From Martelella sp. AD-3 (GTDB taxonomy: Bacteria; Pseudomonadota; Alphaproteobacteria; Rhizobiales; Rhizobiaceae), in NCBI RefSeq assembly GCF_001578105.1, contig NZ_CP014275.1, forward strand, positions 3,286,001 to 3,350,000: DNA of 64,000 nt, written 5' to 3'. The notes beneath the pieces were generated by a model that was not told where the DNA came from, did no database searches, and saw nothing but the letters and a program-made list of their open reading frames with translations. Of the stretch, positions 1 through 64,000 are shown one piece after another. Each line of letters starts with the position of its first letter. Within the stretch, counting starts at the first letter, position 1. The translations under genes and the position numbers were made by a program.

Positions 1-526
1 GTAACCCTCTTCTTTCGAAGCAATGACCCTGAAGTCAGGGTCGACAAAGGGCGCATCGACCCGCGCACGAACCCGGCCGGTGGAGACCCCGGGGACCGTT
101 TGCGGCGACCGCTCAAGATTGAACAAGCCTTGCGGCTTATCCGGCTTTGTCTGCCTTGGATTGGAGGGGTATCCCGACCGCACTTCCGGCAATGATGGTA
201 TGTGCCTCTTTAGTACCCCGGCCGTTGGAAAGCCGGGAGACACCAGAAAGGCCCGCACCGTCGTTGCTTCAAGATGTCCTCGCTTGACCGGTTGGCCGGA
301 GAAGCGACTGGAGGGGTTAATTCCAGGTACCTTACCGAGTTCCTCACCATTCGAGGGTTCGGCGGACACCCACAGGCACGCGCGACTTTGGGCAAGCGGA
401 GAGATATTAAAATCACTCTTGAAAATCAAGTGGGTGAACCCCAAAATCCTCTTATCCAAGATCGCATTCGTGCTATCTGTTTGACAAAGCTCAAACAAAT
501 TTCCCCGCCAGCCAACAGGAGCGGCC
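1..526. other. Left-edge region with no assigned gene
   Basis: I recognise no gene family here. A short inverted repeat, GACCCTGA-AG-TCAGGGTC, lies at 25-42. On the minus strand one frame stays open from about 420 to position 1 without an ATG; its third-codon positions are not GC-rich as in the real genes nearby, so it looks more like structured RNA or a gene edge than a normal coding sequence. The last 100 bases (about 420-526) are AT-richer and probably carry the promoter and leader of the LysR gene. Confidence 0.4.
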
Positions 527-1438
527 ATGGACACCCTGACGCGGATGCGCGCCTTTATCGATGTGGTCGAAGCCGAAGGCTTTTCGGCCGCCGCGCGCAA
601 GACCGGACGCTCGAAGGCGCTGCTTTCCAAATATGTGCGCGAACTCGAGGACGACCTCGGCGCCCTGCTCCTGAACCGCACAACGCGGCAGTTCTCGCTG
701 ACGGAGGCAGGCCATATCTATTTCCGCCGCGCCGCCGAGATCGTTCAGGAGGTCGACAATCTCTCCGACGCGGTGCGCGCCAACAACACGGATTTGCGCG
801 GCAGACTGCGGATCTCGGTTCCGCGCACCTTTGTCGATGCGCCGGCCGGCCAGTCCCTGATCGATTTTGCCAAGGCGCATAATGAGCTGACGCTGGAGAT
901 CGTCGCCGAGGACCGGTTCGTCGATCTCGTCGAGGAAGGTTACGACGTCGCGGTGCGGATCACCCGGCTCGAGGATTCCACCATGATCGCGCGCAAGCTC
1001 GCCGATTCGATCAACCGGGTCTGCGCCTCGCCCGCCTATCTGGCAAGTCTCGAAAAGCCGCTCGACAAGCCCGCCGACCTTGCCCACCACCCGGTGATCG
1101 TCGACACCAATCCGAAATCCTTCAACACGCTCCGTTTCGTCAATCCGCAGGACGGCACCGGTTTCAGCGTGCCGATCCACGGGCCGATCGAGGTCAACTC
1201 GCCGATGGTGACCATGCGCGGAGCGCTGTCGGGCCTCGGCATCGCGCTCCTGCCCGACTTCGTTGCCCGCCGGGCAATCGACAGCGGCGAACTCGTTTCG
1301 CTCTTCGACGAGTATCTGCCGCAGCATTCCGGCATTTATGCCGTGTTCCCGCACCGGCGCTATCTGCCGGTTAAGGTTCGCTCCTTCGTGGACTTCCTGT
1401 CGAAGTGGTTCCGGGAAAACGACTGTGAAAAGCATTGA
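527..1438 (+). CDS. LysR-family transcriptional regulator
   Basis: A 303-residue LysR-type regulator of normal family length. Residues 1-60 form the winged helix-turn-helix (MDTLTRMRAFIDVVE, then GFSAAARKTGRSKALLSKYV), followed by the linker helix and a periplasmic-binding-like effector domain from about residue 90 (GRLRISVPRTF). The start ATG follows AGGAGCGGCC, a good ribosome-binding site. It is co-directional with the DUF1007 and NicO genes 77 bases downstream, but LysR proteins usually control divergent genes, and what lies upstream is unidentified. The effector cannot be inferred. It resembles the CrgA/AphB-like group with short effector domains. Family call is sure; target is unknown. 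Confidence 0.9.
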   Translation: MDTLTRMRAFIDVVEAEGFSAAARKTGRSKALLSKYVRELEDDLGALLLNRTTRQFSLTEAGHIYFRRAAEIVQEVDNLSDAVRANNTDLRGRLRISVPRTFVDAPAGQSLIDFAKAHNELTLEIVAEDRFVDLVEEGYDVAVRITRLEDSTMIARKLADSINRVCASPAYLASLEKPLDKPADLAHHPVIVDTNPKSFNTLRFVNPQDGTGFSVPIHGPIEVNSPMVTMRGALSGLGIALLPDFVARRAIDSGELVSLFDEYLPQHSGIYAVFPHRRYLPVKVRSFVDFLSKWFRENDCEKH

Positions 1439-1514
1439 GCCGGCACGTTTCTGACTCAATTGTGATTCAGTAAGACAGAGATCGGCAGAATGCCGCCATC
1501 CAGGGGACCAGATC

Positions 1515-2156
1515 TTGAGATTGAAAGCCGCATTTTACGGCCTCCTTGTTACGATCGGAGCTGCAGGGCCTGCGCTCGCGCACCCGCATGTCTTCGTCGA
1601 CGCACGGCTCGAAGTGGTTGCCGATCAGGACGGCAACGTCGCGGCGCTGCAGAATGTCTGGCGGTTCGACGAGTTTTTTTCGTCCTCCGTCATTCTCGAC
1701 TATGACACCAACATGGACAATCGGCTGACCGGCGACGAGCTGACCGAGATCGGCGAAACCGTGCGGCAGTCGCTTGCAGAATACAACTACTATACGCAGA
1801 TCACCGATAACGGCGAGGACGTTAAGCTTGCCATGCCCGACGTTATCCATGCCGACATGACGGACGGACAGCTGTTGCTCTTCTTCGCCGCAAAGCCGGA
1901 AAAGCCGCTGCCGCTGTCAGGTCATCTGACCTTCGGCGTCTACGATCCGACGATGTACACCGCGATCGATTTTCGCAACGACACCGATCTGGTGACCGAG
2001 GGCGCGGCCTTCGACAAGTGCAAGAAGAACGTTCTGAGACCCGACGCCGACCAGATCCTCTCGGAGAACGCCGACAGTCTCACCGCCGCCTTCTTCAACG
2101 ACCCGACCGATATGAGCAAACTGTTCGCCACCAAGCTGGATATCACATGCGACTAG
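1515..2156 (+). CDS. DUF1007-family periplasmic protein
   Basis: A 213-residue exported protein. The N-terminus is a signal peptide (MRLKAAFYGLLVTIGAAGPALA) and the mature protein begins HPHVFVDARLEVV, the hallmark of the DUF1007 family. An acidic stretch, DTNMDNRLTGDELTEIGE at about residues 70-87, looks like an EF-hand-type metal loop. The family is known to occur next to nickel/cobalt exporters of the NicO type, and here the next gene overlaps its 3' end by ten bases. I infer a periplasmic accessory to metal transport, perhaps binding metal through the N-terminal His-x-His. No experimental role is known to me. Confidence 0.85.
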   Translation: MRLKAAFYGLLVTIGAAGPALAHPHVFVDARLEVVADQDGNVAALQNVWRFDEFFSSSVILDYDTNMDNRLTGDELTEIGETVRQSLAEYNYYTQITDNGEDVKLAMPDVIHADMTDGQLLLFFAAKPEKPLPLSGHLTFGVYDPTMYTAIDFRNDTDLVTEGAAFDKCKKNVLRPDADQILSENADSLTAAFFNDPTDMSKLFATKLDITCD

Positions 2157-3199
2157 CCCGTCCCTTTTTCGCCGTTGTCCTGATGGTCCTCGCCTTTGTC
2201 GCCGGCGCGAAATTCGCCGCCGCCCAGTCGCCGCTCGGTATCGGCGCGTCGGAGCCGTCCTTCTCCTCCTCCTTCGGTCCCTTCCAGGGCGTTCTGATCA
2301 CCATCAATCACTACCAGCAGCAGTTCTATCGAGCGCTCACCGGCGCGCTGAAGGCCATGCACGATGATCCGGTCAAGGTGCTCGGTCTGGTCGGGCTTTC
2401 CTTTGCCTATGGCATTTTCCATGCCGCGGGCCCCGGCCATGGCAAGGCGGTGATCTCCTCCTACATGATCGCCAACGAAACGGAACTGAAGCGCGGCATC
2501 CTCATTTCGCTGCTTTCGTCGCTGGCCCAGGGAATCATGGCCGTGCTTCTGGTCGGCACCGCCTATCTGCTGTTGCGCGGCACCGCCGTTTCCATGGGCG
2601 ACGCCACGCTGTTCATGGAACGGGCGAGCTTCCTGCTGGTCGCCGGCTTCGGCGCTTGGCTCGTCTTCGCCAAGTCGCGGCCGCTGTTTTCCGGCCACGG
2701 CCCGCAGACGGTGGCCCTTGCCGGCGCAGGCGCCGACCATCACGGGCAAGACCACGACGAACACCATCATCACGACCACCGTCACGCCGCGCATGATCAC
2801 CACGACCACGTACACGGCCCCGACTGCGGCTGCGGCCATGCCCACATGCCCGAGCCGTCAACGCTCGGGGCCAAGGATTTTGACTGGAAGGGCGCCGGGG
2901 CTGCTATCCTCGCCATCGGCATGCGTCCCTGCTCCGGCGCGCTGATCGTGCTCACCTTCGCGCTGCTGAACGGCCTGATCCTCGGCGGCATCGCCTCGGT
3001 CTTCGCCATGGCGATCGGCACGGCGATCACGGTCTCGGCGCTCGCCATCATCGCCGTCTCCGCGAAAGGGCTCGCCATACGGCTGGCCGGCCCCGGCTCC
3101 GGCCGCGCCACGGCCATAGGCCGCGCAATCGAGATCGGCGGCGCGCTGCTGGTGATGCTGATGGGGCTGACCCTTTTTGCCGCTTCGATGGCCGGCTGA
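2147..3199 (+). CDS. NicO/RcnA-type nickel-cobalt transporter
   Basis: A 350-residue membrane protein of the NicO family, which moves Ni2+ or Co2+ across the inner membrane. Diagnostic features are the helix motif HAAGPGHGKAVISSY at about residues 90-105, and a long cytosolic or periplasmic His-rich loop at about 195-235 (runs such as DEHHHHDHRH and HVHGPDCGCGHAH). A second conserved helix carries GMRPCSGALIVLTFALLNG. The N-terminus looks like a signal anchor (MRLARPFFAVVLMVLAFVAG). The ATG at 2147 overlaps the DUF1007 stop by ten bases, indicating translational coupling. The direction (efflux as RcnA or uptake) cannot be decided from sequence. Confidence 0.88.
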   Translation: MRLARPFFAVVLMVLAFVAGAKFAAAQSPLGIGASEPSFSSSFGPFQGVLITINHYQQQFYRALTGALKAMHDDPVKVLGLVGLSFAYGIFHAAGPGHGKAVISSYMIANETELKRGILISLLSSLAQGIMAVLLVGTAYLLLRGTAVSMGDATLFMERASFLLVAGFGAWLVFAKSRPLFSGHGPQTVALAGAGADHHGQDHDEHHHHDHRHAAHDHHDHVHGPDCGCGHAHMPEPSTLGAKDFDWKGAGAAILAIGMRPCSGALIVLTFALLNGLILGGIASVFAMAIGTAITVSALAIIAVSAKGLAIRLAGPGSGRATAIGRAIEIGGALLVMLMGLTLFAASMAG

Positions 3200-3204
3200 G
3201 CCTT

Positions 3205-4116
3205 TCAGGCGTCGGCTGCGTATCCCACCAGCGCCGCCCCTTCACGACCGTAGAGAAAGCCGTTGGAAAGCGGGACATTCGGATAGATGGCGTTAAGCCG
3301 CGCTTTTGCTTCCCTGGCATCGATCCGGCCGTCGAGCGCGGCGCGATACACCTCGGCGACCGCCGCCATATCGCAGTCCTGGGGCGAAAGCCGGAAACGC
3401 CGGATACCCGCCCGCCGCAACTCGTCCAGCTCACCGATCAGCGACTGGCAGGTGTGCGACATGGTCTGGACCCCGTTGAGGCTCAGGAAGGGCTGGCGAT
3501 CGAGCGTGCGCACATCAAGTCCGTCAGGCTCTTCGCCGCAGACGAAACTGCAATTGTCCTTGATCTTGCCCTTGGAGCGCGCATGGGCGCATCGGGCGGA
3601 GATCGCCAGCGGCACGCGGCCGAAGGCGAAGACCTCGAGTTCGATCCCCGGATCGTCACCGGCGATGGCCGCAATCGAGCTCATCGGCAATTCGGGCGGC
3701 AGGCAGAGCGCGGTCGCGCCCCGCGTCTTCAACAGCCGCGCCGTGGCGCCATTATAGACATTGACCAGCGGGCCGACCGTATGTGGCCTGCTGTCGAGAT
3801 ACATGAAGGCGGAGAGATCATTCACCTCGATCAGCCGCTCGCTTTCGGCGGCAATGGCGCGCAGTTTCCTGGTCTCGCGCGTCAGCGTCACAAGCGCGTA
3901 GGTGGAAATGACGACCTCCTTGCCCGCAGCCTCCAGCCGATCGATCACCTCATCCATATGGGGGTCGATGAAATGCTGACGCTTGGAGCAGACCGTCTCG
4001 CCGACTATGACGCGGGAGACCGGCGCTTCGTCGGCAATGCGGAAATAGAAGTCGCGCCATTTGGGACCGTCCCAGAGATAATAGACAGGGCCGAGCGTGA
4101 GTTGCGTGTTGGTCAT
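3205..4116 (-). CDS. ubiV: Ubiquinone biosynthesis protein UbiV (U32 family)
   Basis: A 303-residue U32-peptidase-like protein matching UbiV, which with UbiU forms a 4Fe-4S heterodimer that hydroxylates the ubiquinone ring without oxygen. The four cluster cysteines are visible: Cys43 in GETVCSKRQHF, then Cys176, Cys189 and Cys193 (C-x12-C-x3-C in the segment ARCAHARSKGKIKDNCSFVC). The N-terminus TLGPVYYLWDGPKWRDFY is typical of UbiV. It lies twelve bases after ubiU in the order ubiT-ubiU-ubiV, as in many proteobacteria able to respire without oxygen. The 3' end converges with the NicO gene, five bases apart. Confidence 0.95.
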   Translation of the reverse strand: MTNTQLTLGPVYYLWDGPKWRDFYFRIADEAPVSRVIVGETVCSKRQHFIDPHMDEVIDRLEAAGKEVVISTYALVTLTRETRKLRAIAAESERLIEVNDLSAFMYLDSRPHTVGPLVNVYNGATARLLKTRGATALCLPPELPMSSIAAIAGDDPGIELEVFAFGRVPLAISARCAHARSKGKIKDNCSFVCGEEPDGLDVRTLDRQPFLSLNGVQTMSHTCQSLIGELDELRRAGIRRFRLSPQDCDMAAVAEVYRAALDGRIDAREAKARLNAIYPNVPLSNGFLYGREGAALVGYAADA

Positions 4117-4128
4117 GCGATCTCCTCC

Positions 4129-5106
4129 TTATCGCCATTTCTTCTCATAGGCGCCCGATGTCGTCTTCTGCCCTTCCGACAGGCCGCGCAGCCCCGAAAG
4201 AAGCGCGGCCCTTCGTTCCGGACCGGCATCAAGAGCGGCCTTGAGCGTTGAAACGACTTCGGCCACATAGGCCTTGCCGCGCTGGCGCCCTTCGATCTTG
4301 AGCGCCGAGACCCCTGCCGCGCGCAGCGCATCGATCTCGCTCATGACATCGAGCGAGACCGGATCCTCGAACGCATAGCCACAGGCCTCGCCGATATCGA
4401 ACCGGCCCTTGCAGAGCGTCGGGTAGCCGGCGGGCTCGCCCTGGCCGAAACGGTTGATCGTGTAGCCGCCGAGCTCGGAGACCATCTCGTTGCCTTCCCG
4501 GCGATAGCGCACGTGGCTTGCGGGCGAGCAGACGCCATGCATGTTCGGCGACTTGCCGGTGGCATAGGAGGAGAGCGAGCACCGCCCCTCGGCCATGACG
4601 CAGAGCCCGCCGAAAACGAAGACCTCGATCTCGCAGTTGACGGCCCTCGAAATCCCGGCGATGTCGTCAATCGTCAGCGTGCGGGGCAGCACCACCCGCT
4701 TGGCACCGAAGGCCTGGACCAGAAAGCTGATCGCGTCCGCATTGGAGGCCGAGGCCTGCACCGAGACATGAAGGCGCTGCTCGGGCAGGTTTTCCGCCAC
4801 ATAGGCCATCAGCCCCATATCCGCCAGGATCAGGGCGTCGGCGCCGAGCCTTGAGGCATCCCGCGCGCCCTCGTACCAGATCTCTTCCGCCCCGGCGCGC
4901 ATGAAGGTGTTGAGCGCGACCAGAACCTTCGTGCCGTGACGATGGGCATGGGCGATCGCCTCGCCCAGTTCCTCGCGCGAGAAATTGAGGCCCGGAAAGT
5001 TGCGGGCATTGGTCTCGTCGCGGAAACCGCAATAGACGGCGTCCGCGCCGGCATCGACGGCGGCGCGAAAGGCGGAGGGGGTCCCCGCGGGGCAGATCAG
5101 CTCCAT
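4129..5106 (-). CDS. ubiU: Ubiquinone biosynthesis protein UbiU (U32 family)
   Basis: A 325-residue U32 protein, the partner of UbiV in O2-independent ring hydroxylation of ubiquinone. It starts MELICPAGTPSAFRAAVDAG, the standard UbiU opening; a longer frame exists upstream but would run inside ubiT. Cluster cysteines fall at 169, 176, 193 and 232, the same positions I recall for the E. coli protein (FGGLCVMAEGRCSLSS, HGVCSPASHVR, YPTLCKGRFD). The ATG overlaps the ubiT stop by about ten bases, so the three genes form a tight operon. Prephenate, the known oxygen donor, is not encoded nearby. Confidence 0.95.
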   Translation of the reverse strand: MELICPAGTPSAFRAAVDAGADAVYCGFRDETNARNFPGLNFSREELGEAIAHAHRHGTKVLVALNTFMRAGAEEIWYEGARDASRLGADALILADMGLMAYVAENLPEQRLHVSVQASASNADAISFLVQAFGAKRVVLPRTLTIDDIAGISRAVNCEIEVFVFGGLCVMAEGRCSLSSYATGKSPNMHGVCSPASHVRYRREGNEMVSELGGYTINRFGQGEPAGYPTLCKGRFDIGEACGYAFEDPVSLDVMSEIDALRAAGVSALKIEGRQRGKAYVAEVVSTLKAALDAGPERRAALLSGLRGLSEGQKTTSGAYEKKWR

Positions 5107-5603
5107 GAACGCGGCTCCTCGAACAGAACCTTGCCGCGGATACGCGCCGCCGTACGGGCAACGACCGGGGCGAAGGGACCGGCAAGCGTCGAAAGATCGG
5201 TCGGCAGGTCGATGTCGCAATCATCAAGCGCGTTTCTCAGCGCCAGCATGGCTTCCATGTCGCCCGAGATCGCCAGGTCGCGCGAGAAGAACAGCGCATC
5301 GCCGTCCAGCCGGCCTTCCATCAGCGCCAGCAACATGAAGAACGGCCCTTCGACGGACGCATCTGCCCCGTCTTCGGCATCGCCGCGCAACACGGTCACC
5401 TCTTCATCCGCGGGCGCGACGACGAAGACGAAAGGCAGGTCGATCGGCCGGAAGGCGTAGCGCTTGGACTTGTGCTCGCCCAGACGCTCGAACAGGCCGG
5501 GATGGCGGCGGACCAGCCGCTGCAGCAGCATGTTGGCGGTGCGCTCGGCGATCGGAACCGGCACAAGATCGAACGGGATTGCGAGTGCTGGCGGGAATCT
5601 CAT
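5097..5603 (-). CDS. ubiT: UbiT-like SCP2-domain lipid carrier
   Basis: A 168-residue SCP2 sterol-binding-domain protein matching UbiT, the lipid carrier that presents ubiquinone intermediates to the anaerobic hydroxylases. The N-terminal segment RTANMLLQRLVRRHPGLFERL leads into the SCP2 fold (RPIDLPFVFVVAPADEEVTVL, then GRLDGDALFFSRDLAISGDMEAML). It is the first gene of the ubiT-ubiU-ubiV operon and its 3' end overlaps ubiU. It is divergent from a UbiD-family gene across a 109-base spacer that carries an FNR-like site, consistent with induction at low oxygen. Confidence 0.9.
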   Translation of the reverse strand: MRFPPALAIPFDLVPVPIAERTANMLLQRLVRRHPGLFERLGEHKSKRYAFRPIDLPFVFVVAPADEEVTVLRGDAEDGADASVEGPFFMLLALMEGRLDGDALFFSRDLAISGDMEAMLALRNALDDCDIDLPTDLSTLAGPFAPVVARTAARIRGKVLFEEPRSWS

Positions 5604-5664
5604 CAGTTCTGCCTTTTGTTAAGCCGCGATGGCTGCAAACTATCGGCAGCGGGGCCGCTTCGAT

Positions 5665-5678
5665 TTGAGCTAGCGCAA
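5665..5678. promoter_or_regulatory. Possible FNR/FnrL-type anaerobox
   Basis: TTGAG-CTAG-CGCAA sits midway between the divergent ubiT and ubiD-family genes. It resembles the FNR consensus TTGAT-N4-ATCAA, with four of five matches in the left half and three of five in the right. The position and the anaerobic role of ubiUVT make it plausible, but the match is weak. A small hairpin, GCCGC-TTTT-GCGGC, follows at about 5683-5696. Confidence 0.4.
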
Positions 5679-5712
5679 AGACCGCCGCTTTTGCGGCAGT
5701 CAATGAAAACAC

Positions 5713-7206
5713 ATGAAAAAAGACGTACCGCCGCACCGTTATGACGGGCTCCAGGACTTCCTCGAAACGCTTGAACGCCGTGGCCGGCTGAAGCGGATTG
5801 CAAGGCCGGTCGCGCTGAAACACGAAATCACGGAGATCCACGGGCGGGTGCTCGCGAAGGGCGGCCCGGCGCTGATGTTTGAGAAACCCGTGGATGACGC
5901 GGGCCGGATCAGCTCGATACCACTCGTCACCAACCTTTTCGGCACGCGCGAGCGCATCGAGTGGGGGTTCGGTCTGGCCGAAGGCGGGATCGGGGAACTG
6001 GCGACGCTCCTCAGCGAACTGAAATCACCTCATCCGCCGGCAAGCCTGATGGACGCGGTGGGCAGCCTGCCGCTGTTGCGTTCGGCGCTCTCTCTCGGCG
6101 TGAAGGAAGAAAGCCGTCCGCCCTGCCAGGAGATCGTCTGGCGCGGCGCGGATATCGATCTTGGCCGCCTGCCGGTGCAATGGTGCTGGCCCGGCGAACC
6201 GGCGCCGCTCGTCACATGGCCGCTGGTGATCACCCGCGAATGCGCGGGCGCCGGCCCCGCCAATGTCGGCGTCTACCGCATGCAGGTGCTCGGCCGGAAT
6301 CGGCTGATCATGCGCTGGCTCGAACAGCGCGGCGGCGCAAAGCATTTCCGCTCATGGCAAAAGGCCGGCAAGGACATGCCGGTGGCCATCGCGATCGGCG
6401 CCGATCCGGCAACCATCCTGTCCGCCGTCATGCCGCTGCCGGAGGATATGAGCGAACTTGATTTTGCCGGCGTCCTCAGAGGCCGGAAGACGCGCATCGC
6501 CCCTGCCCTCACCCAGCCGCTTGCCGTTCCGGCCAATGCGGAAATCGTGCTGGAAGGCACGGTTTCGGTGGCTGAGGAGGCCGATGAAGGTCCCTACGGC
6601 GACCACACCGGCTATTTCAATGCGGTCGAGCGGTTTCCCGTCGTCACGCTTTCGGCCATCACCATGCGTAAAAAACCGGTCTACCTGTCGACCTATACCG
6701 GACGCCCGCCGGACGAACCCTCCGTGCTGGGCGAAGCGATGACGGAGCTCTTCATCCCGCTGGTCAAGCAGCAGTTTCCCGAGATCACCGACATCTATCT
6801 GCCGCCGGAGGCCTGCTCCTACCGCGCCATCGTCGCCTCGATCGACAAGCGCTATCCCGGACAGGCCCGGCGGGTGATGATGGGGCTCTGGTCGATGCTC
6901 TCGCAATTCAACATGACCAAGCTGATCATCATCGTCGACCCCGACATCAACGTCAGACGCTGGGATGATGTGATGTGGGCGCTTGCGACACGGTTCGACG
7001 CCTCGCGCGACACGCTCATTCTGGAGAGCACGCCGGTGGACTATCTCGACTTCGCCTCGCCCAAACCGGGGCTCGGCGGCAAGCTCGGCCTTGATGCAAC
7101 GAACAAGATCGGTCCGGAAACGAGCCGCGAATGGGGCGCGGTGTTGACGATGTCGGAGCCGGTGAAGGACAGCGTCGACCGGATGTGGCAGGAGCTGGGG
7201 CTTTGA
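5713..7206 (+). CDS. ubiD: UbiD-family prenylated-FMN decarboxylase
   Basis: A 497-residue UbiD-family protein, about the length of E. coli UbiD. These enzymes use prenylated FMN and Mn2+ to decarboxylate aromatic or unsaturated acids; UbiD itself removes the carboxylate of octaprenyl-4-hydroxybenzoate. Conserved stretches include FGTRERIEWGFGL, the core TYTGRPPDEPSVLGEAM, and FPEITDIYLPPEACSYR with KRYPGQARRVMMGLWS. It is divergent from ubiTUV, which supports a role in ubiquinone synthesis. The partner prenyltransferase UbiX is not in the window, so an alternative substrate cannot be excluded. Confidence 0.88.
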   Translation: MKKDVPPHRYDGLQDFLETLERRGRLKRIARPVALKHEITEIHGRVLAKGGPALMFEKPVDDAGRISSIPLVTNLFGTRERIEWGFGLAEGGIGELATLLSELKSPHPPASLMDAVGSLPLLRSALSLGVKEESRPPCQEIVWRGADIDLGRLPVQWCWPGEPAPLVTWPLVITRECAGAGPANVGVYRMQVLGRNRLIMRWLEQRGGAKHFRSWQKAGKDMPVAIAIGADPATILSAVMPLPEDMSELDFAGVLRGRKTRIAPALTQPLAVPANAEIVLEGTVSVAEEADEGPYGDHTGYFNAVERFPVVTLSAITMRKKPVYLSTYTGRPPDEPSVLGEAMTELFIPLVKQQFPEITDIYLPPEACSYRAIVASIDKRYPGQARRVMMGLWSMLSQFNMTKLIIIVDPDINVRRWDDVMWALATRFDASRDTLILESTPVDYLDFASPKPGLGGKLGLDATNKIGPETSREWGAVLTMSEPVKDSVDRMWQELGL

Positions 7207-7224
7207 GCGGAGCCCGGGGGCCGG

Positions 7225-7977
7225 TCAGATGCCGGCGCCCTGGTTTTCGTAGTTCGCCATCCCCTCGAGGAATTCAGCCACAAAGGGACTTGCCGGCGAG
7301 CGGACGAGCTCTTCGGCCGTGCCGAACTGCTCGATCCGGCCTTCCGACATGACGGCGATGCGATCGGCGATCTCGAAGGCCTCCTCCTGATCGTGCGTCA
7401 CCAGAATGGCGGAAATGCCGACGCGGCGCTGCAGGTCGCGAAGCGCCGTGCGCAAGCCTTTGCGGATCTTGGTGTCGAGCGCGGAAAACGGCTCGTCCAG
7501 CAAAAGCATGCGCGGCTCGATGGCCAGCGCGCGCGCCAGCGCCACGCGCTGGCGCTGACCGCCGGAAAGCTGCGAAGGGTAGCGGTCCGCCAGATGGCCG
7601 ATCTCCGCCATGTCGAGCAGCGTTTTCACCCGTTCGCCGATCTCGGAGCGCGATGGGCGACGCCCGCGCGGACGCATCCTCAGCCCGAAGGCGGTGTTGT
7701 CGGCAACGCTCATATGCTCGAACAGCGCATAGCTCTGGAACACCATGCCGAAGCGGCGCAGCCGCGCCTCCAGCCCGGTAATGTCCTCGCCCTCCATCAC
7801 CAGCCTGCCGCTGTCGGCAAACTGCAAGCCGGCGATGATCCGCAGAAGCGTGGTCTTGCCCGAACCCGAAGGCCCCAGAAGCGCGACGAATTCGCCGGGG
7901 GCAACATCCAGATTGACGGCATCCAGTACACGGTTGCTGCCATAGGATTTCGATATGTTTTCGATTTCAAGACCCAT
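7225..7977 (-). CDS. cysA: Sulfate ABC transporter ATP-binding protein CysA (short form)
   Basis: A 250-residue ABC ATPase closing the sulfate/thiosulfate importer operon. Walker A is GPSGSGKTT (about residues 34-42), the signature [15 protein letters not shown] and Walker B MLLLDEPFSALD are intact, and the switch histidine is in ILVTHDQEEAFEIADRI. Typical CysA is about 340-360 residues with a C-terminal regulatory TOBE region; this one ends at EFLEGMANYENQGAGI, so that domain is absent. It follows cysW by 20 bases. Shorter CysA proteins occur in several Rhizobiales, so this need not be a truncation. Confidence 0.9.
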   Translation of the reverse strand: MGLEIENISKSYGSNRVLDAVNLDVAPGEFVALLGPSGSGKTTLLRIIAGLQFADSGRLVMEGEDITGLEARLRRFGMVFQSYALFEHMSVADNTAFGLRMRPRGRRPSRSEIGERVKTLLDMAEIGHLADRYPSQLSGGQRQRVALARALAIEPRMLLLDEPFSALDTKIRKGLRTALRDLQRRVGISAILVTHDQEEAFEIADRIAVMSEGRIEQFGTAEELVRSPASPFVAEFLEGMANYENQGAGI

Positions 7978-7997
7978 GATCGGTCTCCCGGTTGAAC

Positions 7998-8846
7998 TCA
8001 GTGCCCATGTGGATGCCGCGCCTCGATCACCGATCGCAGGATCAGGGTGAGAACGGCGATCACGGCAAGGATGGTGGCGGCGGCGAAGGCGCCAGTCACG
8101 TTGTAATCATCATAGAGAAGCTGGACCTGCAGCGGCAGCGTCATGGTTTCTCCGCGAATATTGCCGGAAACGACGCTGACCGCGCCGAATTCGCCGATGA
8201 CGCGGGCATTCGCCAGGATCGCGCCATAAAGCAGCGCCCAGCGGATATTCGGCAGCGTCACGTAAAAGAAAGTCTGCCAGCCATTGGCGCCAAGCGTGAG
8301 CGCCGCCTCTTCCTGATCGCGACCGGTGATTTCCATCAAGGGTATCAGCTCCCGGGCGACAAAGGGGCAGGTTACGAACAGCGAGACCAGCACGATGCCC
8401 GTCAGGTTGAACATCAGTTGCACGTTCCACTGGTCGAGGAACCCGCCGACAAGGCCGGTCGAGCCATAGACGAGCAGATAGCAAAGACCGGCCACGATCG
8501 GCGAGATCGAAAACGGCAACTCGATAATGGTGACGAGCGCGCGGCGCCCCGGAAAGCGGAACCGCGTGATCGCCCATGCGGCCGAGATGCCGAAGACGAT
8601 GTTGACCGGCAGGGCGATCAGCGCGGTGATCACCGTCAGCCTGATCGCATGCAGCGTTTCCGGCTCGTTGATGCTGGCCACATAGGCGCCGATCCCTTCG
8701 GAAAAGGCGCGGACGAAGATTGCAAGGCTCGGCAGGCCCATGACCAGAGCGGCAAAGGCAACGGCGATGATGACGAGCATGAAACGCCGCGCCCGGCGGC
8801 GGCGCATCAGGGCGCGAACCTGCGGATGCATGGTGTCTGTCGCCAT
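7998..8846 (-). CDS. cysW: Sulfate ABC transporter permease CysW
   Basis: A 282-residue inner-membrane permease with the usual hydrophobic helices. It is one of the two permease subunits of the sulfate importer. The EAA loop that contacts the ATPase is visible as GRDQEEAALTLGANGWQTFFYVTLPNIRWALLYGAILANARVIGEFGA, typical of CysW, and the following segment VSGNIRGETMTLPLQVQLLYDDYN is characteristic. It lies three bases after cysT and 20 before cysA, so all are one transcript. Confidence 0.92.
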   Translation of the reverse strand: MATDTMHPQVRALMRRRRARRFMLVIIAVAFAALVMGLPSLAIFVRAFSEGIGAYVASINEPETLHAIRLTVITALIALPVNIVFGISAAWAITRFRFPGRRALVTIIELPFSISPIVAGLCYLLVYGSTGLVGGFLDQWNVQLMFNLTGIVLVSLFVTCPFVARELIPLMEITGRDQEEAALTLGANGWQTFFYVTLPNIRWALLYGAILANARVIGEFGAVSVVSGNIRGETMTLPLQVQLLYDDYNVTGAFAAATILAVIAVLTLILRSVIEARHPHGH

Positions 8847-8849
8847 TGA

Positions 8850-9707
8850 TCAGCCTCCCCTCTTCAGATGCCGCCCGGCGCGACCGGTCGCGATGTTGGC
8901 GGCAATCAGCACCGCGAGCGCCAGCAGAAGCAGCGTTCCGGCGATCGCGCTTGCGGCGGGGAAATCATATTCATCGAGGCGGATCATGATCAGGAGCGAG
9001 GCGATCTCGGTCTTGTAGGGCATGTTGCCGGCGATGAAGATCACCGCGCCGAATTCGCCCAGCGAGCGGGCGAAGGCAAGCGAAGCGCCCATGATGAAGC
9101 TTGGCCAGAGCTGCGGAAAGATGATGTGGCGGAACACCTGACGATCGCTTGCGCCCAGCGTCTGTGCCGCCTCTTCCAGGTCGGTGCGCAGGCTCTCCAT
9201 CACCGGCTGCACGGTTCTCACGCCGAAGGGCACGGAGGTGAACGTCATGGCAATCGCGATGCCCCACCAGGTATAGGCCACCTTGATGTTCATTTCGGCC
9301 AGCAGCATGCCCATCCAGCCATTGCGGTCGTAGAGCGCGACGAGCGCGATGCCCGCAACGGCCGTCGGCAATGCGAAGGGAAGATCTATCAAAGCATCCA
9401 AAAGGCGCTTGCCCGGAAATTTGTAGCGCACGATCACCCAGGCGAGCAGCAGGCCGAAACAGGCGTTGAATACGGTTGCCGTCAGCGCCGCCGAGATCGT
9501 TACCCGGAAGGCGGCAAGCGTACGGTCCGAAGAGATGATGCGCCAGTAATCGCCAAACCCGAGTTGCCCGAGCTGGAAGAACAGGGCGCTGAGCGGCAGC
9601 AGGATGATCAGGCAGGTAAACAGCAGCGTGACGCCGAGCGTCAACCCGAAACCAGGCATGACCCTGCGGCTCGCGCCTCTGTTCGCTGTCGGCATGATGA
9701 GAGTCAT
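8850..9707 (-). CDS. cysT: Sulfate ABC transporter permease CysT
   Basis: A 285-residue permease, partner of CysW. The start is placed at the ATG at 9707 (MTLIMPTANRGASRRVMPGF) because an AAGG ribosome-binding site precedes it; an upstream in-frame ATG would add 25 non-conserved residues. The EAA loop reads RTDLEEAAQTLGASDRQVFRH and the downstream segment SLGEFGAVIFIAGNMPYKTEIASLLI is typical of CysT. It is separated from the binding-protein gene by a 350-base spacer that carries a palindromic repeat, so the three membrane and ATPase genes may have somewhat uncoupled expression from sbp. Confidence 0.92.
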   Translation of the reverse strand: MTLIMPTANRGASRRVMPGFGLTLGVTLLFTCLIILLPLSALFFQLGQLGFGDYWRIISSDRTLAAFRVTISAALTATVFNACFGLLLAWVIVRYKFPGKRLLDALIDLPFALPTAVAGIALVALYDRNGWMGMLLAEMNIKVAYTWWGIAIAMTFTSVPFGVRTVQPVMESLRTDLEEAAQTLGASDRQVFRHIIFPQLWPSFIMGASLAFARSLGEFGAVIFIAGNMPYKTEIASLLIMIRLDEYDFPAASAIAGTLLLLALAVLIAANIATGRAGRHLKRGG

Positions 9708-9851
9708 GATGGCCTTACGAAGATGATGCCGAGGTTTCCCGAAAGTCCTGTCTGGCGGTGTGCGAGGTTTGTTGGACGGCACGACGAAGTATTACACCCA
9801 CGATGCATGACGCCGACGCCAGCGCGTTCCGACCGCCCCTTCCACACGCCA

Positions 9852-9985
9852 ATCTCCCCCCTTGAGGGGGAGATGCCCGGCAGGGCAGAGAGGGGTGAAC
9901 CTTCCCGGCGGACTGGGAATGCATGGCTCGCGTACCATACCCCCCTCTGTCGCTTTCGCGACATCTCCCCCTCAAGGGGGGAGAT
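9852..9985. repeat. Rhizobial-type intergenic palindromic repeat
   Basis: A 134-base element bounded by perfect 23-base inverted arms at 9852-9874 and 9963-9985 (starting ATCTCCCCCCTTGAGG). Each arm is itself nearly palindromic. The inner part contains smaller pairings such as CTGTCGCTTTCGCGACA. It lies between sbp and cysT on the transcript. Elements of this C-rich/G-rich design are scattered through Rhizobiales intergenic regions; in RNA it would fold into a long hairpin that may stabilise the sbp message or reduce read-through into cysT. The rest of 9708-10059 shows nothing else. Confidence 0.7.
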
Positions 9986-10059
9986 CGGGAAAGCGAGGCA
10001 TACGCGCACCCGACCGTTTCCTGGTATTGTAAGCCGTCGGGCAGACGACCCCACAACTG

Positions 10060-11067
10060 TTACCGCCCCGCCTGGATCTGATCCAGCACGCCGCCGTCGC
10101 TGAAATGGGTTTCGTTGGCTTCACCCCAGCCGCCGAAGATCTCTTCGACCGTCACCAGCTTCACCTCCGGGAACTTGTCGGCATATTCGGCCTTCACTTC
10201 CGGATTGTGGACGCGGTTGTTGAAGGAGGCGACGATTTCCTGGCCTTCCTTGCTGTAAAGGAATTCGAGATAGGCCTTGGAAACGTCAACAGTACCGCGT
10301 TCTTCGGCGACCTTTTCGACCACGGCAACCGGGAACTCGGCCAGGAGCGAGATCGAGGGCACGACGCGCTGATATTCATCCTCGCCATATTGCGCACGGA
10401 TGTTTTCGACTTCGGCTTCGAATGTGATCAGCACGTCGCCGATGCCGCGCTCGACAAAGGTCGTCGTTGCGCCGCGGCCGCCGGTATCGAAGACGGCGAC
10501 ATTGCCCAGAACATCGCCAACGAATTCGCGCGCCTTGGCATCATCGCCATCAAACTTTTCGAGCGCATAGGCATAGGCCGCCAGATAGGTGTAGCGGGCA
10601 TTGCCGGAGGTCTTCGGATTGGGGAAGACGAGCTGAACATCCTCGCGGGCGAGATCGTCCCAATCCTTGATATCCTTCGGATTGCCCTCGCGCACGAGGA
10701 AGGCGGGCAGCGAATAGTAGGGCGATGCATTGTTGGGCAGGGCCTGCTGCCAGTCCTCGGCGACGAAGCCGTTGTCGGCAAGGATCTGAACGTCGAGCAC
10801 CTGGTTGAAGGTCACGAGATCGGCCTTCAGTCCCTGAAGGATGGCGCGGGCCTGCTTGGAGGAGCCCGCATGGGACTGCTTGATGGTGACGTCCTCACCG
10901 CTCTCGTTTTTCCAGTACTCGGCGAAAGCCGGATTGATCGTCGCGTAAAGCTCGCGCGCGATATCATAGGAAACGTTGAGGATTTCCATCTGTTCCTCGG
11001 CCTTTGCTGGCGCACCGGCGGTCAGGAGGAGAGCGGCGCCAAGCGCGGCAAAAACTGTCTTTTTCAT
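10060..11067 (-). CDS. sbp: Sulfate-binding protein Sbp/CysP
   Basis: A 335-residue periplasmic sulfate or thiosulfate binding protein. A signal peptide (MKKTVFAALGAALLLTAGAPAKA) precedes the mature start EEQMEILNVSYDIARELY. Family motifs SHAGSSKQARAILQGLKADLVTFNQV and NPKTSGNARYTYLAAYAYAL are intact and give the sulfate-binding loops. It is the first gene of the importer operon. No obvious Shine-Dalgarno sequence precedes the ATG (TTTCCCA is just upstream). The nearest flanking sugar locus carries a sulfatase, which would release the ion this system takes up. Confidence 0.93.
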   Translation of the reverse strand: MKKTVFAALGAALLLTAGAPAKAEEQMEILNVSYDIARELYATINPAFAEYWKNESGEDVTIKQSHAGSSKQARAILQGLKADLVTFNQVLDVQILADNGFVAEDWQQALPNNASPYYSLPAFLVREGNPKDIKDWDDLAREDVQLVFPNPKTSGNARYTYLAAYAYALEKFDGDDAKAREFVGDVLGNVAVFDTGGRGATTTFVERGIGDVLITFEAEVENIRAQYGEDEYQRVVPSISLLAEFPVAVVEKVAEERGTVDVSKAYLEFLYSKEGQEIVASFNNRVHNPEVKAEYADKFPEVKLVTVEEIFGGWGEANETHFSDGGVLDQIQAGR

Positions 11068-11833
11068 TGGGAAACCATTTTCTCGTGTTTCGAACTGTGG
11101 CGAAATCTAGAAAAGTTGATCCCCCAATCCAAGAAAACCGTTCGCCTCAATGCGCGTCGATTGGAAAATTAAATTCAATCTTTGGCGATTTGCCGTCCGT
11201 TGTTTCCGCAAAGATGCGCGCGGGTTGCGCAAGCGCCGGCCAGCCCCTGACCTGCTCCCTTGGACTGGCTGCCGGAAGAACGCCTTTGCCCGCGACCGCC
11301 CCGACAAGGCGAGGACGGACGAACCGGAGCGTCCGGAAAAGAAAAGCGGCGCATGGCAGTGACCTCCGGTCGAGCTACGCTCTCATGCAGATCATCGCCA
11401 TGCGCCCAAAGCAGCGCGTTTCGGTTCCGACTTCGGCCGGTCTTGAGGACCGGCGCCGGCAGAACCTACTGCTCGTATTTTCTGATATTCATAGGTTATA
11501 AAATGGAGTTCGGGAATTTCTACTGAAATAAATCGTAAAACAGCATTGGTAATAAAAATAAAAGGAAGACAATAAAGAAAAAACAGAAGAACCTGAAAGG
11601 CCAGCGCCGATTGTAAACAGGCGTTCCTTGATAACACCGCCCGCAGAAAGATGCCCCGAAACGTAGTCGGTGCCCACAGGAACAGGTAAAAAGGCGCAAC
11701 GTCTTTCGGCCGGAAGCGCTGGATCTTGACGGCTGGAATCTGGCGTTGAAAGTCATGTTTCTGATGGGTGCACGAAGATGGACCTGCGGCCACGGCGTGT
11801 CCGTTCGACGTCAGTAAAAGGCGCACGCCCGAG

Positions 11834-11884
11834 GCGCCAGGCTGACGGGCTGACGGCGAAACCTGACGGGCTGACGCCTGGCGC
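11834..11884. repeat. Inverted repeat enclosing a direct repeat
   Basis: Nine-base arms GCGCCAGGC (11834-11842) and GCCTGGCGC (11876-11884) enclose two direct copies of CTGACGGGCTGACG at 11842-11855 and 11863-11876. Function unknown; no gene is attached to it. Confidence 0.6.
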
Positions 11885-12032
11885 GGAGACGCAATCGAGA
11901 ACGGCGGCGACGCCCCGTGGTCCGTACGGATGCGCAAAATGCAATTCGGCATCCGGTGGGAAACGCGCGGCGCCGCCCCTGTCCAAAGTCTGGCAATTCA
12001 TATCGTCTGCCCCTGATAGCCGTGAGTTTGCC

Positions 12033-12070
12033 TAGAGCGCCGTGCGTCCTTTCGGACGCACGGCGCTCTA
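12033..12070. repeat. Perfect 17-bp-stem palindrome
   Basis: TAGAGCGCCGTGCGTCC, a TTTC loop and the exact reverse complement. It is a strong hairpin without a T-tract in either direction, so it is more likely a dispersed intergenic palindrome than an intrinsic terminator. Confidence 0.7.
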
Positions 12071-12084
12071 ACCTATTGAATCTA

Positions 12085-12130
12085 CGCATCGTGCTTTCCA
12101 AAAATCGATTCCGATTTTCGGGCCGATGCG
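12085..12130. repeat. Nested hairpin repeat of rhizobial type
   Basis: Outer arms CGCATCG/CGATGCG (12085-12091 and 12124-12130) enclose inner arms AAAATCG/CGATTTT (12101-12107 and 12112-12118). This two-step palindrome recurs in many Rhizobiales intergenic regions, from memory; the companion hairpin sits 15 bases upstream. Confidence 0.55.
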
Positions 12131-12267
12131 CTAGAGCACCGGGAATCGCTGCCCGGCGGATCGATTTCCTGACTAAAGGAAGGAAAACGCCATGTATCGC
12201 TCGCACGTCCCTAATCATATGCCGAACGTCCTGAAATGGCTTTTCCGGCACCAAAGCTCGGTCGGCG

Positions 12268-13344
12268 TCAGGGACGCGTGAACCATTCGGACCAGACATA
12301 TTTTGTCGCGGGGGATGTTGTCACCGGCGCCGCGGCCGCATGTCGCTGCCGCCGAGCCTCCCCCGGCGTCATTCCGTATTGCCGGCGAAAAGCCCTGATG
12401 AAGGCGCTTTCGGACTGGAACCCGACCGCCGTTGCGATGATGTTGATATTGGGTTGCGGCGCCAGCGGATCGGTGAGCTTGTGATAGGCTGCGGCCAGGC
12501 GCCGCTGACGCACGAAGGCAGCGACCCCGCCATGGGGTTCGAAATGGGCATAGAGGCGGGTGCGCGAGACGCCGAACCGGGCGGCGATGTCCTCCACCGT
12601 CAGCTTGTCGCTCTCTAGGTTGTCATCGATATGCTGGCGCACGTCCTGCATCAGGCTGTGCCGCAACAGGGCCTTCTGGTCACAGGTAAGATCGCTGCCG
12701 CCATTGATAACGGCAGCGAGGAAATGAACGAGCGCCGAAAAAACCCGGGGGCCATCCTGCGCCTGCATGGCGGGAGCCATGCGATAGACTTCCATCACAT
12801 GCGAGCGGAACAAGCGGGCGAGCGGCATGTCGCGGCGGACGCGACGATAATGCAGCCCATCGGGATCATGCAGCAACGGAGCAAGCCGGTTGCGCGGAAC
12901 CGCAAGTGCCATGAGGTCAAAGTCCTCGTTGACGGTATCAAGCGGCTCAGCATTGTCGAAAATGCAGATGTCGCCGGCGTCAAGCGTGATATCGCCGCCA
13001 GGCGCGCGGGCATGGCATCGCCCTCTTCGGAAAATCTGAACCATGTAATTGTCGATGCCGTCACGGCCGATCTGCGTGCGGCTGCGGGCGAAGGCCTGCC
13101 GAACGCTCATGCAGCGTCCCAGCGTGCCGATCCCGAGCATGAAACTGTCCACTTCAACCCGGAACGGATCACCGGCCCCTTGATCCAGAGTGGGCACGTA
13201 AAGCTGGCTCATGGCCTCCCGCCACTGGCCATAATCGGTGCTCGAAAAAAAATCGCGCGGGATTAAATCCTCACCTGCCGGCTTGGTTCTGGTCTCTTCT
13301 GGCAAAAAACGTCTCCCCCGGTGACGGCATGACGGCCGACGCAT
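12268..13344 (-). CDS. AraC-family transcriptional regulator
   Basis: An AraC/XylS-type regulator. The N-terminal half is an AraC_binding_2-like sensor (RDFFSSTDYGQWREAMSQLY at its beginning); the C-terminal 100 residues hold two helix-turn-helix motifs, LTVEDIAARFGVSRTRLYAHF and INIIATAVGFQSESAFIRAFRRQYGMTPGEARR. The chosen ATG at 13344 has a G-rich ribosome-binding site (GGAGAGGG); a TTG at 13305, preceded by GGGGGAG, is an equally good alternative giving 346 residues. It lies next to, and in line with, the sugar importer operon, which it might regulate, though a LacI gene at the other end of the locus is also a candidate. Confidence 0.82.
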   Translation of the reverse strand: MRRPSCRHRGRRFLPEETRTKPAGEDLIPRDFFSSTDYGQWREAMSQLYVPTLDQGAGDPFRVEVDSFMLGIGTLGRCMSVRQAFARSRTQIGRDGIDNYMVQIFRRGRCHARAPGGDITLDAGDICIFDNAEPLDTVNEDFDLMALAVPRNRLAPLLHDPDGLHYRRVRRDMPLARLFRSHVMEVYRMAPAMQAQDGPRVFSALVHFLAAVINGGSDLTCDQKALLRHSLMQDVRQHIDDNLESDKLTVEDIAARFGVSRTRLYAHFEPHGGVAAFVRQRRLAAAYHKLTDPLAPQPNINIIATAVGFQSESAFIRAFRRQYGMTPGEARRQRHAAAAPVTTSPATKYVWSEWFTRP

Positions 13345-13630
13345 ATTCCCTCTCCCCCCAATTTGAGGAAAGATAAACCCAAGTGCAAGCGGCCCCGGCG
13401 TTCGGCAGGCCGCAACCGTTTGGGAAAGGGGCGACAACCGGCTTTGCCCGCAACATGTTCGATCCGTACCGGCATGTCGATGACTGCGCATAGGCACTCG
13501 AAAGCAGTGCGCAATTGGTACACTGCGGATTCCACCCCGCCATCACACCGCGCTCTCCAACGCTTTGAAAAGATCGTACCGCTGTCTAAGAGAGACCTCC
13601 CGTCAGCCAAAATCAATATAGGCTTCGCTT

Positions 13631-14764
13631 TCAAGCTGGCCGAAATCCATCCACGCCGCCCAGCACTTTCGGACGGTTGACCCTGGGAAACGCCGTACCT
13701 CCGTCATTAAAGAGGTGCAAAGCGTCCGGCTGAAAGGTAACAGGGTACGCGCCCCCGCGGCTCCAGAACGTATCACCGCTGGCTTTCACCATCAGCGACT
13801 GACCACCTGCCCCCTGCAACTGCAGCATGGCATGATCACCAATATTCTCGGCAACCTCGATAGCGCAGGCGAAACCGCCGGCATCGCCAGCGGGGTCGAT
13901 ATGTTCCGGGCGAATGCCGATCGTCACCGTGTCGCCGCTGCGGGTATCAGGAGCGGGGCGAACCGGCACGGAAACCCGGGCAAACCCGGGAACCTCCACA
14001 ACAATCGAATGGGCCTCCACAGCGGCGATGGTTCCTTCCAGAAAGTTCATCTTCGGCGAACCTATGAAGCCCGCAACGAACAGGTTTTGCGGCAAGTGAT
14101 AGAGCTCCAGCGGGGTGCCCACCTGCTGCACATCGCCATGGTCAAGCACCACGATCCGGTCGGCAAGCGTCATCGCCTCGATCTGGTCATGGGTGACATA
14201 GGCCATGGTGGTGCCAAGGTCGTCATGCAGTTTCGACAGCTCGAGCCGCATGTGGACGCGCAGCGCCGCGTCAAGGTTCGACAGCGGCTCGTCGAAGAGG
14301 AACACCTGCGGGTCGCGGACGATCGCCCGGCCGATGGCAACGCGCTGGCGCTGACCGCCAGAGAGCTGGCTGGGGCGCCGCTCCAACAGATGCTCGATAT
14401 GGAGAATGCCAGCCGCCGCGCGCACCTTGCGGTCGATCTCGTCCTTCGGTCGTTTGGCGAGCTTCAGGCCGAAAGACATGTTTTCGTAAACGGTCTTGTG
14501 CGGATAGAGCGCATAGGACTGGAAGACCATGGCAATGCCGCGTGCCTTGGCCGGAATATCATTGCAGCGCCTCTCCCCGATCATCAGATCGCCGCCGCTG
14601 ACCTCCTCCAGCCCGGCAATCATGCGCAGGAGCGTGGATTTTCCGCATCCCGACGGGCCGACAAAAACGATGAACTCGCCGTCGCGCACCTCAAGGTCAA
14701 TGCCCTTGATGACCTCCAGCGCACCATAGGACTTGCTCAGATTTTTCAGGGTAAAGCCGGCCAT
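13631..14764 (-). CDS. Sugar ABC transporter ATP-binding protein (UgpC/MalK type)
   Basis: A 377-residue ATPase of the MalK/UgpC/MsmX class, energising the importer whose permeases and binding protein lie upstream on the same strand. Walker [10 protein letters not shown], signature [15 protein letters not shown], Walker [13 protein letters not shown] and switch [17 protein letters not shown] are all present; the C-terminal TOBE/OB domain runs from about residue 245 ([10 protein letters not shown]). The start [18 protein letters not shown] follows a GGAAACCA context with GAGGAGG upstream. It is the last gene of a five-gene unit, after the sulfatase. ATPases of this class often serve several transporters, relevant because another importer in this window (36.4-38.1 kb) has none. 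Confidence 0.92.
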
Positions 14765-14793
14765 TGGTTTCCTCCTCGGCTGTTTCGCGTCTG

Positions 14794-16221
14794 TCAGGGC
14801 CGCGCGTCGAAGACGACGCCATTGCCGGTGATGAACTGGTTCGAATAAGGGTAGAAATGCTTCTCGAAGGGCATGCGCGGGGTGGCGGCATAGCGCGCGG
14901 CGAACTCCTCTGGCCTGAAGAAGGCCTCGGTCGCCGCCCGCAGTTCCGCCTTCAGCGCCGCCTCTCCCGGCGCCCGGGAGAGATCGTTCCACTCGTCGGG
15001 ATCATCGGCGAGGTTGTAGAGTTCCTCGGCGCTGTCCAGGTAGAGGCAGTATTTCCAGTCGCCCCGGCGCAGCATACAGCCAGCGTGGTCCGGCTGCTTC
15101 AGCACGGCGCTCTCGCAGAAAAGGTTCCGCTCCGGCGGCCCGCCCCCGGCAAGAACCGGCGCGAGGTCCAAGCCTTCCAAACCCTCGGGCGGAGAAATCC
15201 CCGCCGCGGCGCAAAGGGTCGGGTAAAGGTCGATCAGCCCGGCAAGAGCATTCGTCCGGATCCCCGCCTCCGCCACGCCCGGCCAGCGGATGATCAGCGG
15301 AACACGGGCGGAATCCTCATAGAAGACGGTCTTCTGCCAGAGCCCCCGACGCGCCGCCATCTCACCGTGATCGGAGGCGTAGATGACGATCGTCTCCTCG
15401 AAGAGGCCGAGATAGTCGATTACGTCCAGAAGTCGGCCGACGGCATCATCGACCCATTCGACGCAGCCGTAATAGGCAGCAAGCGCCCGGGCATTCACCG
15501 CATCATCGCCCCGGTGATGCGCCGTGCCGCTTGCCGCTGCCGCTTTCTGCACAAAGGCGGGCGCGCGAGAAAGCCAGTCGGGATCATAATCCGGCAGTTC
15601 CACCCTGCCCGCGAAGCGCTCGAAGAAGCGACGCGGCGGGTTGATCGGAAAATGCGGCTTGTCGAAATGGACGGCCAGAAAGAACGGCGCATCTCCCGGA
15701 CGGGCCGCGTGACCCTGCAGCCATTTGGCCGCCTCGCTGACGCAGATTTCCGTCTGCGTCATGGCAAGGGGAATGCCCGAAGGGCCGGCATCGCCGAGAA
15801 TATCGCCGAGACCGGATTCGTTTGGGTGGCGGGCGGGATCCGGCTGGTGGGCCTGGCCATAGAGATCGCCGTAGGGGCGTTCCTGAAAGCCCTGGAACTG
15901 CTCGCCGTTGAAATGCGTCTTGCCCACAAGCGCCGTGCGGTATCCGGCGCCGCCGAGCGCGCGCGCCAGCGTTGGACCGTTGGCGGGCAGGACGTGGCGG
16001 TTGTCGTAAATGCCAGTCGTGCGGCAATACTTCCCGGTCAGAAGGCTCGCCCTGCTCGGCACGCAGAGTGGGTTCTGGCAATAGGCATTGTCGAAACGCA
16101 CGCCGCCTGCGGCCAGCCGATCGAGCGACGGGGTTTCCACCGGCGTCTCCGCGCAATCGCCCATCGCACGCACGCTGTGCTGGTCGGAAAACAGGAAGAG
16201 GATATTGGGCTTCTTCTGCAT
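14794..16221 (-). CDS. Type I sulfatase (arylsulfatase family)
   Basis: A 475-residue sulfatase of the alkaline-phosphatase superfamily. The formylglycine motif C-x-P-S-R is present as [16 protein letters not shown] with Cys53, so it needs a formylglycine-generating enzyme, not seen here. Other active-site parts are [11 protein letters not shown] (metal ligands), LVGKTHFNG, and [31 protein letters not shown]. No signal peptide is visible, so it probably acts in the cytoplasm on an imported substrate. It lies between the permeases and the ATPase of the importer, which strongly suggests that the imported compound is a sulfate ester, plausibly a sulfated sugar. Choline sulfatase is an alternative subfamily but the glycosidase nearby argues against it. 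Confidence 0.9.
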
Positions 16222-16231
16222 GACGTCTCCC

Positions 16232-17071
16232 TCAGGCCTTGACCGCGCCGCCGAGCCGGAGTCCGCCCTTTTGCAGCGGCTTCTGGATCAGGAAATAGAC
16301 GAGCAGCGTGGGCGCCGTGTAAAGCAGCGCGAAGGCGGCAAGCTGGCCATACATGGCCTCCCCATATTCCCCGAAGAAGCTGTAGAGCGAGACGGCCATC
16401 GGATAGTTGTCGCGGCTTTGCAGCAGGATGAAGGGCACGAAAAAATTGCCCCAGTTCTCGATGAAGGAAAGGATGAAGATGGTCGCGATCCCCGGCGCCA
16501 GGAGCGGCACGACGATATAGGCGACGCCTTCCATGCGGGATGCCCCTTCCGTCCACGCCGCCTCTTCCAGATCGGTCGGAATGGCATCCATGAACCCCTT
16601 CATCAGCCAGACCGCAAAGGGAAGCTCCGCCGCCGTGCGGAAGACGATGACACCCGCAAGCGTATCGACGAGGCCGATATGGACGAACATCACATAGATC
16701 GGCACCATGATGGCGGTGATCGGCAGCGCGCTGGCGAAGACGATGGTGTAGATATACTGCTTTCCGTAGCGCAGCCTGTAGCGCGACAAAGGATAGCCGG
16801 CGAAGAGCGCGAGGATGACCACCAGGCAGGACGTCCCGGCCGAAATGATGACGCTGTTCATGAAGGGCCGGATCGCGACATCCTCCGTCAGGATCGCGCC
16901 GAAATTCGTCAGGCTCCAGCGTGCCGGAAGTTGGATGGCAAGTGTCGCCTCGGCATCGAAGGCGGCCAGCACCATCCACACCATCGGCACGACGAAGGCG
17001 ATGGCAACGAAGGTGAGCGCGATATCGGCGGCCAGCCGGTCGCGGGTCTTGGCCTTGGCGAGATTAGCCAT
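16232..17071 (-). CDS. Sugar ABC transporter permease (MalG type)
   Basis: A 279-residue inner-membrane permease. The start MANLAKAKTRDRL at 17071 overlaps the upstream permease by eight bases; longer frames upstream would read through that gene. The EAA loop is IPTDLEEAAWTEGASRMEGVAYIVVPLLAPG, near the C-terminus, as in MalG-type subunits. Hydrophobic helices occupy most of the rest. Third gene of the importer operon. Confidence 0.92.
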   Translation of the reverse strand: MANLAKAKTRDRLAADIALTFVAIAFVVPMVWMVLAAFDAEATLAIQLPARWSLTNFGAILTEDVAIRPFMNSVIISAGTSCLVVILALFAGYPLSRYRLRYGKQYIYTIVFASALPITAIMVPIYVMFVHIGLVDTLAGVIVFRTAAELPFAVWLMKGFMDAIPTDLEEAAWTEGASRMEGVAYIVVPLLAPGIATIFILSFIENWGNFFVPFILLQSRDNYPMAVSLYSFFGEYGEAMYGQLAAFALLYTAPTLLVYFLIQKPLQKGGLRLGGAVKA

Positions 17072-17972
17072 TGCGCGCTTCTCCCACTTTGAACAGACGG
17101 ACATAGATGAGGGAGGCGATGACGCCGAAGCCAAGCAGCAGGACGGCGATTGACGAGCCGTAGCCGATAAGGCCGAAATCATAGGCCTGATTGTACATCA
17201 GGAGCGGCAGCGTTTCCGAGCGCGTGCCGGGCCCGCCCGCCGTGGTGATCCAGATGATACCGAACACGCCGAGCGTGTTGAGCGTGGTCAGCACCACATT
17301 GATGGCGATCACCGGGCGGATGATCGGCAGGATGACGCCGAAGATCGATTGCATGCGCCCTGCCCCGTCGATCTCGGCTGCTTCAAGCACTTCGCTCGAG
17401 ACATCCTGAAGCGCCGCGGAGTAGACGAGCATCGAGAAGGCGCAGCCGCGCCAGATGTTGATGACGATCACCGCGGCGAGCGGCGCCGTCAGAAGCCATT
17501 GCTGGTGGGCAAAGCCGAAAATATCGAAAATCTGGTTCATGCCGGATTCGTCGCCGCGCAGGAATGTGTACCAGAGGAAGCCCGCGACGACTTCCGGCAC
17601 AACCCAGGCCGTGATGACGATGACCGAGGCCAGACTCTGAATGGCGGGCGTCGCCATCTGCCGCACATAGGCGATGCAGAAGCCGACAATGTTCTGCCCG
17701 GCAACGGAGAGGCCGACGAAAACCGCCGTTCGCCCGAGCGCCGCCCAGGTGCGCGGATCGGTAAAGAGATAGTAGTAGTTCTCAAAGCCGATAAAACTTG
17801 GATTGCGGGCCGCATAGCCCGACAATCCGAGATTGGTCATGGATGTGTAGATGGCCCAGATGATCGGCACCAGAAAGAAGGCGACGATCATCAGGGTGGC
17901 CGGGGCAAGCGGCACAATGCGCATCAGCACTGCTGCCGGCCCTTGACCCGTTCCGCTTGCCCCTTGCGCCAT
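17064..17972 (-). CDS. Sugar ABC transporter permease (MalF type)
   Basis: A 302-residue permease, partner of the MalG-type subunit. The ATG at 17972 (MAQGASGTGQG) sits two bases from the binding-protein stop. Hydrophobic helices begin at MIVAFFLVPIIWAIYTSMTNLGL, and the EAA loop is SSEVLEAAEIDGAGRMQSIFGVILPIIRPV. Sequence places it in the carbohydrate-uptake-1 family; the sugar cannot be told from the permease. Confidence 0.92.
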   Translation of the reverse strand: MAQGASGTGQGPAAVLMRIVPLAPATLMIVAFFLVPIIWAIYTSMTNLGLSGYAARNPSFIGFENYYYLFTDPRTWAALGRTAVFVGLSVAGQNIVGFCIAYVRQMATPAIQSLASVIVITAWVVPEVVAGFLWYTFLRGDESGMNQIFDIFGFAHQQWLLTAPLAAVIVINIWRGCAFSMLVYSAALQDVSSEVLEAAEIDGAGRMQSIFGVILPIIRPVIAINVVLTTLNTLGVFGIIWITTAGGPGTRSETLPLLMYNQAYDFGLIGYGSSIAVLLLGFGVIASLIYVRLFKVGEARNG

Positions 17973-17973
17973 G

Positions 17974-19323
17974 TCAGTTCGCTTTTTCGACGTTTGACGA
18001 GCCGGCAAGGCGGGTGAGCTGGCGGTCGAAGCGACCGGCCGCGTCTTCGACGCTGTCTCCGCCGACCGTTACGGCCTCCATCGTCTCCTGGATGAGCGAG
18101 GAAACCTGCGGATAGATTTCCAGCGCCGGGCGGAAATTGGTCACCTCAACCAAAGAGGAGAAGAAACCGGCGGTCGGATTGGTTTCGAGATAGGTCTCGT
18201 CCGCGATGACGTCCTTGCGCACGCCGATCGATCCGGCGCGAATGGCATAGGTCAGGCTGTTTTCGAAATTGGCGACCGTGGTCATGAAATCGAAGGCGAG
18301 ATTCTTGTCCTCGGTCTTCGGGCTCATGGCGATGGTCCAGCCGCCGGACATGGAGGTGAAGCCGTTGCCCTGGCCATTCTGCGTCGGGATCTTGGCCATG
18401 CCGAGCGTCTCGTTCCACGCCGCCCAGGGCGCGGTGCCGCCCTCGATCCAGCGCGCCCAGATCCAGTTGCCGTCAATGAACATGGCAACCTTGCCATCGG
18501 GCACGCGTTGCTCGACCAGAACGTTCTGGAAGCTCGAATCCTGAAGATCGGTATCGGATACGAGATAGCCGTTGTCATAGGCGGTTTTCAGGAAGGCCAG
18601 AGCATCGCGGAAGCCCTTCGAGCCGACGACCCATTTCTGCGTTTCCGGATCGAAAAGCGTTGCCGAGAGCCCGCCCGGCGTGCCGGAGATCAGGTTCATG
18701 AGACCGCGCATCGTGCTCGCCTCGTTGCCGGCCTTCGTTACATAGATATTGATCGGATCGACGCCGGGGAGGTTTTCCTTCACCTTGGCCGCGGCATCGA
18801 GAATGTCCTGCCAGGTCTTCGGCTGCCAGTCAGCCCCCACTCCGGCCTTTTCGAGAAGGTCCTTATTGTACCAGATAGCCTGGGTGTCGGTGCCGAGCGG
18901 AATGCCATAGACCTTGCCATCGACGAAAGACTTGCCGTTCTGGACCGCGATCTGGGAGAACTGATCCCACTCTTCCCAGCCGGAGAGCCGTTCATCCAGC
19001 GGCTCGAGATAGCCCGCGGCAGCATCCGCAGTGATCTGAAAACCATCCTCATAGATGATGTCAGGCGCCGTCGACGCGGACTGGTTCATCAGCGAAACCT
19101 TGGTGTAGTAGTCGCGCGCCGACGAACTGATCGCGTTGAGCTCGATCGTGTCGCCGGGGTGTTCGGCTTCGAATTCGGCCTTGGCCGCCTCCATGACCGC
19201 CGACACATAGGGCGAGTCGCGATAGACAACAGACAATTCCTCGGCCTGCGCCAGAGCAGGCAGGCCGCAGGCAAAGCCCGCGGCCAGCAGCGTTGAAAGC
19301 TTCAGTTGAGCACGCATGTTCAT
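17974..19323 (-). CDS. Sugar ABC transporter substrate-binding protein
   Basis: A 449-residue extracellular solute-binding protein of family 1. A signal peptide (RAQLKLSTLLAAGFACGLPALAQA region, residues 3-26) is followed by the mature start EELSVVYRDSPYVSAVMEAA. Mid-protein features KVYGIPLGTDTQAIWYNKDLLEKAG and MSGGWTIAMSPKTEDKNLAFDFM are typical. It is the first gene of the importer-sulfatase operon. Two ATGs lie six bases apart (19323 and 19317). It is divergent from the ROK kinase, with a shared 197-base control region. Confidence 0.92.
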   Translation of the reverse strand: MNMRAQLKLSTLLAAGFACGLPALAQAEELSVVYRDSPYVSAVMEAAKAEFEAEHPGDTIELNAISSSARDYYTKVSLMNQSASTAPDIIYEDGFQITADAAAGYLEPLDERLSGWEEWDQFSQIAVQNGKSFVDGKVYGIPLGTDTQAIWYNKDLLEKAGVGADWQPKTWQDILDAAAKVKENLPGVDPINIYVTKAGNEASTMRGLMNLISGTPGGLSATLFDPETQKWVVGSKGFRDALAFLKTAYDNGYLVSDTDLQDSSFQNVLVEQRVPDGKVAMFIDGNWIWARWIEGGTAPWAAWNETLGMAKIPTQNGQGNGFTSMSGGWTIAMSPKTEDKNLAFDFMTTVANFENSLTYAIRAGSIGVRKDVIADETYLETNPTAGFFSSLVEVTNFRPALEIYPQVSSLIQETMEAVTVGGDSVEDAAGRFDRQLTRLAGSSNVEKAN

Positions 19324-19350
19324 GTTGGTTCCTCCCTAAAAGACCTGCAA

Positions 19351-19378
19351 ACGATATCACATATTTTCTTCCGGTCAA
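19351..19378 (-). promoter_or_regulatory. Candidate promoter of the sugar importer operon
   Basis: Read on the minus strand: -35 TTGACC (19373-19378), 16-base spacer, -10 TATCGT (19351-19356), about 28 bases from the binding-protein ATG. The -35 is five of six and the -10 four of six to the sigma-70 consensus. Confidence 0.45.
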
Positions 19379-19385
19379 CAAAGCC

Positions 19386-19410
19386 GCATACCAAATTTCG
19401 CTTTGGATGC
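19386..19410. promoter_or_regulatory. Imperfect palindrome, candidate operator
   Basis: GCAT-A-CCAAA-TTTCGC-TTTGG-ATGC, a dyad just upstream of the importer promoter in the divergent control region. Such a site could bind the LacI-family or AraC-family regulator of this locus; which one is unknown. Confidence 0.4.
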
Positions 19411-19520
19411 ACGATATATGCTCATATTTTGACATTATTAGCGATTTCAATCAGGCATATTGACTAAATTTAAGGCTCGTGCCAATGATGCAGATATGCA
19501 ATCGTTACCAGATAAGTGAT

Positions 19521-20507
19521 ATGGCAGAGCAGAGTAACACTATGACGCCCGTCGTCCTGGCGGTGGATATCGGGGCCACCAAGATCGCCGTCGGCCTCGT
19601 GCATGCCGATGGCGCAATCGCCTTTCAGACTCGCGAGCGCTCGCCCGTCAGGGCGGAACCGAGCCTGGCGCTGATAGAGCGGCTCGGCAGGGCAGCCGAG
19701 ACCCACGCCAGAAGGAACGGGCTCGCCATAGAGGGAACGGGCATCGCCTGCGGCGGACCGCTCGACCTCGAAAAAGGCCTAGTCCTGTCTCCGCCCAACC
19801 TACCGGACTGGGATCGCATACCGCTGACACGGCAAATGGAAACCTGCTTCGGCGCGAAGGCCTATCTGCAGAATGACGCGGCGGCGGGCGCAATCGCCAC
19901 CGCGCTCTGGGACAATCCCGACGCAGTAAAGGATGTGACCTATATTACCGTGTCCTCAGGGATAGGCTGCGGCGTCATCACCGATGGCTTTCTTTATACC
20001 GGCCATACCGGCAACGGGTCGGAACTCGGCCATATCCCGCTCATTTACGATGGCCGCACCTGTAACTGCGGCCTGACGGGGTGTTTTGAAGCCTATGTCT
20101 CGGGAACATCGATCGGCAAGCGCTACACCGAGGCCAAAGCCATGTGCATGGCGACGCCGCGGCCCTATTCCGCGCGCGATGTCGCCGATGCGGCGCTTGC
20201 CGGCGACGAGGAGGCCCTTGCCTTCTGGCAGAGTTCGATGGGCATGCTTGCCCGTGCGGTGCGCGCGGCGGCCGACCTGTTCGACCCCGCCCTGCTGGTG
20301 ATCGGCGGCGGCGTGACCGAGGCCGATGGAGAGCTCTTCGCGCCCGCGATGGCGCTCGTCGGCAGCAGCATGGCCGCCGGCGTCGGTCAACGCCTGACGG
20401 TGCGCAAGACGGGCTTCGGCCGCAATTCGGGCGTCGCCTCGGCGGCCTCCGTCGCATGGAACGAAATCGGCAGCGCCACGGGCGTCAAGGTGAGGATCAG
20501 AGAATGA
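19521..20507 (+). CDS. ROK-family sugar kinase
   Basis: A ROK (repressor, ORF, kinase) protein without a DNA-binding domain, hence a kinase. The phosphate-binding motif VLAVDIGATKIAVGLV is at the N-terminus, the catalytic region LQNDAAAGAIATALWD follows, and the zinc motif C-x-C-G-x2-G-C-x-E is present as CNCGLTGCFEAYVSG. The start is uncertain: ATGs at 19479, 19521 and 19542 are in frame, none with a strong ribosome-binding site; I took 19521. Its stop overlaps the next ATG (ATGA). I infer phosphorylation of a hexose or N-acyl amino-sugar released by the locus. Confidence 0.87.
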   Translation: MAEQSNTMTPVVLAVDIGATKIAVGLVHADGAIAFQTRERSPVRAEPSLALIERLGRAAETHARRNGLAIEGTGIACGGPLDLEKGLVLSPPNLPDWDRIPLTRQMETCFGAKAYLQNDAAAGAIATALWDNPDAVKDVTYITVSSGIGCGVITDGFLYTGHTGNGSELGHIPLIYDGRTCNCGLTGCFEAYVSGTSIGKRYTEAKAMCMATPRPYSARDVADAALAGDEEALAFWQSSMGMLARAVRAAADLFDPALLVIGGGVTEADGELFAPAMALVGSSMAAGVGQRLTVRKTGFGRNSGVASAASVAWNEIGSATGVKVRIRE

Positions 20508-21082
20508 CGGCAAGCCTGGAAGAGGAAATGGCAGACCATTTTGCCATGAATGCGGAGATGCGGGCGCGCATTCGCGATATCACAGCCATTGCCGACGCGA
20601 TCTGGCAGAGCGTTTCTGCGGGCGGCTGCGTCTATCTGTTCGGCAATGGCGGTTCGGCCGCGGAATCGTTGCATTTCAGCGGCGAGCTGATCGGCCGCTA
20701 CAAGTCCAACCGGCGCCCCCTGCCCGCGACCTGTCTCTCCGCCGACGTTTCGGCGCTCACCTGCATCGGCAACGACTTCTCCTTCGATGCCGTTTTCGCC
20801 CGTCAGGTCACGGCCCTTGTCGGACCGCGGGATATCGTCATTGCCTTTTCCACCAGCGGGCGGTCGGAAAATATCTGTTCAGGTCTTGCCGCCGCCCGGG
20901 CAAAAGGCGCCAAAACCGTTCTCTTCACCGGCCAGAACGGCGCCGAAATCGCGAAGGATTGCAGCCTCGCCTTCATTTCACCCCACACGATGACAGCCCG
21001 CATTCAGGAGATGCACCAGCTTGCCATGCACCTGATCTGCGCCCGTCTGGAAACACTTGTCGCGGAGAGCGAAAATGTCTGA
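20504..21082 (+). CDS. SIS-domain phosphosugar isomerase (GmhA-like)
   Basis: A 192-residue single SIS domain resembling sedoheptulose-7-phosphate isomerase GmhA. Typical segments are GCVYLFGNGGSAAESLHFSGELIGRYKSNRRPLPATCLSADVSALTCIGNDFSFDAVFARQV and the phosphate-binding FSTSGRSENICSGLAAARAKGAKTVLFTG, cited here by their order only. It begins inside the ROK stop (ATGA) and overlaps the mannosidase start. Being in a catabolic operon with a kinase, it more likely isomerises the kinase product than makes LPS heptose. Confidence 0.82.
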   Translation: MTASLEEEMADHFAMNAEMRARIRDITAIADAIWQSVSAGGCVYLFGNGGSAAESLHFSGELIGRYKSNRRPLPATCLSADVSALTCIGNDFSFDAVFARQVTALVGPRDIVIAFSTSGRSENICSGLAAARAKGAKTVLFTGQNGAEIAKDCSLAFISPHTMTARIQEMHQLAMHLICARLETLVAESENV

Positions 21083-23573
21083 GCAGAAATCGCGTTTCGC
21101 CGCCATTCACATGGTCGGCCATGCCCATCTCGACCCCGTCTGGCTGTGGCGCTGGACGGAAGGCTATCAGGAGGCCCGCGCGACGCTGACAGCAGCCGTC
21201 GCCCTTCTTGAGGAATTCGAGGACTACGTCTTCACCTTCGAACAGGTCGCGGTCGTGGAGTGGATCCGCGAGAGCGACCCCAAGCTTTTCTCCAGGCTTC
21301 GCGACCTCGTCGTTTCCGGGCGCATCGCCATGGTCGGCGGCTGGTGGGTCGAGCCCGACTGCAATCTGCCGAATCTCGAATCCTTCGTGCGCCAGGGTCT
21401 GATCGGCCAGCGCTATCTGCTTGAGCATTTCGGCGGCATCGCCAATGTCGGCCTCAATGCCGACCCCTTCGGCCACTCCGCGGCTCTGCCGCAGGTGCTT
21501 GCCGGCCACCGGATCGCCTCTTACTGCTTCCTGCGCCCCGGCCCGCACGAAATCGACATGCCGCATACGCTGTTTGAATGGCAAGGGCTGGGCGGCGCCT
21601 CGGTTGCCGCCTACCGGATCCCGCATGAATACTGCACGACGGCGGAAAACGTCGACCGGCATATGGAGACCGCCATCAGCAAGATCGGCACAGCGCTTGA
21701 GGACGAGGCCATGGTCTTCTATGGCGTCGGCAATCATGGCGGCGGCCCGACCCGGCGAAACCTGAAGAGCATCGAGGCGCTTGATGCAGACGGCCGGTTC
21801 GGCAGATTGATCATGTCCGGCCCCGACCGCTTTTTCGAGGAGCGCCGGAACAGCGACAAGCCCATGCCGGTTCACGAGGGCGAGCTTCAGCGCCACGCCG
21901 CCGGGTGCTACGCGGCCTTTGCGAAGATCAAGCAGATGAATCTGAAGGCAGAAGCCGCACTTCTGGAGGCGGAGCGCTATGCCACGCTTTCCGCAGCCAC
22001 ACAGGGGGTCTCCTACCCCGGCGAAAAGCTCGACGAGGCATGGAAGACGCTGCTCTTCAACCAGTTCCACGACATCCTGCCCGGAAGCTCGATCCTTCCC
22101 GCCTGCGAAGACGCGGTCCATGCCCTTGGCGGCGTGATCGCGACGGCGGACAGGGTCACCAACCGCGCCCTGCAGATCGCGGCCCGCGACATCGCCATAC
22201 CGGCAGACGAGGAAACGCAGCCGCTCATCGTCTTCAACCCGCATCCGTTCGAAGCCGAAATCACCGCGGAACTGGAACTTTCCTTCCTGCCGGGCAACTG
22301 GATCGTCAGCGCCGAGGATGGCGAGGAGACGCCCTGGCAGAAGATCAGGGCCGACGCGACCATCCGCGAGGAAGACATCTTCCGCGACCGCTATCGCGCC
22401 CGCATAGCCTTCCCCGCCAGGGTGCCAGCCTTTGGCCACAAGCTCTATCGCGTTCGCCGGACCGAAGCGCCGCGAGCCGCGCCGCGAGGGAAGGCACGCG
22501 CTGGCGGCACAACGATCGAAAACGCGCATCTGCGGGTGACGATCAACCCGCAGACCGGCTGGCTTGACGAATTTGTCACCCTTGCCGACGGGAAGGATCT
22601 CGCCCCTGCCAAAGGCGCCATCCATACCGTCGTTTCGGCCGATGGCTCGGACACTTGGGGCCACCGGGTCGAGTCCTATGTCGGCCAGGGCCGCCAGTTC
22701 GAAGTCGAGAGCATCCACATCGAGGATGCCGGCCCGGTTCGCGCCTCCATTCGCGTCAACGCCCGCCTCGGACGCTCACGCCTGAGCGAACTCTTCGTGC
22801 TCGACAGCGATGCCCGCTCGCTTGAAATCCGCACCGAAATCGACTGGCAGGAAGAGCTTCACCTTCTGAAACTGCGCTATCCGACGGCGATATCGGCCAG
22901 TACGGCGCGCTACCAGATGCAATATGGCTATGTGGAGCGGCCCGCGGACGGGCTCGAATATCCCGGCCAGCGCTGGGTCAGCGTCGCCGGCTCCGATGGC
23001 ACGCGGATCAGCGTGATCAACAATGCCAAATACGCCTATGACTGCGTTGACGGCGATATCGGCATCACCGCCGCGAGAAGCCCTGTCTTTGCCTGGCACG
23101 ATCCGCGCGAGCTGCGCGACAGTGAGCATTATCACTATCAGGACCAGGGCCTGCAGCGCTTCAGCGTGCGGCTCCTGCCCCAGACGGGCGACGATATGGG
23201 AGAGGCAAGCCGGCTTGCTGAAATGATGGTCATGCCGCCCCGGGTGATGATGGAAAGCTTCCATCCCGGCGACATGCCTGCCGCACGTGAACTGATTTCA
23301 GGTCTTGAGGAAACGCCCGGTCTGCGGCTGACGGCGCTCAAACCCTGGGAAGACGATCCTGCGGCGACCGTGATGCGCTTCGTCAACGACACGCCCGGCC
23401 CGATTTCGGCCCGGCTTGGGCTTGACTTTGCCGGCGGCCATCTGCTTTCGCTCGCCCTCGAACCGTTCGAAATCCGTACGCTGGCCATAACGCCCTCCGG
23501 CAAGATCGTCACCCTCGACCTTCTCGAATTCGAACCCGACCGCAAACTTCACCTCCTGTCCGAAGGTATCTGA
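21075..23573 (+). CDS. Glycoside hydrolase family 38 alpha-mannosidase
   Basis: An 832-residue GH38 enzyme, which hydrolyses alpha-mannosides with retention using Zn2+. The metal motif HAHLDPVWLWRW is at residues 16-27 and the catalytic nucleophile region NADPFGHSAALPQ gives Asp130; WWVEPDCNLPN at 91-101 is also conserved. The central and C-terminal beta domains follow (for example WGHRVESYVGQGRQFEVE). There is no signal peptide, so it acts in the cytoplasm on imported oligosaccharide. It starts inside the SIS stop and lies two bases before a DapA-like gene. With the sulfatase it suggests a sulfated mannoside substrate. Some GH38 proteins act on mannosylglycerate, a possible alternative. Confidence 0.92.
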   Translation: MSEQKSRFAAIHMVGHAHLDPVWLWRWTEGYQEARATLTAAVALLEEFEDYVFTFEQVAVVEWIRESDPKLFSRLRDLVVSGRIAMVGGWWVEPDCNLPNLESFVRQGLIGQRYLLEHFGGIANVGLNADPFGHSAALPQVLAGHRIASYCFLRPGPHEIDMPHTLFEWQGLGGASVAAYRIPHEYCTTAENVDRHMETAISKIGTALEDEAMVFYGVGNHGGGPTRRNLKSIEALDADGRFGRLIMSGPDRFFEERRNSDKPMPVHEGELQRHAAGCYAAFAKIKQMNLKAEAALLEAERYATLSAATQGVSYPGEKLDEAWKTLLFNQFHDILPGSSILPACEDAVHALGGVIATADRVTNRALQIAARDIAIPADEETQPLIVFNPHPFEAEITAELELSFLPGNWIVSAEDGEETPWQKIRADATIREEDIFRDRYRARIAFPARVPAFGHKLYRVRRTEAPRAAPRGKARAGGTTIENAHLRVTINPQTGWLDEFVTLADGKDLAPAKGAIHTVVSADGSDTWGHRVESYVGQGRQFEVESIHIEDAGPVRASIRVNARLGRSRLSELFVLDSDARSLEIRTEIDWQEELHLLKLRYPTAISASTARYQMQYGYVERPADGLEYPGQRWVSVAGSDGTRISVINNAKYAYDCVDGDIGITAARSPVFAWHDPRELRDSEHYHYQDQGLQRFSVRLLPQTGDDMGEASRLAEMMVMPPRVMMESFHPGDMPAARELISGLEETPGLRLTALKPWEDDPAATVMRFVNDTPGPISARLGLDFAGGHLLSLALEPFEIRTLAITPSGKIVTLDLLEFEPDRKLHLLSEGI

Positions 23574-23575
23574 CC

Positions 23576-24463
23576 ATGGCCCGCCAACCCGAAATCTGGC
23601 CGCCTCTCCTCACCCCGTTTCTCGAAAACGGGGAGATTGATTTTGATGCCATTCAGGGCCTCGTCGATTTCTATGTCGCGCGCGGCGTCGCCGGCTTGCT
23701 TGTCACCGGACTTTCTGCCGAACCGCTCACGATGAACGATACCGAGCGGGCAGCGGTTATCAGGGCCGCTGTCCGCGCGGTTGCGGGAAGGGTTCCCGTC
23801 GCCGCCTCGGTGTTCTGCAGGCAAGGCGAAGGCTGGCCGGATGCGATTGCGCGTGTGCGGGCGATCGGCGGCGTTGACTGCTGCGTCCTTCTGACCGGAC
23901 ACCTGGTCGTTGAGGGCGAAAGCGACGAGGCCTTTCTCGCATGCCTTGAGACGATCATCGCAGATAGCACCGGCGATCTCGGTCTCTACGAGGCGCCCCG
24001 CCCCTACAAGCGGCTGATCTCCGACAAGGCTCTTGCCTGTGCGGCGCAGAGCGGACGCTTCACCTTCTTGAAGGATACCTGCTGCAGCCTTGCGCAAATA
24101 AAACGCAGGATCGGAATTGTCAGCGGCAGCCGACTGAAGCTGATGAACGCCGAAGTGGCAACATTTCGGGCCTCGTTCGAGGCCGGTGCGGACGGGTTCT
24201 GCGGCCTGATGGCCAATGTGTTTCCGGACCTGCTCCAGCGGGCTGCGAGCGAGGAGACCGATGCACTCTCGCTGTTGCTGACTGCCGGAGATATGGCCCT
24301 GGAACAGAGCTATCCCGGCTCGGCCAAGGCCCTGCTCGGCGAAAGGTATGGCCTCGGCCTGACCAGTTTCTCACGCGTTTTGGGGCGGATGACGACATGT
24401 CAGGACTGCACCGGGCTTTTCGCGCTCGATGAGTACTTCAACAGATACCAGAAAACGCGCTAA
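23576..24463 (+). CDS. DapA/NanA-superfamily aldolase, divergent
   Basis: A 295-residue protein of the dihydrodipicolinate synthase/N-acetylneuraminate lyase superfamily (TIM barrel, class I aldolase). The Schiff-base lysine is Lys166 in FTFLKDTCC and the general-base tyrosine is Tyr138 in GLYEAP. The carboxylate-binding GTTGE loop is altered to VTGLSAEPLTM (43-53), so the substrate probably differs from pyruvate-type ketoacids of standard members. Four cysteines cluster near the C-terminal half. Placed in an operon with kinase, isomerase and mannosidase, it may cleave a sugar acid derived from the imported glycan, or have another role. Confidence 0.82.
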   Translation: MARQPEIWPPLLTPFLENGEIDFDAIQGLVDFYVARGVAGLLVTGLSAEPLTMNDTERAAVIRAAVRAVAGRVPVAASVFCRQGEGWPDAIARVRAIGGVDCCVLLTGHLVVEGESDEAFLACLETIIADSTGDLGLYEAPRPYKRLISDKALACAAQSGRFTFLKDTCCSLAQIKRRIGIVSGSRLKLMNAEVATFRASFEAGADGFCGLMANVFPDLLQRAASEETDALSLLLTAGDMALEQSYPGSAKALLGERYGLGLTSFSRVLGRMTTCQDCTGLFALDEYFNRYQKTR

Positions 24464-24492
24464 AAGAGCATTTTTGATGAGGCTCGTACTCC

Positions 24493-25536
24493 ATGGCAGA
24501 TAAGCGCGTCACGATCGGCGATATCGCAGAGGCGGTCGGTCTTTCGACCTCGACCGTCTCGCGCGCGCTCAGCGGCAAGGGCTATGTCGCCGCCGACGTC
24601 AAGGCGCGCGTCGTCACCGCGGCGCAGAAGATCGGCTATGTGCCGGACCTCAATGCCCGCAATCTCAGACAGGGCTCCAGCACACAGATCGGTCTCGTCG
24701 TCTCGAGTATTCTGGACCCCTTCTATGCCGAGCTTGCCACGGGTTTTCAGGAGGTCGCCCGAGCGGAGGGCTACGAGGTTATCCTGATCATCGATCGCGC
24801 CGATCCGAAGGAGCAGAAGGCGGCGGTGAAATCGCTGATCGCCATGGGTGTTTCGGCGATCGCGATCACGCCGGTCTCGGCCGAGGCGGTGGCGAGCGTG
24901 CGCGATTTCGGCCGGCCGGTCCTGCAGATCGACCGTTCCGTCAGCGACGCCAACGCCCTTGTCGCAGGCGACAACCGGGCCGGCGGCAAGATGGCGACCG
25001 AACATCTGATCGGCTTCGGCCACGAACGGATCGCCCTCCTCATCGATCACGACCAGTGGACGACCGGACGGGCACGCATCGAGGGCTGGCGCGAAGCCTT
25101 CACCGAGCGCGGCCTTGCCGTGCCGGAAGACCTCATTTTCAAGCTCGGCTCCTCCGACGCGGAAATCGCCTCCGGTCTTGACCGGTTCGTCGGCGCGCTG
25201 AAAACAAAATCGATCACTGCGATCTTCTCGGCCAACAGCGTCGTCTCGCAGCGCTTTTACGTGGCGCTTGGCAAGCACGGTGTGCGCGTTCCAGAAGATG
25301 TCTCGGTGGTGGCCTATGACGATGCGCTCTGGATGACCATGGTGACCCCGACCATCAGCGCCGTCAGCCAGCATGTCGAAGAAATGGGCCGTCATGCAGC
25401 GGAATTGCTCATCCGACAGATCGGCGCGGGCCGTAAAGGCCCTTGGCCCGTTCGCACCTTTGTTCAACCGAGCCTGATAGCGCGTTCCAGCGTGCTCGCT
25501 CTGCATGACGGGCGGCAATCGAGCCCCAGTCTCTGA
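24493..25536 (+). CDS. LacI-family transcriptional regulator
   Basis: A 347-residue LacI/GalR regulator. The helix-turn-helix is VTIGDIAEAVGLSTSTVSRALSGKGYVAADVKARV (residues 6-40, cited as a region), with hinge NARNLRQGSS and a periplasmic-binding-like sensor from GLVVSSILDPFYAELATGF. It closes the plus-strand operon 29 bases after the aldolase. It is the likely repressor of both divergent units, sensing a sugar of the pathway; the dyad at 19386-19410 is a candidate site. Its 3' end converges with the IclR gene. Confidence 0.92.
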   Translation: MADKRVTIGDIAEAVGLSTSTVSRALSGKGYVAADVKARVVTAAQKIGYVPDLNARNLRQGSSTQIGLVVSSILDPFYAELATGFQEVARAEGYEVILIIDRADPKEQKAAVKSLIAMGVSAIAITPVSAEAVASVRDFGRPVLQIDRSVSDANALVAGDNRAGGKMATEHLIGFGHERIALLIDHDQWTTGRARIEGWREAFTERGLAVPEDLIFKLGSSDAEIASGLDRFVGALKTKSITAIFSANSVVSQRFYVALGKHGVRVPEDVSVVAYDDALWMTMVTPTISAVSQHVEEMGRHAAELLIRQIGAGRKGPWPVRTFVQPSLIARSSVLALHDGRQSSPSL

Positions 25537-25576
25537 CACGGCAAAGACCGCAGGCGCCGAAACACCGGCCGGCCGC

Positions 25577-26371
25577 TCAGTCGTGCCAACCAAGGCGCTG
25601 GGAGATCACGCGCGCCTGATAGACGACGATCTTGGCCAGATCCGGGATTTCGTTTTCGGGAATCTGCCAGGCCGGACCGTTGACGCTGATGCCGGCGAAT
25701 ACGCGGCCGTTCTGATCGTGGATCGGAGCGCCGAGACATCGCAGTCCTGGCTGATGCTCCTCATTGTCCACGGCATAGCCCTTCTCGCGAATTTCGGCCA
25801 GGGCCCTGCGCAGGTCATCGGGATCGGTCATTGTCTGGTCGGTGTAGCGCGACATGCCCGCCGAAATCACCCGTTCGACGGCCTCCTCAGTCTGAAATGC
25901 GAGGATCGCCTTGCCGATGCTCGTGCAATGCACCGGCGCGTTCTCGATCATGCCCGCTTTGGTATGGCTTTCGTTTCCGGTACCCACACGATGGATGACA
26001 ACAGCCTGCATCCCGTCGAAAACAGCAAGATGAACGGTCTGGCCGGTCATGTGCTGAAGAGATTCCATCATCGGCCGGGCTTCCCGGCGCACATCGAGAT
26101 TGGCGAGCACGATATCGCCGAACTCGAACAGCCGGAGCCCCAGGCGATAGCTGTCACGCTCCCTGTCCTGATCCAGGAACCCGACCTCCCGCATGGAAGC
26201 CACAAGCCGGTGCGTCGTGCTCTTCGGAAACCCCGTCCGCTGGCATATCGTCGCAAGCGACAATGCGCGGTCATTGACCGAAAAGCACTCCAGGATGCGC
26301 ACCACCTTCGACAGTGACTTCAGTCCCTCATCGCCTCTGGTTTTCACCCGTGCTGCCTGATCGTCTTTCAT
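25577..26371 (-). CDS. IclR-family transcriptional regulator
   Basis: A 264-residue IclR-type regulator. The N-terminal winged helix is LSKVVRILECFSVNDRALSLATICQRTGFPKSTTHRLVASM and the effector domain starts near YRLGLRLFEFGDIVLANLDV; the ligand-pocket segments VHCTSIGKAILAFQ and GISVNGPAWQI are typical. I use the ATG of MKDDQAARVK (26371) rather than one twelve bases upstream. It is divergent from the tripartite transporter operon, and three similar palindromes lie in the 423-base spacer between, so it almost certainly controls that operon and itself. Confidence 0.92.
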   Translation of the reverse strand: MKDDQAARVKTRGDEGLKSLSKVVRILECFSVNDRALSLATICQRTGFPKSTTHRLVASMREVGFLDQDRERDSYRLGLRLFEFGDIVLANLDVRREARPMMESLQHMTGQTVHLAVFDGMQAVVIHRVGTGNESHTKAGMIENAPVHCTSIGKAILAFQTEEAVERVISAGMSRYTDQTMTDPDDLRRALAEIREKGYAVDNEEHQPGLRCLGAPIHDQNGRVFAGISVNGPAWQIPENEIPDLAKIVVYQARVISQRLGWHD

Positions 26372-26425
26372 GATTACCCCCAACAGCGTTCCGTGAACCC
26401 ACCTTCCAAAATAAGAAATCCAATC

Positions 26426-26436
26426 CCGTTATACGG
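26426..26436. promoter_or_regulatory. Candidate IclR operator 1
   Basis: CCGTTATACGG, with flanks giving TCCCGTTATACGGAAG. First of three copies of CCG-N5-CGG between the IclR gene and the transporter operon; it lies 54 bases from the regulator's ATG. Confidence 0.6.
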
Positions 26437-26523
26437 AAGAACTAAATCGTTTCAGGCTCTAGACAAAGTTTGAAACGGATTTCTTGAGAGGCATCATAAC
26501 CGACATCGCCTGCGCAGTAAATC

Positions 26524-26534
26524 CCGCTATTCGG
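26524..26534. promoter_or_regulatory. Candidate IclR operator 2
   Basis: CCGCTATTCGG in the context TCCCGCTATTCGGAAC. Second copy, 98 bases from the first. Confidence 0.6.
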
Positions 26535-26610
26535 AACACCATTCTTTTTTTTGGGATTTGTGTTGACAGTCCCGACCTCCGATGAGAGCATTAATTCGCG
26601 GTACAGCATT

Positions 26611-26621
26611 CCGCTATGCGG
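26611..26621. promoter_or_regulatory. Candidate IclR operator 3
   Basis: CCGCTATGCGG in the context TTCCGCTATGCGGTAT. Third copy, 87 bases from the second; it lies downstream of a TTGACA hexamer at about 26564, close to where a transporter promoter would be. Confidence 0.6.
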
Positions 26622-26794
26622 TATTGCGCCAGGGAGGCTTGACTGGCGTGCAGCGCCATTGCGATTGAGCGCGGCCGTTTCAGACTGCAAAGGGCGTCGG
26701 CTTTTCTGCCCGCGTCGAACAAAGGGGGATTCTGGACCGCAGGGCCTTGTCGGCCCTTTTCGGAACCCAAAAGGAAGATTGGGAGGAGAATTCA

Positions 26795-27757
26795 ATGACT
26801 ATTCTGAAGACGCTTCTGGCAACGACGGTGATCGTTGTCGGCGGTATTTCGGCAGCGTGCGCCGAATACCCGGAACGGCCGATCACGCTGATCGTGCCCT
26901 GGGGCGCGGGCGGCGGAACGGATGCCACCGGACGGATCCTGGCAACGCTGATGGAAGAAGAGCTGGGCCAGCCGATCAATGTCGTCAACCGCACCGGCGG
27001 CGGCAGCGTCATCGGCCACAAGGAAATCGCCGATGCCGATCCCGATGGTTACACGCTGGGCATCATCACCACGGAACTGTCGATGTTCCATTGGCTCGGC
27101 ACATCCGAACTGACCTACAAGGATTTCACGCCGCTCGGCCTTTATAACGCCGACCCGTCCGCCGTGGTCGTCAGAACCGACGGCCCGTTCGACAGCATGG
27201 ACGCGCTTACAGCGGCGATCGAGGAAAATGCCGCGGCGATCCGGGCCGGCGGCGCCAATCAGGGCGGCGTCAATCACCTGGCCTATGTCACGCTGGTGAA
27301 CGAGCTTGACGGCAACAGGGCATTCTGGGTGCCGACCGAAGGCGCCGCTCCCGCCCTGCAACTGCTGGCATCCGGAGCGATCGATGTCGGCGTCGTCCAG
27401 CTTCCCGAGGCTCAGGGATTGATCGATGCGGGCGAACTGAAGGCACTTTCGATCCTCGGGACCAAGCGCGATCCGGCACACCCTGACCTGCCGACGATCA
27501 AGGAAAGCACGGGGATCGACTTTCCGATCAATGGCTGGCGTGGCCTCGGCGGGCCAAGCGACCTCCCCGACGACGTCAGCGCGAAGCTGATCGAGGTCAT
27601 GGCCGATGTCGTCAGCAGCCACGCATTCGCCGACCTGATGGCCAAGCGCTCCTACGGCGTCGTGTGGGAAGGCGGCGACGCCTTCGTCGACTACCTCGCC
27701 CAGCGTGATGAGGCCTTCGGAAAGGCCATGAACGCCGCCGGTCTCGTCAAGGACTGA
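26795..27757 (+). CDS. TTT transporter substrate-binding protein (TctC/Bug)
   Basis: A 320-residue Bug/TctC-family binding protein, periplasmic receptor of a tripartite tricarboxylate-type transporter. Signal peptide MTILKTLLATTVIVVGGISAACA; mature start EYPERPITLIVPWGAGGGTDATGR, with the family hallmarks P-W-GAGGGTD and VNRTGGGSVIGHKEIADADPDGYTL. The ATG follows GGGAGGAGAATTCA. A 121-base spacer separates it from tctB, longer than the later gaps. The ligand of Bug proteins varies widely (carboxylates, amides); here the two lyases downstream suggest a ketoacid or sugar acid. Confidence 0.93.
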   Translation: MTILKTLLATTVIVVGGISAACAEYPERPITLIVPWGAGGGTDATGRILATLMEEELGQPINVVNRTGGGSVIGHKEIADADPDGYTLGIITTELSMFHWLGTSELTYKDFTPLGLYNADPSAVVVRTDGPFDSMDALTAAIEENAAAIRAGGANQGGVNHLAYVTLVNELDGNRAFWVPTEGAAPALQLLASGAIDVGVVQLPEAQGLIDAGELKALSILGTKRDPAHPDLPTIKESTGIDFPINGWRGLGGPSDLPDDVSAKLIEVMADVVSSHAFADLMAKRSYGVVWEGGDAFVDYLAQRDEAFGKAMNAAGLVKD

Positions 27758-27878
27758 CGGACCGGACCGGCCGCCGAAGGCACGCCATTCAACAACTGAA
27801 GTACGGATTTTTCGGCCGTATCCCGGTCGGAGCGCCTTCGGCCGTCTGCTCCCGACACCAACGGAAAGGAGTGAGGCC

Positions 27879-28382
27879 ATGAGTGACACCTCACCAGAAG
27901 ACCACAATGCAGACCGCATCGCCACCGGCGTTCCGGACACCGTCCTCGGATTGCTTTTCGTGATCGGCGGCGTGGTTCTGGCTATCACCGGAACGCGGAT
28001 GGAAGGGCTCGGCGGCATGACGATCGGCGGGGGAACCCTGCCGATCATCATCGGCTGCGCATTCATTCTGGCGGGCGGCATCCTGGCGTTTCAGGGACGC
28101 GCGGAAATCGCGATGCTGCGCCGTCATGCGGCCGTGCTTTTCAAACGCGAGGATTTCACCTGGTTTCCGGTCACCGTGCTGGTGAGCCTTGGCCTCTATA
28201 CCCTGCTTCTGGAATCCGTCGGTTTCCTGCCGCTTACCTTCCTGTTCATCCTGCTGATGATCCGCATCGGCGGCGGCGGCCTGGTGCGCGGCGGCCTCTA
28301 TGCAGCATTCCTGACGGTGTTCATCTACGTCCTCTTCGTCAACGGACTTCGCGTTCCGTTGCCGGTCGGCATTCTCGGGTGA
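27879..28382 (+). CDS. TTT transporter small membrane subunit (TctB)
   Basis: A 167-residue TctB-family protein with four hydrophobic segments (LGLLFVIGGVVLAITG, LPIIIGCAFILAGGILAF, FPVTVLVSLGLYTLLLESVGFLPLTF, and the C-terminal LYAAFLTVFIYVLFVNGL). It is the small subunit of the tripartite transporter. AAAGGAGTGAGGCC precedes the ATG. It is twelve bases upstream of tctA. Confidence 0.9.
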   Translation: MSDTSPEDHNADRIATGVPDTVLGLLFVIGGVVLAITGTRMEGLGGMTIGGGTLPIIIGCAFILAGGILAFQGRAEIAMLRRHAAVLFKREDFTWFPVTVLVSLGLYTLLLESVGFLPLTFLFILLMIRIGGGGLVRGGLYAAFLTVFIYVLFVNGLRVPLPVGILG

Positions 28383-28394
28383 GGAGAAACGGCC

Positions 28395-29924
28395 ATGCAT
28401 GTCTTTCTCGAAGCAACCGAACTTGTCATCACGCCCTATACATTGCTGGTGATCTGCGCCGCGGCCACTTTCGGCCTTTTCGTCGGGGCCATTCCCGGCC
28501 TCACCGCCACGATGGCGACGGCCCTGCTCGTGCCTTTCTCGTTCTACATGGATCCGGTTCCCGCCATCGCAGCGATCGTGGCCTGCACCACCATGGCCAT
28601 CATTGCCGGCGACATTCCCGGAGCGCTGATGCGCATTCCCGGCACCCCGGCATCCGCAGCCTATGTCGACGAGGCCTATGCCATGACCAAGGCCGGCCGA
28701 CCGGCGAAAGCGCTGGGCATTTCCATCTGCTCGTCTTCGGTCGGCGGCATGATCGGCTTTGTCGCCCTGCTCTTCATCGCGCCGGCCCTCGGCAAGATCG
28801 CACTGCAGTTTTCGAGTTTTGAATATTTCTGGCTGGCCATGCTGGGGCTGTCATGCGCGGCGCTGATCAGTTCGGGAAGCAAGGTCAAGGGAACGCTTTC
28901 GCTGCTTCTCGGTCTGTTCATCGCGACCGTCGGCCTCGACCCGCTGACGGCCACGCCCCGCTTTTCCTTCGGCTGGACGGAACTGATGGGGGGCATCAGC
29001 TTCATACCGGCCATGATCGGCATGTTCGCCCTGTCCGAAATCCTCCGGCACAAGGCCAGCGAGCCCGGCAAACGCGAACCGGTCATGAAGATCGGCAATC
29101 CGCTTGCCGGTATGGCGGGCACGCTTTGGCGTCATAAGTTCAATGTGCTTCGCGGCAGCGCGTTCGGCACGGTGATCGGCGCCCTGCCCGGCGCCGGCGG
29201 CGATCTCGGCGCCTGGATTTCCTATGCCATCTCGAAGAAATTCTCCAAAACGCCGGAAAAATTCGGGACCGGACATTCCGAAGGCCTGGTGGAGGCCTCC
29301 GCGACCAACAATGCCGCGCTGAGTTCGGCGTGGATCCCGGCCATGGTCTTCGGCATTCCCGGCGATGCGGTCACGGCCATTGCCGTTGGCGTTCTGGTGA
29401 TGAAGGGGATGAATCCGGGCCCGACAATCTTCATCAACAATCCCCAGAACTTCTACGCGGTCATGATCGTCTTTGCGCTGGCGAACCTGCTGATCATCCC
29501 CCTCGGATGGCTAGCCGTACGTTTTTCGCGCTCGATCTTCCGCCTGTCGCGCACCTATCTCAACGCCTCCATTCTCGCCTTCTGCATCGTCGGCTCCTAT
29601 GCGGTCAACAACTCGGTCTTCGGCGTCGGCGTGATGCTGGCCATGGGCGTGCTCGCCTTCATTCTCGAGAGCAAGGGGTTCCCGATCGCTCCGATCATCC
29701 TGGGCATCGTGATCGGGCCGCTCGTCGAGAAGAATTTTCTCACCTCGATGATCATCGCCGACGGGAACTTTCTGGGCTTCTTCGAACGCCCGATCGCCGC
29801 CGGACTGGGCCTCTTCACAATCGCCATCTGGGTGCTGCCCCTGATCATCAGAGGGGTCAGCCAAACCCGCAAGCTTGCCGGCGCGACCGGCGGGATCGCC
29901 AATACCGACCGGGGCCCGCAGTAA
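28395..29924 (+). CDS. TTT transporter large membrane subunit (TctA)
   Basis: A 509-residue TctA protein, the cation-coupled translocation subunit. Family signatures include FGLFVGAIPGLTATMATALLVPF near the N-terminus, GDIPGALMRIPGTPASAAYVDEAYAM at about 70-95, and the repeat-related GALPGAGGDLGAWISYAISKKFS around 265. The internal symmetry of TctA is visible in the two glycine-proline loops. Length is normal. The next gene starts 110 bases further on. Confidence 0.94.
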   Translation: MHVFLEATELVITPYTLLVICAAATFGLFVGAIPGLTATMATALLVPFSFYMDPVPAIAAIVACTTMAIIAGDIPGALMRIPGTPASAAYVDEAYAMTKAGRPAKALGISICSSSVGGMIGFVALLFIAPALGKIALQFSSFEYFWLAMLGLSCAALISSGSKVKGTLSLLLGLFIATVGLDPLTATPRFSFGWTELMGGISFIPAMIGMFALSEILRHKASEPGKREPVMKIGNPLAGMAGTLWRHKFNVLRGSAFGTVIGALPGAGGDLGAWISYAISKKFSKTPEKFGTGHSEGLVEASATNNAALSSAWIPAMVFGIPGDAVTAIAVGVLVMKGMNPGPTIFINNPQNFYAVMIVFALANLLIIPLGWLAVRFSRSIFRLSRTYLNASILAFCIVGSYAVNNSVFGVGVMLAMGVLAFILESKGFPIAPIILGIVIGPLVEKNFLTSMIIADGNFLGFFERPIAAGLGLFTIAIWVLPLIIRGVSQTRKLAGATGGIANTDRGPQ

Positions 29925-30034
29925 GGCGCGAGAAACCGGCAACTCGAAAAGAAAGGAGATGACGGAAAAGCAATACGGACGACACCCCCGTACCGGGACA
30001 ACCATCGTTTGGAAAACTCCAGAAAGAGACTGAA

Positions 30035-30955
30035 ATGTACAACAAGGACACTTACGGCCGCGTTCTCATCCCGCTCGTCACCCCTTACGGCGAAGACCAG
30101 AGCATCGATCACGGAAAACTCGCGGCACTCGCAACCCATCTGGTTGACAACGGCTTTGCCGACTCGCTCATCCTGTCAGGCACCACCGGCGAGTTTCACA
30201 CCCAGACATTCGCCGAACGGGTCGCCATTCTCGAAACGGTCAAAAAAGCGGTGGATGGCCGCGTTCCGCTGATCGCCGGCGTCGGCAGCACTTCGACGAT
30301 CGAAACGATCGCGCTCGGCAAGGAAGCAGAGAAGCTGGGCTTCGACACAGTCATGGTCGTAGCGCCCTACTACACCAAGCCGGCCCAGCAGGAGATCCAC
30401 AACCACTTCGTCAAGGTCGCCGAAGCGCTTTCGGACCTCAACATCATGCTCTACAACATTCCGATCTTCACCGGCGTCAACATTGAACCCGCTACGGTCG
30501 GCAAGCTTGCAGCGCTCGACAATATCGTGGCCATCAAGGAGGAGGCAGAACTCAATCCCAAACAAATGACCGCTTTCCTCAACGCCACGCCGGAAGACTT
30601 CATCGTCTATAATGGCGACGACACCATGGTTCTCGAAGCCTTCACGCAAGGCGGCGAAAAGCGGATCGGCGGTGTCGTATCCGGCGCTTCCCATGTAGTC
30701 GGCGACTATATTCGCAAGATGATCGACACTTTTCTGGCAGGCAATATTGCCGAGGCCGCGGCAATGCAGCGCAAGCTCTATCCGTTGCTGAAGGTCATGG
30801 GACTAAACGGTCGCACAAACCCGGTATGCCTCTGGAAGGATGCCATCCGCCTGACCGGCGGGGATGCGGGCCTGCCGCGCCTGCCCCTGACCCCGGGCAC
30901 GCCAGAAGAAGTCGAAGCTGTTCGAAAAGCCCTTTCCGACTTCGGCATCCTCTGA
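30035..30955 (+). CDS. DapA-family lyase/synthase (first copy)
   Basis: A 306-residue dihydrodipicolinate synthase superfamily member. GTTGE is at residues 49-53, the catalytic tyrosine Tyr140 is in MLYNIP, and the Schiff-base lysine Lys168 in VAIKEEAEL. All key residues of DapA are present, but lysine genes are not near and a second homologue follows, so a catabolic ketoacid aldolase or dehydratase is more likely (for example acting on a keto-deoxy sugar acid or a pyrroline hydroxycarboxylate). It belongs to the IclR-controlled transporter operon. Confidence 0.88.
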   Translation: MYNKDTYGRVLIPLVTPYGEDQSIDHGKLAALATHLVDNGFADSLILSGTTGEFHTQTFAERVAILETVKKAVDGRVPLIAGVGSTSTIETIALGKEAEKLGFDTVMVVAPYYTKPAQQEIHNHFVKVAEALSDLNIMLYNIPIFTGVNIEPATVGKLAALDNIVAIKEEAELNPKQMTAFLNATPEDFIVYNGDDTMVLEAFTQGGEKRIGGVVSGASHVVGDYIRKMIDTFLAGNIAEAAAMQRKLYPLLKVMGLNGRTNPVCLWKDAIRLTGGDAGLPRLPLTPGTPEEVEAVRKALSDFGIL

Positions 30956-30968
30956 CGCAACCACCGGG

Positions 30969-30992
30969 AGAGGACGCTGGCGGGCGTCCTCT
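30969..30992 (+). terminator. Hairpin between the two lyase genes
   Basis: AGAGGACGC, a TGGCGG loop and GCGTCCTCT, followed by TCTGG without a real T-run. It may attenuate transcription into the second lyase gene or protect the upstream message, rather than fully terminate. Confidence 0.4.
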
Positions 30993-31049
30993 TCTGGAGC
31001 CCCGAACCGATTTGACACATCCAGCTGCAAGGCCACAGGACAACAGATA

Positions 31050-31940
31050 ATGAAAAAAGGTACATCATTCCACGGGATCATTCCACCCGTCGTCTCGACC
31101 TTCACCAGAGACGAGGAGATCGATACGGCACTCTATCGCCGCGAGGTTCGCTACCTGCTGGATGCGGGCGTCCATGGCATTTCGCCCGGCGGTAGCACCG
31201 GCGAGGGCGCGGCCCTCACGAATGCCGAGCTGGTGCAGATGATCGAGATCATCAAATCGGAGAACCGGGCGGGCGTTCCCATCGTCGCCGGCGTCGCCCG
31301 CTGCTCCACAGCTGCGGCGATCGAAACCGCGATGGCGGCCAAGAAGGCCGGCGCAGATGCGCTTATGGTCACGCCGACATTCTACAATGTCCTGGTGCCG
31401 GACGCGGCCGGCAACAAGCGCTTTTACGGCGCAATTTTCGAGGCGGTCGGCCTGCCGATCATCATCTACAACGTCGTGCCGCAAAACGAGATCTCGTCCG
31501 AACTCTTTTCCGAGTTGCTCGACATCGAACACGTCATCGGCGTCAAGCAGAGCGTCGGCGGCATCATGGCCATGTACGACATGCGGATCGCCTGCGGCGA
31601 TCGCGGCATGGTTTATGCCGCAACCGACGAAATGCTCCATTCGTGTTTCGCGCTCGGCGCCGATGGCGCGATCTCTGCCATTCTGGCACTTTTCCCCCGG
31701 CTTTCGGTTCGCATGTGGGACCTGACGCGGGCCGGAAAATACGACGAGGCGCTCAAGATTCAAAATCGCCTCTATCCCCTCTGGAAGATCGTGCGCGGAC
31801 CGCAATTTCCCGCCCGCATGAAGGCGGCAGCCGGGCTTCTCGGGCGCGATTGCGGCTTCTCGAAAAGCCCAATGTCCGACGTGCCGGAAGAACTGGTCGA
31901 CCGGATGTCGGCAATTTTGAAAGGCGTGAAGGACGAATAG
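31050..31940 (+). CDS. DapA-family lyase/synthase (second copy)
   Basis: A 296-residue DapA-superfamily protein. The carboxylate loop is GGSTGE (47-52), Tyr140 is in IIIYNVVPQNE and Lys166 in VIGVKQSVGG. It is clearly distinct from the first copy, so the pair is not a recent tandem duplication; they may act on successive or stereoisomeric substrates. A 94-base spacer with a hairpin separates them. It is the last intact gene before the IS-rich region. Confidence 0.88.
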   Translation: MKKGTSFHGIIPPVVSTFTRDEEIDTALYRREVRYLLDAGVHGISPGGSTGEGAALTNAELVQMIEIIKSENRAGVPIVAGVARCSTAAAIETAMAAKKAGADALMVTPTFYNVLVPDAAGNKRFYGAIFEAVGLPIIIYNVVPQNEISSELFSELLDIEHVIGVKQSVGGIMAMYDMRIACGDRGMVYAATDEMLHSCFALGADGAISAILALFPRLSVRMWDLTRAGKYDEALKIQNRLYPLWKIVRGPQFPARMKAAAGLLGRDCGFSKSPMSDVPEELVDRMSAILKGVKDE

Positions 31941-32131
31941 ACGCAGGAGATATTGCATCGGTCTGAAGCGGCAATAACAGGGGCAGCTGCAAATCAACCA
32001 ATGACTCTGTGACAGCGGGAAACTTGATTTGGAGGCGGTAGCGCGAGCGAGGTGACTGGCGTGCCGCCTTAAGTGGCTCGGGAAAACTGAACAGGCGGTA
32101 TAAGTGGTTTTCGGCTCTGGAATTCGGCATC

Positions 32132-33290
32132 ATGCCGTCAACAGGAGCCACAATGATCAGAAGACCCCGCCGCAATTACACCCGCGTTCAAAACGAAAGT
32201 CACCCTGGCAGCGATCAAGGGCGAGAAGACTTTTGGCTTGAGCTTTCGCAGCAGTTCGACGTTCACGCCAAACAGATCAAGCAATGGAAAGATCAATTGC
32301 TTGAAGGAGCGATGAACGTTTTCGACGATGGACGCAAGGAAGATGCGGCGTCTGCTGTCGATGTCAAAAACCTTCATGCGAAGATCGGCGAACTGACGCT
32401 GGAGAATGATTTTTTAGCAGGCGCGCTCGGCAAGGCCGGGCCGCTGAGCGGAAAACGATGATCGACCGGAACCATACTCTTCCCATTTCCCGTCAGGCGC
32501 GGGCTCTCTGCATCAGCCGAAGCAGTGTCTACTATCTGCCTCGGGCGACATCGGCGGCTGATCTGGCGCTGATGCGCCGGATTGATGAGCTGCATCTGGA
32601 CTACCCCTTCGCCGGGAGCCGGATGTTGCAGGGGCTATTGATAGCAGAAGGCTATCACGTCGGGCGGCTGTATGTCAGAACGCGCTGATGAGGAAAATGG
32701 GGATTGAGGCGATCTATCGGCGCCCGAACACCTCGAAACCGGCGCTGGGCCACAAGATCTATCCGTATCTTTTAAAGGGCCTTGCCGTCATCCGCCCCAA
32801 TCAAGCCTGGGCAATCGACATCACGTATATCCCGATGGCGCGGGGCTTCGTTTATCTGTGCGCCGTCATCGACTGGTTCAGCCGCCGGGTCTTGTCGTGG
32901 AAGCTCTCGATTACGCTGGAAACCGCGTTCTGCATTGAAGCCGTCGAGGAAGCGCTCGGTCGATATGGCAAGCCAGAGATATTCAACAGCGATCAGGGAT
33001 CGTAGTTCACATCCATTGATTTTACCGGGGTTTTGAAAGATGCCGAGATCAAGATATCGATGGATGGCAAGGGCGCATGGCGCGACAACGTCTTCGTCGA
33101 GCGGCTGTGGCGATCGATCAAATATGAAGAGGTTTATCTTCACGCCTACAAGACGGTCGCAGAAGCCCGAGCCGGGATCGGGCGATATCTGGCCTTCTAC
33201 AACAGCCGCCGTCCGCATTCATCGCTTGACCGAAAGACACCCAATCAGGCTTACTTCAACGCTCTGCCCGCGATATCAGAGGCAGCATAA
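32132..33290 (+). pseudogene. Decayed IS3-family transposase (orfA and orfB)
   Basis: Remains of an IS3-family element. OrfA starts MIRRPRRNYT near 32153; a 2-base deletion and a compensating 2-base gain garble the next 20 residues before QQFDVHAKQIKQWKDQLLEGA resumes. OrfB (from 32458, ATGA overlap with orfA) begins MIDRNHTLPISRQARALCISR, loses frame at about 32685, continues with RPNQAWAIDITYIPMARGF (first Asp of the DDE triad), and is then cut by an in-frame TAG at 33003 after FNSDQGS, before VERLWRSIKYEEVYLHAYKT. It cannot make an active transposase. Element ends were not located; 31941-32131 is probably its left flank. Confidence 0.88.
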
Positions 33291-33332
33291 ACGAGGCCAT
33301 CAGATGCGTAAGCCATCCGTGCCTCCATCAGT

Positions 33333-33371
33333 GTTGTATATCTTGTATACCAGTTATATTAGATATACAAC
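33333..33371. promoter_or_regulatory. Palindrome with TTGTATA motifs, orphan operator
   Basis: Perfect 11-base arms GTTGTATATCT and AGATATACAAC separated by 17 bases that hold another TTGTATAC. The shape recalls operators of FadR-type GntR repressors (T-GT-N-AC-A core). It stands upstream of a truncated isomerase gene and may be the surviving control region of a deleted sugar operon. Confidence 0.45.
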
Positions 33372-33419
33372 GATGGCTGCCTGCGACAAAACGACAGACC
33401 CGCAAAAGTCCGATTTTAA

Positions 33420-33844
33420 ATGTTATTTCATATACTTATCGCCCGCGAGGCGGACAAATGCGTCTTTACGCATTGCGGCAATTTTCCGAGAAGCTTTATC
33501 GGCCCAGAGCCGGAAATCTCCGAGTTCGATGTTCTGGGCACCGTGATCGGCAAGGAAAAGTGCTTCGGCGCGGTCAAAGGTAAGGTGAAGGCCGGTTCGA
33601 TGACCTATTTTCGCCTGTCCTGCGACGATACCGCCGGAACGCTCAAGGCCTATGCCGGCGAAGGCGACTTTACCGACGCCCCTTCCCCATGGATGGCAGC
33701 ATCGCGGTGACTTCCGTGAAGAAGCTGCGTTCGCTCATGGGTTTCATCGTCCGCAACGGCTTCTGGCACCACGGCGCCCTGAACACGAACCAGTACGACC
33801 AGGCAATAGGAGAATTGAGCGATGAGCACGGTGCTGGGCGTTGA
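33420..33844 (+). pseudogene. C-terminal remnant of an L-fucose isomerase-like protein
   Basis: Only the tail of a FucI-type sugar isomerase survives: EADKCVFTHCGNFPRSF, then EISEFDVLGTVIGKEKCFGA and KAGSMTYFRLSCDDTAG. At about 33687 the frame shifts; the other frame continues with FPMDGSIAVTSVKKLRSLMGFIVRNGFWHHGAL to a stop at 33842-33844. The N-terminal 350 or so residues expected of this family are missing. Its end overlaps the start of the kinase remnant, as expected for a former isomerase-kinase operon for fucose, rhamnulose or a related sugar. Confidence 0.75.
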
Positions 33845-34373
33845 CGGCCCTGCAGAACTGTCGTCGCTTGCACAAACCGTCGATGACACGGACGGCGTTG
33901 TTTTCGTACCAGCACTCGCTGGCCTCGGCGCACCTTACTGGGATGCGAATGCGCGGGGGACCATTTCCGGTCTTTCGCTGTCGACAAGGCCTGCCCTTAT
34001 CGCGCGTGCAACGCTCGAAGCAATCGCCATGCAGGTTTGTGATGTTGCCGAGGCGATGGCCGCCGATCTTGAAGGCGAGATCAACGGTCTGCGCGCCGAT
34101 GGAGGTGCTGCCGCAAACCCGTCTTTGATGCAGCTCCAGGCCGACCTTCTCGGCGCCGAGGTCAGCGTTCCTTCACTCAACGCATTGAGCGGATACGGCG
34201 CCGGCCTGTTGGCAGGCCTTGCAACCGGCATTTTCAATGAAGAAGACGCCTGTGGTTTTGCCCGTGAAGCAGCGCTCACATTCGCTCCACAGGAAGCCGG
34301 CGGCGGTCGTCTGGAGCGGCGCGAGCGGTGGCGCGATGCCATCGTTCAAGCCCGACACCAGACAAGACCATGA
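33822..34373 (+). pseudogene. FGGY-family sugar kinase with its middle deleted
   Basis: Reads MSTVLGVDG, the first beta strand of an FGGY kinase, and then jumps directly to the C-terminal domain: ELSSLAQTVDDTDGVVFVPALAGLGAPYWD, then ARATLEAIAMQVCDVAEAM, the nucleotide motif LRADGGAAANPSLMQLQADLLG and SGYGAGLLAGLATG. About 300 residues, including the substrate-binding domain and catalytic aspartate, are gone. The frame is still open (183 residues), but the product cannot be a working kinase. Related to glycerol or xylulose kinases. Confidence 0.82.
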
Positions 34374-34384
34374 TCCGTCCACTC

Positions 34385-35530
34385 TTAACACTCCTGCCTT
34401 GTCTGGAGCAGTCGCCTTGCCTGTTCCGGTCCCAGAGGCTCGGGCCTGCGGCAACGGGTCGACACATCGATGCCGGTCTTGTCTTCGCTTGAGCGCAGGA
34501 TAGCTGTCAGAATATCGACCACATGGAGCGCGAGTCCACCGTTGCAGCGATGCTCGCGGTTTTCGACAATGGCCTGGGCCATGTCGGCAAGGCCGGCGGT
34601 GCGATAGTCAGCCACGTCGCCGCGCGAAACCGTGCGGTTGGGCGGACCGAGCGGATGATCCCACTGCGGCAACGCGGCAATTTCGCGCCTTTTTGTTGCC
34701 GCCACGAGCCCGTCAAAGAAGTTCGGGTCAGGAATGTGGATGCTTCCTTCGCTGCCATAGAGCGCCATCGGCGCGAGGTCATGCTGCCAGACGTCCCAGC
34801 TTGCGACCAACGTCACCAGCGCACCAGATTCGAAGGTGAGGATCGCCTGGACCGTCGTCGCGACCTCGACCGGGATCACTTCGCCTATACGAGGACCGGA
34901 GCCAATGCGACGCGATGTCTCCGGCATTGAAGCTTCAGCCGTGACACGGGCCACCGGGCCGAGAAGCTGGACCAGGTTGGCAACATAATAAGGACCAAGA
35001 TCGAGGATCGGACCACCGCCCTTGCGGAAGAAGAAATCGGGGGATGGATGCCATTCCTCCATGCCGTGGTTCATGACGAAACAGGTTCCCGACGTCACGG
35101 TCCCGATCGCACCCACGTCGATCATGTGTCTGGCAAGCTGGTGCGAGGCGCCAAGGATCGTGTCTGGCGCGGAACCGATCCTGAGCCCGCGTGGCTCGGC
35201 AAGCTGCATGAGTTCCTTGCCCTCCGCGACATCCAGCACGAACGGCTTTTCGCAATAGACGTGCTTTCCGGCCTCAAGCGCCATTTTCGAGACCGTGAAG
35301 TGCGCGACGGGCGGTGTGAGGTTCAGGACGATGTCAACGTCGGGGTGCGCCAGAAGCGCTTCGGGCGTCATCGCCAGCAGTCCGAATTCAGCGCCACGTT
35401 CCTCGGCTGCAGCGGCGTTCATGTCGGCGACGCCGACAAAGGCGATATTCGCGAAGGTTTTGGCACGCGCCAGATAGGCCGAGGAAATATTGCCGCAGCC
35501 GATCAGCCCGACGCCGAGAACGGTTTTCAT
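34385..35530 (-). CDS. Gfo/Idh/MocA-family oxidoreductase
   Basis: A 381-residue NAD(P)-dependent sugar oxidoreductase. The Rossmann motif GVGLIGCGNISSAYLARAK is at residues 5-23, and the catalytic-site EKP motif is in GKHVYCEKPFVLDVAEGKEL. The C-terminal beta-sheet domain contains GGGPILDLGPYYVANLVQLLGPV. I use the ATG at 35530 (MKTVLGVGLIG). It is the last gene of a minus-strand unit (binding protein remnant, two permeases, aldo/keto reductase, this gene). It is intact despite the damage on both sides; substrate likely a sugar or inositol derivative. Confidence 0.9.
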   Translation of the reverse strand: MKTVLGVGLIGCGNISSAYLARAKTFANIAFVGVADMNAAAAEERGAEFGLLAMTPEALLAHPDVDIVLNLTPPVAHFTVSKMALEAGKHVYCEKPFVLDVAEGKELMQLAEPRGLRIGSAPDTILGASHQLARHMIDVGAIGTVTSGTCFVMNHGMEEWHPSPDFFFRKGGGPILDLGPYYVANLVQLLGPVARVTAEASMPETSRRIGSGPRIGEVIPVEVATTVQAILTFESGALVTLVASWDVWQHDLAPMALYGSEGSIHIPDPNFFDGLVAATKRREIAALPQWDHPLGPPNRTVSRGDVADYRTAGLADMAQAIVENREHRCNGGLALHVVDILTAILRSSEDKTGIDVSTRCRRPEPLGPEQARRLLQTRQEC

Positions 35531-35615
35531 GATTGCTCTTCCGGTAGGTTGAGGCCGGGCACCAGACGCCCGTACCCTTGCTGCTAATGTCAGTCTGGGG
35601 GACCGAATTAAGACG

Positions 35616-36422
35616 TCAGTCCCAGTCCGGGCCGACTTCGGGCACAACGATGCGGAAACCACGATCGAGCGTGGCAATCCGCTCCATGTCCGATTTGCTC
35701 AGGACGATCTTCTGCGCGTCGAAATTGCTCTTCTGACGCTCGGCGCTGGCGGACGCCGGAATGACGGCGATGCCGCGCTGCATCAACCAGGCAAGCGAAA
35801 CCTGCGAGGCGGATGCTCCATGCTTTTCGGCATTCTCCTTCAGCACCGGGTCTTCGGCCACGCGCCCCTGAGCCAGCGGCATGTAGGCCGTCGACGTGAT
35901 GCCTTTCGAAAGCGCGAAGTCGACGAGCTTGTTGTTCTGCAGAAACGGATGGATTTCCACCTGATCGGTGTGGATCCGCCCCGGACCAAGGATCGCCTCG
36001 GCCTGTTTCAAGCGCGCGATCGGGAAATTGGAAACGCCGATATGGCGTGCCTTGCCCTCATCCTGGATACGGCCGAGATCTTCCATATAGCTTTCGAACG
36101 GGACATCGGGATCGATCGACGGCCAGTGGATCAGCACAAGATCGATGAAGTCGACCTGCAGGTCCTTCAGGCTGGTCTCGACCGAAGGCAGAAACTGGGC
36201 CCGGTCGAGCTTCTTCTGGGCAACCTTGGTGGTGATGAAGACCTCATCCCGATCGAGGTCGCTTCTGCGCACGGCCTCGCCGACCGATGACTCCGAGCCG
36301 TAGCTTTGGGCCGTGTCGATGTGGCGATAGCCGATTTCGAGCGCGGACAGGATGGCGCGGATGCCTTCTTCTTCGAGGCGGCCATAGGTTCCAAGGCCCA
36401 TCATCGGGATTGTGTCAGGCAT
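35616..36422 (-). CDS. Aldo/keto reductase
   Basis: A 268-residue member of the aldo/keto reductase superfamily, NADPH-dependent carbonyl reductases with a TIM-barrel fold. The catalytic tetrad is visible: Asp in GYRHIDTAQSYG, Tyr in the same segment, Lys in VFITTKV and His in DLVLIHWPSI. It is close in style to the 2,5-diketogluconate reductase group. It lies ten bases after the MalG-type permease and 85 bases before the Gfo/Idh/MocA gene, so it probably works on the transported sugar. Confidence 0.9.
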   Translation of the reverse strand: MPDTIPMMGLGTYGRLEEEGIRAILSALEIGYRHIDTAQSYGSESSVGEAVRRSDLDRDEVFITTKVAQKKLDRAQFLPSVETSLKDLQVDFIDLVLIHWPSIDPDVPFESYMEDLGRIQDEGKARHIGVSNFPIARLKQAEAILGPGRIHTDQVEIHPFLQNNKLVDFALSKGITSTAYMPLAQGRVAEDPVLKENAEKHGASASQVSLAWLMQRGIAVIPASASAERQKSNFDAQKIVLSKSDMERIATLDRGFRIVVPEVGPDWD

Positions 36423-36432
36423 GATATCTCCT

Positions 36433-37263
36433 TCAGCCCTTGGTTCCGCCGGCCGTCAGACCGCCGACAAAGAGCTTCTGCATGGCGAGGAAAAGAATGG
36501 CGATCGGCACCGTCATGATGACGGAGGCGGCCATGACAGCACCCCAGTCCGTGTTGAATTCGGTGGTGAATTCCGACAATCCGATCGGCAGCGTCTTGGT
36601 GGAGGAATCGATGGCGAAGCACAGCGCGAAGATGAATTCGTTCCATGTGGTCACGAAGGCATAGACGATCACCGCGACAACGCCGGGAAGCGACAGCGGA
36701 AGCGTGATGCGCAGCAGCGCGCCGAGCCTTGAAGCCCCGTCGACAATGGCGGCCTCCTCCAGCTCAACCGGAATGCCGCGGAAATAGGAGATCAGCATGA
36801 AGACGCTGAGCGGCAGGGTCAGGATGAGATAGGCGAGGATCAGGCCGAGATAGGTGTTGAGCAGGTTCAGCCAGTTGAGCACGACATAAAGCGGCACGAT
36901 GATCGCCGCCGTCGGCAGAAGCTGGCCGACGATGATCAGCGAGATCGCCAGCGACTTACCCCTGAACTTGAAGCGAGCAAAGCCGTAGGAGGCCAGGATG
37001 GCGAGCGCCAGGGCGATTGCCGTTGAACCCGCGGAAATGATCAGCGAGTTCAGGAAGTAGCGCGGTACGTTCGATTCAAACAGGACCTTGGTGTAGTTGG
37101 CCCAGCTCGGCGCTTCCGGGATCCATGTCGGCGGAACGGTATAGAGTTCGCTCAGCTTCTTGAAGGATGAAATCAGCATCCACAGGAAGGGGAACATGGT
37201 GACGGCGACGACGACGGCAATCGCGGGATAGAGGGGCCATTGGGCCCGGGTACGTGAAGCCAT
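36433..37263 (-). CDS. Sugar ABC transporter permease (MalG type)
   Basis: A 276-residue inner-membrane permease. The ATG at 37263 (MASRTRAQWPLYPAIAVVV) lies four bases after the upstream permease stop. The EAA loop is IPVELEEAAIVDGASRLGALLRITLPLSLPG. It forms a pair with the MalF-type protein, but no ATP-binding subunit gene lies in this cluster; a shared UgpC/MalK-type ATPase, such as the one at 13631-14764, could serve. Confidence 0.92.
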   Translation of the reverse strand: MASRTRAQWPLYPAIAVVVAVTMFPFLWMLISSFKKLSELYTVPPTWIPEAPSWANYTKVLFESNVPRYFLNSLIISAGSTAIALALAILASYGFARFKFRGKSLAISLIIVGQLLPTAAIIVPLYVVLNWLNLLNTYLGLILAYLILTLPLSVFMLISYFRGIPVELEEAAIVDGASRLGALLRITLPLSLPGVVAVIVYAFVTTWNEFIFALCFAIDSSTKTLPIGLSEFTTEFNTDWGAVMAASVIMTVPIAILFLAMQKLFVGGLTAGGTKG

Positions 37264-37267
37264 GACC

Positions 37268-38122
37268 TTACTCCTTTTCTGCGAAGACAGTGACATAGAG
37301 AACCATCAGCACGCCGGTGATACCCAGGAACATGACCGACAGGGCTGCGGCCTGATTGAACTGGAAGAACTGGAAAGCCTGCCGGAAGATCTGGATCGGC
37401 AGGATGATTGACCGGTTGGCCGGACCGCCGCCGGTCATCGCGTAGATGATGGTGATGGCGTTGAGCCCCCAGATGGCGAGCAGCAGGGACAGCGAGCTCA
37501 GGACCGGCTTCAGATAGGGCAGCGTCACGAAGATGATTTCGTGGTGCAGCTTGGCGCCATCGATGCGCGCAGCCTCATAGACATCCTTCGGGATGGCCTG
37601 GAGGCCCGCCAGAACCATGATCGCGACGAAGGGGAACATCTTCCAGACATTGACGGTGACGAGCGCCGGCGTGACTGTGTTCGGGTTGGTCAGCCAGCCG
37701 ATCGACTGATCGATGACGCCGGCGCCCTGCGCCATGTAGTTGATGATGCCGAACTCGGTGTGGAACATCCAGGCCCAGGTTGTGGCGGCGACGATGCCGG
37801 GAATAACCCACGGCACGACGATCATCGCCCGGAGCGCGCTGCGGCCCCAGAAGGGCGCATTGAGCAGGAGACCGACGGCGGTTCCCAGAATGATCTGGAA
37901 CACGATCGAGAAAAACACGTAGACGAAGGTGTTGCGCAGCGTAATGCCGGTCAGGCGCTGATCCAGCATGGTCCGGAAGTTTTCCAGGCCGACATAGTTG
38001 CCCGCAGGATCGGTAATGGAAAGGACGACTGTGTAGACCAGCGGGTAAAACACCAGCAGGGCGAGCACAAAGAGCGCTGGAAACACGAACAGCGGTCCGG
38101 TGAAGCGGGAACTGACACGCAT
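37268..38122 (-). CDS. Sugar ABC transporter permease (MalF type)
   Basis: A 284-residue permease beginning MRVSSRFTGPLFVFPALFVLAL. The EAA loop is IPKDVYEAARIDGAKLHHEIIFVTLPYLKPV. It follows the stop of the binding-protein remnant by 67 bases. Since the binding protein upstream is reduced to a fragment and the original promoter is lost, the expression and function of this transporter are doubtful. Confidence 0.9.
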   Translation of the reverse strand: MRVSSRFTGPLFVFPALFVLALLVFYPLVYTVVLSITDPAGNYVGLENFRTMLDQRLTGITLRNTFVYVFFSIVFQIILGTAVGLLLNAPFWGRSALRAMIVVPWVIPGIVAATTWAWMFHTEFGIINYMAQGAGVIDQSIGWLTNPNTVTPALVTVNVWKMFPFVAIMVLAGLQAIPKDVYEAARIDGAKLHHEIIFVTLPYLKPVLSSLSLLLAIWGLNAITIIYAMTGGGPANRSIILPIQIFRQAFQFFQFNQAAALSVMFLGITGVLMVLYVTVFAEKE

Positions 38123-38189
38123 GGCATTCCTCTTGAAAGCGGCGGGGGGACCGGGCCGCACGCAAGCGCGCGGCCCAACCGAAGCGTTG

Positions 38190-38350
38190 TTATTTCAGAA
38201 GACCATCGATCTGCTGCGTGGTGTCCGTCAGGACCTCCTGGACATCGGCGCCACCAAGGAGGATTTCCTGGATGGAGTCGAAATACATCTGCGTGATCTG
38301 CACCCAGTTGTTCACCGGCGGCTGCGGACGCGCATACCAGATGTTGACAA
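38190..38350 (-). pseudogene. C-terminal tail of a sugar-binding protein
   Basis: Read on the minus strand this encodes WVVNIWYARPQPPVNN, then WVQITQMYFDSIQEILLGG and TDTTQQIDGLLK with a stop at 38190-38192, the usual end of a family-1 extracellular solute-binding protein. Everything upstream (about 370 residues and the promoter) has been replaced by an oppositely oriented TRAP permease gene. The break lies between about 38341 and 38365. Confidence 0.8.
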
Positions 38351-40209
38351 CCCAGTACCTTTTCCTGGGGTCCTACGAACATCAGGCCGTGCATCTCGCT
38401 TTCATCTTCCTGCTTCTGTTTCTTTATCAGGCGCGCCAGTCGAAGACGCGGATCGGCATGGTGCTCAATCTCACCCTCGCAGCACTCGGCGTTGCCGCGT
38501 CCGGCTACGTGCTCGCCAACATGGTCCACCTGAAAGAAGTGTTCGGATTTCCCGATCCCATGGACGTCGCCGTCGGCGTCGTTCTGATCGGCCTTGTGGT
38601 GATTGCCACGCGCGCCGCATGGGGCTGGACGCTTCCGATCGTCGCGGCGATTTTTGTGGCCTATTTTTTGTGGGGAGACGGGCTCCCCGGCCACCTCTAC
38701 CACCGTCCGTTCAATTTCGACTATGTCGTTTCCTATCTCAGCATTGGGCTATCGGGCATTTTCGGCCAGTTTCTGGGCATATCCGCAAATCAGGTCTTCC
38801 TGTTCGTGGTCTTCGGCTCGCTGCTCGGCATCATCAAGGTGAATGATTTCTTCCTGGAGGCCGGAAAGATCGCCGGCAAGGCCTTTCGCGGCGGGCCGGG
38901 CCAGACAGCTGTGGTCTCGAGCGGCTTTATCGGCATGATCTCGGGCGCCGCCGTTGCCAATGTCGCCGTCACCGGCTCCTTTACCATTCCCTACATGAAA
39001 CAGGTCGGCTACAAGCCGCAGCATGCCGGCGCCATCGAGGCTGCCGCATCCACGGGCGGCCAGCTCATGCCGCCGGTCATGGGGGCCGCGGCCTTTCTTA
39101 TGGCGTCGTTCCTGGGCGTTTCCTACGATGCGGTGATGCTTGCCGGCATCCTACCCGCCATCCTTTACTTCTGGGGCGTGATGCTCGGCGTGCAGTTCCT
39201 CGCCGTCCGCTTCGGCATCAAGGCGCCGCTCGAGCGCGTCGACTTCCGAAAGCTCATGCGCCGGCTGCCGCTGTTCGGCCTGCCGCTTGCCGTTCTGATC
39301 ACACTGCTGATCATGCAGTACAGTCCGGCAAAATCGGCTTTTTGGGCGATTCTCCTAGCCATTGGTCTGTCCTATATCGATCCGCAGACGCGGCCGCGCC
39401 CGCTGGAGCTCGTCAAGAGCATTGCCGGCGGCGCGCTGATCGGGGCGCAGATCGGGATTTCGCTCGCGATCGTGGGCATGATTGCCCAGACCCTGATCAC
39501 AACCGGCCTCGGCAACAAGATCGCGGGTCTCGTTGAGATCCTGAGCGCAGGCAATCTGTTGATCGGGCTCGCCCTGACCATGGTCGTCTCGATCATTCTG
39601 GGATGCGGAGTGCCGACGAGCGCTGCCTATACGCTGGTCGCTATCGTGGTGATCCCGTCGGTCATCAAGATGGGCGTAGAACCTATGGCCGCCCATTTCT
39701 TCTCGTTCTATTTCGCGGTAATCTCATCCCTGACGCCACCCGTGGCGCTTGCAGCACTGGCCGGGGCGGGAATTGCCGGAGCGCCCTATTTTAAGACGGC
39801 GCTCTCGGCCGCCAAGCTCGCAATTTCCGGCTTCATCATTCCTTTTCTGATCATCTTCAACCCGCTATTGACCTTCAACCCGGTCAGCTGGGTCTGGGGG
39901 CTCGGCACGGTCATCGCCGTGCCTCTCGGCATGACCGCGCTGACGGCGGCCATTTATGGCTGCGGGCTGACGGTGTTTTCCCTTCGCGAAAGGATCCTCG
40001 CTTCGGCCGCCGCCGCCCTCATGCTGGGCTATTCGGGTTTCCGGCATGTTGACGGCCTGCCGCTCGAATACCGATGCTGGCACTCGGGGAATTTGCCTTC
40101 ATTGCGGTTCTGGTCTCCCAGATCCGGAAAAGCCGGGCGAATAGCCAGCCGGCCGCATTCCGGTTCCAGAACGGATGATCGCCGCTATCTTCGAAACGTG
40201 CTGACCTGA
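38341..40209 (+). CDS. TRAP transporter fused permease (DctQM, TAXI type), 5'-truncated
   Basis: A fused small/large permease of the TRAP-TAXI class. It carries HQAVHLAFIFLLLFLYQARQ, the large-subunit core FGQFLGISANQVFLFVVFGSLLG and GMISGAAVANVAVTGSFTIPYMKQVGY, and GCGVPTSAAYTLVAIVVIPS. Complete relatives usually begin with some 50-80 more residues before the HLAF helix; here the first usable ATG (38341) lies right at the junction with the binding-protein tail, without a clear ribosome-binding site. The TAXI binding protein gene is absent. The last 30 residues (YRCWHSGNLPSLRFW onwards) look non-native. Probably a relic, though still open for 622 codons. Confidence 0.8.
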   Translation: MLTTQYLFLGSYEHQAVHLAFIFLLLFLYQARQSKTRIGMVLNLTLAALGVAASGYVLANMVHLKEVFGFPDPMDVAVGVVLIGLVVIATRAAWGWTLPIVAAIFVAYFLWGDGLPGHLYHRPFNFDYVVSYLSIGLSGIFGQFLGISANQVFLFVVFGSLLGIIKVNDFFLEAGKIAGKAFRGGPGQTAVVSSGFIGMISGAAVANVAVTGSFTIPYMKQVGYKPQHAGAIEAAASTGGQLMPPVMGAAAFLMASFLGVSYDAVMLAGILPAILYFWGVMLGVQFLAVRFGIKAPLERVDFRKLMRRLPLFGLPLAVLITLLIMQYSPAKSAFWAILLAIGLSYIDPQTRPRPLELVKSIAGGALIGAQIGISLAIVGMIAQTLITTGLGNKIAGLVEILSAGNLLIGLALTMVVSIILGCGVPTSAAYTLVAIVVIPSVIKMGVEPMAAHFFSFYFAVISSLTPPVALAALAGAGIAGAPYFKTALSAAKLAISGFIIPFLIIFNPLLTFNPVSWVWGLGTVIAVPLGMTALTAAIYGCGLTVFSLRERILASAAAALMLGYSGFRHVDGLPLEYRCWHSGNLPSLRFWSPRSGKAGRIASRPHSGSRTDDRRYLRNVLT

Positions 40210-40333
40210 ACCCAGCCTCCTTCCGGCTTTCAGGGCTCAGGTCAAAACCCGAAGATCATTCGAAGCCCTCTCGTCGCCAGTTGCGGCGAACATCCGCCTC
40301 CCAATTTCTGACAACCGGTCCCGAAACAGCCGG

Positions 40334-40688
40334 GTGCGCCGGCCCCGGCCGTCTGAGGACACGCTCGACAGACAGTTTGACGTGGGCATGCCGGATAAGG
40401 CCTGGGTGACTGATATCACCTATATCCGGACCTTGGAGGGCTTCGCCTATCTGGCGGTCGTCCTTGACCTTTATTCCCGCCGCGTCATCGGCTGGGCACT
40501 TCAAAGTCGTCAGGCGACAGATGTCGTTCTACAGGCGCTGCTTTCCGCTTTATGGCCGCGCAAGCCAAAACAGCCAGTGCTGGTCCATTCGGATCAGGGA
40601 TCGCAGTTTGACCTTCATGGACTGGGCTGCCTTTCTAAAGCAGCACAATCTGGTTCATTCAATGAGCCGCCGGGGAAATTGCCACGAC
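40334..40688 (+). pseudogene. IS3-family orfB fragment, copy A, left of the IS110 insertion
   Basis: Encodes DTLDRQFDVGMPDKAWVTDITYI and LAVVLDLYSRRVIGWALQSRQ, the first part of the DDE domain, then VLVHSDQGSQF; a frameshift near 40612 is followed in another frame by MDWAAFLKQHNLVHSMSRRGNCHD. At 40688 the gene stops abruptly at the edge of an IS110-family element and resumes at 43309. The 5' half of the element (orfA and start of orfB) is missing; 40210-40333 shows only weak traces. Confidence 0.85.
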
Positions 40689-40880
40689 TGTGAATGTGTT
40701 ATCGCAGATTGATGGCCTGACCCATGCTACGATTGATCGCGTGTCATTGCGTTGACGTGTCGACCATCAGGTTGCCCCGGCAGCGGGCGAGACGTGACTT
40801 TATAGGAGCCTGACGGTCAGCGTACCCTCACAGTCCTGTCCTCTTCGATCGGTGCCTGGGCCATTTAAAGGAAAGGCGCC
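40689..40880 (+). ncRNA. IS110 left end, possible bridge-RNA region
   Basis: The 192-base leader before the IS110 transposase. IS110-family elements are known to transcribe a bridge RNA from a non-coding end that specifies donor and target DNA. No structure was computed; the assignment rests only on family knowledge and the length of this end. Confidence 0.3.
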
Positions 40881-40959
40881 ATGGATCAGAGCATCGTCGG
40901 CATCGATACCCACAAAGCTCACCACGTCGCTGTCGCCATCAATGCGCATGGAGCACGTA

Positions 40960-40986
40960 GATCGTGTCCCATGACGTGGTGTAGCT
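40960..40986 (+). repeat. IS256 left inverted repeat
   Basis: 27 bases starting GATCGTGTCCCATGACG, identical to the reverse complement of 42291-42317. Confidence 0.92.
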
Positions 40987-41055
40987 GGATTTCATAGCCA
41001 TCGGTGATTTCCGGTAGGGTCGGGTTGCTTAGAACCAACCTTAAGGACACCACCG

Positions 41056-42252
41056 ATGACCGACGACATGATGAACCTGCGCTTGGCTGTTGAGAAGAGC
41101 GCTGATGCCGATTTGCTGCGTGAGATGATCGGCTTTGCAGCCGAGAAACTGATGGCGCTGGAGGTGAGCGCGAAGACAGGCGCTGGATACGGCGAGAAGA
41201 CCACGTTCCGGCTTGCCCAGCGCAACGGCTACCGCGATCGAGACTGGGAAACGCGAGCGGGCACCGTTGAGCTGCGCATCCCCAAGCTTCGCACCGGCAG
41301 CTATTTTCCGAGCTTTCTCGAACCACGCCGGATGGCGGAGAAGGCTCTGACGGCGGTCATCCAGGAAGCCTATATCCAGGGCGTTTCGACCCGGTCCGTC
41401 GATGATCTCGTCAAAGCCATGGGCATGTCGGGCATCTCCAAGAGCCAGGTCTCGCGACTTTGCGAGGAAATAGACGACAAGGTGAAGGCCTTTCTGGACA
41501 GGCCCATCGAAGGAGAATGGCCCTACCTCTGGATTGATGCCACCTATCTGAAGGTCCGACGCGGCGGGCGCATCGTCTCAGTCGCCGTCATCATCGCGGT
41601 GGGCGTGAACACCGACGGCCGGCGCGAAGTGCTCGGCATGGAGATCGGAACATCAGAAGCCGAGCCGATCTGGACCGAGTTCCTGCGAAAGCTGACCAGG
41701 CGCGGGCTGCGCGGCGTCAAGCTCGTCGTCTCCGATGCCCATGAGGGGATCAAGGCCGCCGTGACGAAGGTGCTTTGCGCCACCTGGCAGCGCTGCAGGG
41801 TCCACTTCATGAGAAACGCATTGGCTCATGCCGGAAAGAGCGGGCGGCGCGTCGTCTCCGCCTTCATCGCCACCGCGTTTGCACAGGACACGCCGGAGGC
41901 GGCGAGCACCCAGTGGCGCAATGTCGCTGACCAGATCAGGCCGAAGGTGCCGAAACTCGCCACGCTCATGGACAACGCCGAACAGGACGTGCTCGCCTAC
42001 ATGACCTTTCCCAGGCAGCACTGGGCAAAGCTTCATTCGACAAATCCGATCGAGCGTCTCAACGGCGAGATCAAGCGACGCACTGAAGTCGTTGGCATCT
42101 TCCCCAACGACGACGCCATCGTCAGACTGGTCGGTGCCTTGCTCCTGGAGCAAAACGACGAATGGGCCGTCCAGAGGTCCCGCTACATGACACTTGAGAC
42201 AATCGCCACGATGAGCGATGATCCGCTCATCAGCCTGCCAGCAGCAAGCTGA
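41056..42252 (+). CDS. IS256-family (Mutator-type) transposase
   Basis: A 398-residue transposase, full length for the family. It starts [19 protein letters not shown] and shows the N-terminal segment [38 protein letters not shown] (residues 51-90, cited as a region). The DDE residues fall in [13 protein letters not shown] (Asp), [16 protein letters not shown] (Asp) and, near the C-terminus, [17 protein letters not shown] (Glu). It looks intact and possibly active. The 100-base leader carries the left inverted repeat. Confidence 0.94.
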
Positions 42253-42290
42253 CACTCATCCGCCCCTCTGGGATGAGCCGTGGTCGTCTA

Positions 42291-42317
42291 AGCTACACCA
42301 CGTCATGGGACACGATC
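42291..42317 (-). repeat. IS256 right inverted repeat
   Basis: 27 bases, exact reverse complement of 40960-40986. Confidence 0.92.
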
Positions 42318-43308
42318 AGCACGTTTGGATACCATCACGATTCCAGCGACACGAAAAGGATACTCAAACCTGGAGGCTTGGGCATCTGGGATGGGCCATA
42401 TCAAAGCATTCGGCATTGAGGGAACCGGCTCCTATGGAGCAGGGTTGTCTCGAGTGCTGTTGGCTCATGGGCATAGGGTTCTCGATGTGATGCGTCCTAA
42501 TCGACAACTCCGCTACCTTCACGGCAAATCCGACAGTCTCGATGCCGAGGGTGCCGCACGGTCGGTGCTGAACGGGCAAGCAACGGCTCTGCGAAGGCAC
42601 AAAGCGGATCATCGGAAATGATCAGGCATATCAAGATCGCTCGGGACAGTGCTGTGAAGGCCAAGTCACAGGCGATGATCACTTTACGAACGTTGATAAT
42701 AAACGCGCCATCCGATCTGCGTGATGCGCTCGACCAGATCAAAGGGCCAATTGCCTTGATTCGTCACATCGCTGCGTTTCGACCCGGCCAGATCATATCA
42801 CCGAGCTCATCGGCAAAAGCTGCAATGGGGGCAATCGCCCGACGGTGGTTGATGTTGCATGAGGAAATCTCGGAGTACGAGCGTGAGCTTGACCGAATGG
42901 TGACCGACAAAGCTCCTGAATTGATCAAGTCGTTCGGGATCTCGACGATGACCGTCGCAGAAATGTTGATCCTGATCGGTGACAATCCTGAACGCATCAA
43001 ACCAGAAGCTGCCTTGGCGAAAATGTGTGGTGTCTGCCCAATTCCCGCGTCCAGTGGCAAAACTAGCCGTATGCGGCTCAATCGAGGCGGCAATCGGCAA
43101 GCAAACGCGGCCATCTATCGCGTTGCGGTCGTTCGAATGCGTGATGAGGAAAGAACCAAAATGTACGCGGCACGGCGAACAGCGGAAGGCAAAACTAGGC
43201 GAGAAATCGTTCGGTGCATCAAGCGATACATCATTCGGGAGATATACCGACACCTCTGCGCGCCGCAAACTTCCCAGCTTTCTGGACCTTGACAGATATA
43301 GGAGCATC

Positions 43309-43530
43309 AACGCGGTCGTCGAGAGCTTCTTCAATCTTCTGAAGCGAGAACGGATACGACGAAGGGTCTATCGCTCACGCGAAGACGCCAGAAGGGATGT
43401 GTTCTATTACATCGAGATGTTCTACAACCCTAAACGCAAACACGCCCGCAACGGCATGCTGTCGCCCATCGAGTTCGAACGACAGAACAAAATCCAAACC
43501 GAGGGTGACTACAAAACTCGGGGCTATTCA
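43309..43530 (+). pseudogene. IS3-family orfB fragment, copy A, right part and right end
   Basis: Continues the interrupted IS3 gene: NAVVESFFNLLKRERIRRR (Glu of the DDE triad), YRSREDARRDVFYYIEMFYNP, KRKHARNGMLSPIEFERQNK. The terminal inverted repeat at 43503-43530 reads, as its complement, TGAATAGCCCCGAGTTTTGT onward. This matches the left end of copy B at 59022 (TGAATAGCCCCGCGAAATGT), which identifies the true right end. Beyond it lies the DUF3830 pseudogene, whose 3' end this element interrupts. Confidence 0.88.
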
Positions 43531-43919
43531 GGTCCTGTGCCCCTTCCCAAAGGCAGAGGCGGCCGACCTCTGCCAGCTTGTCGAGGTTGGACGTTATGGT
43601 AACGAAGTGATTGCCGGCCAGCTGCCCATCTCTGATGAAAAATCGACGCCGCCATGGGCAGGCGGTATTTCGTTTTCCGGAATACCGCCTGCGTAAGGAA
43701 TAAGATGACCGGGAGCCGGGTGGCTGGTATGGGTTTCGTAGCCGACACCGAAACCCGTCTCTCCGAGCGGCACCCAGGTGCCCTCTCCGGACCAGCGCAC
43801 ATGCACGACCTGACTCTTATAGGCGAGGTGGGGAATGAAGGCCGCGGTCGTCTCGGGCGCCTTTTCGGTTTCAGAACGGCATCAAAAGCAAGCGGTCCGG
43901 CAGTGATTTTCAGTTTCAT
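43531..43919 (-). pseudogene. DUF3830-family gene, frameshifted and cut by an IS
   Basis: A cyclophilin-like DUF3830 protein. It opens MKLKITAGPLAFDAVL, then a frameshift near 43870; the other frame gives ETEKAPETTAAF, VVHVRWSGEGTWVPLGETGFGVGYE and PAPGHLIPYAGGIPENEI. A second shift near 43625 leads to QLAGNHFVTITSNLDKLAEVGRLCLWEGAQD, where the right end of IS3 copy A cuts in at 43530. It lies 184 bases after the MBL-fold hydrolase on the same strand, so it was probably the last gene of the ribose-type transporter operon. DUF3830 proteins often accompany amidase or hydantoin-type catabolic genes. Confidence 0.78.
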
Positions 43920-44103
43920 CGGCTATCCTTTGCGCGAACGCCGCGTGCCGACGAAATCCTGCCCATCCGCTTCGACTTTGTCTACGCGCATGTTTTCGAT
44001 GCAGAAACAGATAAGCGGATCACCACCAGGGAGCATGCAGCCTGGGAATCTGCCACGAAACCACGGAAAACAGGGCAACGAAAGAGCAGCGCCAAAGCCG
44101 ACT

Positions 44104-44934
44104 TTACACCTGAAAGATACCGAAACCGTCAATCTCCGTCACCGGCTTCAGATGCGGCCAGCGATCGCTGTCGTGGAGGATGATCAACCGGGTGAGATCG
44201 CCTTCGATCGCCTTGTTGATGTTGTCGATCGCCTTCAACTGGTCCCATGTGCTGCCAGCGGCATTAGCGAGCGGAGCGTAGACCCCGTCATTGTTGTGAC
44301 CGCAGATATTGCGCTTGCCGTAAATACAGTCGCCGGCGACGGCGACTCGTCCGCGTTTTGTTTGCAGGATGACGAATTGCTGACCGAGCGTATGCCCCTC
44401 GCCAAGGCGCAGGTCGAGACCGGGGAAATAGTCTTGCTGATCGCCCTCGACCAGGTTGAGCCGGTGCTCAAGCGAGGCGTCATAGGCAACGCGGATATCG
44501 TCCGGGTTGATGATCTCACTCAAGACGCCGAATTGCGGCGGCAAGGCGAGGATCTCCATCCAGCTCAGATATTCCTTCTTCTGTAGATGGATCTTTGCCT
44601 TCGCATAGGCGCCAAGTCCGCCCATATGATCGAAATGGGCATGGCTGAGGATGACGTCGGTAACATCATCAGCGCTCACGCCGAGTTCGGCAAGCATGGT
44701 GAGCGGCGAGAGCCAGAAAGGGATGCCGAATTTTTCGGCGAAGGCGGCGCCGCTGCCCTCGCGCAGAAAGCCGGTGTCGATCAGCACGACCCTGTCGGCG
44801 CTGCGGGCCAGAACGAAGGAAAACGGCAGATCGACGACCCCGCCGTCATGCGCGCCATGGATGATCCCGGCCACAAGCTGATCCTTGGAGCGCGCATATT
44901 CGATAACGTGGACATCCCAGAGCGTGTCGGACAT
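44104..44934 (-). CDS. MBL-fold metallo-hydrolase (lactonase-like)
   Basis: A 276-residue metallo-beta-lactamase-fold hydrolase similar to N-acyl homoserine lactonases. The dizinc motif HAHFDH is at residues 98-103 in VILSHAHFDHMGGLGAY; later ligands fall in LGEGHTLGQQFV (His) and VAVAGDCIYG (Asp), and a final His in LIILHDSDRWPHL. The start MSDTLWDVHVIEYARS at 44934 follows AAAGGAGG. It is twenty bases after the ribose-type permease, so I think it opens a lactone or related ring of the imported compound rather than quenching quorum signals. Confidence 0.88.
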   Translation of the reverse strand: MSDTLWDVHVIEYARSKDQLVAGIIHGAHDGGVVDLPFSFVLARSADRVVLIDTGFLREGSGAAFAEKFGIPFWLSPLTMLAELGVSADDVTDVILSHAHFDHMGGLGAYAKAKIHLQKKEYLSWMEILALPPQFGVLSEIINPDDIRVAYDASLEHRLNLVEGDQQDYFPGLDLRLGEGHTLGQQFVILQTKRGRVAVAGDCIYGKRNICGHNNDGVYAPLANAAGSTWDQLKAIDNINKAIEGDLTRLIILHDSDRWPHLKPVTEIDGFGIFQV

Positions 44935-44953
44935 TTGAACCTCCTTTAAGGTT

Positions 44954-45949
44954 TCAGCTTTCGGCCAGCGACCGGCCAAGGCTCGAAAGACCCACGGCCA
45001 CGATCAGGATCGCCCCCTGTAGCACATATTGCGAGAAGGTTGGCGCCCCGAAAATGTTCAGGCCGTTGAAGCCGAAGGCGATGATGAGAGCGCCGATCAC
45101 CGTGCCGAAGATATGGAACTCGCCGTCGCGCAGCGTTGCGGACCCCAGGAAAACGGCGGCAAAGGCCGTCAGCAGATAGCTGTCGGCAGCGCTTGCCGTT
45201 CCCGAACCGAGCCGTGAGGCGAGCAGAATGCCTGTCAGCGAGGCACACATGCCGGAGATGACGAAGCCGAGGATCTTGATGCGGTCGACCGATATGCCGG
45301 CCAGACGCGCGGCCGCCGGATTGCCGCCGACGGCCTGGATTTCTTGGCCGACGGGCGTGTGTTCGACCAGCAGCCAAAGGGCAAGGACGACAAGCACCAT
45401 GAAGACGATGTTGTTGGGAATACCGAACAGCCAGCGTCCGAGCGAAATGTCGAGGAAGGCGTCCGGCACCCCGGAGACGATCGGCACGCCCGCGGAGTAG
45501 GCAAAGGCAAGCCCCGTCAAAATGGTGCCGATGCCGAGCGTCGCGATCACCGAATTGACCTTGAGCTTGGTGACCACCAGCCCGTTCACCAGACCGACCA
45601 GGGCGCCCGCGGCGATCACCACGATGATGGCGACCGGAATCGGCAGCCCGGTGCTGACGATCAGCCCCGTCACCAGAATGCCGTGCAGGCTTGCGGCGAA
45701 ACCCACCGAGAGGTCGAGTTCGCCGACGATGACCGCCATGGTCAAGCCGCTGGCAATGATCATGGTCAGCGACGCCTGGTTCAGCACGTTGGTGAAATTG
45801 TAGACCGTCGGAAAAGCGTTGGGCGAGAGAAACGAAAACAGCACGATCATCGCGAAGAGGCCGATAATGGTGGCGTAGCGTGCAAAAAAGCCCAGTCGCG
45901 CCTTGGCCTGAGCGGAAAGTCTGCGGTTGCCCGCATTGGTATCAGTCAT
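44954..45949 (-). CDS. Ribose-type ABC transporter permease (RbsC-like)
   Basis: A 331-residue BPD_transp_2 permease of the ribose/xylose/sugar class, hydrophobic throughout. Characteristic pieces are NVLNQASLTMIIASGLTMAVIVGELDLSVG near the N-terminus, VGLVNGLVVTKLKVNSVIATLGIGTI, and the C-terminal AVFLGSATLRDGEFHIFGTVIGALI. It is 16 bases after the ATPase gene. Confidence 0.92.
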   Translation of the reverse strand: MTDTNAGNRRLSAQAKARLGFFARYATIIGLFAMIVLFSFLSPNAFPTVYNFTNVLNQASLTMIIASGLTMAVIVGELDLSVGFAASLHGILVTGLIVSTGLPIPVAIIVVIAAGALVGLVNGLVVTKLKVNSVIATLGIGTILTGLAFAYSAGVPIVSGVPDAFLDISLGRWLFGIPNNIVFMVLVVLALWLLVEHTPVGQEIQAVGGNPAAARLAGISVDRIKILGFVISGMCASLTGILLASRLGSGTASAADSYLLTAFAAVFLGSATLRDGEFHIFGTVIGALIIAFGFNGLNIFGAPTFSQYVLQGAILIVAVGLSSLGRSLAES

Positions 45950-45965
45950 CTGGTCGTTCCTGGAA

Positions 45966-47513
45966 TTATGACGCCTGAGCGTAACTTGCCTCGATGATGG
46001 CGTTGCGGTTCATCTCGTCGCCGGAAAGCTCCCGCGTGATCAGGCCTTCGACCATCACGAGCACGCGGTCGCATAGATCGGGCAGTTCATCGGGCTCGGA
46101 AGAGATTACAAGCACCGCCATGCCTTCTGCGGCCAGATTGCGAATAAGCCGGTGAATTTCACCGCGCGCGCCGATATCGACGCCCCTTGTCGGTTCATCG
46201 AGAATGAGCACGTCCGGCCGACGCAAAAGCCAGCGGCCGATCACAACCTTCTGCTGATTGCCGCCCGAAAGCCGGCCCACCGGCGTATCGACGCCATCCG
46301 TCTTGATCGCGAGATCGCGGATGATTTCCTCGCTTTTCGTCCGGCGCTTGCGATAATCTATCAGCGGCAGAGCCGGAGATCGTATGATATTGGACAGATT
46401 GGCGATCTGCATGTTGAAGGCGAGGCTTTTGGTCAGGAGCAGGGCCTCGGAGCGGCGTTCCTCGGGCACGAAGCCCAGCCCCTTGTGAACCGCCTCGCTC
46501 GGCGAACGCGGGGCAAAGGGGATGCCGTTCAACTCCATCTTCCCGCCGTCAACCCGATCAGCACCGTAGATTAGGCGCGCAAGCTCGCTGCGCCCTGCCC
46601 CGACGAGACCGCCTATGCCCAGCACCTCGCCCTTCCTGAGGCTGAAATCCACTCCCCTGACCCTGGGCAGTCGCTTGAGACCGCTGATAGAAAGCGCGAC
46701 CGGACCGTCGATCGCGCGTCTGTCTTCGCGCGCCAGAGGTTCAACCGCGCCGCCGACAATCGCCTCCACAAGATTTTCCCTGGTCAGCGTCTCGCCTTCA
46801 AGGCAGGCGACCGACCGGCCATCGCGAAACGCCGTGACCCTTGAGCAGAGCCGCATGATTTCATCCAGCCGGTGCGACACGTAAAGCACCGCCACGCCGG
46901 AACGGGACAGATCCTCGATGATTGCGAACAGCCGCTCCGCCTCATTGGCCGAGAGCGATGCGGTCGGCTCGTCCATCACGATCAGGCGGGCCTTGCGCAC
47001 CAACGCCCGGCAGATGTTGACCAACCAGTTCTCCGCCGTCGACAGGGTTTTGACGTTGGCCGAAAGCGAAGCCTTGAGGCCAACGCGCGCGGCAATCGGC
47101 GCAATGTCCTTTTCGATCGCCGCCCAGTCGACCCAGCCGAAGCGGGTCTTCTTGGGCAGGCCCAGCATGATGTTCTCCATCACGGTCATGGAGGGAATGA
47201 AGGCAAGTTCCTGGTGAATGAAGTTCATTCCAAGATCGCTGGCCTGGTGCGGTGTCGCCACTTCGACTTCCCGCTCGTCGATCCTGATCCGACCGCCATC
47301 GGCGCGGGTCAGGCCGGCAAGAACCTTGATGACGGTGGACTTGCCGGCGCCATTCGCGCCGACGAGGCCGTGAACCTCGCCAGCGCGCAGCGTGAGCGAA
47401 ACGCCCTTGAGCGCTTGGACGCCGCCATATGACTTGACGACATTTTCAACTTCCAGAAAGACTGCATGTTCTTCTGAATTTTGTTTTGCGCTTGCCGCTT
47501 TGAAGTCAGTCAT
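45966..47513 (-). CDS. Ribose-type ABC transporter ATPase (RbsA-like, two domains)
   Basis: A 515-residue double ABC ATPase. The first domain has Walker A GANGAGKST, signature LSTAENWLVNICRAL (degenerate) and Walker B LIVMDEPTASLS; the second has a degenerate Walker A GLVGAGRSELARLIYG, a canonical signature LSGGNQQKVVIGRWL and DVLILDEPTRGVDIGARGEI. This asymmetry is normal for RbsA/XylG/MglA proteins. It follows the binding protein gene by 24 bases. Confidence 0.93.
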   Translation of the reverse strand: MTDFKAASAKQNSEEHAVFLEVENVVKSYGGVQALKGVSLTLRAGEVHGLVGANGAGKSTVIKVLAGLTRADGGRIRIDEREVEVATPHQASDLGMNFIHQELAFIPSMTVMENIMLGLPKKTRFGWVDWAAIEKDIAPIAARVGLKASLSANVKTLSTAENWLVNICRALVRKARLIVMDEPTASLSANEAERLFAIIEDLSRSGVAVLYVSHRLDEIMRLCSRVTAFRDGRSVACLEGETLTRENLVEAIVGGAVEPLAREDRRAIDGPVALSISGLKRLPRVRGVDFSLRKGEVLGIGGLVGAGRSELARLIYGADRVDGGKMELNGIPFAPRSPSEAVHKGLGFVPEERRSEALLLTKSLAFNMQIANLSNIIRSPALPLIDYRKRRTKSEEIIRDLAIKTDGVDTPVGRLSGGNQQKVVIGRWLLRRPDVLILDEPTRGVDIGARGEIHRLIRNLAAEGMAVLVISSEPDELPDLCDRVLVMVEGLITRELSGDEMNRNAIIEASYAQAS

Positions 47514-47537
47514 TTGAACGGCCCTGCCGGTCCTTCC

Positions 47538-48485
47538 TCAATTGCCGTAGGCGTCGGGATGCTCCTTCAGGAACGTCTCGATATTGTCCTGGGTAACCAG
47601 AATGGCCGGAACCTCGACCGCTTTCGGCTCCCAGGCATCGCCTTCATCAATGATCTTCTCGAGCAGCATCACCATATCATAGCCTTCGGTGTAGCTGTCC
47701 TCCCAAGCGGTGGCGGTCATATGGCCGCGACGGATATTCTCAAGCGCCTGGGCATTGCCGTTGACGCCATAGACTTCGACATCCGTGCGCCCTTGCTGGC
47801 GCAGCGGTCCGATCGCGCCGATGGCCGGATCGTCCCAGCAACCCCAGATCGCCAGGTTATCGCCCCCGGGCGGACGCGATGCGAGCCAGGCATTGGCATA
47901 TTGCGCTCCGTCTTCCAGATAGCCGGGAATACGAACTTCGTTCTTGGTTACCTTGATATCGGGATAGTCCTTCAGCTTCTCGTCAAGCAGGACTTCGCGA
48001 TTGCGGCAAACCTCGCCAGTGCGGTAGGTGAGTGCCAGAATCTCGCCCTTGCTGTTGAGATTCGCGATCATCTTGTCGATCACCGGCGCGGCGATCGGCG
48101 CGCCTGAACCATTGGTCGAGGCAACCGAGCGGCCAAGACCGCCGCCCCAGGTAACGACAGGGATTCCAGCGCTGTCGGCAGCGGCAAGACCTGCCCCGAT
48201 CGACGAATAGGGAAACACCATGTCGATGATCGCGACAGCGCCGCGGCCGGCGAAGTTCTGGATCGCGGAATTGGCCTGATCGGCGCTGCCCGCCGCATCG
48301 ACGACGTCCACATCCCATCCCAGTTCTTCGGCAGCCGCCTTGGCACCGTTGATGTAGCGAACATTGTTGGCCTCGTTCGCTGCGATCGAGACGATGCCGA
48401 GAAGCTTGGCGTCATCGGCCAGGCTCGGCGACGCCGCCGCCACAAACGCGCTTGTGACAAGCGCCGAGAAGATTGCGGTTTTCAT
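47538..48485 (-). CDS. Ribose-type ABC transporter binding protein
   Basis: A 315-residue periplasmic-binding protein of the Peripla_BP_4 class. Signal peptide MKTAIFSALVTSAFVAAASPSLA, then DDAKLLGIVSIAANEANNVRYINGAKAAAEELGW. Segments NFAGRGAVAIIDMVF and ENIRRGHMTATAWEDSYTEGYDM are typical of sugar-binding members. The ATG at 48485 follows GAGGAAAAC; longer frames run into the control region. It is the first gene of the operon and divergent from a LacI gene. The ligand is unknown; the hydrolase in the operon points to a lactone-containing or cyclised sugar derivative. Confidence 0.92.
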   Translation of the reverse strand: MKTAIFSALVTSAFVAAASPSLADDAKLLGIVSIAANEANNVRYINGAKAAAEELGWDVDVVDAAGSADQANSAIQNFAGRGAVAIIDMVFPYSSIGAGLAAADSAGIPVVTWGGGLGRSVASTNGSGAPIAAPVIDKMIANLNSKGEILALTYRTGEVCRNREVLLDEKLKDYPDIKVTKNEVRIPGYLEDGAQYANAWLASRPPGGDNLAIWGCWDDPAIGAIGPLRQQGRTDVEVYGVNGNAQALENIRRGHMTATAWEDSYTEGYDMVMLLEKIIDEGDAWEPKAVEVPAILVTQDNIETFLKEHPDAYGN

Positions 48486-48516
48486 GTTTTCCTCCCTTGG
48501 GTCTCCACCCTTCGCT

Positions 48517-48530
48517 CTGGCGAACGCCAG
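48517..48530. promoter_or_regulatory. Palindrome CTGGCG-AA-CGCCAG
   Basis: Perfect six-base arms with a two-base centre, 31 bases upstream of the binding-protein ATG. It is followed by AAACGTTT (48533-48540), a second small palindrome with the central CG typical of LacI-family operators. Candidate site for the adjacent LacI regulator. Confidence 0.5.
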
Positions 48531-48594
48531 AAAAACGTTTCGCCAGATAAGCCCAAAACACACTTTCGGGCAAGACTGTTTTGAAGAAAAACCT

Positions 48595-48609
48595 TTCGAA
48601 TATATCGAA
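48595..48609. promoter_or_regulatory. Palindrome TTCGAATATATCGAA
   Basis: Five-base arms TTCGA/TCGAA around ATATA, 55 bases upstream of the LacI start. Candidate regulator site in the divergent control region; AT-rich sequence around it probably holds the promoters. Confidence 0.45.
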
Positions 48610-48663
48610 CTTGCTCTATTTATCGATTTGATTTTATCAGCGAACCGTTTTGTGGAGGCCCAC

Positions 48664-49683
48664 TTGGCAAACATCAAGGACGTTGCAAAGGCTGCCGGCG
48701 TGTCACCGGCTACGGTATCCGCCGTCGTCAATGACACGGCCTATGTCAGTCCGCCTCTGCGTGCCCGCGTCCTCGAGGCCGTAGAGAGCCTCAACTACTC
48801 GCCGATGTCGGCGGCCCGCAATCTGAAGCGCGGCCGCAGCCAGCTAATCGCACTCGCGGTTGCCGATCTTCAGAACCCGTTCTTCTCCCGCATGGTCTGC
48901 GCCGCCGAGGCAGCTGTCAGCGCCTGGGGTTACAGTCTCGTCGTCTTCAACAGCGACGAAAAGCCGGAAAACGAGCGCACCATCCTCGGCCGAATTCGCT
49001 CGCTTTCCTGCGACGGCGTGATCCTCGTCCCGATCGGCGGCCCGGAGCGCTATCAGCAGTTCTGGCGCGACCCGGCCGCGCCGCCGCTCGTTCTCTTCGG
49101 CCGCGAGATCGGCGACAACCGGTTCGATGCCGTCACGCTCGACAATGTTCTGGCCGGGCGACGGGCGACGCGCTACCTGCTGGACCTCGGCCACCGCAGG
49201 ATCGGCTCGATCACCGGCCCCACCTTCTTGAGTACCGGCGCCGGGCGATTGCAGGGCCTCATGCAAGCCATGGAGGAGCGCGGCCTGAAACCGGATCCCC
49301 AACACGTGCGCTCCGGTGACTTCCGCGAGGAAATCGCCTACTCGGTTGCCATGGAAATATTACAGAGGCCCGACCGCCCGACAGCGCTTTATGTGGCCAA
49401 CGGCCTGATGGCGCTTGGCACGATGCGGGCAATCAACGACCTTGGGCTTCGCTGCCCGGAGGACATCTCCATCGCCTCCACCGACACATTGCCCGGCGTG
49501 GGCGGCCTGCGGCCCCGGCTCACCCGTACGGAACATCCGATGGGCGACATGATTGACCAGGCAGTCCGCTTTTTGATGGAGCGGATCGGCAACGAGAACA
49601 CGAAGATACAGGGGCGCCGGGTGACCTTCCCGCCCGAGCTTCTGCTCGGCGACAGTTGTGCGGGTCCGGACGCCGGCAAATGA
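48664..49683 (+). CDS. LacI-family transcriptional regulator
   Basis: A 339-residue LacI/GalR regulator beginning ANIKDVAKAAGVSPATVSAVVN, hinge YSPMSAARNLKRGRS, then the sensor domain LIALAVADLQNPFFSRMVCA. The start is a TTG at 48664: it stands five bases after GGAGG and immediately precedes the conserved helix-turn-helix, while no ATG is near. It is divergent from the ribose-type importer operon and should repress it. It ends 28 bases before the convergent GntR gene. Confidence 0.9.
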   Translation: MANIKDVAKAAGVSPATVSAVVNDTAYVSPPLRARVLEAVESLNYSPMSAARNLKRGRSQLIALAVADLQNPFFSRMVCAAEAAVSAWGYSLVVFNSDEKPENERTILGRIRSLSCDGVILVPIGGPERYQQFWRDPAAPPLVLFGREIGDNRFDAVTLDNVLAGRRATRYLLDLGHRRIGSITGPTFLSTGAGRLQGLMQAMEERGLKPDPQHVRSGDFREEIAYSVAMEILQRPDRPTALYVANGLMALGTMRAINDLGLRCPEDISIASTDTLPGVGGLRPRLTRTEHPMGDMIDQAVRFLMERIGNENTKIQGRRVTFPPELLLGDSCAGPDAGK

Positions 49684-49711
49684 CGCTCTCCGCCGGGCAG
49701 GCGAAAGCTGC

Positions 49712-50368
49712 CTAGCGCTGATCGATGGCCTGCCGCGTCACCGCCTCCAGCAGATCCAAGAGGTCGGAATTGTGCCTTGCGGCCATCTCCTGGTCGCCAT
49801 CGGCAATCGCCCGGAGTGTGTCCGCATGGCAGACCGCAGCCTTGGAAAAGGAGTGCGTGTCGGAAATGAAGGAAAACCAGAATCGGCGCGACAGATTGTG
49901 AATGACGTTGATCTGGCTTTGTAGAAACCGATTGTTAGCCGCCTCCGCCTCCAGCAGGTGGATCGCCTTGTTGATCGCCAGGTAGCGCGACCGATCAGCC
50001 TCGGCGATCGCGCTTTCCAGCCGGTCGGCGAGTGAGCGCATCTCTTCGCGCTGAGAATCGCTGGCACGCTTGCAGGCAAGGGTGACGACCAGGTTTTCCA
50101 GCGGACGCCGCGTCTCGAGGAGCTCGAGTTGCTTCGACACGTCGACGGCTGTCACCAGTATGCCGCGCCTCGGCAGTATCTCGACGAAACCCTCGAATTT
50201 CAGCCTTTGCAGCGCCTCGCGCACGGGCGTGCGCCCGCAATTCAGTTCGCGGGCGATCTCGCTTTCGGACAGAAGCTCGTGCGACTTGAGCGCCCCAGTG
50301 ACGATCTGATTTTGAATCGTGTCATAGGCGACATCTGTCATGGAACCGTTTATCGACGTTTTCTCCAC
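49712..50368 (-). CDS. GntR-family (FadR/FCD) transcriptional regulator
   Basis: A 218-residue GntR regulator. Winged helix at residues 12-72 (VAYDTIQNQIVTGALKSHELLSE, then ELNCGRTPVREALQRLKFEGFVEIL), followed by an all-helical FCD effector domain (ETRRPLENLVVTLACKRAS onward, with the metal-ligand-type His in ATRHNSDLLDLLEAV-like position, here AARHNSDLLDLL). It is divergent from the nine-gene catabolic operon, whose control region carries a 13-base palindrome. FCD-type regulators usually sense carboxylates, consistent with CoA-dependent catabolism of an organic acid. Confidence 0.92.
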   Translation of the reverse strand: MEKTSINGSMTDVAYDTIQNQIVTGALKSHELLSESEIARELNCGRTPVREALQRLKFEGFVEILPRRGILVTAVDVSKQLELLETRRPLENLVVTLACKRASDSQREEMRSLADRLESAIAEADRSRYLAINKAIHLLEAEAANNRFLQSQINVIHNLSRRFWFSFISDTHSFSKAAVCHADTLRAIADGDQEMAARHNSDLLDLLEAVTRQAIDQR

Positions 50369-50417
50369 TCTGGTCTCCTGTCTTGGAAGGCATTGCGAAT
50401 TTGAACGAACATAGCGG

Positions 50418-50446
50418 TTGACTTCGTTATCCGCAACAGATACTCA
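50418..50446 (+). promoter_or_regulatory. Candidate promoter of the catabolic operon
   Basis: -35 TTGACT (50418-50423), 17-base spacer, -10-like TACTCA (50441-50446). The -35 is five of six to consensus; the -10 is weak. It stands just before the palindrome at 50451, which would overlap the start of transcription. Confidence 0.4.
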
Positions 50447-50450
50447 TCAA

Positions 50451-50463
50451 ATCAACAGTTGAT
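50451..50463. promoter_or_regulatory. Candidate GntR operator
   Basis: ATCAAC-A-GTTGAT, a perfect 13-base palindrome 28 bases before the first gene of the operon and 83 from the divergent GntR ATG. Binding here would block a promoter placed just upstream. Confidence 0.55.
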
Positions 50464-50490
50464 ATATCAGACGGAAATGGAGGAGGAGCC

Positions 50491-51831
50491 ATGCCCGTTC
50501 CGATGGATACAAGAGACCGACAGAGACTTGACTGCGACCTGCTCGTGGTCGGCGGCGGCGCCGCCGGCGTGACGGCCGCCACGATTGCCGCGCGCAATGG
50601 TCTTTCGGTCATCATCGTCGAGCGCCATGGCTTTTGCGGCGGCGGCGCGGTGGCCGGCCATTCCGGCACGATCTGCGGCCTTTACGAGGCGAGCGACAAT
50701 GCCGAGAGCGGGCCAGTGCAGGCGGTGTTCGGGTTTGCCGGCGAATTCGTTTCACGCATGGAAGGCCGTGACGGCCTCGGCGCGCCGGTGCGCTACGGCA
50801 AAACCTTCACCCGCGTCCATGACCCGATCGTGTGGCGTGAGGTTTCGGACGACCTGCTTAGCGAGGCGGGCGTGACGGTCATCTATCACGCCGTGGCGAC
50901 CGAGGCCCTGATGGAGGGCGACCGGATCGAGGGCGCCCATGTCTGGACCAAGGAAGGCCCGCTCGACATCCGCGCAAAACGCACCATCGACGCCTCCGGC
51001 GATGCTGATCTCATCGCCATGGCGGGCCTTCCGAGCTTCATCGGCGACAATGGCCGCGTTCAGAACCCGACCATGATCTTCCGTCTGCAGGGCGTGGATG
51101 TGAATGCCTTCCGCGCCGCCTACGGCGAAGACACGATCATGCCGCCCGCAGTTTCGGAAATGATCGTCGCTGCAAACGGAGCCGGCGACTATACCCTGCC
51201 GCGCGCAAAGATCTGGCTGTTTGCGACCACGCGGCCCGGCGAGCTGCTGTGTAATTGCACCCGCATCGTCGGTGCCGATGGGCGCGAACTCAACCCGTTG
51301 TTCTGGCGTGATTTTTCAGAGGCAGAGATCGAAGGCCGCAGGCAGGCGCGCGAATATGCGCGCTTCTTCCACGATCACCTCGTCGGCTGCGAGACATCCT
51401 TCGTCAACGATATGGCCGTGCAGGTCGGCGTGCGCCAGACGCGCCAGGTTGAAGGCGTCACAAAACTCATGAATGCCGATGTGACCGGCGGCTCGAAATT
51501 TGCAGACGGTATTGCCCGCTCGCCTTGGCCGATCGAACTTCACGCAGGCGCGAAACCGAAAGTCGAATGGCTGCTGAACGATGTCTATGAAATTCCCTAC
51601 GGCTGTTTCGTGCCCCAGCGGGGCGAGAACCTTCTCGTCGCCGGGCGCTGCCTTTCGGCCGAGCACGAGGCGGTCGCCTCTGCCCGGGTGACGGCGCAGT
51701 GCTTCAGCTATGGCCACGCCATCGGCCACGCGGCAACAATCTCGGCACAGGAAGGCGTTGCACCCCGCGACCTTTCCGGAGCCGACATCCGCGCCATTCT
51801 CAACCGCGAAAACGCGCATCTGGACGGATAG
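50491..51831 (+). CDS. FAD-dependent oxidoreductase (FAD_oxidored family)
   Basis: A 446-residue flavoprotein. The ADP-binding Rossmann motif is LDCDLLVVGGGAAGVTAATI at about residues 12-31, followed by GLSVIIVERHGFCGGGAVAGHSG; a second conserved site is RTIDASGDADLIAMAGL, and the C-terminal FAD contact PYGCFVPQRGENLLVAGRCLSAEH is typical of the FAD-dependent family seen in bacterial carbohydrate and organic-acid catabolism. GGAGGAGGAGCC precedes the ATG. It is the first gene of the GntR-controlled operon and probably dehydrogenates or oxidises the substrate. Cys-Gly-Gly-Gly near the flavin could be redox active; this is speculation. Confidence 0.88.
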   Translation: MPVPMDTRDRQRLDCDLLVVGGGAAGVTAATIAARNGLSVIIVERHGFCGGGAVAGHSGTICGLYEASDNAESGPVQAVFGFAGEFVSRMEGRDGLGAPVRYGKTFTRVHDPIVWREVSDDLLSEAGVTVIYHAVATEALMEGDRIEGAHVWTKEGPLDIRAKRTIDASGDADLIAMAGLPSFIGDNGRVQNPTMIFRLQGVDVNAFRAAYGEDTIMPPAVSEMIVAANGAGDYTLPRAKIWLFATTRPGELLCNCTRIVGADGRELNPLFWRDFSEAEIEGRRQAREYARFFHDHLVGCETSFVNDMAVQVGVRQTRQVEGVTKLMNADVTGGSKFADGIARSPWPIELHAGAKPKVEWLLNDVYEIPYGCFVPQRGENLLVAGRCLSAEHEAVASARVTAQCFSYGHAIGHAATISAQEGVAPRDLSGADIRAILNRENAHLDG

Positions 51832-51834
51832 GGC

Positions 51835-52584
51835 ATGAGCGAGGAAATCACTGTCGAAAAACGCGAAGGCTTTGCCATTCTCACCATGAGCCGCCCTGCG
51901 CGCCGCAACGCGCTCGGCGCGACAAGCATGGCCACGCTGTTTGAAAACCTGAAGACTCTTGCCGCCGAACCCGAATGTGCCGCCGTGGTGCTCACCGGCG
52001 CGCCGCCGGCCTTCTGCGCAGGATCGGACCTGAAAGAACTTGGCGGATTGTCCGTTGCGGACATGTGCGAACACGAGGCCGAGACAGCGCGGATCGCGCG
52101 CGCGATCGGGCACCTGCCGATCCCGGTGATCGCGGCGGTGGAAGGTTACGCGCTCGGCGGCGGCTTCATTCTGGCCGCCTCATGCGACATCGTCGTCTCG
52201 GCGGCAGGCGCGAAATGGAACATGCCGGAAGTGCGCAATGGCTGGCTGCCGCCATGGGGGCTGCAGGCGCTTCTTGCCCGCACGAGCGCCGCCAATGCCC
52301 GCCTCATCACCTGGGGCATTATGGAAATCGACGGGAACGAGGCCAGACGACTTGGCATCGCCGATACGGTCGCCCCCGACGGCGCCGCGCTTGAGGCCGC
52401 CTGCACGCTGGCCGGCCGGCTGGCGGCTCTGCCTGCCAATGCCGTCGCCTCGGCAAAGCGGTTCTTCGAAATCGCGGCGGCCGCCGATGCAGAACGCATG
52501 GATGCAGAAGCAGGCAGGCTCTTCGCGCAGGACTGCGAAAGCGCGGCGGCGAAAGCCGTCCTCTCCAGCTTTACGGTGAAATGA
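51835..52584 (+). CDS. Enoyl-CoA hydratase/isomerase family protein
   Basis: A 249-residue crotonase-superfamily protein. The oxyanion-hole segments are APPAFCAGSDLKELGGL (about 58-74) and VEGYALGGGFILAASCD (about 101-117). A glutamate is kept in WNMPEVRNGWLPPWG, where one of the two catalytic acids of hydratases usually sits; the second is not obvious. It acts on a CoA thioester, so the CoA-transferase of the next gene would supply its substrate. It starts three bases after the flavoprotein stop and ends two bases before the transferase. Confidence 0.9.
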   Translation: MSEEITVEKREGFAILTMSRPARRNALGATSMATLFENLKTLAAEPECAAVVLTGAPPAFCAGSDLKELGGLSVADMCEHEAETARIARAIGHLPIPVIAAVEGYALGGGFILAASCDIVVSAAGAKWNMPEVRNGWLPPWGLQALLARTSAANARLITWGIMEIDGNEARRLGIADTVAPDGAALEAACTLAGRLAALPANAVASAKRFFEIAAAADAERMDAEAGRLFAQDCESAAAKAVLSSFTVK

Positions 52585-52585
52585 C

Positions 52586-54181
52586 ATGCAGAAGATCGTA
52601 ACGGCCGAGGAGGCCGTCGCCAATATCAAGCACGGAGCAACCGTCGCAAGCGCGGGCGTCATCGGATGGGTCACACCCGATGCCATCCTGAAGGCGCTCG
52701 GCGCGCGATTTGAGAAGACCGGCTCGCCGGGCGACCTCACCTTCTATTTTCCCTGCGGCACAGGCGACGCCATGGGCATCAAGGGCATGGACCATGTCGC
52801 CCGCGAAGGGCTGATGAAGCGCATCGTCTCGGGCAGCTATATCAACCCCGTCGACCCCGCGACCGGCAAACGCCCAGAACTGATGCGGCTTATCCGCGAA
52901 AACAGGATCGAGGCCTATAGCTGGCCGATCGGCGCCACCATGCACTGGCTGCGCGAGGTTGCGCGCAAGTCGCCCGGCTACATCACCCGCGTCGGTCTCG
53001 GCACCTATGCCGATCCGAGACTGGGCGGCGGCAAGTTTACCGAAAAGGCCAGGGACGACCTGATCCGGGTCATCGAGATCGATGGCGAGGAACTGCTCTA
53101 CTATCCCACCTGGCCGGTCGATGTCGCGATCCTGAGAGCCGCCAGCGCCGACAAATACGGCAATCTGAGTTGGGAAGACGAGCCGCTGACGACCGCCAAT
53201 ATCGCGCTGGCGCTTGCGGCGAAAGCGAGCGGCGGCAAGGTGATCGTCCAGGTGCGGCGCATCGTCGAGACCAATAGCCGGCCGGCAACGGCCAACCGCC
53301 TGCCCGGCATCTTCGTCGACCAGATCGTGGTTGACGAAGACATGATGATGACCACAGATGTGGCTTATGAGCCGGCCTATTTCGGTGGCCAGCGCCGCGA
53401 CCTCTTAACCCTTGAGCCGCCGCCCTTTTCCGCCGACAGGATCATCGCCAACCGCATTGCAGCCGAGGTTCGTCGCGATGAGCTTGCGATCTACGGTTTT
53501 GGCGCGGCAACCGACGTGCCTCTGGTGATGGCCGAACAGGGGCTCTTCGCCGGCGAGGCGATCCACGACTATCCAGCAACGACAGAACACGGTGCCTATG
53601 GCGGCATCGTCATGCCGGGCTGGCAGTTCTCTGCCAACATCAACCCGGACGCGCTCCTTGACGGGCCGACCCAGTTCGATGTCATCGATGGCGGGCTGTG
53701 CGCATTCACCGCGCTCTCCTTCGCCGAATACGACAGCGACGGCGTGGTCAACGTCTCGAAATTCGGCAAGGCCAATCCCGGCGCCGGCGGCTTCATCGAT
53801 ATCGCCCAGAATGCGCAAAGGCTGATTTTCGCCGGCACCTTCACCACCGGCGGACTGAAGGCCGATGTCCGCGAGGGAAAGCTTGAAATCCTGCAGGAGG
53901 GCAAGGTGCGTAAATTCGTCAACGCGGCGGCGTCCGTCACCTATCGGGTCGAGGAGGGTGTACGGAAACGCGGCCAGGAGGCCCTGATCGTGACCGAGCG
54001 TGCCGTCTTCCGCTGCGCCGGGGATGGGCTTGAACTGATCGAGATCGCCCCAGGCATCGACCTGCATAGCCAGGTGCTCGACCTGATGGATTTCGCGCCG
54101 GTCAGGATCAGCGATCCCCTGCCGCTTATGGACGAAAAGCACTTCGCCCGAACGCTGAATGAGGAGCGTGCAGACGCATGA
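52586..54181 (+). CDS. Class I CoA-transferase (YdiF/acetate CoA-transferase type)
   Basis: A 531-residue fused alpha-beta family I CoA-transferase, the length of YdiF. It transfers CoA between carboxylic acids through a glutamyl-CoA thioester. The catalytic glutamate is Glu334 in TTEHGAYGGIV, the family pattern E-x-G-x2-G-G. The alpha half starts KIVTAEEAVANIKHGATVAS. It overlaps the next gene by four bases (ATGA). It should activate the pathway's acid intermediate before the crotonase step. Confidence 0.92.
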   Translation: MQKIVTAEEAVANIKHGATVASAGVIGWVTPDAILKALGARFEKTGSPGDLTFYFPCGTGDAMGIKGMDHVAREGLMKRIVSGSYINPVDPATGKRPELMRLIRENRIEAYSWPIGATMHWLREVARKSPGYITRVGLGTYADPRLGGGKFTEKARDDLIRVIEIDGEELLYYPTWPVDVAILRAASADKYGNLSWEDEPLTTANIALALAAKASGGKVIVQVRRIVETNSRPATANRLPGIFVDQIVVDEDMMMTTDVAYEPAYFGGQRRDLLTLEPPPFSADRIIANRIAAEVRRDELAIYGFGAATDVPLVMAEQGLFAGEAIHDYPATTEHGAYGGIVMPGWQFSANINPDALLDGPTQFDVIDGGLCAFTALSFAEYDSDGVVNVSKFGKANPGAGGFIDIAQNAQRLIFAGTFTTGGLKADVREGKLEILQEGKVRKFVNAAASVTYRVEEGVRKRGQEALIVTERAVFRCAGDGLELIEIAPGIDLHSQVLDLMDFAPVRISDPLPLMDEKHFARTLNEERADA

Positions 54182-55269
54182 AGTTCACCGATATCCCGGA
54201 AGGGTCTCGTGCCCTCCTAAGAAAGGGCACCGTCCTGCCTGCCCACCCGCTTCTGCTCACCGCAGAACGCAAGCTGGACGAGGCGCGCCAGCGCGCGGTC
54301 ACCCGCTATTACGTCGATGCCGGCGCCGGCGGCATGGCGGTCGGCGTCCACACCACGCAATTTGCCATTCGCGAAGTCGGACTTTACGAACCGGTTCTGC
54401 GTCTTGCTGCGGAAACGGCCTACGCCTGGACTGACCGGCCGCTTCTGATGGTTGCCGGCGTAACCGGTAACACGGAGCAGGCGCTGAACGAGACGCGGAT
54501 TGCACGCGGGCTCGGATATCACGCGGTTCTCCTGAACCTTGCCCGACTGAAGGGCCAGTCGGAAATCGAGATCCTCAAGCATTGCCGCGCGATCGCCGCT
54601 GAAATGCCGGTAATCGGTTTCGCCCTTCTGCCCGAGGTCGGCGGATTTCATCTCTCCTACGATTTCTGGCGCGCCTTTGCCGGTCTCGACAATGTCGTAG
54701 CGATCAAGATGGCGCCGTTTGATCGCTATCGCACCATCGAGATCATCCGCGGGGTCTGCGACGCCGGCTCTCAGGATCGCATCACGCTTTATACCGGCAA
54801 TGACGATCACATCATCCTCGACCTCGTCCAGCCCTTCGTCGTGCGATCGGCCGACGGCAAAAGCGAGCACCGGCTGCGCATTCGCGGCGGCCTTCTGGGA
54901 CATTGGAGCGTTTGGGCCGAAAAAGCCGTGCAGCAGTTCGAGCGCATCCACGCCATAGCCGACGGCGCGGCGATCCCCGAGGATATCCTGGCGCTCGACA
55001 GCATGGTGACCGACTGCAACCTCGCCATTTACGACGCGCTGAACAACCTGGCCGGATGCATTCCGGGCTGCCTTGAAGTGCTGCGCCGCCAGGGACTGGC
55101 CGCCGGAACCTGGTGCCTTGACGAGAACGAGGTCCTGAGCCCCGGCCAGAGCGAACAGATCGACCGGGTCTATGCGATGTATCCCGAAATGAACGACGAC
55201 CTCTTTGTGAAGAAGAATTTGACGCGCTGGCTGAGCGGCAACGCCGCCGCCAATCCGCTTCTGCGATGA
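54178..55269 (+). CDS. Divergent DapA-superfamily protein
   Basis: A 363-residue protein, longer than typical DapA (about 295), of the dihydrodipicolinate synthase superfamily. The Schiff-base lysine seems kept (Lys177 in NVVAIKMAPFDRYR), but the GTTGE loop is replaced (GGMAVGVHTTQF, 51-62) and the catalytic tyrosine motif LYN-P is replaced by GFALLPEVGG (147-156). An insertion with GGLLGHWSVWAEKA follows at about 240. Thus an aldolase or other imine chemistry on an unusual substrate, or loss of catalysis, is possible. It overlaps the CoA-transferase stop (ATGA) and lies 23 bases before the next start. Confidence 0.8.
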   Translation: MKFTDIPEGSRALLRKGTVLPAHPLLLTAERKLDEARQRAVTRYYVDAGAGGMAVGVHTTQFAIREVGLYEPVLRLAAETAYAWTDRPLLMVAGVTGNTEQALNETRIARGLGYHAVLLNLARLKGQSEIEILKHCRAIAAEMPVIGFALLPEVGGFHLSYDFWRAFAGLDNVVAIKMAPFDRYRTIEIIRGVCDAGSQDRITLYTGNDDHIILDLVQPFVVRSADGKSEHRLRIRGGLLGHWSVWAEKAVQQFERIHAIADGAAIPEDILALDSMVTDCNLAIYDALNNLAGCIPGCLEVLRRQGLAAGTWCLDENEVLSPGQSEQIDRVYAMYPEMNDDLFVKKNLTRWLSGNAAANPLLR

Positions 55270-55292
55270 AACAGGTTTGGGAGGAAACCGAA

Positions 55293-56348
55293 ATGAACAA
55301 AACGATTGAGACCCTTCATCCCGGCATGTTTCCGGACACATTTCGTGACGTCGAGCATCTCGAGGATTTCATGTCGGTGCCCACGTCCGAGGTGGTCGAG
55401 GACCTGAACGCGCTCGACGGCGACATCATGATCCTCGGTGTCGGCGGCAAGATCGGCGTCACCATGGCCCGCATGGCCAAGAGGGCCTGCCCCGACAAGC
55501 GGGTCATCGGCGTATCGCGCTTTTCCGAAAAAGGCGTCGAGGAGCGTCTCAACGCCTGGGGCATCGAGACAATTGCCTGCGACCTGCTTGACCGGGAGGC
55601 GGTCAATGCCCTGCCGAAAGTCGCCAATGTCATCTACATGGCCGGTCTCAAATTCGACTATCGCGGTCGCGAGGATTTTCTCTGGGCGATGAACACGATC
55701 GCACCGCAGATCACGGCGGAGGCCTTTCGCGACAGCCGGCTGGTGACCTTTTCGACGATCCATGTCTACCCCTGGTCGAACCCGCTTCATGGCGGCGTGA
55801 CGGAGAAAGACCTCCCCATGGCCCGGCCCGGCGAATACGCCAATTCGGTTGTCGGACGGGAGCGCACCTTCGAGCATTTCTCCAAGAAATACGACACGCC
55901 CGGTCGCGCCATGCGCTTCGTCTACGCCATCGACACGCGTTACGGCGTGATGCAGGAAATCGCCAGCTGGGTCTTTGCCGGCAAGGAGGTCCCGCTCGAT
56001 ACCGGCCATGTCAACATCATGTGGCAGGGCGATGCCAACGCCCAGTTCCTGCGCATGCTCGGCCAGTGCACAGTGCCGGCGAGCCCGATCAATGTCGGTG
56101 GACCGGAGACCATGTCGGTTCGCTATCTCGCCAATCGTTTCGGCGAAGCCTTCGGCGTCGAACCGCGCTTTACCGGCGCCGAGCAGGACAATTGCCTGCT
56201 CGTGAACTGCGACAAGGCAAACGGGATCTTTGGTAATCCGGTCGTGTCGGTCGATCCGATGGTGCGCTGGGTGGCCGACTGGGTGAAGACCGGAAAGCCC
56301 GTCCATGGCAAGCCGTCGAAATTTCAAGTCCGCTCCGGTGAGTTTTGA
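55293..56348 (+). CDS. NAD-dependent epimerase/dehydratase-like protein
   Basis: A 351-residue extended SDR-type protein. The nucleotide motif is DIMILGVGGKIGVTMARMAKR (about residues 45-65), with VANVIYMAGLKFDYRG and TFSTIHVYPWSN as the following conserved stretches. The catalytic Tyr-x3-Lys is not clearly in its usual form (PGEYANSVVGRERTFEH has Tyr but Arg in place of Lys). The ATG at 55293 follows GGGAGGAAACCGA, much better than one 27 bases upstream. It probably oxidises or epimerises a sugar-like intermediate. Confidence 0.8.
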   Translation: MNKTIETLHPGMFPDTFRDVEHLEDFMSVPTSEVVEDLNALDGDIMILGVGGKIGVTMARMAKRACPDKRVIGVSRFSEKGVEERLNAWGIETIACDLLDREAVNALPKVANVIYMAGLKFDYRGREDFLWAMNTIAPQITAEAFRDSRLVTFSTIHVYPWSNPLHGGVTEKDLPMARPGEYANSVVGRERTFEHFSKKYDTPGRAMRFVYAIDTRYGVMQEIASWVFAGKEVPLDTGHVNIMWQGDANAQFLRMLGQCTVPASPINVGGPETMSVRYLANRFGEAFGVEPRFTGAEQDNCLLVNCDKANGIFGNPVVSVDPMVRWVADWVKTGKPVHGKPSKFQVRSGEF

Positions 56349-56357
56349 GCCAACGCC

Positions 56358-57110
56358 ATGACCCTACGCCACTATTCCTACGCCATCGCTTCCCATATCG
56401 GCTTCATCCTGCTGTGGCAGGCGGTCGTCGTGCTCGCCGATGTGCCGACCTATATTCTTCCGACGCCGCTACAGACCATCGCCGAACTTTCGGAGGGATC
56501 CTATAACTGGGGCATGCAGATCTGGGTGACCACCCTCGAGATCTTCGGCGGCTATGCGCTGGCGGTTGTCGTCGGCGTGGCGCTGTCGGTCCTGTTCGTG
56601 TGGATCCCGGCTCTCAACAATTCGCTGATGCCCCTGCTCGTCACGCTCAACATGGTGCCGAAGGTGGCGATGGCGCCGCTGTTCATCATCTGGTTCAGCT
56701 ACGGCATCGTCCCCAACATGATCATCGCCTTCACGATCTGCTTCTTCCCGATCGTGCTGACGACCTATCGCGGACTGATCGAGGTCGAACCGGACCTTAT
56801 CAATCTAGTCAAAGCGCTGAAGGCGAGCCGCTGGCAGATCTTCGTCAAGATCCAGCTTCCAGGTTCCCTGCCCTACCTGTTTTCCGGCATGAAGGTTGCT
56901 GCCATTCTGGCGGTTGCCGGGGCCGTTGTCGGCGAGTTCATCGCCTCCGACAAGGGGCTCGGCAATTTCCTGCTGATCCAGCAGAACGCGCTGAACACGC
57001 CCGCGATGATGATGGCCCTGCTGCTGATCACGGCGATCGGCATGACGCTCTACGGTTTCGTGCTGGTGCTTGAATACATCTTCATCACGCGCAAGGAGAT
57101 TGCGGCATGA
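56358..57110 (+). CDS. ABC transporter permease (NMT1/TauC class)
   Basis: A 250-residue permease of the nitrate/taurine/pyrimidine-precursor class. The start is MTLRHYSYAIASHIGFILLW; the EAA loop is VEPDLINLVKALKASRWQIFVKIQLPGSLPYLFSG; the helix AGAVVGEFIASDKGLGNFLLIQQN is typical. It overlaps the ATPase gene by four bases. Confidence 0.92.
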   Translation: MTLRHYSYAIASHIGFILLWQAVVVLADVPTYILPTPLQTIAELSEGSYNWGMQIWVTTLEIFGGYALAVVVGVALSVLFVWIPALNNSLMPLLVTLNMVPKVAMAPLFIIWFSYGIVPNMIIAFTICFFPIVLTTYRGLIEVEPDLINLVKALKASRWQIFVKIQLPGSLPYLFSGMKVAAILAVAGAVVGEFIASDKGLGNFLLIQQNALNTPAMMMALLLITAIGMTLYGFVLVLEYIFITRKEIAA

Positions 57111-57883
57111 GCCGGACGGACCAGAAACCTTTTATCAAGCTTGATGGCGTCAAGAAGGTGTTCAATGTCGGCGGCAGCGAATTCCTTGCTGTGCAGGACG
57201 TTTCGCTCGAAATCCGGGAGGGCGAGCTCGTCTCGATCGTCGGGCCATCCGGTTGCGGCAAGTCGACGGTCCTGTCGATCCTTTCCGATCTCAACAAGGC
57301 CACCGAAGGCACGATCGAGATCGGCAATGAACACTCGCCGTTCACCCCCGGCCGGGATGTCGGCATGGTGTTCCAGAAGGCGCTGCTCTTGAAGTGGCGC
57401 ACCATTCTCGACAATGTCCTGCTGCCGGCCGAGATCCTTGGCCTGCCTCAAAAGGAAAGCCGCGAACGCGCCGCCGACCTTCTGGACATGGTCGGCCTTG
57501 CGAAATTCGCCGACGCCTACCCGCAGCAACTTTCCGGGGGCATGCAGCAACGCGCCTCGATTGCTCGCGCCCTGGTTCACGATCCGCGCCTTATCCTGAT
57601 GGACGAGCCCTTCGGCGCACTCGACGCCCTCACGCGCGAGCGCATGAACCTCGAACTGCTGCGCATCTGGAAGGAGAGCCGCAAGACAATACTGTTTGTC
57701 ACCCACGGCATTCAGGAAGCGGTGTTCCTCGGCTCGCAGGTCGCCGTCATGACTGCAGGCCCTGCCCGCATGGCTGCTCATTTCGATATCGAACTGCCGG
57801 AGCCCCGAACGCTCGACGTCAAGACGACCGAGAAATTCGGCGCCTATACCCGTGAAATCTATCATCTGCTCGGACTGAACTGA
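57107..57883 (+). CDS. ABC transporter ATPase (TauB/SsuB class)
   Basis: A 258-residue ATPase. Walker A is GPSGCGKST, signature LSGGMQQRASIARALVHDPRL, Walker B LILMDEPFGALDALTRE and switch TILFVTHGIQEAVFLG. It pairs with the preceding permease and the following binding protein. Confidence 0.93.
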   Translation: MSRTDQKPFIKLDGVKKVFNVGGSEFLAVQDVSLEIREGELVSIVGPSGCGKSTVLSILSDLNKATEGTIEIGNEHSPFTPGRDVGMVFQKALLLKWRTILDNVLLPAEILGLPQKESRERAADLLDMVGLAKFADAYPQQLSGGMQQRASIARALVHDPRLILMDEPFGALDALTRERMNLELLRIWKESRKTILFVTHGIQEAVFLGSQVAVMTAGPARMAAHFDIELPEPRTLDVKTTEKFGAYTREIYHLLGLN

Positions 57884-57906
57884 AACTGGTTTTAAGGGAG
57901 GAAACC

Positions 57907-58893
57907 ATGCGAAAGTACATGACATTTGTGATGACAACCGCGCTTTGCGCAGCCGGCGCCAGCACCGTTTCTGCCGCGGACCTGAGCCTGCAACTGAACT
58001 GGAAGGCCGGCGGCGATCACGCCCCGATCTATTATGCGCTTGAACAGGGCTGGTATGAGGATGCCGGCGTCGATCTCGATGTACGCCAGGGCTCCGGCTC
58101 GGGCGCTTCCGCCAAGGCGCTGGCCGTTGGCCAGGTCGATCTTGCCATCATCGATACGCCGACCGCGCTCCAGTTCATAGGCAATGACACGCCGATCAAG
58201 GGCGTGTTCGTCGCCTATAATGACAGCCCCTATGGCATCTACTGGAAGAAAAGCTCCGGCATTGAAACCGTGGCCGACCTCAAGGGCCGCAAGATCGGGG
58301 CGCCCGCCTTCGACGCGGCCCGGCAGATGTGGATCCCGATCGCTAACGCGCTCGACCTCGATCCCGATTCCGTCGAGTGGGTGAACCTGCAGCCGACGGC
58401 CAAGGTCGCAGCGCTCCAGTCGGGCGCGATCGATGCAACGACCCATTTCTATTCGGTGCACTTCATCTATGAGGACGTGCTTGGCGATGATCTGGGCTAT
58501 GCACTTCTGCGTGACGAGGGACTGAACCCTTACGGGCTCGCCTATTTCGCCAGCGACGATTCAATTGCAGAAAAGCATGATGCCATCGAAACCATGGTGC
58601 ATGTCACCCAGCGCGCCTTCGCCGTCTGCCTTAAAGACCCCGCCCCATGCGCCAAGGCGCTGTCGGAAGCCGTCAGCATGAAGGAGAGCGACGCCGCCCG
58701 CGAACTCGAATATGCCTCACGCGTCATGCCTGGCCTCGACAATCCGCTGGCGATCGGCGAATGGGACGTTGAACGCGTCGTCGCCGACTATGATCTCGTC
58801 GAAGCATCCTTCGAGATCACGCCGTTTGACCCCAAGACCGCTGTCACCAATGAGTTCATCGACACGTCGATCAAATATCCGGCGGCGAAATAG
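57907..58893 (+). CDS. ABC transporter substrate-binding protein (NMT1/THI5 class)
   Basis: A 328-residue periplasmic protein of the NMT1/SsuA class. Signal peptide MRKYMTFVMTTALCAAGASTVSA; mature start ADLSLQLNWKAGGDHAPIYYALEQGWYEDAG, the family hallmark, then QGSGSGASAKALAVGQVDLAIIDTPTA. Related proteins bind pyrimidine or riboflavin precursors, sulfonates or aromatic acids. It is the last gene of the operon. The ligand is not readable, but the operon content argues for a carboxylate-bearing compound. Confidence 0.92.
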   Translation: MRKYMTFVMTTALCAAGASTVSAADLSLQLNWKAGGDHAPIYYALEQGWYEDAGVDLDVRQGSGSGASAKALAVGQVDLAIIDTPTALQFIGNDTPIKGVFVAYNDSPYGIYWKKSSGIETVADLKGRKIGAPAFDAARQMWIPIANALDLDPDSVEWVNLQPTAKVAALQSGAIDATTHFYSVHFIYEDVLGDDLGYALLRDEGLNPYGLAYFASDDSIAEKHDAIETMVHVTQRAFAVCLKDPAPCAKALSEAVSMKESDAARELEYASRVMPGLDNPLAIGEWDVERVVADYDLVEASFEITPFDPKTAVTNEFIDTSIKYPAAK

Positions 58894-58921
58894 ACTTTCG
58901 GGTTCAATCTTGAAGGAAGGC

Positions 58922-58940
58922 CCCGGGCTCTGCGCCCGGG
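58922..58940 (+). terminator. GC-rich hairpin after the catabolic operon
   Basis: CCCGGGC, a TCTGC loop and GCCCGGG, 29 bases after the binding-protein stop. No T-tract follows, so termination may be partial or the hairpin may protect the 3' end. Confidence 0.45.
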
Positions 58941-59021
58941 ACTTCGAGCCACTCTTGCCCCTGAAAACCGGATCGTTCTGACCTCAGCCTCCGCCTTTTC
59001 GATCTCGTCTCAGGGGCGTTA

Positions 59022-59485
59022 TGAATAGCCCCGCGAAATGTAGACACCTTCCTGCCTAAAATGAGGTAAGAAGGCGACCATGAGCGGGCCATCGAGGACA
59101 GGCGGCAGACAGAGCCGTTGAGGTCTTCGTGGGAAGACAGCGGCAAGGTTTTAGGGCTACCGCGAACTGCATGATGACCTGCTGGATCAGGGGGAGACGT
59201 GCTGCCCGAACCGGGTTGCGCGCCTGGCCCGTCTTGCCGGCATCAAGGCCCAGATTTGCTATAAACGACGGCTTGGAAGCTAAGGTGGCAAACCTTCTGT
59301 TGCCGTCGACAACACGCTCTACAGACGGTTTGACGTGGAAGTGCTGGATAAGGCCTGGGTGACTGATATCACCTACATCCGGATCTTGGAGGGCTCCGCC
59401 TATCTTGCAGTCGTCACCGACCTATATTGCCGCCGCGTCATCGGCTGGGCACTCCAAAGCTGTCAGGCGATAGATGTCGTTCAAC
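59022..59485 (+). pseudogene. IS3-family element, copy B, left part only
   Basis: The left terminal repeat is at 59022-59049 (TGAATAGCCCCGCGAAATGT onward), matching the right end of copy A. OrfA is nearly gone. OrfB is recognisable from about 59155: YRELHDDLLDQGETCCPN, RVARLARLAGIKAQICYKRR, a stop, a shift, then NTLYRRFDVEVLDKAWVTDIT and AVVTDLYCRRVIGWALQS. It breaks off near 59485 before the HSDQGSQF region; the right half is absent. Same element type and orientation as copy A at 40.3-43.5 kb. Confidence 0.82.
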
Positions 59486-59537
59486 AAGACCCCACTCGGC
59501 GAAAGCGAAGCCTTTGATATTGTCGACAAATTAGTAC

Positions 59538-59614
<77 letters not shown>

Positions 59615-59760
59615 TTATTTCTGAGCTTCCGGGGAATGGTTGCAGACGGTTGGTCTTGCGCTTTGCCCGGAATTTTGTTTGTCGGTGCTTGGAAGTTTTG
59701 CTTCCTGCGGGCCGGAGGGCTACTCGAGCCCGCGTTGTTTCGTGTTTGTTGCGGCAATGC

Positions 59761-59784
59761 AAAAAGCCGCTTTGGGGGCGGCTT
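59761..59784 (-). terminator. Intrinsic terminator after the 5S gene
   Basis: On the minus strand AAGCCGC-CCCCAAA-GCGGCTT followed by TTT. It lies 48 bases after the 5S gene and 147 before tRNA-fMet, so the tRNA needs read-through or its own promoter. The remaining 59615-59831 shows nothing else. Confidence 0.75.
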
Positions 59785-59831
59785 GAGATCGGCAGTCGCC
59801 GTTATGAGAAGATATTGAGCTGCATTTGGCA

Positions 59832-59950
59832 GACCTGGCAGCGACTTACTCTCCCGTGCCTTAAGACAAAGTACCATCAGCGCTGGGGCATTTCACGGCC
59901 GTGTTCGGAATGGGAACGGGTGTTAAGGACCCCGCCATAGCCACCAGGTC
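59832..59950 (-). rRNA. rrf: 5S ribosomal RNA
   Basis: About 119 nt on the minus strand, starting GACCTGGTGGCTATGGCGGG and containing the conserved CCCGTTCCCATTCCGAACACGG region and the pairing end CCAGGTC. The terminal helix GACCTGG/CCAGGTC sets the ends. Confidence 0.95.
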
Positions 59951-60308
59951 GGCCAAATGCAGCATGTTTTCGAGAAGCTGGAGTTTGTTCTGTCCTCACG
60001 CTGACGCGGCTTGCGCCGCTTCGCTCCGGACGGGGCGGCGCATCAGCGCCGGCGGCCGGTCGGCCTTGCGAAGCCTGTCGGCTTCGACCTTCCCCTGCGA
60101 TGCAGAAGAAAGGATACAAGGTCGTGAGGTCTGTTGTTGTATTGGCGCTTCGCCAGTCAGCAGTCGCAATGACTGCCGGGGGACGACCCTCAGCAGCTTG
60201 CCTGCGTCGCGAAGCGGCCCGTCCGGAGCGCAGCGGCCAAAGGCCGCGACAGCGTCAGGACAAAAAGATCATGTCTTCGGCGAAGCCGATGAACATGAAC
60301 AATGAGAA
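59951..60308 (-). other. 23S-5S spacer with a long imperfect stem
   Basis: 358 bases without a gene. An imperfect long stem pairs 59992-60034 (GTCCTCACGCTGACGCGG, then CGCTCCGGACGGG) with 60218-60261 (CCCGTCCGGAGCG, then CCGCGACAGCGTCAGGAC). It is probably an RNase III-type processing or spacer-folding structure. Part of it, at 60018-60038, is identical to a stretch of the 23S intervening sequence (62995-63015). Confidence 0.65.
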
Positions 60309-63386
<3,078 letters not shown>

Positions 63387-64000
63387 GTTCTCATTGCTGA
63401 TGTTCATCTTTTTTTTGTTCTGCCGCGCGTACCGGCCTTTCGGCCTGCGCTGCGAACCACCCGCCAAACAATTGGCGACGCACGGTCGTGCTTGCCTCCA
63501 GAGCATAGCTCTTTCGGAATTCATTTCCCAAACCAACGTGGAAAAAGATTTCGGTGCGAAGCACCGCAAGGCCGACCGGCCGTCGCCGCTCATGCGGCGC
63601 GCCGTCGCAGCCCAGCAGGTCGAAGACCTGCGAAACGGGCGTGAGACAAAAAATGTCCGGGCCTTTTGTATAACCCCGGCCAATGCCATCAACACGATCA
63701 GACCACCGACCCAACAAAGTCGGCAGCCTTATTTCTTTCAGACTTGACGTCTTCCAACCTCAGCGCAAGCGCGCGTCGGCGATCGTTCGCCGCCCCCCGC
63801 GGAGGATAGGTCCGAAGGACCGCTCATCCGTGAGCGCAAAACAAACTAAAAAGACGCCAGTCTTTTTAGACCAGCTTCTCGAGATAATGTCCGGTGATGT
63901 GCGGTCAGGCGCATCAATCCAACGCATCCGCCAGATGAAGACCAAAGTCCTCAAACAACAGATCGTCGTTACAGACAGAGCTTCCTTCCAAAACCAAACC
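63387..64000 (-). other. Part of the 16S-23S spacer
   Basis: 614 bases upstream of the 23S gene, continuing past the window. No tRNA gene is visible here; the usual tRNA-Ala and tRNA-Ile would lie beyond 64000. Bases 63478-63646 are homologous to 63030-63200 of the 23S intervening sequence. The region also holds several hairpins. Confidence 0.75.
63846..63869. repeat. Perfect hairpin in the 16S-23S spacer
   Basis: CTAAAAAGAC, a GCCA loop and GTCTTTTTAG. Although it resembles a terminator, it lies within the rRNA operon ahead of the 23S gene; it may be an antitermination or processing element. Confidence 0.55.

Follow-up and report, generated by a model that had tools for sequence, protein, structure and literature searches.

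A conserved nine-gene unit of Martelella sp. AD-3 as a candidate operon for the catabolism of a polyhydroxylated carboxylic acid

Introduction

Nine adjacent genes of Martelella sp. AD-3 raise the question of whether a flavoprotein, a crotonase, a CoA-transferase, two proteins of divergent families and an importer serve a single pathway and, if they do, what kind of compound it consumes. The genes lie in a window of 64,000 nucleotides, the whole stretch of DNA that was analysed (contig NZ_CP014275.1, positions 3,286,001 to 3,350,000). An earlier note on this DNA had recognised no pathway in them, and in the open-access literature no description of the nine-gene set was found among the matches listed. 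The reading favoured here, with slightly less than even confidence, is that they may form a self-contained, locally regulated operon for the catabolism of a polyhydroxylated carboxylic acid resembling a sugar acid, a cyclitol acid or a dehydrated sugar.

Composition and conservation of the unit

The earlier note had placed its nine intact open reading frames correctly, and Pfam backs the family assignment of each. Its count of six enzymes has to be amended to five enzymes and a three-gene importer. The features are as follows (window positions):

49712-50368, minus strand: gntR, repressor-like GntR regulator of the FCD subfamily with GntR helix-turn-helix and FCD domains (PF07729 FCD, 76.7 bits, cut-off 24.3; PF00392 GntR, 58.2 bits, cut-off 27)
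50459-50470, no strand: operator-like palindrome TTGATATATCAG, between gntR and fad
50491-51831, plus strand: fad, FAD-dependent oxidoreductase (PF12831, 399 bits, full model)
51835-52584, plus strand: ech, crotonase-family protein (PF00378, 137.7 bits)
52586-54181, plus strand: coaT, one-chain class I CoA-transferase, FadX/YdiF-like (PF01144, 84.5 bits, cut-off 23)
54178-55269, plus strand: dapA-like, DHDPS-fold protein of Schiff-base type with an altered pocket (Pfam match)
55266-56348, plus strand: sdr-like, nucleotide-binding protein of extended-SDR fold without the YxxxK lysine (PF01370, 30.3 bits, cut-off 20.9)
56358-57110, plus strand: ABC importer permease (PF00528, 92.9 bits)
57107-57883, plus strand: ABC importer ATPase (PF00005, 116.1 bits)
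57907-58893, plus strand: NMT1/SsuA-type periplasmic binding protein (PF09084, 129.1 bits; N-terminal signal-like sequence, judged by eye)

The junctions in the eight-gene run from fad to the binding protein measure +3, +1, -4, -4, +9, -4 and +23 bases, and gntR and fad diverge across a spacing of 122 bases. The sdr-like gene probably starts at 55293 rather than 55266, because its homologues start at Met10 in the alignment.

Conservation was followed in 26 loci defined by an SDR-like protein of at least 60% identity (24 genome loci and two plasmid records), which belong to Alphaproteobacteria, Colwellia, a verrucomicrobial MAG and actinobacteria. The co-occurrence of the enzymes, put forward earlier as a check, was borne out: the dapA-like gene adjoins the sdr-like gene in all 26 loci, a CoA-transferase is present in every one (class I in 14, class III in 12), and the FAD enzyme and crotonase lie nearby in 25, the exception being the truncated locus L020. 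The order fad-ech-coaT-dapA-sdr is common to Martelella radicis, Rhodobacterales, Colwellia and the verrucomicrobial MAG. The nine-gene unit is therefore real and more than a product of chance, and the earlier note's view of a functional unit is supported, with a GntR regulator that belongs to it. Three control genes outside the unit (a sugar-ABC ATPase, its binding protein and a LacI regulator; 45966-49683) were found at 97% identity only in M. radicis (L019), and in L020-L044 they gave matches of 26-34% or none.

The distribution of the unit is patchy. Of 101 relatives, the window genome and G010 alone have an SDR of at least 60% identity, and in a survey of 385 class genomes none but the window genome had one. 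The DapA-like protein has at least 120 relatives of 64-95% identity, and the SDR-like protein at least 120 of 62-97%. CoA-transferase class and regulators differ between loci while the set of the unit persists. A gntR homologue adjoins fad in 12 of the 26 loci, all of them with a class I CoA-transferase. The pattern YTGAYATRTCAR has one site in the window, at 50459-50470, against 0.04 expected, and this site is its sole match in the 5.04 Mb genome. Of the 17 gntR-fad spacers extracted (19 candidate loci minus L065 and L070), 13 contain the palindrome, a count that is not independent because the motif was derived from those same spacers, and the M. radicis spacer holds only a degenerate copy. 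The palindrome is a putative operator, unique in the genome.

An unusual pair of proteins

The DapA-like protein matches the dihydrodipicolinate synthase (DHDPS)/N-acetylneuraminate lyase superfamily profile and has the (beta/alpha)8 DHDPS fold. Its K177 aligns with the lysine of the IK motif of 1xky, the Schiff-base lysine, and is kept in 45 of 45 rows. Pyruvate-dependent aldolases of the DHDPS/NAL/HOGA type carry a GTTGE carboxylate loop, catalytic tyrosines and an arginine after NVP. This pyruvate pocket is absent from the DapA-like protein: HTTQF replaces the TTGE loop, and where 1xky has YYN and LYNVPGR the aligned positions hold neither tyrosine nor arginine, in an alignment remote enough for single positions to shift.

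The SDR-like protein retains the Rossmann glycine motif (G58, G61 and G64 in 47 of 47 rows), and structure comparison assigns it the extended-SDR fold (model mean pLDDT only 75.5). The catalytic motif of SDRs is YxxxK; here Tyr191 is found in all 47 rows, and the lysine position holds valine in 27, cysteine in 20 and lysine in none. Because the catalytic lysine is absent, the protein is termed SDR-like only, and it is doubtful whether it performs ordinary SDR chemistry. Against solved structures its sequence alone found no relative and its profile found the reductase TerB at 5e-06. The FAD enzyme has only distant relatives there by sequence, so function could not be transferred to either protein. 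Absence of a family from the fold comparisons is no evidence against it. In NCBIfam none of the nine proteins matched a family above its cut-off among the matches listed (the best 25 for three of them), and the SDR-like protein gave no match of any kind.

The crotonase belongs to its superfamily with a GGG stretch conserved in 30 of 30 rows. In two-glutamate enoyl-CoA hydratases both glutamates are catalytic. The first is lost from ech (GGGFILA), with isoleucine or alanine in its place here and at the class I loci, and the second is kept (PEV); ech is therefore not a hydratase of that type, and the hydration step proposed earlier is doubtful for the window lineage. The crotonases of the 12 class III loci contain both glutamates (30-row alignment, aligned to EchA8). 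The TTEHG motif of the CoA-transferase is present in 16 of 16 rows.

One pathway or two

The phylogenetic trees bear on whether these proteins work together. The 27 SDR rows of the unit form one branch (SH-aLRT 100), as do its 27 DapA rows (SH-aLRT 99), and both counts include L020, a locus truncated in its FAD region; the FAD tree is split into two deep lineages tied to CoA-transferase class. Because SDR and DapA each form one branch while FAD splits in two, the trees suggest a single pathway whose oxidation/CoA arm was probably filled twice. It is very unlikely that two unrelated short pathways are merely housed together, as might be supposed from the separate existence of the two blocks: for 20 sister-clade SDR rows, 18 of which have DapA, the fetched stretch shows no FAD gene, and of the seven class genomes in which a FAD homologue reaches 48% identity, six gave no SDR of at least 60%, three of the six being only 74-84% complete. 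The FAD block nonetheless accompanies the unit-type SDR in 25 of 25 evaluable loci, with two different sets of FAD enzyme, CoA-transferase and crotonase. As only the window genome among those seven has the SDR, FAD was rejected as a marker of the pathway.

Import and the order of steps

Binding protein, permease and ATPase stand together, all above their Pfam cut-offs, as an NMT1/SsuA-type importer. The expectation that it would co-occur with the enzymes failed: it is kept in 10 of the 26 loci and was rejected as a member of the invariant unit, and the other loci checked have MFS or CUT1-type carriers nearby. A permease of 54-63% identity adjoins SDR/DapA in seven clusters whose fetched stretch contains no FAD gene (L046, L049, L050, L051, L053, L054 and L061), which places SDR/DapA nearer the imported compound. 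From linkage only, we infer that the SDR/DapA pair acts first and the FAD/CoA arm after it.

The earlier note had proposed the opposite, with the FAD enzyme acting first on the imported acid, then cleavage by the DapA- and SDR-like proteins and finally CoA activation. It is true that in the window, and in those class I loci whose sequence covers this end, fad comes directly after the divergent gntR, but the order of genes does not give the order of reactions, and actinobacterial loci have fad apart from dapA-sdr, several times after ech and otherwise on the opposite strand or upstream. FAD homologues without SDR/DapA adjoin other dehydratase genes (IlvD, in one case a 441-base piece, or MR/MLE) and carriers. 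Together with the importer linkage, which argues the other way, these observations leave the flavoprotein-first order without support, and it is considered unlikely.

Neighbours and the nature of the substrate

The kind of substrate is suggested by the company that the genes keep. Gfo/Idh dehydrogenases, CUT1 importers and LacI regulators are neighbours in actinobacterial loci, and the sister clade contributes xylose-isomerase-like barrels as well as tripartite tricarboxylate carriers; the underlying Pfam counts (72 and 75 hand-picked ORFs, best 25 of 66 and 25 of 69 families) are illustrative and not frequencies, and these sugar-type neighbours come mostly from actinobacterial or sister-clade loci, not from the alphaproteobacterial units. 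The ORF caller sometimes chose the wrong strand, and neighbour clusters contain antisense ORFs; clusters were used only if they matched known genes or Pfam or were compared further.

A divergent enolase-superfamily gene, mostly invisible to Pfam, is a further partner. It was found in 17 of the 24 genomes with the unit, the other seven giving no match, and it shares 23 of the 385 class genomes with an SDR-like gene of either clade, against 2.6 expected; both genes are within 20 kb in 16 of these 23, and across the class it is mainly SDRs of the sister clade that account for the association. The enolase-type gene of the window genome (genome position C1:3567400) lies 226 kb from the unit, within a different cluster that has a tripartite carrier of its own as well as Gfo/Idh, DUF993 and xylose-isomerase-like genes, and it may therefore not serve the nine-gene operon, in which Pfam detects no acid-sugar dehydratase.

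It is on these neighbours, on the IlvD and MR/MLE genes beside FAD homologues and on the enolase-superfamily partner that the polyhydroxylated-acid reading is based. To our knowledge, CoA-transferase and crotonase are unusual in sugar-acid routes, which counts against it. The combination of class I CoA-transferase, crotonase and flavoprotein is typical of the degradation of acids as CoA thioesters, and NMT1-type importers are not sugar-specific; both points would suit a pathway for an alicyclic or aromatic-derived acid, in which the transferase would make the CoA thioester first, the FAD enzyme would be a desaturase, the crotonase would open or isomerise a ring, and the DapA- and SDR-like proteins would cut the side chain. 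In G392 and G469 (L063 and L065), FAD homologues do have a crotonase and an AMP-binding ligase with a PF14535 C-domain in their vicinity. Among solved SDR-fold structures the nearest is TerB, whose entry title names a co-crystal with polyporic acid, a benzoquinone. This pathway too is considered unlikely, given the sugar- and polyol-type partners across loci, and by Pfam none of the nine proteins is an oxygenase, an acyl-CoA dehydrogenase or a thiolase.

Discussion

Under the polyhydroxylated-acid reading, the NMT1-type importer would take up the compound, and the first conversion would fall to a pair, the NAD-carrying SDR-like protein and the Schiff-base barrel of DapA type, acting on a keto or hydroxy acid by epimerisation, dehydration, decarboxylation or a retro-aldol type of reaction, possibly aided in many genomes by the divergent enolase-superfamily protein. 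The FAD enzyme would next oxidise their product, and the class I CoA-transferase and crotonase would pass the resulting acid as its CoA thioester into central metabolism. GntR would act as a repressor that is released once it has bound the substrate or an intermediate.

A broader proposal, somewhat more tentative still, is that of a new multi-phylum catabolic pathway, resting on two obligately paired proteins, one of SDR fold without the SDR lysine and the other a Schiff-base DapA barrel without the pyruvate pocket, often joined by the enolase-superfamily partner. The pair would catalyse a reaction new to both superfamilies, and the flavoprotein/CoA/crotonase arm would have been attached to it twice independently. 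If this is true, many annotations as "dihydrodipicolinate synthase family" and "NAD-dependent epimerase" would denote the two members of a single metabolic pair. The swap of a class I for a class III CoA-transferase, along with the flavoprotein and crotonase lineage, would amount to a natural experiment on which steps are indispensable. With a conserved gene set, one operator-like site and an importer to work from, it should be possible to find the substrate by screening for binding and growth in ordinary ways.

Comparison with known systems

The CoA-transferase resembles the FadX/YdiF kind of class I enzymes, YdiF (2ahu) being its best PDB match (E 1.6e-96). It scores 306.7 bits with the NCBIfam FadX equivalog, below the curated cut-off of 750, and differs from that kind in sitting with DapA- and SDR-like proteins and a crotonase with one catalytic glutamate. 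TerB, the SDR-fold reductase of terfestatin biosynthesis (6d2v, 6nd7), is about 21% identical to the SDR-like protein; because the rows within one Z unit of it include many sugar-nucleotide epimerases and dehydratases, no function was assigned from this likeness. In the accessible passages on the non-phosphorylative pentonate routes I-III (PMC6336799), a hydroxy acid is processed by an acid-sugar dehydratase, enolase-superfamily members included, a DHDPS/NAL Schiff-base enzyme and an SDR-superfamily dehydrogenase. These recall the Schiff-base DapA-like and SDR-like proteins and the enolase-superfamily gene linked to the pair in relatives. The term "CoA" is absent from the main text of that source, and its accessible passages contain no CoA-transferase, crotonase or PF12831 flavoprotein, whereas the present operon has no dehydratase gene, and its DapA-like and SDR-like proteins lack the pyruvate pocket and the catalytic lysine. 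The gud/gar pathway, in the portions of PMC11775122 available, uses GudD/GarD and GarR, and those portions contain no FAD enzyme, CoA-transferase or crotonase; like the operon proposed here, it has an ABC importer and a DapA-like protein, the 5-KDG aldolase GudL, recruited for an oxidised sugar acid.

Gene layout and control region

The genome that contains the window comprises 5.04 Mb in three contigs. All nine ORFs at 49712-58893 are unbroken and belong to the protein families named in the earlier note, so the nine-gene unit it described is borne out. The regulatory gene gntR is divergent from fad with a spacing of 122 bases, and the eight-gene run that starts with fad is compact, with junctions of +3, +1, -4, -4, +9, -4 and +23 bases. 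On the 3′ side of the unit lie:

59541-63386, minus strand: tRNA-Met, 5S rRNA and 23S rRNA genes; the ORFs called inside them are spurious

Given these minus-strand genes, 58893 is very likely the end of the unit. On the other side (45966-49683), a sugar ABC ATPase and binding protein are divergent from a LacI regulator, 97% identical in Martelella radicis and elsewhere unlinked to the unit.

Reading of the gntR-fad spacers of relatives revealed a palindrome, YTGAYATRTCAR, present in 13 of the 17 spacers extracted; the pattern was derived from these same sequences, so a shuffle figure for it is not independent. It was found in 12 of the 13 spacers that come from the window or from relatives with the unit, and in one of four spacers of FAD loci without SDR/DapA (a Vibrio locus, L071). 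The spacers lacking it are those of M. radicis, the nearest relative, which holds a degenerate copy, and of loci L064, L068 and L069. The genome offers a better test: in its 5.04 Mb the palindrome has a single site, at 50459-50470 (expected count in the window, 0.04), and its reversed control has none. This singularity fits a local regulator with a single target.

Conservation of the gene set

Scanning of the SDR alignment against genome contigs gave 24 loci with 60-98% identity, and two plasmid records with an SDR of at least 60% brought the sample to 26. Because these loci were collected via the SDR, they show what follows from the presence of a unit-type SDR and not what follows from that of FAD. 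The co-occurrence that the earlier note proposed to check holds for the enzymes: the DapA-like and SDR-like genes are adjacent in 26/26 loci, FAD and crotonase lie within 25 (the exception, L020, starts 1.3 kb upstream of sdr), and all 26 have a CoA-transferase, of class I in 14 (partial in L020) and class III in 12. It does not extend to the importer, whose three window-type genes occur in only 10 loci, all from Alphaproteobacteria; a gntR homologue occurs in 12. As a control, the neighbours at 45966-49683 have close homologues in the M. radicis locus alone among the loci compared. The class III loci are all actinobacterial. A LacI-type cluster is common to 11 of the 12, and CUT1 importers and Gfo/Idh dehydrogenases are present in several.

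The unit's closest named relative among the genome contigs is that of M. radicis (SDR-like protein, 98%), and another genome of the genus, G010, likewise matches at 98%. The distribution is patchy: an SDR of at least 60% was found in 2 of 101 relatives (the window's genome and G010) and in 1 of 385 genomes of the class, the window's own.

Two side observations concern the neighbourhoods. In a verrucomicrobial MAG, a protein with a cobalamin-independent methionine synthase catalytic domain lies immediately 3′ of sdr (L032:11093-12253), possibly a methyl-group step. Downstream of the unit in L036 (14497-15447), a DUF6807 protein adjoins Gfo/Idh and a CUT1 importer; from BLAST clustering, homologues seem to be present in eight loci of actinobacteria, and Pfam confirmed the family in two of the ORFs picked.

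Separable SDR/DapA and FAD blocks

The 27 unit rows (the window, 24 genome loci including L020 and two plasmids) form one branch in the SDR tree (SH-aLRT 100) and one in the DapA tree (SH-aLRT 99), both built by a quick method without bootstrap and with several long branches among sister rows. The FAD tree, built by a careful method, shows two deep lineages that follow the class of CoA-transferase and the type of crotonase: where the transferase is class I, the crotonase has lost the first glutamate, and where it is class III, the crotonase has both glutamates. With SDR and DapA each on one branch and FAD in two lineages matching these types, our reading is of a single SDR/DapA pathway in which the oxidation and CoA arm would have been filled on two occasions. 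In the FAD tree, six changes are required to explain the label 'with SDR/DapA', and starred branches account for at least four; a single origin with later replacements is a possible alternative.

Each block also occurs apart from the other. Seven of the 385 class genomes have FAD at 48% identity or more, the window's alone with a unit-type SDR; of the other six, three are 74-84% complete. The FAD homologue is accompanied by crotonase, CoA-transferase and a branched-chain-type ABC importer in Methylobacterium nodulans; by a 441-base piece of IlvD and an MFS carrier in Rhizobium leguminosarum; by IlvD and a TRAP carrier in Indioceanicola; by MR/MLE and a BCCT carrier in Vibrio; and by CoA-transferase, crotonase, LacI and MFS, with IlvD farther along, in Rhodococcus koreensis. 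Separately, a 1.3 Mb genome (L062:2501-10197, 29% GC in the stretch) holds an FAD enzyme (64%) and a GntR gene next to a TRAP carrier, a PhyH dioxygenase and a ketopantoate hydroxymethyltransferase family gene.

SDR-like genes at 41-53% with no FAD in the fetched stretch make up 20 rows (two of them, L045 and L060, with identical SDR sequence), 18 with DapA. Seven such clusters (L046, L049, L050, L051, L053, L054 and L061) encode a permease 54-63% and an ATPase 64-71% identical to the window's, and therefore the importer goes with SDR/DapA rather than with FAD. In L046 and L049, a gene annotated as GNAT separates sdr from dapA.

Enolase-type partner, and proposed substrate and order of steps

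Neighbour clustering revealed a protein of ~475 residues in nine actinobacterial and four alphaproteobacterial loci. The actinobacterial and alphaproteobacterial versions are homologous to each other (34%) and carry KxK, DxNE, E, DES and K, the residue pattern of the enolase superfamily. Pfam MR_MLE_C is weak in 3 of 8 of these proteins, and above cut-off in the copy of the window's genome (42.1 vs 29.4 bits); the protein is also homologous to a 'mandelate racemase' adjoining sdr in Nitratireductor. The gene occurs in 17 of the 24 genomes carrying the unit and in 29 of the 385 class genomes, 23 of which also have an SDR-like gene, against an expectation of 2.6 (hypergeometric 2e-23, uncorrected for phylogeny), within 20 kb in 16 of the 23. 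SDR-like genes, found in 34/385, are nearly all sister-clade. The single copy in the window's genome lies 226 kb from the unit, in a second cluster:

L078 (own genome, C1:3558000-3577900), 2036-10741: Gfo/Idh, DUF993, xylose-isomerase-like barrel, tripartite tricarboxylate carrier parts, TetR and the divergent enolase-superfamily gene

Judging by this context, DUF993 might take the place of the DapA/SDR pair there.

The enolase-type partner, Gfo/Idh, CUT1 and tripartite carriers, LacI, IlvD and MR/MLE as neighbours point to a polyhydroxylated carboxylic acid as substrate, but most of these neighbours belong to loci of actinobacteria or of the sister clade and not to the alphaproteobacterial units. 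Since the importer is linked to SDR/DapA, these enzymes would act first and the FAD/CoA arm second, with a chemistry that we infer for each step; the flavoprotein-first order of the earlier note was not confirmed. A catabolic operon with this substrate and order is about as likely as not, with doubt slightly ahead of belief; the balance was tipped by the class-wide enolase association being mainly with the sister clade.

In searches of an open-access library, and in passages of PMC6336799, PMC11775122 and PMC10971088, no characterised pathway with this gene set was found. Beside the unit, the seven sister clusters that share its importer type are a second uncharacterised system.
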